Shown: positions 1-64,000 of the stretch, piece after piece | Layout: each line of letters starts with the position of its first letter | Position numbering within the stretch: position 1 is the first letter of the stretch | Assembly: GCF_963583255.1 (NCBI RefSeq) | Contig: NC_084805.1 | Coordinates: 10,346,827-10,410,826, forward strand | DNA from: Pyrus communis | Lineage: Eukaryota; Streptophyta; Magnoliopsida; Rosales; Rosaceae | Reading direction: 5' to 3' | DNA: 64,000 bases | Made by a program: the position numbers and the translations under genes | The notes under the pieces: generated by a model | Told to the model about the DNA's origin: nothing | The model's database searches: none | What the model saw: only the letters and a program-made list of their open reading frames with translations

Positions 1-1414
1 TTAGCGCAACGCAATTCACAACATTCTCCAAAAGTCCTTTACGTGAAAAGCACAATAAAGATACAATCAAAAATCATTAAGCATCATGAAAACTTTAAGT
101 GTTGACGAGGCATTCGTTACTATGGAATACGCATGAAACTTATGCCAAGAATTCATTTAACGCGATTGTTTATAAGCAACCTCCACTACTTGTGAATATA
201 AGTTCGTAACTATTAGGTGAAACTCACTTATATTCTAGCGTCATATTCATGCATGAAAATTAAGTGTACACTCTCAATAAACATACATAAATAAGTTATC
301 AATCAAACGGTTAAACAAATTGAACCACAACTTATGAAACGCAATTAGAAGTAATCAAATCAAAATGCAAGCATAAACATATATTTCGAATCACCCCCTA
401 GCTAAAGGGGGTTTAGTTTATTATAACTTTGAAATCAAAGAAACACCTAAACATTCCAACAACTCAAACTTGAATTGTATGAACGTTTAGGCACTCTTCT
501 CTTCCATTCCTCATACGTACAAACAAAGAGAATTGAATTTAAACATTGAAATCAAAGAAACACCTAAACATTCCAACAACTCAAACTTGAATTGTATGAA
601 CGTTTAGGCCCTCTTCTCTTCCTCTTTATTGTAGCATAAGGTCTAAGGATAGTTGGTTTGGGGGAATGGAAGTGTGGAATGGAGTGAGGAGTGATGGAAA
701 TGGAAAGATGGTTTTGGATTCTAAGGGGACTCACGGCAAAGAGAAGGAATGGAAGTGTTTGTAGTGTGTTGTGTATGAAATGAGATGATGTTTTTGTGTA
801 TGAATGCATGGGTTTTTATAGGGGGAATGGGGGAATATGTGGGTGATTGTTTAAGAGTGAATGTGGTTGTTATGATTGAGAGTGCATGTGGATGAAATAA
901 TGATGGAAAAAGAGCTAGGTTGTTGGTGTGTGAATGCATGTGTTGAATTGGTGGTGCAATGATGAAAGAGTAAGTGCATGTGTGTGTGAATGGTGGTGCA
1001 ATGATGAAAGAGTAAGTGCATGTGTGTGTGAAAGAGTAAGTGCATGTGTGTGTGAATGGTGTTTCTTGATGGTTTTGGGGTTGTGATGCATGTGAATGCA
1101 TGTGGCTAAGGGTTGTTGATTGGGCTAGAGGTTTTGCATGGCTCAAAGGATTGTTTGATTGGGCTAGGCCCTTTGTTTTATGTCCAAAGTGCATACAAGG
1201 CTTTCAAATTCGTCCAACACTTTGGCTCCAAGCATATGCTATCCATTCCAAGCCCAATTTTGCTCCAAAATGCTCCAAAATGCATCTTTTTGCTTCCTTA
1301 GCCATATGAACCTAAAAACACACGAAAATGGCTTAAACTACTAAAACAACTATGAATTAACAACATAGATGCACGAAAACAAGCTAAGTAAGTCGCCTAA
1401 ATATGCTCCTATCA
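1..1414 (-). mobile_element. LTR Q, partial, reverse orientation
   Basis: This is the U3-R-U5 body of an LTR in reverse orientation. The window opens inside it, so its U5 end is missing. Its U3 terminus reads gctcctatca at 1405-1414, the mirror of the family start TGATAGGAGC. Base 1415 enters retroelement reverse transcriptase coding sequence in frame, so Q is inserted in the pol gene of element M. The candidate 5 bp target duplication is ctctc (1415-1419), but the other copy lies outside the window. A reverse TATA box sits near 813-821. Its sequence is close to the LTRs of element G. It may be a solo LTR or the 5' LTR of a whole element. Confidence 0.85.
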
Positions 1415-1415
1415 C

Positions 1416-3371
1416 TCTCCTACTTCGGTTAGAGAGGTTCGTTCTTTTCTTGGTCATGCAGGATTCTATAGACGATTTATCAAGGACTTTTCCAAGATTG
1501 CACAACCCCTATGCCGCCTCCTCCAAAAAGATGTGTCTTTTGAGTTCAACGAGGCATGCGAGAAGTCATTCAAGCATCTCAAAGAGCTCCTAACCACGGC
1601 ACCCATCATAACTCCCCCGGATTGGTCCATTCCATTTGAATTGATGTGTGATGCCTCAGATTATGCACTTGGGGCTGTTTTGGGTCAAAGGAAAAATAAA
1701 CAGTCACATGTTATTTATTATGCTTCCCGCACTTTAAATGATGCTCAATTGAATTATTCTACAACCGAAAAAGAACTCTTGGCGGTTGTATTTGCTTTAG
1801 ATAAGTTTAGATCATATCTTATTGGCACTAAAGTAATTGTTTTCACTGACCATGCAGCCTTGAAGTATATTTTCACCAAAAAGGAGGCCAAACCAAGGCT
1901 CATTCGTTGGATGCTCCTACTTCAAGAGTTCGATATTGAAATTAGGGACAAGAAAGGTTGTGAAAACGTGGTGGCTGACCACTTGAGTAGATTGGTGCGT
2001 GAAGAAGAATCCCTCCCCATTTCTGAGACGTTTCCAGATGAACAACTTCTGTCCATTGAGGTAAGTACCCCTTGGTATGCCGATTTGGTCAATTTCTTGG
2101 TGACTAAGCAAGTTCCTAACACCCTAAGCAAGGTCCAACGTGATAAATTGATACATGATGCAAGATTTTATGTGTGGGATGATCCATATCTATGGAAATA
2201 TTGCCCAGATCAGATTATTAGAAGATGTGTGCCAACTTCTGATTTTAACTCAATTCTAGCATTTTGTCATTCTTATGCATGTGGAGGCCATTTTGGTACC
2301 CAAAGGACAGCTCGTAAAGTGTTAGAATCTGGTTTTTATTGGCCTACATTGTTCAAAGATGCTAGAATGTTTTGCTTAACATGTGATAGATGTCAAAGAA
2401 CAGGTTCTATTGGTGCAAAAGACCAAATGCCGCAAACACCCATCTTCAATGTTGAAATCTTTGATGTTTGGGGTATTGATTTCATGGGTCCTTTTCCTTC
2501 TTCATTTGGTTTCACTTATATTTTTCTTGCGGTTGATTATGTTTCTAAATGGGTAGAAGCAAAAGCTACCCGTACTAACGATTCTAGAGTGGTTTCAGAT
2601 TTCATCAAGACTAACATTTTCTCTAGATTTGGGATGCCGCGGCTATTTATAAGTGATGGAGGTTCACATTTCTGCAATAGGACCATTGAGGCACTCTTCA
2701 AGAAGTACAATGTCAAGCATAAGGTTTCAACACCTTATCACCCACAAACAAGTGGCCAAGCCGAAGTATCAAATAGAGAGGTCAAGCAAATCTTGGAGAA
2801 GACCGTGGGGCCTAACCAGAAGGATTGGAGCATGCGTTTAGACGATGCACTATGGGCATATCGCACTGCCTACAAAACACCCCTAGGGATGTCTCCATTT
2901 CGGCTAGTTTATGGAAAACCTTGTCACTTACCCGTGGAGCTAGAGCATAAGGCACATTGGGCCATCAAAACGTTCAATTTGGACTTAGATGCTGCTGGAA
3001 TGCATCGGAAGCTCCAATTGAATGAGCTTGAGGAACTAAGGAATGAAGCCTACGAGAATGCCCGCATTTACAAGGAAAAGACGAAGGCGTTTCATGACAA
3101 GATGATTAGGGGCAAAACCTTCACAATTGGGCAGAAAGTTTTACTTTTTAATTCTCGTCTACGTTTATTTCCCGGAAAGTTACGTTCTAAATGGATTGGA
3201 CCTTTTGTTGTTACTAATGTTTTTCCACATGGTGCAGTTCAAGTCCAAAGCTTAAGGAATGGGGTGGAATTCAAGGTCAACGGACATAGATTGAAGCCAT
3301 ACTATGAGAATGCCGTGGGGCAGGTTGTGGAGGAGATCTCACTCCATGCCGTGGGCACCAATGGTGCCTGA
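1416..3371 (+). CDS. pol: Pol polyprotein fragment: RT C-terminus, RNase H, integrase
   Basis: The open frame of 651 codons has no start of its own because LTR Q replaces everything upstream. Residues 1-45 are the end of the RT (motif [15 protein letters not shown]). RNase H follows, with candidate catalytic residues D79 ([10 protein letters not shown]), E120 (EKELLAVV) and D145 (FTDHAALK), then VADHLSR. The integrase has an HHCC zinc region ([11 protein letters not shown] to CLTCDRCQ) and a complete catalytic triad D355, D414, E450, which is a D-x35-E spacing. A GPF-type C-terminal motif (KWIGPFVV) lies near residue 592. No stop or frameshift interrupts it, so the catalytic parts look intact even though the gene is split. 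The strong match to plant Ty3/gypsy pol makes the assignment firm. The Athila affinity comes from the tRNA-Asp primer site of its relatives. Confidence 0.95.
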
Positions 3372-3430
3372 ACGTGTTCTTCGTCCGGCTGCAAGACGTT
3401 AAAGAAAGCGCTACTTGGGAGGCAACCCAT
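3372..3430 (+). other. Conserved post-pol segment
   Basis: Directly after the pol stop comes a block containing TTCTTCGTCCGGCTGCAAG and then CTACTTGGGAGGCAACCCA. The same block, nearly unchanged, occurs in non-autonomous elements A, C and N, where it follows a 14-codon gag remnant instead of pol. Conservation outside any reading frame suggests a function at the RNA level, such as packaging, stability or dimerisation. That role is inference. Confidence 0.7.
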
Positions 3431-4465
3431 GCCATTCAACAAAGGAAGACCTAGAAAGCACTCCAATTCCAGATTTGCGTTCCTAAACCCTTCTCTTTGT
3501 TGATTCTTTCTAATCTGCCTATTTAGTTGTTTTACTTGCTGTTTGTGTGTTTCTTTGTGTGATTCTATGCTTAAAACATTGAGGACAATGTTTGATTTAA
3601 GTGTGGGGGGGTAACTAAGTGTTTTTCATGCAAATTCGTGGGATTTTATCACCCATTATTTCAAAACTTGTTCCTTGCTGTTTTTAAGTGTTTTTAAGCA
3701 GTTTTGGTGTGTTTTAGTATGTTTTGAAGTAAAAATCCGAAAATCAAAGAAAAATTTGAAAAATTTGTTTTAAAAAACCCAAAAAAGAATTGTTTTTGTG
3801 TGTTTGTTTGTGTCTTAGGGTACCTTCCAACACAATGATGAGGATTTGGTTTTTAAATACATGGCTGTTAAAGAGAGTGATTAACATGGATGAAAGTTTG
3901 ATTTACTCTATGTTTATGCTTGGTTGTGGTTATAACTTATGAATTCACATGCAATCATAAAAGAAAAAAAATCAGTTTTTGTAACATGCTTGAAGGAAGG
4001 AACTCAAATTAGCGCTACAACCTTGTGAGACTTGAACCTAAACGTTTATTTGGAGAGTTAAAATCTGTGCATTCTTTGTTTTCTAAAATCGTTGCATGAT
4101 CTCATTATTCTTTGCTTGGTTGCTACTTAGACGGCGTTTCATCATTTAGTTCCAAACACTAGAAGTCATGCCCATTTCATTCAAAGCATGGTATTGATTA
4201 GCATAACACATTTTCAAGATGAAGTTGTGTAGTGACCACCACTTTAGCCAAAAAGCCGTGTGCCCTACTCCATTATATGTTTAGGTGTTAACCCCATTGA
4301 GCCTTGTTTGGCCTTTTCTTTGTTAACCCACATTACCCTCACCTAGCCTAGATTAGGACTATCCATACCCTCGTTCTTAAAGTATAGTAAGCATGATTCA
4401 AATGGAATTCCTTTATGGCAGAAACCAAGTGTGGGGGAAGTAGAAAGAAAAGAAAAGAAAAATTC

Positions 4466-4499
<34 letters not shown>

Positions 4500-5282
4500 T
4501 GAAAAGAGTTGAACAACATGAGAAAAAGAGTTCCAAGGTGTTGTTTGTTGAAGAAATGGTCCAAAAAGTTGAATTCGGCCCCAAAAAGTTGTTTAAAGTC
4601 TTCCCCTTGTGTTTTTAAGTTAATTTTTGCAAACTAAGTGAATTCTAAGTCTTAATTTCATTACTTTGCTTACTAATGCTTGAAGTAACGTTTGTTTTCC
4701 CTATCCTTTCTTTGTTAACCAATACCCCAAGCCCCGTTGCAACCCTTAAACTTCTATCTTGAGTGTTATGTGTTTCAATTTGTTGAGTTTGAATTTGGTA
4801 TGAGCATATGGTGTCACTGGTTCTCGCATCTAAGTAGTAGCATTCCATTCATGAGATCATATCTAAACATGCCTATTAACTCCGGAAATTGCGTTCTTTG
4901 TGATACATATATGTGAGCATTCGTTTTTATATCTACATCAATTCTCTCACATATGACTAGTATAGGGTGTGTAGTTAGAAAATCTGAGTGAAAATAGAGT
5001 GCAAATCTATTAAGGATAGAAGGAATTCTCTAAGGCATGTTACTACATTCAAAACATTGTTTTAATTGGTTAATTGTGAACTAGTAAGTAGTGACTATGA
5101 TTAAGCATGTGCTTAAGTGTTAAATTGACTCAAATCTGTGGGAATGATAATCTTTAACATGTCATGTGCATTGGAAATCCCTGAGGCAAACGTTGGAAGG
5201 TTTAGATTATGTTTGTTTGTTTTGTCTTGTTTTATTTCTTTGGTTTGCTCGAGGACTAGCAAAAGCTAAGTGTGGGGGAATT
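3431..5282 (+). other. 3' UTR of M with three polypurine-tract-like motifs
   Basis: There is no coding signal here. It contains three copies of AAGTGTGGGGG, at 3599-3611, 4427-4440 and 5268-5280, about 0.83 kb apart. Only the last adjoins the LTR (5283) and must be the functional PPT. A long A-tract lies at about 4470-4497, beside the middle copy. The layout is the same in N, B, F, G and H. Confidence 0.8.
5268..5282 (+). promoter_or_regulatory. Polypurine tract of M
   Basis: The purine-rich stretch AAGTGTGGGGGAA abuts the 3' LTR start TGATAGG at 5283. This is the expected site of plus-strand DNA priming during reverse transcription. Confidence 0.85.
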
Positions 5283-7349
5283 TGATAGGAGCATTTTTAT
5301 GCGACTTAATTGGCTTGTTCTCATGCATTTATGTTGTTTTTCCTTAGTTAGTTTAAGTGTTTAAAGTCATTTTCGTGCAATTTCAGGTTTTAGTGTCAAA
5401 GTATGCAAAAAGAAGCAATTTGGAGCATTCTAGAGCATTTTTGGGCCAAGATTGGAAAGTGCAAGCATGGAGGCATGAGGATGGACGAATTTGAAGGCTT
5501 GAATTCAGTTAGGGAGCTGCAAGGGGGCCTAAAAAAAACCTTATTTCTGGAAGGCTTTATCTATTCACACATGGTGCCTAATTTCTGTATTGGAAGAACA
5601 AGCCGTCCTAGCTTGTCTCCTAGCCATCCTAGCTTGTCACTAGCCGTCCTATCTTGTCTCCTAGCCGTCCTAGCTTGTCACTAGCCGTCCTATCTTGTCT
5701 CCTAGCCGTCCTAGCTTGTCACTAGCCGTCCTAGCTTGTCTCCTAGCCGTCCTAGCTTGTCACTAGCCGTCCTAGCTTGTCTCCTAGCCGTCCTACCTTG
5801 TCTCCTAGCCGTCACTAGCCGTCCTACCTTGTCTCCTAGCCGTCCTATCTTGTCTCCTAGCCGTCCTATCTTGTCTCCTACCTTGTCCAAGCTACACACA
5901 TATATCCTTTAAGTGTTTCATGTATAGAATTTCTGGTACAAAAAACCTTTTGGTTTCAACTAAGTTCAAAACCTTTCCTAGCCCTATAAATAAGGCTTTG
6001 CAGCAAGGCACTTGGGGGATCACTCATTCACCCAATTTTCGTCCATTCATCTAGCCACACCACTCTACACATCCTAAAATCCTAGAAACACAATTCCAGC
6101 CAAACACTACACCTTGCCGTGCCTATCCTCCATCCAATTCCATAATCCCTGATCCTAAAACACATCCCAACCATCCCATCCACCTTTGTGCCGTAGCAAG
6201 GAGAAAGAAGGAAAGACTCTTGGATGCTCAAGCTTCGTCGTTGGTGCATTCTAGTTGTAATTCGTTTTATGATTTCAATGTTTAATTTATTTTCCTTTCA
6301 TTTTGCTATGAACATGAGTGGCTAAACCCCTATTGGTTAGGGGTGATTTCGAAGCCATAACTATGTGTGCAAGTTGATTTGATAAATTCCAGTTATGAGT
6401 TCTTGAATCGTGAATGCAATTGGCTTAACTGTGCGAGTAATAACGTATTTGTGTTTGTTAATTAGGGGTCGACACTTAATTGGCTTGCATGAATATGATG
6501 CTAGAATATAAGTTTGTTTCACATAATTGTCACACACTTATATTCACAAGTAGTGAAGGTTGCTAGTCACAATCGCGTTAAGTTCAATTCCTAGCATAAG
6601 TGTCATGATGTCATAGTCACAAGTGCTTTGTCAATGCTTATAGTTTTCATTGAACGTAATGATCTTTGATTGTATCTTTATTATGATGTCATGTAAGGAA
6701 CTTTTGAAGAATACTTTGGGTTGTCGTATGATGTCATCCAATTCAATAACACAAGGAAAACTTGAGAATTAACTAGTGATGTCACGGTTAATTTGGGGCA
6801 TTGTCATTCATAATTCTATGAAGGAATAACTGGAAATCGAGTCATTTGCATACTTGTCATGTGTGGAGAAAGAACCCCTAACTAGTCCATCATCCATTAA
6901 AAACCCCAAAAACGTTCCAAAATCAGTTTTACTTTGCAATCTGTTTTCTCAACTTTAATTTCGTCCAAATCAAATCCCCCTTTACTTTGAAGTCTCAATT
7001 TAGTTAGAAATTGTTTTGGTTCATGTTTTTAAGTGTTTTGAGTCAAGTTTTCAACCAATTTCGTCCAAATTAGTGTAGGTGCTCAAAACTGCCCAGAAAG
7101 TGGTTTTTAGGCAGTTTTGAGTCTTCTATTTGCTGTTTTGAGTTTTTGTTTTGTTTTAGTGTTTTAACTTTGGTTTTTCATTCTTTGAGTCCAAATTAGT
7201 GTTTTTAACTTTGTTTTGGAGTTCTTAGGTCAGTTTTCAAGAGTTTAGCAATCCCTCCTAATCCCCGGTTTTGAACGATCCCTACTTACATACTTTGCTA
7301 CAATTGTCAGAAGAGGGTTTAATTTGTGTGCTTAATATATTTCGCATCA
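5283..7349 (+). mobile_element. 3' LTR of M
   Basis: This 2067 bp LTR begins TGATAGGAGC and ends TTCGCATCA. A TATA box (TATAAATA) lies at 5986-5993. The U3 contains a 20/21 bp minisatellite (5605-5890). Downstream, the polyadenylation and U5 part is shared with other LTRs of the group, but the U3 is diverged. A GC-rich hairpin (CCCCTATTGGTTAGGGG, about 6327-6343) lies in the transcribed part. Confidence 0.9.
5605..5890 (+). repeat. Minisatellite of alternating 20 and 21 bp units in U3 of M
   Basis: About 13 head-to-tail units resemble CTAGCCGTCCTAGCTTGTC and end alternately in A or TC, giving a higher-order period near 41 bp. Unit sequence varies at one position (agc, atc or acc). No other LTR in the window carries it. 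The apparent reverse-strand ORF across it is a by-product of the repeat. Confidence 0.9.
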
Positions 7350-7572
7350 TTCCCCGAAGGTCTGAGCTTACCCCTTTGGTTTGTTTCTTTGTTCAATCTT
7401 TCCAATTCGTATTGAAAAGGGTTGGAGGATAACTCAGCCTATGTTTGTCTCCACATGCTTCAATGTATCATTTTCACTTGCCTTACTCGCTCCCCTTTGC
7501 AGAAGTGGTCCCTTCTCCGGAAGTGTATCAACCGTTGAAGATTACTACTCGAGAGCAACGCTAGGTAAGCAA

Positions 7573-7911
7573 TCAGGAATAGATTCCAGGCAGTTGGCTC
7601 CAGATTGGAAGACTGACTCCAAGTGCCGGCTGATTGCTTCTTTTACTTTGCCATGCGAGTAAGAACAAGGACAAAGAAAAAGACAGGGAAAGAACATGAT
7701 ATGAGATACTTTTGCTTTTGACCTTGATGATATGAGATACCTTTGCTTTTGAAGAAGCAGTGAATGAATCAGCACACTTCAATCCGCCGTTTCCTCCTCG
7801 GTCATATGTACTCCAGGCATCTGGTATCATCTTTGGGGAAGAAGAAAGAATTGAGTATTTCGAAAGGCTTTGCTGGGAGTGCGCCCTCAGAGGTGAGGGA
7901 GAGTTGGGCAT
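7573..7911 (-). CDS. Small divergent cassette ORF (copy A), 112 aa, unknown function
   Basis: This ORF lies on the sense strand of the element and points away from the EAR/zipper ORF. It starts MPNSPSPLRAHSQQ and has a Ser-rich N-terminal half and one hydrophobic stretch (LSLSFSLSLFLLAW, about residues 75-88) followed by basic residues, possibly a membrane anchor. A TATA-like CTATATATG on the minus strand (7951-7960) lies only about 40 nt upstream of the ATG. The frame is intact in copies A, N, F and G, has a stop in B and indels in H. I recognise no family, and it may be non-coding or weakly selected. Confidence 0.4.
   Translation of the reverse strand: MPNSPSPLRAHSQQSLSKYSILSSSPKMIPDAWSTYDRGGNGGLKCADSFTASSKAKVSHIIKVKSKSISYHVLSLSFSLSLFLLAWQSKRSNQPALGVSLPIWSQLPGIYS
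7698..7752. repeat. Two tandem copies of a roughly 27 bp unit in the cassette
   Basis: ATGATATGAGATAC followed by tttgcttttga occurs twice in a row. The same pair is present in cassettes B, F, H, N and G, so it predates the amplification of the family. Confidence 0.75.
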
Positions 7912-7999
7912 TTTCTTCAGGTCTGCCTTGCCATAAAAGACGAAGGTCGACATATATAGAGATAATATCAAGTGGTGGTACTGTTCTTTTACCCTTGTC

Positions 8000-8100
8000 G
8001 ACAAATATCTCTTTGATATCAGAACGACGCCTCTTCGATTTCTGAGCAGGCGCCCCTTCGATTTCTGAACGACGCCCCTTTGCTTTCTGAACGACACGTA
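8000..8100 (+). repeat. Degenerate roughly 24 bp direct repeats around TTCGATTTCTGA
   Basis: Three or four diverged units (ctcttcgatttctgagc, cccttcgatttctgaac, ccctttgctttctgaac) are separated by GGCGCC or GACGCC. Copy number and order vary between cassettes, with an extra unit in G at about 59860-59945. Confidence 0.65.
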
Positions 8101-8465
8101 GTAGTGCGGATGCGGCTCCTTTTGACAAAGCTGCACGCGTTTTCTGAAAAGCAGAGAAAGCGTCGCCGAACTTTGTGCTTGTCGGCTAAAGATGTGTAGT
8201 TGCGATGATGGCCTCCACGTGTTGTCTGAAAAGAAGAAATCTTTTGACAAAGTTGAACGCGTCTTCTGAAAAGCCGAGAAAGCGTCGCCTAAATTACGCC
8301 GGAAATTCCGGCTTTTTGAATCGGTGGACGCGTCGCCTTGGCTTTTTATAGAGCTATCGATCACCACAACAAACACACTCTGAAGAATTTCCATTCTTGA
8401 AAATCGACTCCGGCCCTTTGAGAATTAACTCCATCCACCCCATCTCTTTGAACACTTTTGAAAAA
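8090..8465 (+). promoter_or_regulatory. Promoter of the antisense cassette gene (copy A)
   Basis: A TATA box (TTTTTATAG, 8343-8351) lies about 115 bp upstream of the ATG. Upstream are two copies of a 49 bp module (8119-8167 and 8241-8289, 4 mismatches), each starting CTTTTGACAAAG and containing ACGCGT. A third ACGCGT is at 8328-8333, a G-box CACGTG at 8216-8221, and a CRT/DRE core (GTCGGC, reverse of GCCGAC) at 8181-8186. These match short plant motifs for CAMTA, bZIP/bHLH and CBF/DREB factors. Equivalent promoters are at about 16420-16780 (C), 28551-28930 (N, reverse), 49815-50188 (H) and 59950-60327 (G). In N the TATA core is altered to TATTAA. Confidence 0.65.
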
Positions 8466-9122
8466 ATGGCAAACTCATCGAACCTTAGCTTGGAATTGAG
8501 CCTTAGCAGTGATACGGGCGCGCCGCGTCAAGGTAACGTATGGCGCCCTTCTTTCTTATCTTCTAACGGTCTTCTTACAGGTGAAGACTCCGTGATGCAG
8601 GACGCCACAACAGCTACAATAGTAGGTAGGAACCTCCTCACTCCAAAAGATAGTAGGCTGCTGTCAGGACGGTCCGATGAGTTGGCCGTTCAAGAGTCCC
8701 TCGCACTTAGTGTTCAGTGTGCGAGTTCTGTGTCCAACATGGGCCAACGCCTGCTTGCCCGCTCCCGTCAGGTGGAATCATTGATGGCAGAGGTGGAAAG
8801 TCTCAAGCAGGAGATCCAGCAGCTTAAGTACGAGAATAGAAGTTTGCACGTGCTTGCCAACAACTATTCGACGGGCATGAAGAGGAAGCTTGATGAGCTG
8901 CAAGAGTCTGAAGGTCGGATTCACAGTGACCGTCAAAGGTTTTCGTCTTTCCTCCAGAGGCACCTTTTTCTTGGCTCATCCAGCGCTTGGCCAAGTATTG
9001 AGGCCTGGAATGCTCTAGCTCCGATGCCTCCCGCTCCGATGCCTTCCACTCCGATGCCTTCCGCTTCAAAGCCTTCCGCTTCGACGCCTCGTAGTGGGGC
9101 TTCACGTAAACAACCTTTGTGA
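8466..9122 (+). CDS. Antisense cassette protein with EAR motif and leucine zipper (copy A), 218 aa
   Basis: The gene lies antisense to its host retroelement. I chose the ATG at 8466 because all five copies align from MANSSNLSLELSLSSD. An in-frame non-ATG codon at 8397 is not needed. Residues 7-13 are LSLELSL, an LxLxL EAR-type repression motif. Residues 24-90 are conserved (WRPSFLSSN, LLTPKDSRLLSGRSDEL) without a known fold. Residues 95-165 form a coiled coil with leucines at 106, 113, 120 and 127, V110 and I117 at 'a' positions and N124 as the buried polar 'a' residue. The tail is five Pro-rich pentads of APMPS type. Copy-specific changes are G54 and L169. No DNA-binding domain is evident. 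Function is unknown; a dimeric corepressor adaptor is my inference. Confidence 0.75.
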   Translation: MANSSNLSLELSLSSDTGAPRQGNVWRPSFLSSNGLLTGEDSVMQDATTATIVGRNLLTPKDSRLLSGRSDELAVQESLALSVQCASSVSNMGQRLLARSRQVESLMAEVESLKQEIQQLKYENRSLHVLANNYSTGMKRKLDELQESEGRIHSDRQRFSSFLQRHLFLGSSSAWPSIEAWNALAPMPPAPMPSTPMPSASKPSASTPRSGASRKQPL

Positions 9123-9169
9123 AACACCACCTTTCTCCATGTTTAGTATTTTATTTAATATATGAAATT

Positions 9170-9189
9170 TTTTTTTTTTTTTTTTTTTG
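9170..9189. repeat. Poly-T tract at the cassette boundary
   Basis: This tract is poly-A on the element's sense strand. The same position carries a tract in C (about 17526-17551), N (about 27800-27818), H (two tracts, about 50889-50912 and 50930-50955) and G (about 61031-61051). It separates the retroelement leader from the captured cassette. Confidence 0.8.
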
Positions 9190-9190
9190 C

Positions 9191-17801: not shown

Positions 17802-20305
17802 TGATGCGAGAATTATACGCACACAAATTAAACCCTCTTTTCGTCAAATTGTAGTATATGTATAAGTAGGGATCGTTCTAGACCGGGGATTAGGACGGAT
17901 TGTTAACCACTTGGATTTGACTCAAAAACGTAAAATAACAATATGAAATACTAACTTAGACTCAAAGAATGCAAAACTAAGCTTTAAAACACTAAGACAA
18001 ACCAAAAGACTCAAAACAACATAAACACACTCAAATCTGCCTAAAAACCACTTTCTGGGCAGATTTGAGCACAAACACAAATTTGGACGAATTTATGTAA
18101 TAACTTGACTCAAGAACGTAAAAACACAATATAAAACACTAAACTAACTCAAAGAATGTAAAACTAAATACTTAAAACATTAAAACAAACCAAAAGACTC
18201 AAACATCACCCAAAACACTCAAAACTGCCTTAAAATCACTTTCTGGGCAGTTTTGAGCACTTTGGTGAATTTGGACGAAATTGGGAAATAAATTGAATCA
18301 AAACACTTAGAAACATAAACTAAGACACTTTCTAACTAAATTGGACAATAAAGTAAAGGGGGATTGAGGTTTATACGAAATTAAATTAAATTGCACAGAT
18401 TGTAAATTAAAGCAAAATGTAAATGTGAATGTGTGATAGAATTGAATGGAATTGAAATGAATGAATGCTAGCTAAGGGGTTCATCTTCACATATGTTACA
18501 CTTGCATAATAAAATGATTTCCAATTGCATTTCAATAAACCATGAAACTCAACACCCCGGGTTAACCGTGATGCACTAATTAACCTTCAAATCTTCCTAA
18601 CGTTATTGAATTGGATGGGTTAGCGCATACAACAATTCAAAACATTCCCCACAAGTCCTCAACATGAATGCATAGAAGAGGTACAAGCAAGAATCATTAC
18701 GCTCTATGAAAATTATAAGTGTTGACGAGGCATTCGTTACTATGGAATACGCATGAAACTTATGCCAAGAATTTGTTTAACGCGATTGTTTATAAGCAAC
18801 CTCCACTACTTGTGAATATAAGTTCATAACTATTAGGTGAAACTCACTTATATTCTAGCGTCATATTCATGCATGAAAATTAAGTGTGCACTCTCAATGA
18901 ACATACATAAATAAGTTATCAATCAAACAGTTAAACGAATTGAATCCACAACTTATGAAACGCAATTAGAAGTATTCAAATCAAAATGCAAGCATAAACA
19001 TATATTTGAATCACCCCCTAACCAAGGGGGGTTTTAGTTCCTCATGGTACAAAACAAAGAGAATCAAAGAAACACCTAAACATTCCAACAACTCAAACTT
19101 GAATTGTATGAACGTTTAGGCCCTCTTATCTTCCATTCCTCATTCGTACAAAACAAAGAGTATTGAAATTAAACGTTGAAATCAAAGAAACACCTAAACA
19201 TTCCAACAACTCAAACTTGAATTGTATGAACGTTTAGGCACTCTTCTCTTCCTCTTCGTTGTAGCACAAGGTCTAGGGATAGTTTGATGGTGTGAATGGT
19301 TTGGGGAGTGGTGGAAATGGAAGGATGGTGTTTGGATTGTAAGGGAGAGCACGGCACAAAGATGGTTTGATGGTCTACATTTCTGCAATGGATGAGTTTA
19401 TGAATGGAATGGATGGACTTTGTGAAGGGCACGGCCCTAAGGGACCAATTTCTGTTGTGAAATGAATTGTGAATGAATGAGTGTGAATGAATGAGTATTT
19501 ATAGGTGAAATGGGGGGAACATGACAGCTAGGTTGCATGTGCACATGTTGGTTGAATGATTATGAGTGCATGTGGCTGAAATAGCATGTGGAATGGCTGG
19601 AAATGCAAGGAGAAGGCATGTGCACGGTTTTGGGAGAGAATGGGAGTGCAAGTGGCTGAAATGTTAGAGGAACAAGTGCATGTGGCTGCATTGTGGTGCA
19701 ATGATGGAGGAACAATCTGAAAATGCAAGGTATGGCTGGAATGATTGTGTTTGTTTGAATGTGCATGTGATTAAATTAAAGGATGCAAAGTAAATAAATA
19801 ATGAATGCATGTGTTGAATTATGAAGATGCATGTGCAATGAAGTGGAATGACAATCTGAAATGGGATAGGTACCCACGGCAATGATGATTTCTGGTGGTG
19901 TTTTGGGTGCATGTGGAATGAATGATTTCTTGGTGAGTGGATGCATGTGTTGATTAAAGGGGGAATGCAAAGGAAAAGCTAGAAATGCATGTGGAGTGGC
20001 TGCAAGGTGAATGAATAATGAAATGGGAAAGCATGTGCAAGGTTTTGGTGTGAATGATTGAATGTGCATGTGGCTGCAATGGAGGAGGAATCCTTCAATT
20101 TCGTCCATCCTCTTGGCTCCAAGCATATGATATCCATTCCAATCTCTAATTTGCTCCAAAAGGCTCCAAAAGGCATCCTTTTGCATACTTTGCCCTTAGA
20201 ACCTGAAAACACACAAAAGAAGCATAAAGGACTAAAATAACTAAAGAAACATAACGTAAATGCACGAGAACAAGCCATTTAAGTCGCATGAATATGCTCC
20301 TATCA
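17802..20305 (-). mobile_element. 5' LTR of C
   Basis: 2504 bp, complete. It closely resembles solo LTR I in reverse over its whole length, including the U3 CACATGCA region and the hairpin pair (19075 and 19193). Confidence 0.92.
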
Positions 20306-21955
20306 CAAAACAAAACAACAAAAGAACACGGAACTAGACAAAACGAACAAAACACAACCTACACCTTCCAACAATCGTCTCACGGATTTCCAATGCTCAT
20401 GACAAGTTAAAAATCATTATTCCCACAGATTTTAGCCATCTTTACACTTAAGTACATTCTTAATCATAGTCACCACATACTAGTTCACATTTAAGCATTT
20501 AAAACCATTTCGAATGTAGTTATATGTGAGAGATTGATGTAAACATGAAAGACATCTCACATATGTTATAACAAAGAAAGCATTTTCTGGATTTACGATA
20601 ATGACATGAATATGATCTCATGAATGGAATGCTACTACTTAGAATAAGAACCAGTGTTTCCATAAGCTCATATCAACTCCAAACTCCACATATTGAACAC
20701 ATAACGATCAAGATAGAAGCATAAGGGTTGAAACGGGGCTAAAGGTGTTTGGCTAACAAAGAAAGGATAGGGAAAACAAACGTTCTTTAAGCAATAGTGA
20801 GCAAAGTATTGAATTAGGCACTTAGAATTCCCTTTAGAACGCAGAAGTCAACTTTGAACACCCAAGGGGAAGTCACAAAACTTAGGGCCATATTCAAACT
20901 TTTTGGGCCCTTTCTTCAACAATCACACTTGTGAGTCCATTCTCACTTATTTTCACTCTTTTTTTTTTTTTTCTTTCTTTTCTTCTTCTTTTTCTCACAT
21001 TTTTTTTCTTTTTCCCGTGCCTCCTTTAAGACTTAGGCACATACATACACACAAAAATCCCTTCCCCCACACTTATTTTCTGCAACATATTAATCAAAAG
21101 GAATTCATTATCCGTCATGCTTACTATGCTTCAAGAACAAGGGTACGGATGGTCCTAATCTAGGCTAGGTAAGGGTTGATGTGGTTAGCAAAGAAAATAT
21201 GCTAAACGAGGCTCAACGGGGTTAAAACTAATAACAAATACGAAATATGGGAAGTAAGGCTATTTGGCTATGGTGGCAACAACACAACTTCATCGTGATA
21301 TATATTATGCAATTCAATGTCATGCTTTGAATGAAACGGATATAAGTTCTAGCATTTAGTTCTATCATGATACAATTGCATTCTAAGTAGCAACCAACCA
21401 AGGAATAATGAGATCATGCAACAACTTTAGAAAACAAAGAATCACAGAAAATAACTCTCCAAAGAAGGTAATGGCTCGAGTCTCACAGGGTTGTAGCGTT
21501 TGTTTGAGTTCCTTCCTTCAAGCATGTTACAAAAACGAATTTTTCTTTTATGATTGCATGTGAAGTCATACATTATAACCATAACCAAGCATATACCAAG
21601 AGTAATTCAAACTTTTCTCTATGTTCATAACTCTTTTTAACAGTCATGCAATTACAAACCAAATCCTTATCATTTTGTTGGAAGGTACCCTAAGACACAA
21701 ACACACAAAAATGACTCAAAACACTCTTTTTAGGCTTTTTAAAACATGTTTTTCAAATTTTTATGTGATTTTTATGGGTGATAAAATCCCACGAATTTGC
21801 ATTAAATATACTTAGTTACCCCCCCCCCCCCCCCCCACACTTAAATCAAACATTGTCCTCAATGTTTTAAGCATAGATTCACACGAAACATAAGTAAACA
21901 CACAAAAAACACTTAAACATACTAAACATGGCAGAATGTAACTAACAAAGAGAAG
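20306..21955 (-). other. 3' UTR of unit B
   Basis: Non-coding. It contains the T-rich run near 20957-21013, the middle PPT-like motif (cccccacactta, about 21065-21075) and the third PPT-like motif expanded to 18 C (21819-21836). Confidence 0.8.
21819..21840 (-). repeat. Expanded poly-C/poly-G tract in a PPT-like motif
   Basis: 18 consecutive C here, against about 7 in F, G and H at the same place. On the element strand this is a G18 run. Confidence 0.9.
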
Positions 21956-22347
21956 AGTTTAGGGACGCAAATCTGGTTATGGAGTGTAAATTCCATCTTC
22001 TCTTTGTTGATTGCATTGAGGCTTGATCTTGATGATTCCACAGGCTTACTCTCGAACTGGTTGCCGCCCATCGTTGATTTTCCTTTGTGCTACTCTTGAT
22101 CTGGGCAGCAGGATTCTTTTGGTCTCCCCCGAAGGTCTGAGCTTACTCCTTTGGTCTGTTTCTTTGTTCAATCTTTCCAATTCGTATTGAAAAGGGTTGG
22201 AGGATAACTCAGCCTAAGTTTGTCTCCACATGCTTCAATGTATCATTTTCACTTGCCTTACTCGCTCCCCTTTGCAGAAGTGGTCCCTTCTCTGGAAGTG
22301 TATCAACCGTTGAAGATGACTCCTTGAGAGCAACGCTAGGTAAGCAA

Positions 22348-22686
22348 TCAGGAATAGATTACAGGCAGTTGGCTCCAGATCGGAAGACTGACTCCAAGTG
22401 CCGGCTGATTGCTTCTTTTACTTTGCCATGCGATTAAGAACAAGGACAAAGAAAAAGACAGGGAAAAAGCATGATATGAGATACTTTTGCTTTTGACCTT
22501 GATGATATGAGATACCTTTGCTTTTGAAGAAGCGGTGAATGAATCAGCATACTTCAATCCGCCGTTTCCTCCTGGGTCATCTGTACTCTAGGCATCTGGT
22601 ATCATCTTTGGGGAAGAAGAAAGAATTGAGTATTTCGAAAGGCTTTGCTGGGAGTGCGCCCTTAGAGGTGAGGGAGAGTTGGGCAT
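22348..22686 (-). pseudogene. Small divergent cassette ORF (copy B), broken
   Basis: Same ORF as at 7573-7911, but a TAG at 22588-22590 replaces the Trp codon after MIPDA, giving a truncated product. The sequence after the stop remains open to the usual end. Confidence 0.6.
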
Positions 22687-22974
22687 TTTCTTCAGGTTTG
22701 CCTTGCCATATATAGAGATAATATCAAGTGGTGGTACTATTCTTTTACCCTTGTCGACAAATGTCTCTTCGATATCTGAACGACGCCTCTTCGATTTCTG
22801 AGCAGGCGCCCCTTCGATTTCTGAACGACGCCCCTTTGCTTTCTGAACGACACGTAGTAGTGCGGATGCGACGTCTTTTGACAAAGCTGCACGCGTTTTC
22901 TGAAAAGCAGAGAAAGCATCGCCGAACTTTGCGCTTGTCGGCTAAAGATGTGTAGTTGCGATGATGGCCTCCAC

Positions 22975-23276
22975 TGATAGGAGCATATTTACGCACCTTA
23001 GTTTAGCTTGTTTTTGTGCATTTATAGTGTTTTTCCTTAGTAAAGTAGTCTTTTAAGCTAGTTCTATGTGTTTTCAGGTTTTAAGGGCAAAGTATGCAAA
23101 AGGATGCATTTTGGAGCCTTTTGGAGCAAATTAGAGCTTGGAATGGACATCATATGCTTGGAGCCAAAAGGATGGACGAAATTGAAGACTTGAAGATGAT
23201 GATTCCTACTTGAGCAAGGTTTCCTAGTTGAAGTAGGAAAGTCCCTAAATGGAAGATGGTTTCCTAGTTGAATTAG
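22975..23276 (+). mobile_element. 5' LTR of E, first piece
   Basis: It starts TGATAGGAGCATATTTACG. It continues at 34660 after removal of solo LTR D and one attag duplication. The two pieces join cleanly within a run of tttcctag-type direct repeats. Confidence 0.88.
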
Positions 23277-24970
23277 TGTTGATGTAATATTCCTTCCTAA
23301 TGCTAGAATATGTTTAGTATAATGGCATAAGTAAGGGTGTCGAATCCACAGGGACTAATTGGACCTATGTAACTACTTATTTGCAAGAAATCTAAGAAAT
23401 GAATCAAACTAATCAAATTGAGCAGATTTGTTGTTGTTACTTAAAAGCATAAATAAAAGAAGTAAACACAACTAAATGAATCAACAACCAATATAACGAG
23501 ATAGTATCAATGGAAATGAAACTAGGGATTCGATTTCACCATTGCTCAATTAAATCCATGTTTGTCAAGTTAGTTTATACTCATTCATCTACCTATTTCT
23601 TGAGTTTGTTTCACTTGGATATGATCAACCATATGATGTGTGGATTTGATCAAATGTCTCTAATCATGAACCTAATTGTGATGTGCAACTTTGGTTCATA
23701 ATCAAGATTATGTAATGTACAAGAAACTTTCATAAAACCAAAGGGAGTAATTCGGCAGGATGTGTGCTAAACACTCCCTTCATTCATTCACATATCTACC
23801 AAGATTATGCATGATGTGTGCTTTAATCTTGGCTACACAACTTAGTGATTAATTCAAATGATGATCAAACATTAAAATCAACATACTAAGTCACCATTAA
23901 AACAGAAAATGAAACAAGAAATAGATGGACAAAATGAGCATTCTAACTTAATTACATGGCAAACTTTGCAAGGTTACATCGAATCCCTAGAGAAAGATTA
24001 GTTACAATTCATGTTTACAGAATGTTTAACATCAAGATACACAACATGAATGAACATAGAATTAAGTAGAAGGGACCCTTGAAGCAAAACTGATGTTGAA
24101 TTCCTTGAAGAGTGCCTTCGGTGTTGGTGCTCCCAAATGTGTTTGTAAATGAGGGTGGAGAAACTTATGTCGAATGGTTTCTGTGAGTGGTGCATAAATG
24201 GAGAGAAATGGACAGTTTTTGTGAAAGGGAGAGAGTGTCGAATGAAAATGGAATGGAGAGGGAGAATGAGAGTGAATGGTGTGCAGAAAATGGAGCAAAA
24301 TGGTGTATGTAATGGAATGGATCCGAGAGAGAGATTAGTGAGTGTTATGGACAGAAAATGGAGTGTAATAGGCTGTGTGTGATCCCCCCTCATCTGAGTC
24401 CGAAAATCCCTAAGTCTTGGTGCATTTCTGAATGAGTCTAATGATGGAGAGACAATCAGATTGGATCTACCATTTGTTTAACTCAGATGGCAGAGCATAT
24501 TTCAGTTGGAATGATGGATTTCTGGCATGATACCTGCAAAGCATGGACATAATCTGCAAAGGTGTGGTTTATTTAATCAAGATGCATGTGCAATGTCTGC
24601 AAAGAGAAGTGAATAACCAGAAATGGTTATAAAATTCTGGGAATGGCAGAAAGCTCATGGCATGGGCAAGAAAGGGGATGGAAATGCAAAGGTGATGTGT
24701 TTCGGTGGTGGAAGTGCATCAAGGAGCAGGACAAGGTCTGCAAGTATGTGGATATTTAATCCAAGAAACATGTGCAAAGTCTGCCACAAAGGGGGTGGAC
24801 AATCTGAAACTTGGTTAGAATAATTTGGACATGGGAATGGAAGTGCACGGGTCAGATTGGGGACATGCATGTGAATGCATGTTTTGATGTTTTAGAAGTG
24901 CATAATCTGACTTGCAATCACATGGGAGTGCACGGAATGGACTGATTGAGTTGGAAATGCAAAGGGAGCT

Positions 24971-27565
24971 TGATAGGAGCATATTCATGCGACTTAAATG
25001 GCTTGTTCTCGTGCATTTACGTTATGTTTCTTTAGTTATTTTAGTACTTTAAGCTATTTTCGTGTGTTTGTAGGTCCAAAGGGCTAAAGGAGCAAAAAGA
25101 TGCATTTTGGAGATTTTTGGAGCACTTTTGGGCTAAGGATGGATAGCTTATGCTTGGAGCCAAAGTGTTGGACGAAATTGAAGACCTAATTGGAGCCAAA
25201 GTGTTGGAACCTTGTTCTCTTTAGTTTTAGGACATTTAAACCTTTCCTAATCCCAATCATGCCATGCATAACACACATCCATTCTAACACATTGTCATTG
25301 CACATGCATTTCCTTCATTAATTAACCCACATGCTCCCATTACTTATCATAACCACATATCATATCACTTATCACTTATCACTTATTATCATCACTTTAG
25401 CTTTAATTCACATGCACATTCACTCACCACAAACATTTCACATGCTTTCCTATTCAATTAAATCAGCCACATGCATTCATCATAATAACCTAGCTGTCAT
25501 TCCACTTCATTGCACATGCATCTTCAAATAAATCAGATTTCCATCATATTCACATGCATTCCATCTTTTAATTTAATCACATGCACATTCACCTTGCTTT
25601 GCAGAAAATCCACTTCATAACACATGCATCTTGGCAGATTTCACATGCACTCATGCACATTCACCTTAATCATTCACATAGCTTTAATCCACATGCATTT
25701 CCACCTAGATTTCCACCTCACAACCACCAGAAATCAACCAAAACCGTGCATTCCCTTTCATTTCTGTCAAAGCACATGCATTTCCACCCTTTAATCACAT
25801 GCACAAACAGCACATGCATCTCCCATCACCATTTCAGATTTCCACCAAGTTCCTAGCTGTCATGTTCCCCCCATTTCACCTATAAATACTCATTCATTCA
25901 TTCTCATTCATACACAATTCACTCCTCCATTTCAGAAATTCATCCATTGTACATACCACAACACAAACCCTTCCATTTTCAGAATGTAGACCATCACAAA
26001 CTGCCCTTGGTGCCGTGGCCTTGAGGCACCACTCCCTTACAATCCAAACACCATCCTTCCATATTCCACCACTCCCCAAACCATTCACACCATCAAACTA
26101 TCCCTAGACCTTGTGCTACAACGAAGAGGAAGAGAAGAGTGCCTAAACGTTCATACAATTCAAGTTTGAGTTGTTGGAATGTTTAGGTGTTTCTTTGATT
26201 TCAATGTTTAATTTCAATGGTCTTTGTTTTGTACGAATGAGGAATGGAAGATAAGAGGGCCTAAACGTTCATACAATTCAAGTTTGAGTTGTTGGAATGT
26301 TTAGGTGTTTCTTTGATTCTCTTTGTTTTGTACCATGAGGAACTAAACCCCCCTTGGTTAGGGGGTGATTCGAATATATGTTTATGCTTGCATTTTGATT
26401 TGAATACTTCTAATTGCGTTTCATAAGTTGTGGATTCAATTTGTTTAACCGTTTGATTGATAACTTATTTATGTATGTTTATTGAGAATGCGCGCTTAAT
26501 TTTCATGCATGAATATGACGCTAGAATATAAGTAAGTTTCACCTAATCGTTATGAACTTATATTCACAAGTAGTGGAGGTTGCTTATAAACAATCGCGTT
26601 AAACAAATTCTTGGCATAAGTTTCATGCAATCCATAGTAACGAATGCCTCGTCAACACTTATAATTTTCATAGAGCGTAATGATTCTTGCTTGTATCTCT
26701 TCTATGCATTCATGTTGAGGACTTGTGGGGAATGTTTTGAATTGTTGTATGCGCTAACCCATCCAATTCAATAACGTTAGGAAGATTTGAAGGTTAATTA
26801 GTGCATCACGGTTAACCCGGGGTGTTGAGTTTCATGGTTTATTGAAATGCAATTGGAAATCATTTTATTATGCAAGTATAACATGTATGGAGATGAACCC
26901 CTTAACCATTCTATCATCCATTCATTCTATTCCATCAAATTCATCTTTACTATCTGTTTTAATTTGAATCTGTACATTTAATTTAATTTCGTCCAAATCT
27001 CAATCCCCCTTTACTTTATTGTCTAATTTAGTTAGAAAGTGTCTTAGTTTGTGTTTATGAGTGTTTTGATTCATTTTATTTCCCAATTTCGTCCAAATTC
27101 ACCAAAGTGCTCAAAACTGCCCAGAAAGTGATTTTAAGGCAGTTTTGAGTGTTTTGGGTGATGTTTGAGTCTTTTGGTTTGTTTTAATGTTTTAAGTGTT
27201 TAGTTTTACATTCTTTGAGTTAGTTTAGTGTTTTATATTGTGTTTTTACGTTCTTGAGTCAAGTTATTACTTAATTTCGTCCAAATTTGTGTTTGTGCTC
27301 AAATCTGCCCAGAAAGTGGTTTTTAGGCAGATTTGAGTGTGTTTGTGTTGTTTTGAGTCTTTTGGTTTGTCTTAGTGTTTTAAAGTTTAGTTTTGCATTC
27401 TTTGAGTCTAGTATAGTGTTTCATATTGTTATTTTACGTTTTTGAGTCAAATCCAAGTGGTTAACAATCCCTCCTAATCCCCGGTCCAGAACGATCCCTA
27501 CTTGCATACTTACTACAATTTGACAAAAAGAGGGTTTAATTTGTGTGCGTATAAATCTCGCATCA
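24971..27565 (+). mobile_element. 5' LTR of N
   Basis: 2595 bp from TGATAGGAGC to CTCGCATCA. TATA at 25880-25890, hairpins at 26142-26187 and 26260-26305, and a short TATCACT microsatellite near 25366-25396. Confidence 0.95.
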
Positions 27566-27570
27566 AATTT

Positions 27571-27588
27571 TGGCGCCGTTGCCGGGGA
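27571..27588 (+). promoter_or_regulatory. Primer binding site, tRNA-Asp type (element N)
   Basis: TGGCGCCGTTGCCGGGGA, a perfect complement of the plant tRNA-Asp 3' end, 5 nt after the LTR. Confidence 0.96.
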
Positions 27589-27684
27589 TTAGAAAATTTG
27601 CTAATCCCTTGGATTGTTTTATTTTTGTTTGTTGTTATTCCAGATTCTTAATCTTGTTTTGTTTCTTGTTTTAGGTACTAGTTT

Positions 27685-27729
27685 ATGACTCGGAGTTCTC
27701 ATCCGATTCGTGAACATATCCTGGAGTGA
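27685..27729 (+). pseudogene. gag remnant, 14 codons (copy N)
   Basis: MTRSSHPIREHILE then TGA. Upstream is a pyrimidine-rich stretch ending TTTTAG, like a 3' splice site, also present before the gag ATG of E. Confidence 0.75.
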
Positions 27730-27789
27730 TTGGGTTCTTCGTCCGGCTGCAAGACGTAAAAGAAAGCGCTACTTGGGAGGCAACTCAAT
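27729..27789 (+). other. Post-pol conserved segment (copy N)
   Basis: The arms are ATTGGGTT and AACTCAAT, and the one changed base still pairs as G-U. A poly-A tract and the cassette follow. Confidence 0.65.
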
Positions 27790-27863
27790 GATTTGATTAA
27801 AAAAAAAAAAAAAAAAAATTTCATTTATTAAATAAAATACTAAACATGGAGAAAGGTGGTGCT

Positions 27864-28550
27864 TCACAAAGGTTGTTTACGTGAAGCCCCACTACGAGGC
27901 GTCGAAGCAGAAGGCTTTGAAGCAGAAGGCATTGGAGCGGAAGGCATTGGAGCGGAAGGCATTGGAGCGGAAGGCATCGGAGCGGAAGGCATCGGAGCTA
28001 GAGCATTCCAGGCCTCAATACTTGGCCAAACGCTGGATGAGCCAGGAAAAAGGTGCCTCTGGAGGAAAGACGAAAACCTTTGACGGTCACTGTGGATCCG
28101 ACCTTCAGACTCTTGCAGCTCATCAAGCTTCCTCTTCATGCCCGTCGAATAGTTGTTGGCAAGCACGTGCAAACTTCTATTCTCGTACTTAAGCTGCTGG
28201 ATCTCTTGCTTAAGACTTTCCACCTCTGCCATCAATGATTCCACCTGACGGGAGCGGGCAAGCAGGCGTTGGCCCATGTTGGACACAGAACTCGCACACT
28301 GAACACTAAGTGCGAGGGACTCTTGAACGGCCAACTCATCGGACCGTCCTGACAGCAGCCTACTATCTTTTGGAGTGAGGAGGTTCCTAGCTACTATTGT
28401 AGCTGTTGTGGCGTCCTGCATCACGGAGTCTTCACCTGTAAGAAGACCGTTAGAAGATAAGAAAGAAGGGCGCCATACGTTACCTTGACGCGGCACGCCC
28501 GTATCACTGCTAAGGCTCAATTCCAAGCTAAGGTTCGATGAGTTTGCCAT
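27864..28550 (-). CDS. Antisense cassette protein with EAR motif and leucine zipper (copy N), 228 aa
   Basis: Intact and antisense to N. The EAR motif, the conserved middle block and the zipper match copy A. Differences include V18 in TGVPRQ and a tail of seven pentads, mostly perfect APMPS units. The promoter lies at 28551-28930 on the minus strand. Its TATA is changed (cttaataaaaaagcc on the plus strand near 28661-28675), which may weaken transcription of this copy. Confidence 0.75.
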   Translation of the reverse strand: MANSSNLSLELSLSSDTGVPRQGNVWRPSFLSSNGLLTGEDSVMQDATTATIVARNLLTPKDSRLLSGRSDELAVQESLALSVQCASSVSNMGQRLLARSRQVESLMAEVESLKQEIQQLKYENRSLHVLANNYSTGMKRKLDELQESEGRIHSDRQRFSSFLQRHLFPGSSSVWPSIEAWNALAPMPSAPMPSAPMPSAPMPSAPMPSASKPSASTPRSGASRKQPL

Positions 28551-29120
28551 TTTTCAAAGGTGTTCAAAGATAAGGGTTGATGGAGTAAATTTTCAAAGGG
28601 TCGGAGTCGATTTTCAAGAATGGGAATTCTTCAGAGTGTGTTTGTTGTGGTGATCGATAGCTTAATAAAAAAGCCAAAGCGACGCGTCCACCGATTCAAA
28701 AAGCCGGAATTTCCGGCGTAATTTAGGCAACGCTTTCTCGGCTTTTCAGAAGACGCGTTCAACTTTGTCAAAAGATTTCTTCTTTTCAGACAACACGTGG
28801 AGGCCATCACCGCAACTACACATCTTTAGCCGACAAGCGCAAAGTTCGGCGACACTTTCGCTGCTTTTCAGAAAACGCGTGCAGCTTTGTCAAAAGGAGC
28901 CGCATCCGCACTACTACGTGTCGTTCAGAAAGCAAAGGGGCGCCTGCTCAGAAATCGAAGAGGCTTCATTCAGAAATCGAAGAGGCGCCACTATTTCAAA
29001 AAGCCGGATTTGCGGGATCAAAACGTTTGTCGACAAGGGTAAAAGAACAATACCACCACTTGATATTATCTCTATATATGTCGACCTTCGTCTTTTATGG
29101 CAAGGCAAACCTGAAGAAAA

Positions 29121-29462
29121 ATGCCCAACTCTCCCTCACCTCTGAGGGCGCACTCCCAGCAAAGCCTTTCGAAAGACTCAATTCTTTCTTCTTCCCCAAA
29201 GATGATACCAGATGCCTGGAGTACATATGACCCAGGAGGAAACAGCACAACAAATACATGTGCTGATTCATTCACCGCTTCTTCAAAAGCAAAGGTATCT
29301 CATATCATAAAGGTCAAAAGCAAAAGTATCTCATATCATGCTCTTTCCCTGTCTTTTTCTTTGTCTTTGTTCTTACTCGCATGGCAAAGTAAAAGAAGCA
29401 ATCAGCCGGCACTTGGAGTCAGTCTTCCGATCTGGAGCCAACTGCCTGGAATCTATTCCTGA
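29121..29462 (+). CDS. Small divergent cassette ORF (copy N), 113 aa, unknown function
   Basis: In the sense orientation of N. It is like the copy at 7573-7911, with a different stretch at residues 41-48 (NSTTNTCA instead of NGGLKCA). The hydrophobic segment is at residues 73-88. The minus-35 to start region holds CTATATATG at about 29073-29081. Confidence 0.4.
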   Translation: MPNSPSPLRAHSQQSLSKDSILSSSPKMIPDAWSTYDPGGNSTTNTCADSFTASSKAKVSHIIKVKSKSISYHALSLSFSLSLFLLAWQSKRSNQPALGVSLPIWSQLPGIYS

Positions 29463-29829
29463 TTGCTTACCTAGCGTTGCTCTCGAGTAGTCATCTTCAA
29501 CGGTTGATACACTTCCGGAGAAGGGACCACTTCTGCAAAGGGGAGCGAGTAAGGCAAGTGAAAATGATACATTGAAGCATGTGGAGACAAACATAGGCTG
29601 AGTTATCCTCCAACCCTTTTCAATACGAATTGGAAAGATTGAACAAAGAAACAGACCAAAGGGGTAAGCTCAGACCTTCGGGGAAGACCAAAAGAATCCT
29701 GCTGCCCAATTCAACAGTAGCACAAAGGAAAATCAATGATGGGCGGAAACCAATTCAAGAGTAAGCCTGTGGAGTCACTATGATCAAAGCCTCAATGCAA
29801 TTACCAAGGAGAAGAGGGAATTTACACTC

Positions 29830-31687
29830 CATAACCAGATTTGCGTCCCTAAACTCTTCTCTTTGTTAATTACATTCTGCCATGTTTAGTATGTTTAAAT
29901 TGCTTTTTGTGTGTTTACTTATGCTTAAAACATTGAGGACAATGTTTGATTTAAGTGTGGGGGGGGTAACTAAGTTTATTTAATGCAAATTCGTGGGATT
30001 TTATCACCCATAACTTCAAATGTTGTTCCTTGCTGTTTTAAGGTGTTTTTAAGTTGTTTTAGAGTGTTTTAGTATGTTTTGTTTTTATAACTCCGAAAAT
30101 CACATAAAAATTTGAAAAACATGTTTTAAAAAGCCTAAAAAGAGTGTTTTGAGTCGTTTTTGTGTGTTTGTGTCTTAGGGTACCTTCCAACACAATGATA
30201 AGGATTTGGTTTGTAATTGCATGACGGTTAAAAAGAGTTATAAACATAGAGAAAAGTTTGATTTACTCTTGGTATATGCTTGGATATGGTTATAATGTAT
30301 GACTTCACATGCAATCATAAAAGAAAAATTCGTTTTTGTAACATGCTTGAAGGAAGGAACTCAAACAAACGCTACATCCCTGTGAGACTCGAGCCATTAC
30401 TTTCTTTGGAGAGTTTTTTTTCTGCGATTCTTTGTTTTCTAAAGTTGTTGCATGATCTCATTATTTCTTGCTTGGTTGCTACTTAGAATGCAATTGTATC
30501 ATGATAGAACTAAATGCTAGAACTTATATCCGTTTCATTCAAAGCATGACATTGAGTTGCATAACATATATCAAGATGAAGTTGTGTAGTTGCCACCATA
30601 GCCAAATAGCCTTACTTCCCATATTTCGTATATATTAGTTTTAACCTCGTTGAGCCTCGTTTAGCCTATTTTCTTTGCTAACCACATCACCCCTTACCTA
30701 GCCTAGAGTAGGACTTTCCTATACCCTTGTTCTTGAAGTATAGTGAGCATGACTTAAATGAATTCCTTTTGATTAATATGTTGCGGAAAATAAGTGTGGG
30801 GGAAGGGATTTTTGTGTGTATGTATGTGCCTAAGTCTTAAAGGAGGCACGGGAAAAAGAAAAAAAAAATGTGAGAAAAAGAAGAAGAAAAGAAAGAAAAA
30901 GAGTGAAAATAAGTGAGAATGGACTCACAAGTGTGATTGTTGAAGAAAGGGCCCAAAAAGTTTGAATATGGCCCTAAGTTTTGTGTGACTTCCCCTTGGG
31001 TGTTCAAAGTTGATTTCTGCGTTCTAAAGGGAATTCTAAGTGCCTAATTCAATACTTTGCTCACTATTGCTTAAAGAACATTTGTTTTCCCTATCCTTTC
31101 TTTGTTAGCCAAACACCTTTAGCCCCGTTTCAACCCTTATGCTTCTATCTTGATCGTTATGTGTTCAATAATGTGGAGTTTGGAATTGATATGAGCTTAT
31201 GGAATCACTAGTTCTCGTTCTAAGTAGTAGCATTCAATTCATGAGATCATATTCATGTCATTGTCGTAAATCCAGAAAATGCTTTCTTTGATATAACATA
31301 TGTGAGTGTTAGAATTCATATTTACATCAATCTTCTCACATATAACTTAGTGTAGGGAGTGTAGTCAGAAAATCTGTGTGAAAAACGAGTGCATATCTTG
31401 TAAGGATTTGAGCAAATTCTCTAAGGCATGTTACTACATTCAAAACATGGTTTTAAATGCTTAATTGTGAAATAATATGTGGTGACTATGATTAAGAATG
31501 TACTTAAGTGTGAAGATGACTAAAATCTATGGGACTAATGATTTTTAACTTGTCATGTGCATTGGAAATCCTTGAGACGATTGTTGGAAGGTTTAGGTTG
31601 TGTTTTTCTTGTTCAGTGTCGTTTTGTTTTTGATTTCTTTTGTTTTGTTTTGCTCGAGGACTAGCAAAAGATAAGTGTGGGGGTATT
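29830..31687 (+). other. 3' UTR and PPT of N
   Basis: Non-coding. PPT-like motifs lie at 29953-29966, 30792-30805 and 31673-31687, about 0.85 kb apart; the last is the functional PPT. A purine-rich run of A and GAAA lies near 30854-30903. Confidence 0.85.
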
Positions 31688-34386
31688 TGATAGGAGCATA
31701 TTCATGCGACTTAAATGGCTTGTTCTCGTGCATTTACGTTATGTTTCTTTAGTTATTTTAGTACTTTAAGCTATTTTCGTGTGTTTGTAGGTCCAAAGGG
31801 CTAAAGGAGCAAAAAGATGCATTTTGGAGATTTTTGGAGCACTTTTGGGCTAAGGATGGATAGCTTATGCTTGGAGCCAAAGTGTTGGACGAAATTGAAG
31901 ACCTAATTGGAGCCAAAGTGTTGGAACCTTGTTCTCTTTAGTTTTAGGACATTTAAACCTTTCCTAATCCCAATCATGCCATGCATAACACACATCCATT
32001 CTAACACATTGTCATTGCACATGCATTTCCTTCATTAATTAACCCACATGCTCCCATTACTTATCATAACCACATATCATATCACTTATCACTTATCACT
32101 TATCACTTATTATCATCACTTTATCATATCACTTATCACTTATCACTTATCATAACCACTTATCACATCATAACCACATATCATATCACTTATCACTTAT
32201 CACTTATCATCATCACTTTAGCTTTAATTCACATGCACATTCACTCACCACAAACATTTCACATGCTTTCCTATTCAATTAAATCAGCCACATGCATTCA
32301 TCATAATAACCTAGCTGTCATTCCACTTCATTGCACATGCATCTTCAAATAAATCAGATTTCCATCATATTCACATGCATTCCATCTTTTAATTTAATCA
32401 CATGCACATTCACCTTGCTTTGCAGAAAATCCACTTCATAACACATGCATCTTGGCAGATTTCACATGCACTCATGCACATTCACCTTAATCATTCACAT
32501 AGCTTTAATCCACATGCATTTCCACCTAGATTTCAACCTCACAACCACCAGAAATCAACCAAAACCGTGCATTCCCTTTCATTTCTGTCAAAGCACATGC
32601 ATTTCCACCCTTTAATCACATGCACAAACAGCACATGCATCTCCCATCACCATTTCAGATTTCCACCAAGTTCCTAGCTGTCATGTTCCCCCCATTTCAC
32701 CTATAAATACTCATTCATTCATTCTCATTCATACACAATTCACTCCTCCATTTCAGAAATTCATCCATTGTACATACCACAACACAAACCCTTCCATTTT
32801 CAGAATGTAGACCATCACAAACTGCCCTTGGTGCCGTGGCCTTGAGGCACCACTCCCTTACAATCCAAACACCATCCTTCCATATTCCACCACTCCCCAA
32901 ACCATTCACACCATCAAACTATCCCTAGACCTTGTGCTACAACGAAGAGGAAGAGAAGAGTGCCTAAACGTTCATACAATTCAAGTTTGAGTTGTTGGAA
33001 TGTTTAGGTGTTTCTTTGATTTCAATGTTTAATTTCAATGCTCTTTGTTTTGTACGAATGAGGAATGGAAGATAAGAGGGCCTAAACGTTCATACAATTC
33101 AAGTTTGAGTTGTTGGAATGTTTAGGTGTTTCTTTGATTCTCTTTGTTTTGTACCATGAGGAACTAAACCCCCCTTGGTTAGGGGGTGATTCGAATATAT
33201 GTTTATGCTTGCATTTTGATTTGAATACTTCTAATTGCGTTTCATAAGTTGTGGATTCAATTTGTTTAACCGTTTGATTGATAACTTATTTATGTATGTT
33301 TATTGAGAATGCGCGCTTAATTTTCATGCATGAATATGACGCTAGAATATAAGTAAGTTTCACCTAATCGTTATGAACTTATATTCACAAGTAGTGGAGG
33401 TTGCTTATAAACAATCGCGTTAAACAAATTCTTGGCATAAGTTTCATGCAATCCATAGTAACGAATGCCTCGTCAACACTTATAATTTTCATAGAGCGTA
33501 ATGATTCTTGCTTGTATCTCTTCTATGCATTCATGTTGAGGACTTGTGGGGAATGTTTTGAATTGTTGTATGCGCTAACCCATCCAATTCAATAACGTTA
33601 GGAAGATTTGAAGGTTAATTAGTGCATCACGGTTAACCCGGGGTGTTGAGTTTCATGGTTTATTGAAATGCAATTGGAAATCATTTTATTATGCAAGTAT
33701 AACATGTATGGAGATGAACCCCTTAACCATTCTATCATCCATTCATTCTATTCCATCAAATTCATCTTTACTATCTGTTTTAATTTGAATCTGTACATTT
33801 AATTTAATTTCGTCCAAATCTCAATCCCCCTTTACTTTATTGTCTAATTTAGTTAGAAAGTGTCTTAGTTTGTGTTTATGAGTGTTTTGATTCATTTTAT
33901 TTCCCAATTTCGTCCAAATTCACCAAAGTGCTCAAAACTGCCCAGAAAGTGATTTTAAGGCAGTTTTGAGTGTTTTGGGTGATGTTTGAGTCTTTTGGTT
34001 TGTTTTAATGTTTTAAGTGTTTAGTTTTACATTCTTTGAGTTAGTTTAGTGTTTTATATTGTGTTTTTACGTTCTTGAGTCAAGTTATTACTTAATTTCG
34101 TCCAAATTTGTGTTTGTGCTCAAATCTGCCCAGAAAGTGGTTTTTAGGCAGATTTGAGTGTGTTTGTGTTGTTTTGAGTCTTTTGGTTTGTCTTAGTGTT
34201 TTAAAGTTTAGTTTTGCATTCTTTGAGTCTAGTATAGTGTTTCATATTGTTATTTTACGTTTTTGAGTCAAATCCAAGTGGTTAACAATCCCTCCTAATC
34301 CCCGGTCCAGAACGATCCCTACTTGCATACTTACTACAATTTGACAAAAAGAGGGTTTAATTTGTGTGCGTATAAATCTCGCATCA
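31688..34386 (+). mobile_element. 3' LTR of N
   Basis: 2699 bp, ending CGCATCA. It is longer than the 5' LTR because the TATCACT/CATAACC microsatellite (about 32085-32215) is expanded. Confidence 0.95.
32085..32215 (+). repeat. TATCACT/TCATATCAC microsatellite expanded in one LTR
   Basis: Seven-base units tatcact with interspersed cataaccac. The matching site in the 5' LTR is about 104 bp shorter. Reverse-strand versions (ATAAGTG) occur at about 15284-15365, 40742-40866, 46566-46688 and 53755-53878. Confidence 0.85.
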
Positions 34387-34659
34387 GAGCTCGGCAAAGT
34401 GTTTGAACATGCATGTGAATGCATGTTTTGGTGTTAGAACCTCCCAATCTGAATTCAATCTTTTTGCCTTGTTTAGCTTCACCCAAAGTGACTCCAATGC
34501 ACCACTTCCTGTTTAGAACCATCTAATGTGGTCGAATTACACCCTTGGCTGCACACTAACACAAAACAATGTAAAACGCAACTAGTTTAATCCAAAACAA
34601 TCACAAAGATGCCAAATAAGGAAGATATAAATGTATGCAAAATGTGACTTAACAATTAG

Positions 34660-36628
34660 GATTCCTAGTTAAAATGGGTTTCCTAGTTGAATTAGGATTC
34701 CTAGAAGAATGAAGATTCCTACTCAAATAAGGTTTCCTACTTGATGAAGGAAAGTCAAAATCCATATGGTCTCAAGTGAAGCAACAAAGAAGCTTTCCAA
34801 GTCCAAGAAGGAGAAGAATTCCAAGATGAAGAAGGATTAGCTTTCCTAATCCTAATGCACAAGGTTTTCAGCCACAAAGAGGAGTCCTAAACACTTTAGG
34901 ACACCTTATCCTAATCCTATAGGGATGCCATGCACTTTACCTTATCTTGGAGGGTTTCTAGAAGCCTTAGATGCCCTATCCTATCTTTGCCGTGGGTTTT
35001 ATCCAAATCCCCTTAGTTTTTGGGCTTTCTAGAAGCCCTAACATTATCCCTACAAAGGTGCTGCACCCTTATCTCTTTTTCCCTACAAATTTGGCCCTTA
35101 AAACATGATTCTAGGAACCTTATCTTATCTCCTACAAAAGTGGCGCCCCAAATCCTTCTAGAAAGCTGATTTCCCTTGCCTTGCAAGGCATTCTAGAAGC
35201 CTTATCACCTTATCTCCTTACCTGCCGCACCTAGGAAGCATTATCCCTTTCTATTTCTGATTTCTAAGCCTATTTCCTTGTGGATTTGGGTTATTCAAGT
35301 CCATATCTGATTACCCTAGGGTTTTAAGTGCCTATATATACTCATATTAACCCCTAGATCAGATAACCACCTCTCATACACATTCATTAATTCCAGAAAT
35401 TCGTCCAACCCTCTCCACACCCTTGCCGCAGCCACCAAACACCTTTCTCCTTAGTTTTAAGCTTTGCCGCACCAAGGAGGAGGAGAAGGAAGCTCGGAAG
35501 TTCATGCAATTCAAGTTCGCGTCGCTGGAATTTCTAGGTGTTTCTTTTCCTTTGAATTCAATGTTTAATTTCAATTCTCTTTGTTTTGTGCGTATGAGGA
35601 ACTAAACCCCCCTTGGCTAGGGGGGGATTCGAAATACATGTTTATGCTTGCGATATGATTTGATTACTTCTAATTGCGTTTCATAAGTTGTGAATTCAAT
35701 TTACTTATCTATGTTAATTACATTGATTTGTGTGTGTTGGTTGAGAGTGCACGCTTAATTATCATGCATAAATTGGATGCTAGGATATAAGGAAATTTCA
35801 CCTAATCGTTATGGAATTATATTCACAAGTAGTAAAGGTTGATGATCTCAATCGCGTTAAGTAAATTCTTGGCATAAGTTTCATGCAATCATAGTAACAA
35901 GTGCTTCGTCAATGCTTATGGTTTTCATAGAACTTAATGATTCTTGCTTGTATCTCTATTATGCAATCATGTAGGGGACTTGTGGGGAATGTTTTGGGTT
36001 GTCGTATGCAATCATCCAATTCAATAACGTTAGGAAAATCTGAAGGTTAATTTAAGCGAACCTAATTAACTTGGGGCGTTGAGAATTCATGGGTTATTGA
36101 AAAGCAATTGGAAATCGTTTTATATGCAAGTATAACATGTGTGGAGATGAACCCCTTAGCTAGCCTTCATTCCATTCATTAAAACCAAATTCGTTTTAAA
36201 ATCTGTTCTAATTTAAAAAGTTTGTTTTGTTTTTAAATTCGTCCAAAACCAATCCCCCTTTACTTTGTTGAGTCATATTAGTTAGAAATCACTTTAGTTT
36301 GTGTTTTTAAGTGTCTTAGGTCAAAGTAAAACCAATTTTCGTCCAAAGTTGTGTCTAGTGTTCAAAACTGCCCAGATTGTGTTTTTTAGGCAGTTTTGAG
36401 TGTTTTGGTGCTGTTTTGAGTCTTTTGGTTTGTTTTGGTGTTTTAAAGTTTAGTTTTGCATTCTTTGAGTCTAGTATAGTGTTTTAAACTTGTTTTTACG
36501 TATTTGAGTCAGTTTCCAAGTGATTAACAATCCCTCCTAATCCCCGGTCCAGAACGATCCCTACTTACATTCTTCACTACAATTGATAAAAAGAGGGTTT
36601 AATTTGTGTGCGTATAATTCTCGCATCA
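34660..36628 (+). mobile_element. 5' LTR of E, second piece
   Basis: Continues the LTR from 23276 to its end attctcgcatca. TATA at 35333-35340. It lacks the duplicated 46 nt hairpin and has one diverged version near 35500-35545. Confidence 0.88.
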
Positions 36629-36634
36629 AATTTT

Positions 36635-36652
36635 TGGCGCCGTTGCCGGGGA
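36635..36652 (+). promoter_or_regulatory. Primer binding site, tRNA-Asp type (element E)
   Basis: Perfect TGGCGCCGTTGCCGGGGA, 6 nt after the LTR end. Confidence 0.96.
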
Positions 36653-36747
36653 TTAGCAACTTTGCTAATCCCTTGGATTGTTATTTTCGTTTTTCTTATT
36701 AGATCAGATTCTTATGTTATTTTGTTTCTTGTTTTAGGTACTTGTTT

Positions 36748-39141
36748 ATGACTCGGAGTTCTAATCCGGTTGACAAACATATTTTAGACTTTGATGACGA
36801 TTTTGAGCGTGAGTTGAGACGTAAGAGGAAGAACCCGGAACCTAGTGAATCAAGTGCAAGTTCCGAGTCCGTTTCTGAATTTGAAGAAGAAGTGGAAGAC
36901 ATGGCAGCGGACAACCGAACAATCAAGGAGCTTTCCGCTTCGGGATTGGCCAATGCCGCACCCTTGTGCATCCAATACCCAAGGGCGGCTCAAGACAAGA
37001 CTGCCGAGTTCGAATTGAAGTCAAGCCTGTTACATCACATTCCGAAATACCATGGGCTATCCATGGAAGATCCGAACAAGCATTTGAAGGAGTTTGAAGT
37101 CGTTTGCTCAAGCATGACTCCGGTGAACATAGATGAGAGCATCTTGAAGATGAAGGCCTTTCCCTTTTCTCTCCAAGAGAAAGCGAAAGATTGGTTGTAC
37201 GAATTGGCTCCCGGAACGATCACATCATGGGAGAGCATGAAACGGGCTTTCTTGGAGAAGTTTTTCCCAACTTCTCGAGTCATCCTCCTACGAAAAAGGA
37301 TAAGTGGAATTCAACAAGATGAAGGTGAATCCTTTCCTACTTATTATGAACGTTTTAAATCTCTTGTTGCTTCATGTCCACAGCATCAAATGAAGGAGGA
37401 ACTACTTCTACAATACTTTTACGAGGGACTTCTACCTATTGAACGTCAAATGCTAGATGCCTCAGCGGGAGAAGCCTTGGTGGACAAGACCCCCACGGCT
37501 GCAAAGACCTTGATTGCTAATCGAGCATTGAATGCTCAACAATACGAAGGCGTTGGACAGAGGAATACCCCACGACAACACCAAGTCAATGAGGTAAGTA
37601 CCATAACCGAACTTCAAAATCAAATGGCTAACCTTACTACGTTGCTTTCTCAGGTGGTGAAAGGTCCAAAAGTCAAAACCGTAGCTTCTTGTGGCGTATG
37701 CTCCATGCAAGGACACCCTACGGACAAGTGCCCACAATTGATCGAGAATGGAGGGTGGGAGACACTCAATGCCGTGGGATATGGCAACCAATACCAAACA
37801 CGTGGTGATCCGTTTTCTAATACTTACAATCCCGGTTGGCGTGATCATCCGAATTTCAAATGGCGAGACCCCCAACAATGTCAACAACAAAGCGGATTTA
37901 GGCAACAACCCCCGGGTTTCTATCAAAAGCCGTTGGCACCACCACAAGCCCAAGCACAACCTGCCCAAAGCAATGTAGGTAATTCAAGTGATAGTGATAA
38001 GATTTTTCAATTACTTCCTACTTTGACGCAGGAAGTCCAAACTCAAAACAAAGAGAGTCAAATCCAAGACAAGAGGGTGGACAACTTGGAGAAGCAAGTG
38101 GGACAGATTGCCGAATTCATGGGGCAATTTCGTGAGCAAGGAAGGTTGCCTAGCTCAACGGTGGTCAATCCGAAAGGTGGATTCGAATCTGCAAAAGCTA
38201 TGCATTTGCGAAGTGGAAAACAAGTCGGATCTGACGTCAAACCATCCAAATCACGTTCCAACGAGGAGGACGAGTTGAGAATTGAAGAGGAGGAGCAAAG
38301 GCCACTCACGGCCAAGGTGGAACCAAATGTGCCGCAAGTTCCAAATGATCCCAAGTCGCCCAATTCATCCAGCAAAGGTAAAAACATGTCAAGTTCGGTT
38401 CCTACTAATGATTTTCCTGCGAATGTTCCTTTTCCTAGTAGGTTTAAGCAAACAAAGAAAGAAGAAGCGGAAAAGGACATTTTGGAGACGTTTCGGAAAG
38501 TTCAAGTCAATATCCCGCTCCTAGATGCCATAAAGCAAGTGCCCAAATACGCTAAGTTCTTGAAGGAATTGTGCACTACAAGGAAGAGGGCGTCACATAA
38601 AGAGGTAGTACGGGTAAGTGAAAACGTTTCCGCTGTTTTACAACGCAAGCTGCCCCCAAAATGCAAAGATCCGGGTAGTTTTACAATTCCCTGTGTTATT
38701 GGTAATTCTAGGTTTGAATCTGCCATGTTAGACCTAGGTGCATCTATAAATGTCATGCCATATTCAATTTATGCATCTATGAACCTAGGAGCGTTGAAAA
38801 ACGATGGTGTGATCATACAATTAGCCGATAGATCTAATGCCTATCCAAAGGGAGTTTTGGAAGATGTGTTAGTGCAGGTTAATCATTTGATCTTCCCGGC
38901 GGACTTCAACGTACTTGAGATGGATGAATCGGACCATGCCCCTTCATTGCCCATCCTCATCAGAAGGCCATTCATGAAAACAGCTCAAACAAAGATTGAT
39001 GTGGCCAAGGGAGTATTAACAATGGAGTTTGGTGGTGATATAAATAAATTCAATGTTTATGATTCTCTTAAGAAGCCTAATGATGTTCGTTCTTGTTTTG
39101 CCATTGATGTGCATAAGGATATAGGGCAGGAACAATCCTGA
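36748..39141 (+). CDS. gag: Gag-protease polyprotein of E, truncated by an insertion
   Basis: The ATG at 36748 starts MTRSSNPVDKHILDFD; the in-frame TTG six bases upstream is not needed. An acidic N-terminus is followed by a Retrotrans_gag capsid domain (about residues 70-260: EKAKDWLYELAP, SWESMKRAFLEKFFP, YYERFKSLVASCP, LLQYFYEGL). Next is a CX2CX4HX4C zinc knuckle (C315-C328), a Gln/Pro-rich linker, and an aspartic protease with active site DLGAS at 662-666. The later motif reads ILIRRPFM where ILxGRPFM is usual. The frame then runs into the start of reverse element F, whose first bases TGA provide the stop, so RT, RNase H and integrase are cut off. Confidence 0.93.
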   Translation: MTRSSNPVDKHILDFDDDFERELRRKRKNPEPSESSASSESVSEFEEEVEDMAADNRTIKELSASGLANAAPLCIQYPRAAQDKTAEFELKSSLLHHIPKYHGLSMEDPNKHLKEFEVVCSSMTPVNIDESILKMKAFPFSLQEKAKDWLYELAPGTITSWESMKRAFLEKFFPTSRVILLRKRISGIQQDEGESFPTYYERFKSLVASCPQHQMKEELLLQYFYEGLLPIERQMLDASAGEALVDKTPTAAKTLIANRALNAQQYEGVGQRNTPRQHQVNEVSTITELQNQMANLTTLLSQVVKGPKVKTVASCGVCSMQGHPTDKCPQLIENGGWETLNAVGYGNQYQTRGDPFSNTYNPGWRDHPNFKWRDPQQCQQQSGFRQQPPGFYQKPLAPPQAQAQPAQSNVGNSSDSDKIFQLLPTLTQEVQTQNKESQIQDKRVDNLEKQVGQIAEFMGQFREQGRLPSSTVVNPKGGFESAKAMHLRSGKQVGSDVKPSKSRSNEEDELRIEEEEQRPLTAKVEPNVPQVPNDPKSPNSSSKGKNMSSSVPTNDFPANVPFPSRFKQTKKEEAEKDILETFRKVQVNIPLLDAIKQVPKYAKFLKELCTTRKRASHKEVVRVSENVSAVLQRKLPPKCKDPGSFTIPCVIGNSRFESAMLDLGASINVMPYSIYASMNLGALKNDGVIIQLADRSNAYPKGVLEDVLVQVNHLIFPADFNVLEMDESDHAPSLPILIRRPFMKTAQTKIDVAKGVLTMEFGGDINKFNVYDSLKKPNDVRSCFAIDVHKDIGQEQS

Positions 39142-41158
39142 TGCGAGATTTATACGCACACAAATTAAACCCTCTTTTCGTCAAATTGTAGTATATGTAT
39201 AAGTAGGGATCGTTCTAGACGGGGGATTAGGAGGGATTGTTAACCACTTGAATTTGACTCAAAAACGTAAAATAACAATATGAAACACTATACTAGACTC
39301 AAAGAATGCAAAACTAAACTTTAAAACACTAAAACAAACCAAAACACTCAAAACAGCACCAAAACACTCAAAACTGCCTAAAAATCACTTTCTGGGCAGT
39401 TTTGAGCACCTTGAATCAAAACACTTATAAACACAAACTAAATGTATTTCTAACTAATCTAACACTTTAAAAGAAATGGGAGATTGGTTTTGAATGAAAC
39501 TTGAAATAAAAACAGAAACTTGGAAACAAACAGATTGTAAATTAAAGCATAAGGAAATGAAGTAAACACAAGATGAATGAATCAACAACTAATAAAATAA
39601 GAGAGTACCAATGAAGATGAAGCTAGAGATTCGATTTCACCATTGCTAAGCCAAGTCCATGCTTGTTAAGTCAGATTATACTCATTCATCTACCTATTTC
39701 TTGGGTTTGTTTCACTTAGATATGATCAGCCATATGATGTGTGGATTTGATCAAATGTCTCTAATTATGAGCCTAATTGTGATGTGCAACTTTGGTTCCT
39801 AATCAAGACTATGTAGTGCACAAGAAACTTTCACAAAACCAAAGGGAACACTCGGCAGGATGTTTGCAAAACATTCCCTTCATTCATTCACATATCTACC
39901 AAGATTATGCATGATGTGTGCTTTAATCTTGGCTAAACAACCTGTGGTTAATTCAAATGATGATCAAGCACTAAAATTAACACACTAAGTCACAATTAAA
40001 TCGGAGAATAAAGCAAGAAATAGATAGATTAAATGAGAATTCCGAATTAACTACATGGCAATCTTGCAAGGCTACATCGAATCCCTAGAGGAGGATTAGT
40101 TACAATTCATGTTTGCAAAGGATTTAACATAAAAATATAAAACATGAATGAACATAGAATTAATAAGAAGAAAGAACCCTTGAAGCAAAACTGATGTAGA
40201 ATCAAAGAAACACCTAAACATTCCAACAACTCAAACTTGAATTGTATGAACGTTTAGGCCCTCTTATCTTCCTTTTCGTCGTAGCACAAGGTCTAAGGGA
40301 TGTTGTTGGTGTGTTGAATGGATTGGGGAATTATGGAAATGGAAGGATGATGTTTGGATTGTAAGGGAGAGTCACGGCACAAAGGGGGGTTTTTGGTCTA
40401 CATTTCTGCAATGGATGAAGTGTATGAATGGAATGGATGGACTTTGTGAAGGGCACGGCCCCAAGGGACCAATTTCTGTTGTGAAATGAATTGTGTATGA
40501 ATGAGAATGAATGAATGAGTATTTATAGGTGAAATGGGGGGAACATGACAGCTAGGTTGCATGTGCTAATGTTTGTGTGTGCATGTGAAATCTGGAATTG
40601 CATGTGTGTTGAATGTGAAAGCATGTGCAATGAATGTGTGGTGAATGATGGAGTAACAAGTGCATGTGAATGCATGGTGATAGCATGTGCACGGTTTTGG
40701 TTGGAATGATGGCAGATTGTGAAAACATGTGAATGCATGTGTTTGATGAATGATAAGTGGTGAATGATATGATAAGTGATAAGTGGTGAATGATAAGTGA
40801 TGAATGATAAGTGGTGAATGATAAGTGGTGAATGATAAGTGATATGATATGTGATTATGATAAGTAATGGGAGCATGTGTATGGTTTTGGGAGAAAGGTG
40901 GATCTTTTTGGCGCCAAGCATAAGCATAAGCTATCCATTTTGGCGCCAAGCATAAGCTATCCATTTTGGCGCCAAGCATAAGCTATCCATCCTTAGCCCA
41001 AAAGTGCTCCAAAAGTCTCGAAAATGCATCTTTTTGCTCCTTTAGCCCTTTGGACCTACAAACACACGAAAATAGCTTAAAGGACTAAAATAACTAAAGA
41101 AACATAACGTAAATGCACGAGAACAAGCCATTTAAGTCGCATGAATATGCTCCTATCA
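39139..41158 (-). mobile_element. 3' LTR of F, chimeric
   Basis: 2020 bp, TGATGCGAGA to gctcctatca. The outer parts are typical of the family, but 39541 to about 40203 matches the unrelated LTR D (23458 to about 24100). Near the U3 end, a roughly 25 bp unit with ggcgccaagcataagc is repeated three times (about 40910-40990). Confidence 0.88.
39541..40203 (-). repeat. Block in the F LTR shared with LTR D
   Basis: Close match in sequence and order, for example gattcgatttcaccattgct, catatgatgtgtggatttga and cccttgaagcaaaactgatg. It is a recombinant segment from another family. Confidence 0.85.
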
Positions 41159-43030
41159 AATACCCCCACACTTATCTTTTGCTAGTCCTCGAGCAAAACA
41201 AAACAACAAAAGAACACGAAACTAGACAAAACGAACAAAACACAACCTACACCTTCCAACAATCGTCTCACAGATTTCCAATGCTCATGACATGTTAAAA
41301 ATCATTATTCCCACAGATTTTAGCCATCTTTACACTTAAGTACATTCTTAATCATAGTCACCACATACTAGTTCACATTTAAGCATTTAAAACCATTTCG
41401 AATGTAGTAACATGCCTTAGAGAATTTCCTCAATTCCTTACTAGAATGCACTCTATTTTCACATAGATTTTCTGACTATACACCCTACACTAGTTATATG
41501 TGAGAGATTGATGTAAACATGAAAGACTAGTATCTCACATATGTTATAACAAAGAAAGCATTTTCTGGATTTACGATAATGACATGAATATGATCTCATG
41601 AATGGAATGCTACTACTTAGAATGAGAACCAGTGATTCCATAAGCTCATATCAATTCCAAACTCCACATATTGAACACATAACGATCAAGATAGAAGCAT
41701 AAGGGTTGAAACGGGGCTAAAGGTGTTTGGCTAACAAAGAAAGGATAGGGAAAACAAACGTTCTTTAAGCAATAGTGAGCAAAGTATTGAATTAGGCACT
41801 TAGAATTCCCTTTAGAACGCAGAAGTCAACTTTGAATACCCAAGGGGAAGTCACACAAAACTTAGGGCCATATTCAAACTTTTTGGGCCCTTTCTTCAAC
41901 AATCACACTTGTGACTCCATTCTCACTTATTTTCACTCTTTTTCTTTCTTTTCTTCTTCTTTTTCTCACATTTTTTTTTTCTTTTTTTTTTTTTTTTTCC
42001 GTGCCTCCTTTAAGACTTAGGCACATACATACACACAAAAATCTCTTCCCCCACACTTATTTTCTGCAACATATTAATCAAAAGGAATTCATTTAAGTCA
42101 TGCTCACTATACTTCAAGAACAAGGGTATAGGAAAGTCCTACTCTAGGCTAGGTAAGGGGTGATGTGGTTAGCAAAGAAAATAGGCTAAACGAGGCTCAA
42201 CGGGGTTAAAACTAATATATACGAAATATGGGAAGTAAGGCTATTTGGCTATGGTGGCAACAACACAACTTCATCTTGATATATATTATGCAATTCAATG
42301 TCATGCTTTGAATGAAACGGATATAAGTTCTAGCATTTAGTTCTATCATGATACAATTGCATTCTAAGTAGCAACCAAGCAAGGAATAATGAGATCATGC
42401 AACAACTTTAGAAAACAAAGAATCACATAAAATAACTCTCCAAAGAAGGTAATGGCTCGAGTCTCACAGGGTTGTAGCGTTTGTTTGAGTTCCTTCCTTC
42501 AAGCATGTTACAAAAACGAATTTTTCTTTTATGATTGCATGTGAAGTCATACATTATAACCATAACCAAGCATATACCAAGAGTAATTCAAACTTTTCTC
42601 TATGTTCATAACTCTTTTTAACAGTCATGCAATTACAAACCAAATCCTTATCATTTTGTTGGAAGGTACCCTAAGACACAAACACACAAAAATGACTCAA
42701 AACACTCTTTTTAGGCTTTTTAAAACATGTTTTTCAAATTTTTATGTGATTTTCGGAGTTATAAAACAAAACACACTAAAAACACTCTAAAACAACTTAA
42801 AAACACCTTAAAACAGCAAGGAACAACATTTGAAGTAATGGGTGATAAAATCCCACGAATTTGCATTAAATATACTAGTTACCCCCCCACACTTAAATCA
42901 AACATTGTCCTCAATGTTTTAGGCATAGATTCACACAAAACATAAGTAAACACACACAAAAAAAAAAAACAATTTAAACATACTAAACATGGCAGAATGT
43001 AATTAACAAAGAGAAGAGTTTAGGGACGCA
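41159..43030 (-). other. PPT and 3' UTR of F
   Basis: Non-coding. The PPT is at 41159-41185. PPT-like motifs are repeated near 42050 and 42883-42895. A T-rich run lies at about 41968-41998. Confidence 0.8.
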
Positions 43031-43419
43031 AATCTGGTTATGGAGTGTAAATTCCCTCTTCTCGTTGGTAATTGCATTGAGGCTTTGATCATAGTGACTC
43101 CACAGGCATACTCTTGAACCGGGCTGCATGATTCTTTTGGTCTCCTCCACTTGTTGATTTTCCTTTGTGCTACTGGGCTGGAGGATTCTTTTGGTCTTCC
43201 CCGAAGGTCTGAGCTTACCCCTTTGGTCTGTTTCTTTGTTCAATCTTTCCAATTCGTATTGAAAAGGGTTGGAGGATAACTCAGCCTATGTTTGTCTCCA
43301 CATGCTTCAATGTATCATTTTCACTTGCCTTACTCGCTCCCCTTTGCAGAAGTGGTCCCTTCTCCGGAAATGTTTCAACCGTTGAAGATGACTACTCGAG
43401 AGCAACGCTAGGTAAGCAA

Positions 43420-43758
43420 TCAGGAATAGATTCCAGGCAGTTGGCTCCAGATCGGAAGACTGACTCCAAGTGTCGGCTGATTGCTTCTTTTACTTTGCCA
43501 TGCGAGTAAGAACAAGGACAAAGAAAAAGACAGGGAAAGAGCATGATATGAGATACTTTTGCTTTTGACCTTGATGATATGAGATACCTTTGCTTTTGAA
43601 GAAGCGGTGAATGAATCAGCATACTTCAATCCGCCGTTTCCTCCTGGGTCATCTGTACTCCAGGCATCTGGTATCATCTTTGGGGAAGAAGAAGAATTAG
43701 AGTAATTCGAAAGGCTTTGTTGGGAGTGCGCCCTCAGAGGTGAGGGAGAGTTGGGCAT
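43420..43758 (-). CDS. Small divergent cassette ORF (copy F), 112 aa, unknown function
   Basis: Intact. Differences from copy A include NYSNSS for KYSILS and DDPGG for YDRGG. The hydrophobic segment is unchanged. The longer reading frame upstream to 44145 crosses into G and is accidental. Confidence 0.4.
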   Translation of the reverse strand: MPNSPSPLRAHSQQSLSNYSNSSSSPKMIPDAWSTDDPGGNGGLKYADSFTASSKAKVSHIIKVKSKSISYHALSLSFSLSLFLLAWQSKRSNQPTLGVSLPIWSQLPGIYS

Positions 43759-44099
43759 TTTCTTCAGGTTTCCCTTGCCATAAAAGACGAAGGTCGACAT
43801 ATATAGAGATAATATCAAGTGGTGGTACTCTTCTTTTACCCTTGTCGACAAACGTTTTGATCCCGCAAATCCGGCTTTTTGAAATAGTGGCGCCTGTTCG
43901 ATCTTTGAAGACGTCTCTTCGATTTCTGAGCAGGCGCCCCTTCGATTTCTGAACGACGCCCTTTCTTTTTCTAAACGACACGTGGTAGTGCAGATGCGGC
44001 TCCTTTTGACAAAGCTGCACGCGTTTTCTGAAAAGCAGAGAAAGCGTCCCCGAACTTTGCGCTTGTCGGCTAAAGATATGTAGTTGCGGTGATGGCCTC

Positions 44100-45297
44100 T
44101 GATGCGAGATTTATACGCACACAAATTAAACCCTCTTTTCGTCAAATTGTAGTATATTTATAAGTAGGATCGTTCTAGACCGGGGATTAGGAGGGAATGC
44201 AAATCTCTTGGAAACTGACTCAAAAACGTAAAATAAAGTTTAAAACACTAAACTAGACTCAAAGAATGCAAAATTAAAGTTTAAAACACTAAGACAAACC
44301 AAAAACTCAAAATGCTTTAAAAAAACACAAACTAAAATGATTTCTAACTAAATTGACATTAAAGTAAAGGGGGATTTAAGTTTATACGAAATTAAATTAA
44401 ATGAACAAATTAAAACAGAATGTAAATATGGAATTGATGAAATGGAATGAATGGATGATAGAATAGCTAAGGGGTTCATCTCCATACATGTTACACTTGC
44501 ATAATAAAAAGATTTCCAATTGCATTTCAACAAATCATTAATTCTCAACGCCCCGGGTCAATTAGGTCCGCTTAAATTAAACGTCAAGTTTTCCTTAAGT
44601 TAATGAATTGGATGGGTTAGCGCAACGCAATTCACAACATTCTCCAAAAGTCCTTTACGTGAAAAGCACAATAAAGATACAATCAAAAATCATTAAGCAT
44701 CATGAAAACTTTAAGTGTTGACGAGGCATTCGTTACTATGGAATACGCATGAAACTTATGCCAAGAATTCATTTAACGCGATTGTTTATAAGCAACCTCC
44801 ACTACTTGTGAATATAAGTTCGTAACTATTAGGTGAAACTCACTTATATTCTAGCGTCATATTCATGCATGAAAATTAAGTGTACACTCTCAATAAACAT
44901 ACATAAATAAGTTATCAATCAAACGGTTAAACAAATTGAACCACAACTTATGAAACGCAATTAGAAGTAATCAAATCAAAATGCAAGCATAAACATTTAT
45001 TTCGAATCACCCCCTAGCTAAAGGGGGTTTTAGTTCCTCATTACGTTGAAATCAAAGAAACACCTAAACATTCCAACAACTCAAACTTGAATTGTATGAA
45101 CGTTTAGGCACTCTTCTCTTCCATTCCTTATACGTACAAAACAAAGAGAATTAAAATGAAACATTGAAATCAAAGAATCACCTAAACATTCCAACAACTC
45201 AAACTTGAATTGTATGAACGTTTAGGTCCTCTTCTCTTCCTCGTTGTTGTAGCACAAGGTCTAAGGTGAGGTTTGGGGGATTATGGAAATGTGGAAT
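44100..45297 (-). mobile_element. 3' LTR of G, first piece
   Basis: Starts TGATGCGAGA. Hairpins at 45063-45108 and 45181-45226. Interrupted by H at a ggaat site. Confidence 0.92.
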
Positions 45298-47052
45298 TGA
45301 TGCGAGATTTATACGCGCACAAATTAAACCCTCTTTTTGTCGATTTGTAGTATAAGTATAAGTAGGGATCGTTCTGGACCGGGGATTAGGAGGGATTGCA
45401 AATCTCTTGGAAACTGACTCAAAAACGTAAAATAAAGTTTAAAACACTAAACTAGACTCAAAGAATGCAAAATTAAAGTTTAAAACACTAAGACAAACCA
45501 AAAACTCAAAATGCTTTAAAAACACAAACTAAATTGAATTCTAACTAAAATGAACATTAAAGCAAAAGGGGGATTGAGGTTTTTACGAAAATTGAAATAA
45601 CGAAACAAGTTAATAAACTAGACAGAATGTAAATATGAAATTTATGGATGAATGCTAGCTAAGGGGTTCATCTCCATACATGTTACACTTGCATACAAGA
45701 TTGATTCTCAGTTGGTCTTTCGATAAATTATGAAACTCAATGCTCCAAGTTAATTAGGTTCGCTTAAATTAACTTTCAGATTTCCCTAGATTCGTTGGAT
45801 TGAATGGAATACGCATTACAACCAAATTATTCTTAATCAAAGTCCCTAACTATGGAATACGCATGATAGAGACATTCAACAAAGATCATTAAGTTCAACG
45901 AAAATCATAAACATTGACGAGGCATTCGTTACTATGGAATACGCATGAAACTTATGCCAAGAATTCGTTTAACGCGATTGTTTATAAGCAACCTCCACTA
46001 CTTGTGAATATAAGTTCATAACGATTAGGTGAAATTCACTTATATTCTAGCGTCATATTTATGCATGAAAATTAAGCGCGCATTCTTAATAAACATTCAT
46101 AAATAAGTTATCAATCAAACGGTTAAACAAATTGAATTCAAAACTTATGAAATTCCAACGAAAGGAAATCAAATCAAAATGCAAGTATAAACATTTATTT
46201 CGAATCACCCCCTAGCTAAAGGGGGGTTTATTTCCTCATAACTTTGAAATTAAAGAAACACCTAAACATTCCAACAACTCAAACTTGAATTGTATGAACG
46301 TTTAGGCCCTCTTATCTTCCTCGTTGTTGTAGCACAAGGTCTAAGGTGAGGTTTGGGGAATTATGGAAATGGATGAGGAATGGTGGAATGGGGACTCACG
46401 GTTTTGGATTCTAAGGGGAACTCACGGCTAAGAGAGAAAGGGATGTGTTTGTGGTGTGTTGTGTATGAAATGAGATGATGAATTGAATGAATGAATGCAA
46501 GGGTATTTATAGGAGTAGTGGAGGGAACATATGGCTATGTCATTTGTAGGTGAAGTAGGTGGATGTTATGTTAAGTGATAAGTGATAAGTGATATGATAT
46601 GTGGTTATGATATGATAAGTGGTTAAGTGGTGATGATAAGTGATAAGTGATTAAGTGATATGATATGTGGTGATGATAAGTGATAAGTGCATGTGGGTTA
46701 ACTAATGAAGGAAATGCATGTGCAATGACAATGTGTTAGAATGGATGTGTGTTATGCATGGCATGATTGGGATTAGGAAAGGTTTAAATGTCCTAAAACT
46801 AAAGAGAACAAGGTTCCAACACTTTGGCTCCAATTAGGTCTTCAATTTCGTCCAACACTTTGGCTTCAAGCATAAGCTATCCGTCCTTAGCCCAAAAGTG
46901 CTCCAAAAGTCTCCAAAATGCATCTTTTTGCTCCTTTAGCCCTTTGGACCTACAAACACACGAAAATAGCTTAAAGTACTAAAATAACTAAAGAAACATA
47001 ACGTAAATGTACGAGAACAAGCCATTTAAGTCGCATAAATATGCTCCTATCA
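45298..47052 (-). mobile_element. 3' LTR of H
   Basis: Shorter than other LTRs because U3 has lost most of the CACATGCA region. One hairpin copy (46261-46306) and an ATAAGTG microsatellite (about 46566-46688). Confidence 0.95.
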
Positions 47053-47817
47053 AATACCCCCACACTTAGCTTTTGCTAGTCCTCGAGCAAAACAGAAAAA
47101 CAAAACAAAAAGAACAAAACACAACCTACACCTTCCAACAATCGTATCAGGGACTTCCAATGCACATGACAAGTTAAAAATCATTATTCTCACAGATTTG
47201 AGCCATCTTTACACTTAAGTACATTCTTAATCATAGTCACCACATACTAGTTCACAATTAAGCAATTAAAACACATTTCAAATGTAGTAACATGCCTTTA
47301 GAGAATTCCCTCAATTTCTTACTAGATGTACTCTCGTTTTTCACACAGATTTTCTGACTGCACACCCTACACTAGGTATATGTGAGAAGATTGATGTAAA
47401 CATGTAGACGAACACTCACATATGTTATAATAAGGAAAGCATTTTCTGAAGTTAATAAGCATGTTTAGATATGATCTCATGAATGGAATGCTACTACTTA
47501 GACGCGAGAACCAGTGACACCATAAGCTCATACCAAGTTCAAACTCCACAATTGAAATACATAACACTCAATATAGAAGTCAAAGGGTAGTAACGGGGCT
47601 AGGGTATTGGCTAACAATGAAAGGTGATGGATAAACAAACATTCTTAAAGCAATAGTGAGCAAAGTATTGAATTAGACACTTAGAATTCCCTTAAGAACG
47701 CAGAAGTCAACTTTGAACACCCAAGGGAAAATCACACAAAACTTAGGGCCATATTCAACTTTTTGGACCCTTTCTTCAACCATCAACGCTCGTGAATTCA
47801 TTCTTACTTATTTTCAC

Positions 47818-47851
<34 letters not shown>

Positions 47852-48905
47852 CTTTTCTTTTCTTCTTTTTCTTTTGAATCTCAAAACATACATATAAACG
47901 TAAGAACAAACTTTTACTCCCCCACACTCATTTTCTTGCATAATGTAACTCAAAAGGAATTCATTTAAGTCATGCTCACTAAACTTTAAGAACAAGGGTA
48001 TAGGAAAGTCCTACTCTAAGCTAGGTAAGGGGTGATGTGGGTAAACAAGGAATAAAGGCAAAACGAGGCTCAACGGGGTTAAAACTTACAACATATACGA
48101 AGTATGGGAAGTAAGGCTATTTGGCTATGGTGGTGGTCACTACACAACTTCTTCTTGAATATGTGTTATGCAAATCAATAACATGCTTTGAATGAAATGG
48201 GCATGAGTTCTAGCATTTGGAACTATATGATGAAACGCCTTCTAAGTAGTAACCAAGCAAAGAATAATGAGATCATGCAACGACTTTAGAAAACAAGAAA
48301 TCACAGATTATACTCTCCAAAGAACGTTATAGGCTCAAGTCTCTCAGGGTTGTAGCGTTTGTTTGAGTTCCTTCCTTCAAGCATGTTACAAAAACGAATT
48401 TTTTTCTTTTATGATTGCATGTGAAGTCATACATTATAACCATAACCAAGCATATACCAAGAGTAAATCAAACTTTTCTCTATGTTTATAACTCTTTCAA
48501 ACCGTCATGCAATTATAAACCAAATCCTTATCATTGTGTTGGAAGGTACCCTAAGACACAAACACACAAAAACGACTCAAAACACTCTTTTTAGGCTTTT
48601 CAAAACAATTTTTTCAAATTTTTATGGTATTTTCGGAGTTATAAAAACAAAACATACTAAAACACTCTAAAACAACTTAAAACACCTTAAAACAGTAAGG
48701 AACAACATTTGAAGTTATGGGCGATAAAATCCCACGAATTTGCATTAACAACATTAGTTACCCCCCCACACTTAAATCAAACATTGTCCTCAATGTTTTA
48801 AGCTTAAAATCATACAAAGCATAAGTAAACACACAAAAAGCATTTAAACATACTAAACATGGCAGAATGTAAATAACAAAGAGAAGAGTTTAGAGACGCA
48901 AATCT
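47053..48905 (-). other. PPT and 3' UTR of H
   Basis: Non-coding. PPT at 47053-47080, PPT-like motifs near 47920 and 48760, and a poly-T run at about 47822-47851. Confidence 0.85.
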
Positions 48906-49247
48906 GGTTGTGGAATGTAAATTCCATCTTCTCCTTGTTGATTTCATTGAGGCTTGATGTTGTTGATTCCACAGGGGTTCCTCCCATCGTTGATTTTCCT
49001 TTGTGCTACTCTGGAACTGGGCAGCAGGATTCTTTTGGTCTCCCCCGAAGGTCTGAGCATACCCCTTTGGTCTGTTTCTTTGTTCAATCTTTCCAATTCG
49101 TATTGAAAAGGGTTGGAGGATAACTCAGCCTATGTTTGTCTCCACATGCTTCAATGTATCATTTTCACTTGCCTTACTCGCGCCCCTTTGCAGAAGTGGT
49201 CCCTTCTCCGGAAGTGTATCAACCGTTGAAGATGACTACTCGAGAGC

Positions 49248-49603
49248 AACGCTAGGTAAGCAATCAGGAATAGATTCCAGGCAGTTGGCTTCAGATCGGA
49301 AGACTGACTCCAAGTGCTGGCTGATTGCTTCTTTTACTTTGCCATGCAAGTAAGAACAAGGACAAAGAAAAAGACAGGGAAAGAGCATGATATGAGATAC
49401 TTTTGCTTTTGACCTTGATGATATGAGATACCTTTGCTTTGAAGAAGCGGTGAATGAATCAGCACATGCTTCAATCCGCCGTTTCCTCCTGGGTCATATG
49501 TACTCCAGGCATCTGGTATCATCTTTGGGGAAGAAGAAAAAATTGAGTATTTCGAAAGGCTTTGCTGGGAGTGCGCCCTCAGAGGTGAGGGAGAGTTGGG
49601 CAT
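49248..49603 (-). pseudogene. Small divergent cassette ORF (copy H), frameshifted
   Basis: Same start (MPNSPSPL), but indels near 49437 and 49465 shift the frame before the hydrophobic segment, and the frame ends further downstream at about 49334 with unrelated residues. Confidence 0.55.
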
Positions 49604-50188
49604 TTTCTTCAGGTTTGCCCTGCCATAAAAGACGAAGGTCGACATATATAGAGATAATATCAAGTGGTGGTACTTTTTACCCTTGTCGACAAACGTTTTG
49701 ATCCCGCAAATCCGGCTTTTTGAAATAGTGGCGCCTCTTCGATCTTTGAATACGCCTCTTCGATTTCTGAGCAGGCGCCCCTTCGATTTCTGAACGACGC
49801 CCCTTCGCTTTCTGAACGACACGTGGTAGTGCAGATGCGGCTCATTTTGACAAAGCTGCACACGTCTTCTGAAAAGCAGAGAAAGCGTCGCCGAACTTTG
49901 CGCTTGTCGGCTAAAGATGTGTAATTGCGATGATGGCCTCCACGTGTATTCAGCTTTGTCAGAAATCTTTTGACAAAGTTGAACGCGTCTTCTGAAAAGC
50001 CGAGAACGCGTTGCCTAAATTACGCCGGAAATGCCGGCTTCTTGAATCGGTGGACGCGTCGCCTTGGCTTTTATAGAGCTATCTATCACCACAACAAACA
50101 CACTCTGAAGAATTCCCATTCTTGAAAATCGACTCCGGCCCTTTGAGAATTAACTCCATCCGCCCCTCTCTTTGAACACTTTTGAAAA

Positions 50189-50869
50189 ATGGCAAACCCA
50201 TCGAACCTTAGCTTGGAATTGAGCCTTAGCAGTGATACGGGCGCGCCGCGTCAAGGTAACGTATGGCGCCCTTCTTTCTTATCTTCTAACGGTCTTCTTA
50301 CAGGTGAAGACTCCGTGATGCAGGACGCCACAACAGCTACAATAGTAGCTAGGAACCTCCTTACTCCAAAAGATAGTAGGCTGCTGTCAGGACGGTCCGA
50401 TGAGTTGGCCGTTCAAGAATCCCTCGCACTTAGTGTTCAGTGTGCGAGTTCTGTGTCCAACATGGGCCAACGCCTGCTTGCCCGCTCCCGTCAGGTGGAA
50501 TCTTTGATGGCAGAGGTGGAAAGTCTCAAGCAGGAGATCAAACTGCTTAAGTACGAGAATAGAAGTTTGCACGTGCTTGCCAACAACTATTCGACGGGTA
50601 TGAAGAGGAAGCTTGATGAGCTACAAGAATCCAATGGTCGGATGCAAAGTGACCGTCAAACTGACCGTCAAAGGCTTGCGGCTTACTTCCAGAGGCACAT
50701 TTTTCCGGGCTCATCCAGCGTTTGGGCAAGTATTGAGGCCTCTTCTTTGATGCCTCCCGCTCCGATACCTTCCGCCTCGATGCCTTCTGCTCCGATGCCT
50801 TCCGCATCTATGCCTCCTGCTTCTAGAGTTTTGCCCAGTAGTGGGGCTTCAAGTAAATGCCCTTTGTGA
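50189..50869 (+). CDS. Antisense cassette protein with EAR motif and leucine zipper (copy H), 226 aa
   Basis: Intact. It starts MANPSNLSLELSLSSD, so the EAR motif is kept. The zipper is unchanged except IKLLKYENRSL for IQQLKYENRSL, which keeps the heptad leucines. After the coiled coil it is the most divergent copy: an extra DRQT repeat, AYFQRHIF and a tail ending SSGASSKCPL. The promoter TATA is at about 50071-50077. The gene is convergent with the sense ORF at 50967-52301 and separated from it by two poly-T tracts. Confidence 0.75.
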   Translation: MANPSNLSLELSLSSDTGAPRQGNVWRPSFLSSNGLLTGEDSVMQDATTATIVARNLLTPKDSRLLSGRSDELAVQESLALSVQCASSVSNMGQRLLARSRQVESLMAEVESLKQEIKLLKYENRSLHVLANNYSTGMKRKLDELQESNGRMQSDRQTDRQRLAAYFQRHIFPGSSSVWASIEASSLMPPAPIPSASMPSAPMPSASMPPASRVLPSSGASSKCPL

Positions 50870-50884
50870 AGCTCCATCATTCTG

Positions 50885-50957
50885 CCATGTTTTTTTTTTT
50901 TTTTTTTTTTTTTCATAAATTTAGTATCTTTTTTTTTTTTTTTTTTTTTTTTTTTCA
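50885..50957. repeat. Two poly-T tracts between convergent ORFs in H
   Basis: Runs of more than 20 T at about 50889-50912 and 50930-50955, separated by cataaatttagtatc. They look like a duplication of the boundary tract, which is single in the other elements. Confidence 0.85.
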
Positions 50958-50966
50958 TAAATAAAA

Positions 50967-52301
50967 TCAAACAGCATGGAATTTATCTTTGAATGGGCGG
51001 TGATACTTGAAATGATCCGGTAATAGTTTAAATTCCAGATTGGGTGCCTGAATCATTAACCACATGTTAGTATAAAAGAAAATTGAAATTCGGGGAGGCG
51101 GCTTACCTGTGTGCTCCAAAATGAACTCCAGAATAAACACCCCTTCGAAAGTTATGACTTGTCCCGTGTCATAAAATCCAACTTCCTTGGGAATTGTGGT
51201 TTCAAATATGTCCTCTTTGATGCATTCTACATCTTCTCCAGCCACTACCTTCTCTTGAATCATTCTTCTTGGTGTACAAAGTCCTTTGAAGAATTCAACA
51301 CCATCTAAAACTTGCTGTGTTGCACCAAGAATTTGAATAGCATTTTGCTCCTTTGGGAAGGCTTCCACGATGTCCTTTTTACTCTCTTCTTGGTTGGGAA
51401 TCAAAAACCTGCTAGGAAAAGGGACATTGGGTGGAATAACATCAGAATAACATGGAATTGGGACGTCCTTACTGGTGGTGGGTGGTTTAGAGGGCTTAGG
51501 GATCTGCGGCAAGGGTTGTTCTACCCTTGCCGTGTGCATGTCTTCTTCCTCCTCCTCAATTAGCAGCTCTTCATCCACTTCTAGGCTATGTTTGGACATT
51601 TTTAGGTCAGCTCCAACCTCCATAGCACTTCCCAAAGTGATAGCATTATGGATTTCAAAATCTTCCTTCGAGTTTTCAATAGTTGAGTTGGAGAGTTCAC
51701 TTTGCTCTTGAATTTGTTTCATGAACTCCATAATCTGCCCAAATTGCTCGTCCAATTTACCCAACTCCTTGGCTTGATTTTGTGACCCCTGCGCCAAAGA
51801 GGTTAGTAATTGAAAATTTTTATCATTATCCATGGACATACTTGAACTTGATTGGAATTGTTGTGGGGGAGGTTGTGGTGGCTGCATAGGTGTTGTATTG
51901 AACTCATCATACGGTTGCCAATATGCTTCTTGTTGAGCCTCCTTGGCTTGATTTTGTGACCCCTGCGCCAAAGAATTTATTTCATTAAGAATTTGATTAT
52001 AATCTATTGGCAAACTTGAATTTAATTGAGCATATTGCATATGAAGTTGTGGTGGCTGCATAGGTCTTGAATAGAACTCCTCATATGGTTGCCAATATGC
52101 TTCACGTTGAACTTGTTGATCTTCCCACCATATAGAGTTTGAATGATCCCTCCAATCTCTTTGTGGACATTGATTGGCTTGAAATCCTTGCCTATATGAA
52201 GCACCAAATGTAGGGACACTCTGCATTGTGGTCCTTTCGGCATACGGCGACAATTTAGAAGTAAGATTTGCCAATTGAGCTTGAATGCTAGCAAAATCCA
52301 T
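50967..52301 (-). CDS. Gag-linker-derived protein without capsid or zinc knuckle (copy H), 444 aa
   Basis: In the sense orientation of H. Residues 1-30 align with the region before the zinc knuckle of E Gag (QAQLANLTSKLS against QNQMANLTTLLS). Residues 45-65 match its WRDHPNFKWRD, and the later acidic and Pro-rich part matches the linker (FGQIMEFMKQIQEQ, NVPFPSRF, KKDIVEAF). The capsid domain, CCHC knuckle and protease active site are absent. A roughly 58 aa module (YWQPYEEF to GSQNQAKE) is duplicated at about 67-120 and 125-180. The C-terminus (APNLEFKLLPDHFKY) resembles the linker that precedes RT in Athila-type pol. The frame is fully open, and a diverged homologue is open in G, so it may be functional. 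Role unknown. Confidence 0.7.
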   Translation of the reverse strand: MDFASIQAQLANLTSKLSPYAERTTMQSVPTFGASYRQGFQANQCPQRDWRDHSNSIWWEDQQVQREAYWQPYEEFYSRPMQPPQLHMQYAQLNSSLPIDYNQILNEINSLAQGSQNQAKEAQQEAYWQPYDEFNTTPMQPPQPPPQQFQSSSSMSMDNDKNFQLLTSLAQGSQNQAKELGKLDEQFGQIMEFMKQIQEQSELSNSTIENSKEDFEIHNAITLGSAMEVGADLKMSKHSLEVDEELLIEEEEEDMHTARVEQPLPQIPKPSKPPTTSKDVPIPCYSDVIPPNVPFPSRFLIPNQEESKKDIVEAFPKEQNAIQILGATQQVLDGVEFFKGLCTPRRMIQEKVVAGEDVECIKEDIFETTIPKEVGFYDTGQVITFEGVFILEFILEHTGKPPPRISIFFYTNMWLMIQAPNLEFKLLPDHFKYHRPFKDKFHAV

Positions 52302-52456
52302 ATCTTACTTCTCTAGTACCTAAAATCAAAGAAAGAGAACTAAATCAAATATCAAAAGTAACAACAAACAAAGAAAACAACATTAAGTTAGAAACTAAAA
52401 CGAAAACAACTAAACCAAAAAAAAGAAAAGAACCAAGGGATTAGCAAAGTTGCTAA

Positions 52457-52474
52457 TCCCCGGCAACGGCGCCA
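52457..52474 (-). promoter_or_regulatory. Primer binding site, tRNA-Asp type (element H)
   Basis: Perfect match to the tRNA-Asp 3' end, 5 nt from the LTR. Confidence 0.95.
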
Positions 52475-52479
52475 AAATT

Positions 52480-54235
52480 TGATGCGAGATTTATACGCGC
52501 ACAAATTAAACCCTCTTTTTGTCGATTTGTAGTATAAGTATAAGTAGGGATCGTTCTGGACCGGGGATTAGGAGGGATTGCAAATCTCTTGGAAACTGAC
52601 TCAAAAACGTAAAATAAAGTTTAAAACACTAAACTAGACTCAAAGAATGCAAAATTAAAGTTTAAAACACTAAGACAAACCAAAAACTCAAAATGCTTTA
52701 AAAACACAAACTAAATTGAATTCTAACTAAAATGAACATTAAAGCAAAAGGGGGATTGAGGTTTTTACGAAAATTGAAATAACGAAACAAGTTAATAAAC
52801 TAGACAGAATGTAAATATGAAATTTATGGATGAATGCTAGCTAAGGGGTTCATCTCCATACATGTTACACTTGCATACAAGATTGATTCTCAGTTGGTCT
52901 TTCGATAAATTATGAAACTCAATGCTCCAAGTTAATTAGGTTCGCTTAAATTAACTTTCAGATTTCCCTAGATTCGTTGGATTGAATGGAATACGCATTA
53001 CAACCAAATTATTCTTAATCAAAGTCCCTAACTATGGAATACGCATGATAGAGACATTCAACAAAGATCATTAAGTTCAACGAAAATCATAAACATTGAC
53101 GAGGCATTCGTTACTATGGAATACGCATGAAACTTATGCCAAGAATTCGTTTAACGCGATTGTTTATAAGCAACCTCCACTACTTGTGAATATAAGTTCA
53201 TAACGATTAGGTGAAATTCACTTATATTCTAGCGTCATATTTATGCATGAAAATTAAGCGCGCATTCTTAATAAACATTCATAAATAAGTTATCAATCAA
53301 ACAGTTAAACAAATTGAATTCAAAACTTATGAAATTCCAACGAAAGGAAATCAAATCAAAATGCAAGTATAAACATTTATTTCGAATCACCCCCTAGCTA
53401 AAGGGGGGTTTATTTCCTCATAACTTTGAAATCAAAGAAACACCTAAACATTCCAACAACTCAAACTTGAATTGTATGAACGTTTAGGCCCTCTTATCTT
53501 CCTCGTTGTTGTAGCACAAGGTCTAAGGTGAGGTTTGGGGAATTATGGAAATGGATGAGGAATGGTGGAATGGGGACTCACGGTTTTGGATTCTAAGGGG
53601 AACTCACGGCTAAGAGAGAAAGGGATGTGTGTTGTGGTGTGTTGTGTATGAAATGAGATGATGAATTGAATGAATGAATGCAAGGGTATTTATAGGAGTA
53701 GTGGAGGGAACATATGGCTATGTCATTTGTAGGTGAAGTAGGTGGATGTTATGTTAAGTGATAAGTGATAAGTGATATGATATGTGGTTATGATATGATA
53801 AGTGGTTAAGTGGTGATGATAAGTGATAAGTGATTAAGTGATATGATATGTGGTGATGATAAGTGATAAGTGCATGTGGGTTAACTAATGAAGGAAATGC
53901 ATGTGCAATGACAATGTGTTAGAATGGATGTGTGTTATGCATGGCATGATTGGGATTAGGAAAGGTTTAAATGTCCTAAAACTAAAGAGAACAAGGTTCC
54001 AACACTTTGGCTCCAATTAGGTCTTCAATTTCGTCCAACACTTTGGCTTCAAGCATAAGCTATCCGTCCTTAGCCCAAAAGTGCTCCAAAAGTCTCCAAA
54101 ATGCATCTTTTTGCTCCTTTAGCCCTTTGGACCTACAAACACACGAAAATAGCTTAAAGTACTAAAATAACTAAAGAAACATAACGTAAATGTACGAGAA
54201 CAAGCCATTTAAGTCGCATAAATATGCTCCTATCA
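52480..54235 (-). mobile_element. 5' LTR of H
   Basis: Nearly identical to 45298-47052. Visible differences are around 53305 (cag for cgg), 53432 and 53628. Confidence 0.95.
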
Positions 54236-54240
54236 GGAAT

Positions 54241-55160
54241 GGAGTGAGGAGTGATGGAAATGGAAAGATGGTTTTGGATTCTAAGGGGACTCACGGCAAA
54301 GAGAAGGAATGGAAGTGTTTGTGGTGTGTTGTGTATGAAATGAGATGATGAGAATTGAGGTGTAATGGATGCTTATTTATAGGTGAATGAAGGAAGGAAA
54401 GAGGGAATATTGTAGCTAGGAGGGAATGAATGAATATGGGTGCATGTGATTGGAATAATGAAGGGGGAATGTATGTAATAAAATAGCTAGGAAAAGTTGT
54501 GGAAAGCTGGAATTTCAAAGGGGATCCCACGGCATGGATGTTGTTTGAATGTGTAAAGTGTGTGTGAATGCATGTGAAGATGCTAATAAATAATGCTTGT
54601 AGGGTTAGGAAATAAAATCATAACTTAAAGGGGGATGATTAAAGGGTGTTGAAAGGTTTGAAATGCATGTGTAATGTTGGAAAGGGATTGGGAATGCACG
54701 GCTTTAGGGAAAGAATGAGTGGATGTGCAAATGTGTTTTAATTAATGAAAGTGTTTGGAGAATGAATGCAATGATGAAGAGTGAATAAAGAATGCATGTA
54801 GGGTTAGCTAGGTTGGCTTTGTTTGGGTGCATGTGTGTTAATGGTGGTTTTGCATGTGAATTGATGGATTGTTTTTGATGGAATTGATGGTTCTTTGCAT
54901 GGCTATAAGGGAGAGAATAAGAGAGAATGGGCTAGGCCCTTTGTTTTATGTCCAAAGTGAATACAAGGCCTTCAAATTCGTCCATCCTCTTGGCTCCATG
55001 GATAAGTTATCCAATCGGCCTCAAAATGCACTTTCTTGCTCCCTAAGCCCTTAGAACCTGAAAACACACAAAAGAAGCATAAAGAACTAAAATAACTAAA
55101 GAAACATAACGTAAATGTACGAGAACAAGCCATTTAAGTCGCATGAATATGCTCCTATCA
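54241..55160 (-). mobile_element. 3' LTR of G, second piece
   Basis: U3 part, ending gctcctatca and followed by the PPT (aataccccccccacactta, 55161-55179). Confidence 0.92.
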
Positions 55161-55261
55161 AATACCCCCCCCACACTTAGCTTTTGCTAGTCCTCGAGCA
55201 AAACAGAATAAAAACAAATAAATAAAACGACACTAAACACGTAAAACACAACCTAAACCTT

Positions 55262-57225
55262 TGATATGAAAATTAACTTGACACACAAATTAAACCCTAT
55301 GGATGACAATTGTAGTATATGAGCAAATAGGGATCGTTCTAGACCGGGGATTAACTAGGGATGCTAACCAATGTGAAATTGACTCAAAAACGTAAAAACA
55401 ATATTTAGAACACTAAACTAGACTTAATGAATGCAAACCTAAAATTTAAAATACTCAAACAAACTAAAAGACTCAAACATCACCCAAAACACTCAAAACT
55501 GCCTTAAAAACACTTTCTGGGCAGTTTTGAACACTTTGGTGAATTTGGACGAATTTGTGTAACAAATTGAATCAAAACACTTATAAACACAAACTAAGAC
55601 ACTTTCTAACTAAGTTGGACACTAAAGTAAAGGGGGATTAAGGTTTTGACGAAATTAAATTAAATGCACAGATTCTAATTAAGGGCAGATTGTAAAAACG
55701 AAATTGATGAAATAGAATGATGAGAAACTAGTTAGAGGGTTCCTTATCCACACATGAACATATGCATATAATTTGATTCCCAGTTATGACTTCAACAAAC
55801 GATGAATGACAATGCTCCAAGTTAATTAGGTCCGCTTAAATTAACTTTCAGATTTCCCTAGATTCATTGGATTGAATGGAATACGCATTACAACCAAATT
55901 ATTCCTAATCAAAGTCCCTAACTATGGAATACGCATGATAGAGACATTCAACAAGGATCATTAAGTTCAACGGAAATCATAAACATCGACTAGGCATTCA
56001 TAACTATGGAATACGCATGTTAATCCAGCCTAGGGTTACTAAACACAATCGTGACTAGCGATTTTTACTACTCATGAATATAAGTTCATAACGATTAGGT
56101 GAAATTCCCTTATATCCTAGCATCAAGTTTAGGCATGCAAATTAAGTGTCGACCCTCAACCCACATACATAAACAAGTTCTTAATCAAAACAGAAAAGTA
56201 AACCACATCTAAAGTTCATGAATTCATAACTGGAGTAAATCAAATCATAACCAACATATGTCCATGGCTTCAAACTTTCCCCTAACTAATTAGGGGTTTA
56301 GCCACTCATGATTACAACAAACTTAGAGAGTAATAACAAAGTAAACATTGAAAACAAGAACGAAGAACACCTAAAAATCCCAACAACTCAATCTTGAATT
56401 GTATGAACGTTTAGGCCTCTTCTCCTCTAGTTGCTGCAACACAAGGGGTTTTGGTGAGTTTTGGGGGTTATGGATGATGTAGAATGATGTGTTTAGGGTA
56501 GGGATGGATGTAGGGGAAGGCAAGGAGTGTTTTTGGGCAGAAAATATGAAGAATGGTGAAGTATGGCAGTGTTAGAGAGAAGGAATGAATTTCTGGCGTG
56601 AATGAATGTGTATGAGAGATGATTTTCTGAATATGGAAGTGTGTGTGAATTGTGGCTGCAATGGATGCTTATTTATAGGTGAAGAAGAGGGAATATGACA
56701 GCTAGGAACTTGGTGGAAAGCTGAAAATGCATGTGCAATGTTTTGGGAGAAAATGGGAGTGCATGTGGCTGCAATGGATTAAAGGGTGAATGCAATCTGA
56801 AATGGGAGAGCATGTGGGTGAAATAATGAAGGAATAAGTGCATGTGGCTGAATTGGTGGTGCAAAGTGAATGAATAATGAAATGGGAAAGCATGTGCAAG
56901 GTTGTGGTGTGAATGATTGAATGTGCATGTGGCTGATTTATGAAGAGTGAATGCATGTGGCTGCAAGGTGTGAATGATTATGGGTGCATGTGGCTGCAAT
57001 GGATTAGGAATCCTTCAATTTCGTCCATTCCTTTTGCTCCAAACATAAGCTATCCATTCCAAGTCCAATTTTGCTCCAAAATGCTCCAAAATGCATCTTT
57101 TTGCTTCCTTAGCCATATGAACCTAAAAACACACGAAAATGGCTTAAACTACTAAAACAACTATGAATTAACAATATAAATGCACGAAAACAAGCTAAGT
57201 AAGTCGCCTAAATATGCTCCTATCA
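55262..57225 (-). mobile_element. Solo LTR L, complete, target duplication acctt
   Basis: 1964 bp, TGATATGAAAATTAAC to gctcctatca, with acctt at 55257-55261 and 57226-57230. Its start resembles LTR K. It contains one diverged 46 nt hairpin (56370-56415) and a reverse TATA at 56671-56679. Confidence 0.95.
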
Positions 57226-57230
57226 ACCTT

Positions 57231-58985
57231 CCAACAACCGTCTTAGGGATTTCCAATGCACATGACACGTTAAAAATCATCATTCCCACAGATTTTAGTC
57301 ATCTTCACACTTAAGTACATTCTTAATCATAGTCACCATATACTAGTTCACAATTAAGCATTTAAAACCATGTTTTGAATGTAGTAACATGCCTTAGAGA
57401 ATTTGCTCAATTCCTTACAAGATATGCACTCGATTTTCACTCAGATTTTCTAACTACACACCCTAATCTAGTCATATGTGAGAAGATTGATGTAAACATG
57501 AAAACGAACACTCACATATATGTATCATAAAGAGAGCAATTTCTGGAGTTAATAAGCATGTTTAGGTATGATCTCATGAATGGAATGCTACTACTTAGAA
57601 GCGAGAACCAGTGACACCATAAGCTTATACCAAGTTCAAACTCCACAAATTGAAACACATAACAATCAAGATAGAAGTCAAAGGGTTGTAACGGGGCTAG
57701 GGTATTGGCTAACAATGAAAGGTGAAGGATAAACAAACATTCTTAAAGCAATAGTGAGCAAAGTATTGAATTAGGTACTTAGAATTCCCTTTAGAACGCA
57801 GAAGTCAACTTTGAACACCCAAGGGGAAGTCACAAAACTTAGGGCCATATTCAACTTTTTTGGGCCCTTTCTTCAACAATCACACTTGTGAGTCCATTCT
57901 CACTTATTTTCACTCTTTTTCTTTCTTTTCTTCTTCTTTTTCTCACATTTTTTTTCTTTTTCTTTTTCCCGTGCCTCCTTTAAGACTTAGGCACATACAT
58001 ACACACAAAAAAAAATCCCTTCCCCCACACTTATTTTCTGCAACATATTAATCAAAAGGAATTCATTATCCGTCATGCTTACTATGCTTCAAGAACAAGG
58101 GTACGGATGGTCCTAATCTAGGCTAGGTGAGGATGATATGGGTTAACAAAGAACATGGGCTAAACAAGGCTCAACGGGGTTAAAACTTACAACATATACG
58201 AAATATGGGAAGTAAGGCTATTTGGCTATGGTGGCAACTACACAACTTCATCTTGATATATGTTATGCAATTCAATGTCATGCTTTGAATGAAACGGATA
58301 TAAGTTCTAGCATTTAGTTCTATCATGATACAATTGCATTCTAAGTAGCAACCAAGCAAGGAATAATGAGATCATGCAACAACTTTAGAAAACAAAGAAT
58401 CACAGAATATAACTCTCCAAAGAAGGTAATGGCTCGAGTCTCACAGGGATGTATCGTTATTATGAGTTCCTTCCTTTAAGCATGTTACAAAAACGAATTT
58501 TTCTTTTATGATTGCATGTGAAGTCATACATTATAACCATAACTAAACATATACCAAGAGTAAATCAAACTTTCATCCATGTTTATAACTCTTTTTAACA
58601 GTCATGCAATTACAAACCAAATCCTCATCATAACGTTGGAAGGTTCCCTAAGACACAAAAACAACTCAAAACACTCTTTTTAGGCTTTTCAAAAAAATTG
58701 TTTTTCAAATTTTTATGTGATTTTCGGAGTTATAAAACAAAACACGCTAAAACAGTTTAAAAACACCTTAAAAACATTTAAAACAGCAAGGAACAACACT
58801 TGAAGTTATGGGTGATAAAATTCAACGAATTTGCATCAACATACTTAGTTACCCCCCCACACTTAAATCAAACATTGTCCTCAATGTTTTAAGCATAGAT
58901 TCACACAAAGCATAAGTAAATACACAAAAAGCACTTAAACATACTAAACATGGCAAAATGTAATTAACAAAGAGAAGAGTTTAGA
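57231..58985 (-). other. 3' UTR of G
   Basis: Non-coding continuation from 55261. PPT-like motifs near 58021-58030 and 58853-58865, and a T-rich run at about 57915-57968. Confidence 0.85.
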
Positions 58986-59374
58986 GACGCAAATCTGGTT
59001 ATAGAGTGTAAATTCCATCTTCTCCTTGGTAATTGCATTGAGGCTTTTGATCTTTGTGATTCCACAGGCTTACTCTTGAACTGGTTTCTGCCCATCGTTG
59101 ATTTTCCTTTGTGCTACTTCTTGAACTGGGCAGCAGGATGGTTCTTTTGGTCTCCCCCGAAGGTCTGAGCTTACCCTTTTGGTCTGTTTCTTTGTTCAAT
59201 TTTTCCAATTCGTATTGAAAAGGGTTGGAGGATAACTCAGCCTATGTTTGTCTCCACATGCTTCAATGTATCATTTTCACTTGCCTTACTCGCTCCCCTT
59301 TGCAGAAGTGGTCCCTTCTCCGGAGTGTATCAACCGTTGAAGATGACTACTCGAGAGCAACGCTAGGTAAGCAA

Positions 59375-59713
59375 TCAGGAATAGATTCCAGGCAGTTGGC
59401 TCCAGATCGGAAGACTGACTCCAAGTGCCGGCTGATTGCTTCTTTTACTTTGCCATGCGAGTAAGAACAAGGACAAAGAAAAAGACAGGGAAAGAGCATG
59501 ATATGAGATACTTTTGCTTTTGACCTTGATGATATGAGATACCTTTGCTTTTGAAGAAGCGGTGAATGAATCAGCACACTTCAATCCGCCGTTTCCTCCT
59601 GGGTCATCTGTACTCCAGGCATCTGGTATCATCTTTGGGGAAGAAGAAAGAATTGAGTATTTCGAAAGGCTTTGCTGGGAGTGCGCCCTCAGAGGTGAGA
59701 GAGAGTTGGGCAT
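59375..59713 (-). CDS. Small divergent cassette ORF (copy G), 112 aa, unknown function
   Basis: Intact. It begins MPNSLSPLRAHSQQ and keeps the hydrophobic segment and the C-terminus LPIWSQLPGIYS. The minus-strand TATA-like motif lies at about 59753-59762. Confidence 0.4.
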   Translation of the reverse strand: MPNSLSPLRAHSQQSLSKYSILSSSPKMIPDAWSTDDPGGNGGLKCADSFTASSKAKVSHIIKVKSKSISYHALSLSFSLSLFLLAWQSKRSNQPALGVSLPIWSQLPGIYS

Positions 59714-60327
59714 TTTCTTCAGGTTTGCCCTGCCATAAAAGACGAAGGTCGACATATATAGAGATAATATCAAGTGGTGGTACTTTTTACCCTTGTCGAC
59801 AAACGTTTTGATCCCGCAATTCCGGCTTTTTGAAATAGTGGCGCCTCTTCGATCTTTGAATACGCCTCTTCGATTGCTGAGCAGGCGCCCCTTCGATTTC
59901 TGAGCAGGCGCCGCTTCGATTTCTGAACGACGCCCCTTCGCTTTCTGAACGACACGTGGTAGTGCAGATGCGGCTCCTTTTGACAAAGCTGCACGCGTCT
60001 TCGAAAAAGCAGAGAAAGCGTCGCCGAACTTTGCGCTTGTCGGCTAAAGATGTGTAGTTGCGATGATGGTCTCCACGTGTTTTCAGCTTTGTCAGAAATC
60101 TTTTGACAAAGTTGAACGCGTTTTCAGCTTTTTCACAAAGGTTGTTTTCAGCTTACGCCGGAAAATCCGGCTCTTTGAATCGGTGGACGCGTCGCCTTGG
60201 CTTTTTATAGAGCTATCGATCACCGCCAACATACACACTCTGAAGATCTCCCATTCTTGAAAATTGTCTCCGGCCCTTCGAAATTTAACTCCATCCACTC
60301 CTTCTCTTTGAACACTTTTGAAAGAAA

Positions 60328-60999
60328 ATGGCAAACTCATCGAACCTTAGCTTAGATTTGAGTCTCAGCAGCGATCCGGTTGCGCCCCGTCAAGGTAATG
60401 TATGGCGCCCTTCTTTTTTATCTTCTAACGGTCCTCTTTCAGGTGAAGACTCTATGATGCAGGACGCCACAACAGCTACAATAGTAGCTAGGAACCTCCT
60501 CACTCCAAAAGATAGTAGGCTGCTGTCAGGACGGTCTGATGAGTTGGCCGTTCAAGAGTCCCTCGCACTTAGTGTTCAGTGTGCGAGCTCTGTGTCCAAC
60601 ATGGGCTTACGCCTGCTTGCTCGGTCCCGCCAAGTGGAATCGTTGATGGCAGAGGTGGAAAGTCTTAAGCAGGAAATCAAACAGCTTAAGTACGAGAATA
60701 GAAGTTTGCATGTGCTTGCAAATAACTATTCGGCGGGCATGAAGAGGAAGCTTGATGAGCTGCAAGAATCTGAGGGTCGAATTCACAATGACCGTCAAAG
60801 GCTTGCGTCTTATCTCCAGAGGCACCTTTTTCCTGGGTCATCCAGCGCTTGGCCAAGTATTGAGGCTTGGAATGCTCTAGCTCCGATGCCTCCCGCTCCG
60901 ATGCCTTCCGCTTCGATACCTCCCGCTTCTATGCCTCCCGCTTCTGCGCCTTCCGCTTCTGCGCCTCGTAGTGGGACTTCACGCAAACAACCTTTGTGA
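60328..60999 (+). CDS. Antisense cassette protein with EAR motif and leucine zipper (copy G), 223 aa
   Basis: This is the most diverged copy overall in the N-terminal half. The EAR motif is LSLDLSL, a conservative E to D change that keeps all four leucines. Other replacements include L for Q in NMGLRLL and K for Q in the coiled coil. The zipper leucines, V110, I117 and N124 are unchanged. The tail has six pentads, with ASAPS and ASMPP variants. Against copy A most differences fall at third codon positions. The promoter has TATA (60203-60210), CACGTG at 59953-59958 and 60074-60079, and ACGCGT sites. The 3' end overlaps the read-through end of the opposite ORF. Confidence 0.78.
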   Translation: MANSSNLSLDLSLSSDPVAPRQGNVWRPSFLSSNGPLSGEDSMMQDATTATIVARNLLTPKDSRLLSGRSDELAVQESLALSVQCASSVSNMGLRLLARSRQVESLMAEVESLKQEIKQLKYENRSLHVLANNYSAGMKRKLDELQESEGRIHNDRQRLASYLQRHLFPGSSSAWPSIEAWNALAPMPPAPMPSASIPPASMPPASAPSASAPRSGTSRKQPL

Positions 61000-62205
61000 A
61001 GCTCCACCTTTCTCCATGTTTAGTATCTTTCTTTTTTTTTTTTTTTTTTTTAACATAAATAAAATCAAACGACATGGAATTGGTCCTTGAATGGAAGGTG
61101 ATACTTGAAGTGAACCGGCATTGGTTTGAATTCTAATGTAGGTGCCTGATTCATAAAAAAACAACAAGTTAGTATAAAATGTAATGGAATTTGAAAAAAA
61201 TGACTTACTTGTTTTGTCTGACAAGAACTCAATGACAAACACCACTCCTTTGAAAGTTTCAGGGATATTGGACTTGGCCAGATTGCAAGTGATGGCTATG
61301 ACTTGTCCAATGTCATCAAATTTAACTTCTTTGGATTTTGTGGTTTCAAGAACGTCCTCTATGATGAATTCATGACATTCCCTACTTGTCACCTTTGGAA
61401 GGGCTTCCAAGATGTCTTTTTCACCTTCTTCTTCCTTGGAAGTCATGAATCTGCAAGGAATAGGGATACTTGTTGGAACGGGGTTAAAAATAATGAAATT
61501 TGGAACAACCATACCTGTATTAGATGGCATAGGAGCAATAGGTGCCTCCGGTAAAGGTGTTTCCACCCTTTCCGTGGGTTGGGTGTATTCCTCTTCCTTG
61601 TGATTTGATTTTGATGGTTGAGGGTCCGTTCCAACCTCCTTGTCACTTCTCAACATGATAGCATTGGTGGTTTCAAATTCTCCGTTCTGATTTGCAATGG
61701 TTGAACTAGGGAGTTCGCCTTGGTCGCAAAATTGTCCTTCGAACTCCGCTATCTGCCCAATTTGCTTTTCCAGAGTAGTAAGTAATTGAAAAATCGTATC
61801 ATTATCATTTGAATTACCTACATTACTTTGGGCAGGTTGTGGTGGCTGCATAGGCGTTGAATAGAACTCCTCATACGGCTGCCAATATCCTTCTTGTTGA
61901 GCCTCATTGTCTTGATTTTGTAAGCCCTGCACCAAACAAATTAATTCATCAAGCTTTTGATTATAATTTATTGACGAACATAAGTTTGGTTGGGCATATT
62001 GAATATGAGGTTGTGGTGGCTGCAAATATCCTCCTTGTTGAGCATTTTGAGGTTCCCACCACATAGAGTTTGAATGATCACTCCAATCCGAATTGTAAGT
62101 ATTGGAAAACACGTTATTCCTTGATTGAAGATTCAATATATCAACTCTTTGCATATGAGACCTTTCCATGAGCTGTGACAAAAGAGAAGCATTATCAAGT
62201 GCCAT
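60979..62205 (-). CDS. Gag-linker-derived protein without capsid or zinc knuckle (copy G), 408 aa, frameshifted end
   Basis: Sense ORF of G. It matches E Gag in FSNTYN, PAQSNVGNS, IFQLL, QIGQIAEF, LPSSTI and SDKEVGTDPQPSKS, so its gag origin is clear, but the capsid and CCHC regions are missing. Relative to H the sequence is widely diverged yet open. Near the end a net 4 nt difference next to a seven-A run (61155-61161) moves the frame, so the last 50 or so residues, including the Lys run encoded by the poly-A tract, are out of the ancestral frame. The ancestral frame would end near the position used in H. Confidence 0.65.
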   Translation of the reverse strand: MALDNASLLSQLMERSHMQRVDILNLQSRNNVFSNTYNSDWSDHSNSMWWEPQNAQQGGYLQPPQPHIQYAQPNLCSSINYNQKLDELICLVQGLQNQDNEAQQEGYWQPYEEFYSTPMQPPQPAQSNVGNSNDNDTIFQLLTTLEKQIGQIAEFEGQFCDQGELPSSTIANQNGEFETTNAIMLRSDKEVGTDPQPSKSNHKEEEYTQPTERVETPLPEAPIAPMPSNTGMVVPNFIIFNPVPTSIPIPCRFMTSKEEEGEKDILEALPKVTSRECHEFIIEDVLETTKSKEVKFDDIGQVIAITCNLAKSNIPETFKGVVFVIEFLSDKTSKSFFSNSITFYTNLLFFYESGTYIRIQTNAGSLQVSPSIQGPIPCRLILFMLKKKKKKRKILNMEKGGASQRLFA

Positions 62206-62312
62206 GTTGTTCTTCTCTAGTATTTGAATTCAACAAACAAAACAAAAATCAAAAACTAAAACTAAAATACATAACAGAAACAAACAATCCAAGAGATTAG
62301 CAAATTTGCTAA

Positions 62313-62330
62313 TCCCCGGCAATGGCGCCA
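62313..62330 (-). promoter_or_regulatory. Primer binding site of G, one mismatch
   Basis: TCCCCGGCAATGGCGCCA differs from tRNA-Asp at one base (T for C), unlike the other five sites in the window. Confidence 0.9.
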
Positions 62331-62335
62331 AAATT

Positions 62336-64000
62336 TGATACGAGATTTATACGCACACAAATTAAACCCTCTTTTCGTCAAATTGTAGTATATTTATAAG
62401 TAGGGATCGTTCTAGACCGGGGATTAGGAGGGAATGCAAATCTCTTGGAAACTGACTCAAAAACGTAAAATAAAGTTTAAAACACTAAACTAGACTCAAA
62501 GAATGCAAAATTAAAGTTTAAAACACTAAGACAAACCAAAAACTCAAAATGCTTTAAAAAAACACAAACTAAAATGATTTCTAACTAAATTGACATTAAA
62601 GTAAAGGGGGATTTAAGTTTATACGAACTTAAATTAAATGAACAAATTAAAACAGAATGTAAATATGGAATTGATGAAATGGAATGAATGGATGATAGAA
62701 TAGCTAAGGGGTTCATCTCCATACATGTTACACTTGCATAATAAAAAGATTTCCAATTGCATTTCAACAAATCATTAATTCTCAACGCCCCGGGTCAATT
62801 AGGTCCGCTTAAATTAACCGTCAAGTTTTCCTTAAGTTAATGAATTGGATGGGTTAGCGCAACGCAATTCACAACATTCTCCAAAAGTCCTTTACGTGAA
62901 AAGCACAATAAAGATACAATCAAAAATCATTAAGCATCATGAAAACTTTAAGTGTTGACGAGGCATTCGTTACTATGGAATACGCATGAAACTTATGCCA
63001 AGAATTCATTTAACGCGATTGTTTATAAGCAACCTCCACTACTTGTGAATATAAGTTCGTAACTATTAGGTGAAACTCACTTATATTCTAGCGTCATATT
63101 CATGCATGAAAATTAAGTGTACACTCTCAATAAACATACATAAATAAGTTATCAATCAAACGGTTAAACAAATTGAACCACAACTTATGAAACGCAATTA
63201 GAAGTAATCAAATCAAAATGCAAGCATAAACATTTATTTCGAATCACCCCCTAGCTAAAGGGGGTTTTAGTTCCTCATTACGTTGAAATCAAAGAAACAC
63301 CTAAACATTCCAACAACTCAAACTTGAATTGTATGAATGTTTAGGCACTCTTCTCTTCCATTCCTTATACGTACAAAACAAAGAGAATTAAAATGAAACA
63401 TTGAAATCAAAGAATCACCTAAACATTCCAACAACTCAAACTTGAATTGTATGAACGTTTAGGTCCTCTTCTCTTCCTCGTTGTTGTAGCACAAGGTCTA
63501 AGGTGAGGTTTGGGGGATTATGGAAATGTGGAATGGAGTGAGGAGTGATGGAAATGGAAAGATGATTTTGGATTCTAAGGGGACTCACGGCAAAGAGAAG
63601 GAATGGAAGTGTTTGTGGTGTGTTGTGTATGAAATGAGATGATGAGAATTGAGGTGTAATGGATGCTTATTTATAGGTGAATGAAGGAAGGAAAGAGGGA
63701 ATATTGTAGCTAGGAGGGAATGAATGAATATGGGTGCATGTGATTGGAATAATGAAGGGGGAATGTATGTAATAAAATAGCTAGGAAAAGTTGTGGAAAG
63801 CTGGAATTTCAAAGGGGATCCCACGGCATGGATGTTGTTTGAATGTGTAAAGTGTGTGTGAATGCATGTGAAGATGCTAATAAATAATGCATGTAGGGTT
63901 AGGAAATAAAATCATAACTTAAAGGGGGATGATTAAAGGGTGTTGAAAGGTTTGAAATGCATGTGTAATGTTGGAAAGGGATTGGGAATGCACAGCTTTG
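62336..64000 (-). mobile_element. 5' LTR of G, cut by the window edge
   Basis: Starts TGATACGAGA, one base different from the family TGATGCGAGA. Hairpins at 63300-63345 and 63418-63463, TATA at 63669-63676. About 0.45 kb of U3 lies outside. Confidence 0.92.

Follow-up and report, generated by a model that had tools for sequence, protein, structure and literature searches.

A conserved antisense ORF in pear LTR retrotransposons that lack recognisable gag and pol domains

Here, we found that a family of LTR retrotransposons of pear (Pyrus communis) without recognisable gag and pol domains carries an antisense ORF and, as judged by codon comparisons among its copies, this ORF is conserved as a protein by purifying selection beyond what chance would allow. 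We consider it highly probable that the ORF is a coding gene under selection, either in this family or in a donor family, and it is the only ORF in these elements for which protein selection was shown. The window, which is the whole stretch of DNA analysed (64,000 nucleotides), constitutes a nest of LTR elements formed by one family and its kin. The coordinates of the relevant features are summarized in Table 1.

Table 1. Positions of antisense ORFs, carrier elements and related features in the window
Feature	Position	Strand	Remarks
Antisense ORF, copy A	8466-9122	+	218 codons, intact; orientation judged
Antisense ORF, copy B	16781-17497	+	238 codons, intact; element without its 3' part
Antisense ORF, copy C	27864-28550	-	228 codons, intact
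Antisense ORF, copy E	50189-50869	+	226 codons, intact
Antisense ORF, copy D	60328-60999	+	223 codons, intact
Element C	24971-34386	+	LTRs 24971-27566 and 31688-34386; target-site duplication GAGCT; complete, uninterrupted
Element E	45298-54235	-	LTRs 45298-47052 and 52480-54235; target-site duplication GGAAT; complete, uninterrupted
Element D	44100-64000, on to 64476 beyond the window	-	Target-site duplication GCCTC; split by E and another LTR
Family fragments without ORF region	20306-22974 and 41159-44099		
Primer-binding site of C	27571-27590	+	Motif also after the 5' LTR in A, B and E; one difference in D
Sense remnant ORF of E	50967-52301	-	By eye similar to a gag/protease linker; no Pfam match above cut-off; protein not conserved
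Sense remnant ORF of D	60979-62205	-	No Pfam match; protein not conserved
ORF block with upstream stretch in element C	27788-29794	-	Spans internal positions 222-2228; five relatives have the site empty
Pol part (RNase H, integrase) of related element without ORF block	1533-3371	+	
Empty site for ORF block in that pol-bearing relative	3376-3505	+	

The initial annotation had described the five ORFs as open from the same ATG and always antisense to their elements. Both statements apply to all five copies: each ORF starts with ATG, contains no internal stop and runs opposite to its element, which lies on the minus strand for copies A, B, D and E and on the plus strand for copy C. The strand of the elements was deduced from the order of LTRs and internal parts, from the primer-binding sites and, for three elements, from the target-site duplications. 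The common C-terminal motif claimed for all copies was found as SG(A/T)SRKQPL in four of the five ORFs, but copy E ends with the variant SGASSKCPL. Persistence of the ORF in an element that had lost its 3' part could be reproduced. This element, previously called C, is that of our copy B, and its remnant consists only of internal positions 1-1510 of the reference copy and one LTR piece. When 294 kb around the window (G000:C3:10326827-10620826) were screened by tblastn, ten ORF loci were detected, seven of which are intact. Two of the intact ORFs are located outside the window (L010:4313-5014, L020:1230-1901) and the other five are the window copies. The three broken loci involve a truncation at an LTR junction, a stop after 93 codons and a frameshift in the tail. 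Thus, the concern that most other copies might be broken does not apply to this region.

The carriers had been called non-autonomous and this description was corroborated, since no gag or pol domains were found by Pfam in the sense ORFs checked from elements A, D and E and from one fragment. Elements C and E comprise 9416 bp and 8938 bp, respectively, and elements A and B have lost their 3' parts. The family fragment at 41159-44099 resumes past element D and carries there the truncated ORF of locus L011. The primer-binding site of C is presumably complementary to plant tRNA-Asp. The LTR pairs differ by 2 mismatches in 1756 columns (E), 3 in 2636 (C) and 9 in 2141 (D), with gaps additional, and these three datable insertions are young.

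Intact survival had been stressed in the initial annotation but, for young copies, is in itself no sign of function. The ORFs are indeed intact, but young copies often stay open by chance, and at the divergences observed here a neutral copy is free of stops with a probability of 0.10-0.23. Because the three datable insertions are young and neutral copies often stay open, openness alone constitutes weak evidence, and amino acid conservation is the stronger argument. The seven intact ORFs fall into two lineages, one with D and F and the other with A, B, C, E and L; here, F and L denote the copies outside the window. For the 168-codon core, between-lineage dN/dS ratios of 0.11-0.16 were calculated in all ten pairs (Fisher p 5e-9 to 7e-12). 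Within the lineages, the corresponding values were 0.15-0.47 for 11 pairs, three of which (A-C, A-E, B-C) were not significant at 0.05. As control, we used the sense remnant of the same elements and obtained ratios of 0.70 (D-E), 0.69 (D-F) and 1.07 (E-F). Neutral simulations yielded so few amino acid changes in none of 3000 runs for A-D, D-E and L-D and in 51 of 3000 runs for A-E. The proline-rich tail is looser (dN/dS 0.20-0.72 in nine of ten pairs, one undefined).

Related elements lacking the ORF are present in the same region. In three relatives that bear gag or pol parts, a 50-54-bp segment following the integrase joins the 3' region directly or after about 30 bases. In element C, 2,007 bp separate these two segments and the ORF block is situated in this interval. 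Over the 294 kb, the empty site was found in five relatives, and both edges together with the block were found in four copies. The heptamer CTCAATG is present at both block edges in C and may mark an insertion or a recombination. The block was thus either gained in the carrier family or lost in the empty-site relatives. Because the five relatives have the empty site past the integrase end, the idea that the block replaced pol was rejected. Judging from the reverse transcriptase of one of them (RVT_1, L009:7851-8558) and from presumable tRNA-Asp priming, the pol-bearing relatives may be Athila-like. RVT_1 was found by Pfam in such relatives, for instance at these L009 positions, and the carriers themselves do not contain a reverse transcriptase.

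The ORF appears to behave as a movable module. The sense remnants of E and F are nearly identical (dS 0.017) and yet their ORFs belong to different lineages, with 29 synonymous differences in 114 sites. Elements A and D share 96-100% identity over a 700-column stretch about 0.6-1.3 kb upstream of the ORF, whereas the nearer columns are 70-96% identical and the dS of the ORF core is 0.29. Recombination between elements would be the simplest reading of both mosaics. The idea that F is a copy with foreign upstream sequence was dropped; another element interrupts F just before the ATG.

Three protein searches returned 1324, 56 and 1318 relatives, of which 120, 56 and 120 were listed (296 rows, some repeated). 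All source-named relatives among the matches listed come from Malus or Pyrus, with Pyrus providing the best of the named ones in the first search, and one apple cluster (P0103) has 2,492 members. For tree construction, 42 of 47 rows were used (five were too short). The tree, whose root is no more than a drawing aid, leaves 13 of 39 inner branches open and the placement of P0171 unsure; it has two well-supported sides of 16 and 26 rows, each containing apple and pear. Because both species occur on both sides, it is probable that the two gene lineages are older than the separation of apple and pear.

Among 55 longer relatives (56 less P0059, which has the same name as P0058; module queries from two of these proteins), the ORF or part of it is followed by TRP28-type modules in nine gene models (seven pear, two apple) and by a second coiled coil in six, all from pear. 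The order is constant, with the ORF always first. PF04195 reached 19.7 and 20.0 bits in P0158 and P0164 (cut-off 26.2) and was not found in P0165, P0168, P0170, P0171, P0175, P0176 and P0177. No TRP28 match was found in the 294 kb, and joins of ORF and TRP28 are known from gene models alone. Three other apple/pear models (P0162, P0169, P0173) have the ORF fused to host-like parts (YTH domain, carboxylesterase, terpene synthase) and may represent gene-model errors or chimeras. Eight of the 120 listed relatives (P0010-P0013, P0015, P0017, P0057, P0101) bear the names 'S ribonuclease' or 'S2-RNase' in the annotation of a pear hybrid; many of the remaining ones are proteins of apple labelled 'hypothetical' or 'unnamed'. 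No RNase match was found in the ORF by Pfam and therefore, the RNase names look like misannotation. For users of public pear gene sets, this means that relatives of the ORF are to be met under these names.

These data bear on the main rival explanation, according to which selection acted in ORF-bearing donor elements and the gag/pol-less copies, which would not depend on the ORF, acquired it recently through recombination (template switching). We regard this scenario as quite possible but less likely than not. The near-identical sense remnants of E and F with ORFs of two lineages agree with it and so do the gene models: as the ORF is joined there to TRP28-type or second coiled-coil modules, other carriers probably exist. 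However, no ORF-bearing pol element was detected in the 294 kb, where the pol-bearing relatives show the empty site, and most of the local gag/pol-less copies contain an intact ORF.

The encoded protein had been said to match no nameable family and this was confirmed, since no Pfam family passed the cut-off. For PF04195, no match was obtained at E 1 in three window ORFs, nor was it found in the first member or among the 25 families listed for 20 members. ZapB, YabA, TSC22, Lebercilin and similar families stayed below the curated Pfam cut-offs and are typical of any coiled coil. FBF1, the best of these sub-cut-off matches (P0005; E 0.00045, 19.3 vs 45 bits), was rejected, and so was bZIP, for which only bZIP_2 appeared at E 0.61, far under the cut-off and with no recognisable basic region. 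Among PDB chains, there was no match better than E 0.18 and only generic coiled coils were seen; the N-terminal peptide gave no PDB match. An AlphaFold2 model based on 20 sequences predicted helices at residues 47-57 and 60-167 with disordered ends, at low confidence (mean pLDDT 67.5, pTM 0.32). A heptad-like hydrophobic pattern peaking at residues 89-130 was observed in all four members scored.

The N-terminus carries short motifs, which were counted in 74 distinct sequences drawn from 120 relatives after removal of those without usable anchor. [LIFV]xLx[LIV] occurred in 60 of the 74 N-termini (4.2 expected by shuffling), LxLxL in 35 (0.6 expected) and DLN[LIV] in 15 (0.3 expected); in reading these numbers, it should be considered that LxLxL is short and that the sequences are related. 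The LxLxL/DLNL pattern is retained in spite of the different N-terminal residues that flank it in the two main types. Motifs of the LxLxL/DLNL type are plant EAR repression motifs.

For the TATA box that the initial annotation had placed upstream of the ATG, no more than a loose match was obtained. A loose TATA-like word, TATAGAGC, is present at -115 to -122 in five of seven copies, but the strict TATAWAW box is absent within 1 kb upstream in six of the seven. AATAAA-like signals were found no more than 263 nt past the stop in all seven copies.

On the basis of these findings, we propose that a gag/pol-less family of pear LTR retrotransposons possesses, in this ORF, an antisense accessory gene that codes for a protein, and that the ORF belongs to a set of related apple/pear genes, some of which precede a TRP28-type gene in gene models. 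Its antisense mRNA would most likely originate from the upstream portion of the 2-kb block and give rise to a small protein. This protein might pair via its predicted long helix (residues 60-167), enter the nucleus and recruit a TOPLESS-type co-repressor through its N-terminal LxLxL/DLNL motif, so that the element or host silencing genes might be transcribed differently, to the benefit of the element. As a whole, the concept of an antisense accessory gene whose product is a coiled-coil regulator, active in the nucleus and equipped with an EAR-like arm, is the best explanation we can offer, and we would give it an even chance. For the nuclear regulator itself our confidence is likewise evenly divided, and co-repressor recruitment remains a tentative suggestion that may well be wrong. 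Among the features in favour of the concept, those shown by sequence analysis are the antisense position, the intact frames, selection, the N-terminal motif, the 2-kb block and the module order. The predicted helix with its heptad-like pattern, the AATAAA-like signals and the nuclear antisense protein of Grande (PMC7264820) also speak for it. Against it stand the five relatives with the empty site, which do without the block, the lack of a strict TATA box in six of seven copies, the shortness of LxLxL among related sequences, the low confidence of the model, the poor PDB matches and the three non-significant within-lineage pairs. A more far-reaching version appears unlikely to us: the gag/pol-less family would keep one selfish regulator, an antisense-encoded coiled coil that borrows TOPLESS via its EAR-like motif and thereby blunts host silencing or tunes a helper, and the ORF would stand first in a modular set of antisense genes (ORF plus TRP28 or second coiled coil) reshuffled between apple/pear retrotransposon lineages.

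Alternatively, the antisense RNA rather than the protein may matter, in that dsRNA formed with the genomic RNA tunes silencing, as discussed for such loci (PMC7264820). Antisense transcription has been published for Grande and Retand (same source), but an RNA function by itself would not lead one to expect constraint at the amino acid level, and we consider this option improbable. Even less can be said for the ORF being a captured host-gene fragment without function in the element, which we judge very improbable. The 2-kb block does look cleanly gained or lost, and CTCAATG is found at either edge, but the protein is constrained and no cellular source gene was recognised among the 296 listed rows (120 of 1324, 56 of 56, 120 of 1318). 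Least probable of all is that the copies are open only through their youth: nearly identical LTR pairs and the neutral stop-free probability would allow it, but it is contradicted by the dN/dS of the ORF as compared with the internal sense-remnant control and by the apple and pear relatives on both sides of the tree.

Our preferred reading, an antisense accessory gene, has precedents. Antisense ORFs that precede the 3' LTR have been described for Grande, RIRE2, Retand and PvRetro13 (PMC7264820, PMC11963269). The Grande gene23 protein is nuclear and its gene has its own promoter (PMC7264820). As in pear, the accessory genes of Grande (gene23), RIRE2 and PvRetro13 are antisense and precede the 3' LTR, but they sit in gag-pol elements; this comparison is by description only (PMC7264820). 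In Retand, the antisense TRP28 protein (Transposase_28, PF04195) is also encoded between the pol end and the 3' LTR, is present in all clusters but two of a survey and has been proposed to act in regulation (PMC11963269). A further point in common is that TRP28-type modules come after the pear ORF in the nine longer gene models mentioned above. In contrast, the pear protein lacks PF04195, its carriers lack gag and pol domains, and their pol-bearing relatives look Athila-like. The pear ORF shares with the plant antisense accessory ORFs (aORF-3R) the published position, antisense between the pol end and the 3' LTR as judged from its block, as well as multicopy occurrence with protein conservation (10 loci in 294 kb, dN/dS 0.11-0.16). 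HBZ of the animal retrovirus HTLV-1 has a zipper-type helix. It is a small antisense-encoded nuclear regulator (PMC11963269), but this is an analogy only, and the pear protein has no recognisable basic region. Sunflower Athila and Tekay elements carry accessory ORFs, and those of Athila, one of which is named ORF(-), have a Transposase_32-like or a transmembrane feature (PMC11728184), neither of which was found above the Pfam cut-off in the pear ORF. In the titles and abstract starts listed by our literature searches, we found no description of this protein family and no EAR motif in a retrotransposon-encoded antisense protein. The initial annotation had favoured a new system. Since antisense accessory ORFs have been published for Grande, RIRE2 and Retand, this term is too strong. 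Under our preferred reading as well as under the donor scenario, the pear ORF is a new protein type among the plant antisense accessory ORFs and not a categorically new system. The role of such genes in plant retrotransposons is an open question (PMC7264820, PMC11963269), and the pear family provides an internal control in its decaying sense ORF, relatives with the empty site as a comparison and a short motif that is open to test. If our reading is true, co-repressor recruitment by a retrotransposon would become directly testable.

The present family may be the pear counterpart of HODOR (KX869746), a high-copy LTR element that measures 9.2-9.7 kb and for which 232 full-length pear copies have been reported (PMC6901071). 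HODOR marks putative apple centromeres (PMC13334179) and has only short matches in Gillenia (PMC8558331). The similarity concerns the length of elements C and E and the occurrence in apple and pear (PMC6901071, PMC13334179). The excerpts of these two reports mention no antisense gene in HODOR.

Several observations concern the neighbouring elements. Two related elements (36742-39141 and L019:3960-6767) contain gag and a weak aspartic-protease match between their LTRs; reverse transcriptase and integrase domains were not found in them, and it is possible that they are gag-only partners. One pol-bearing relative (window 1415-7349 plus L009:7707-8711) is split by an element starting at window position 1414, and its 5' LTR end directly abuts the reverse transcriptase without gag. 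The LTR at 17801-20305 is shared by copy B, whose 5' LTR it forms, and by the fragment at 20306-22974, where it takes the place of the 3' LTR, which suggests recombination between adjacent elements. Finally, D is inserted at a GGCCTC site of a related element (window 44095-44099, 22970-22974), and a second element starts three bases further at the same site in a second relative. These two insertions, which fall within 3 bp of the same internal position some 250 bp ahead of the antisense ATG, may reflect a target-site preference.
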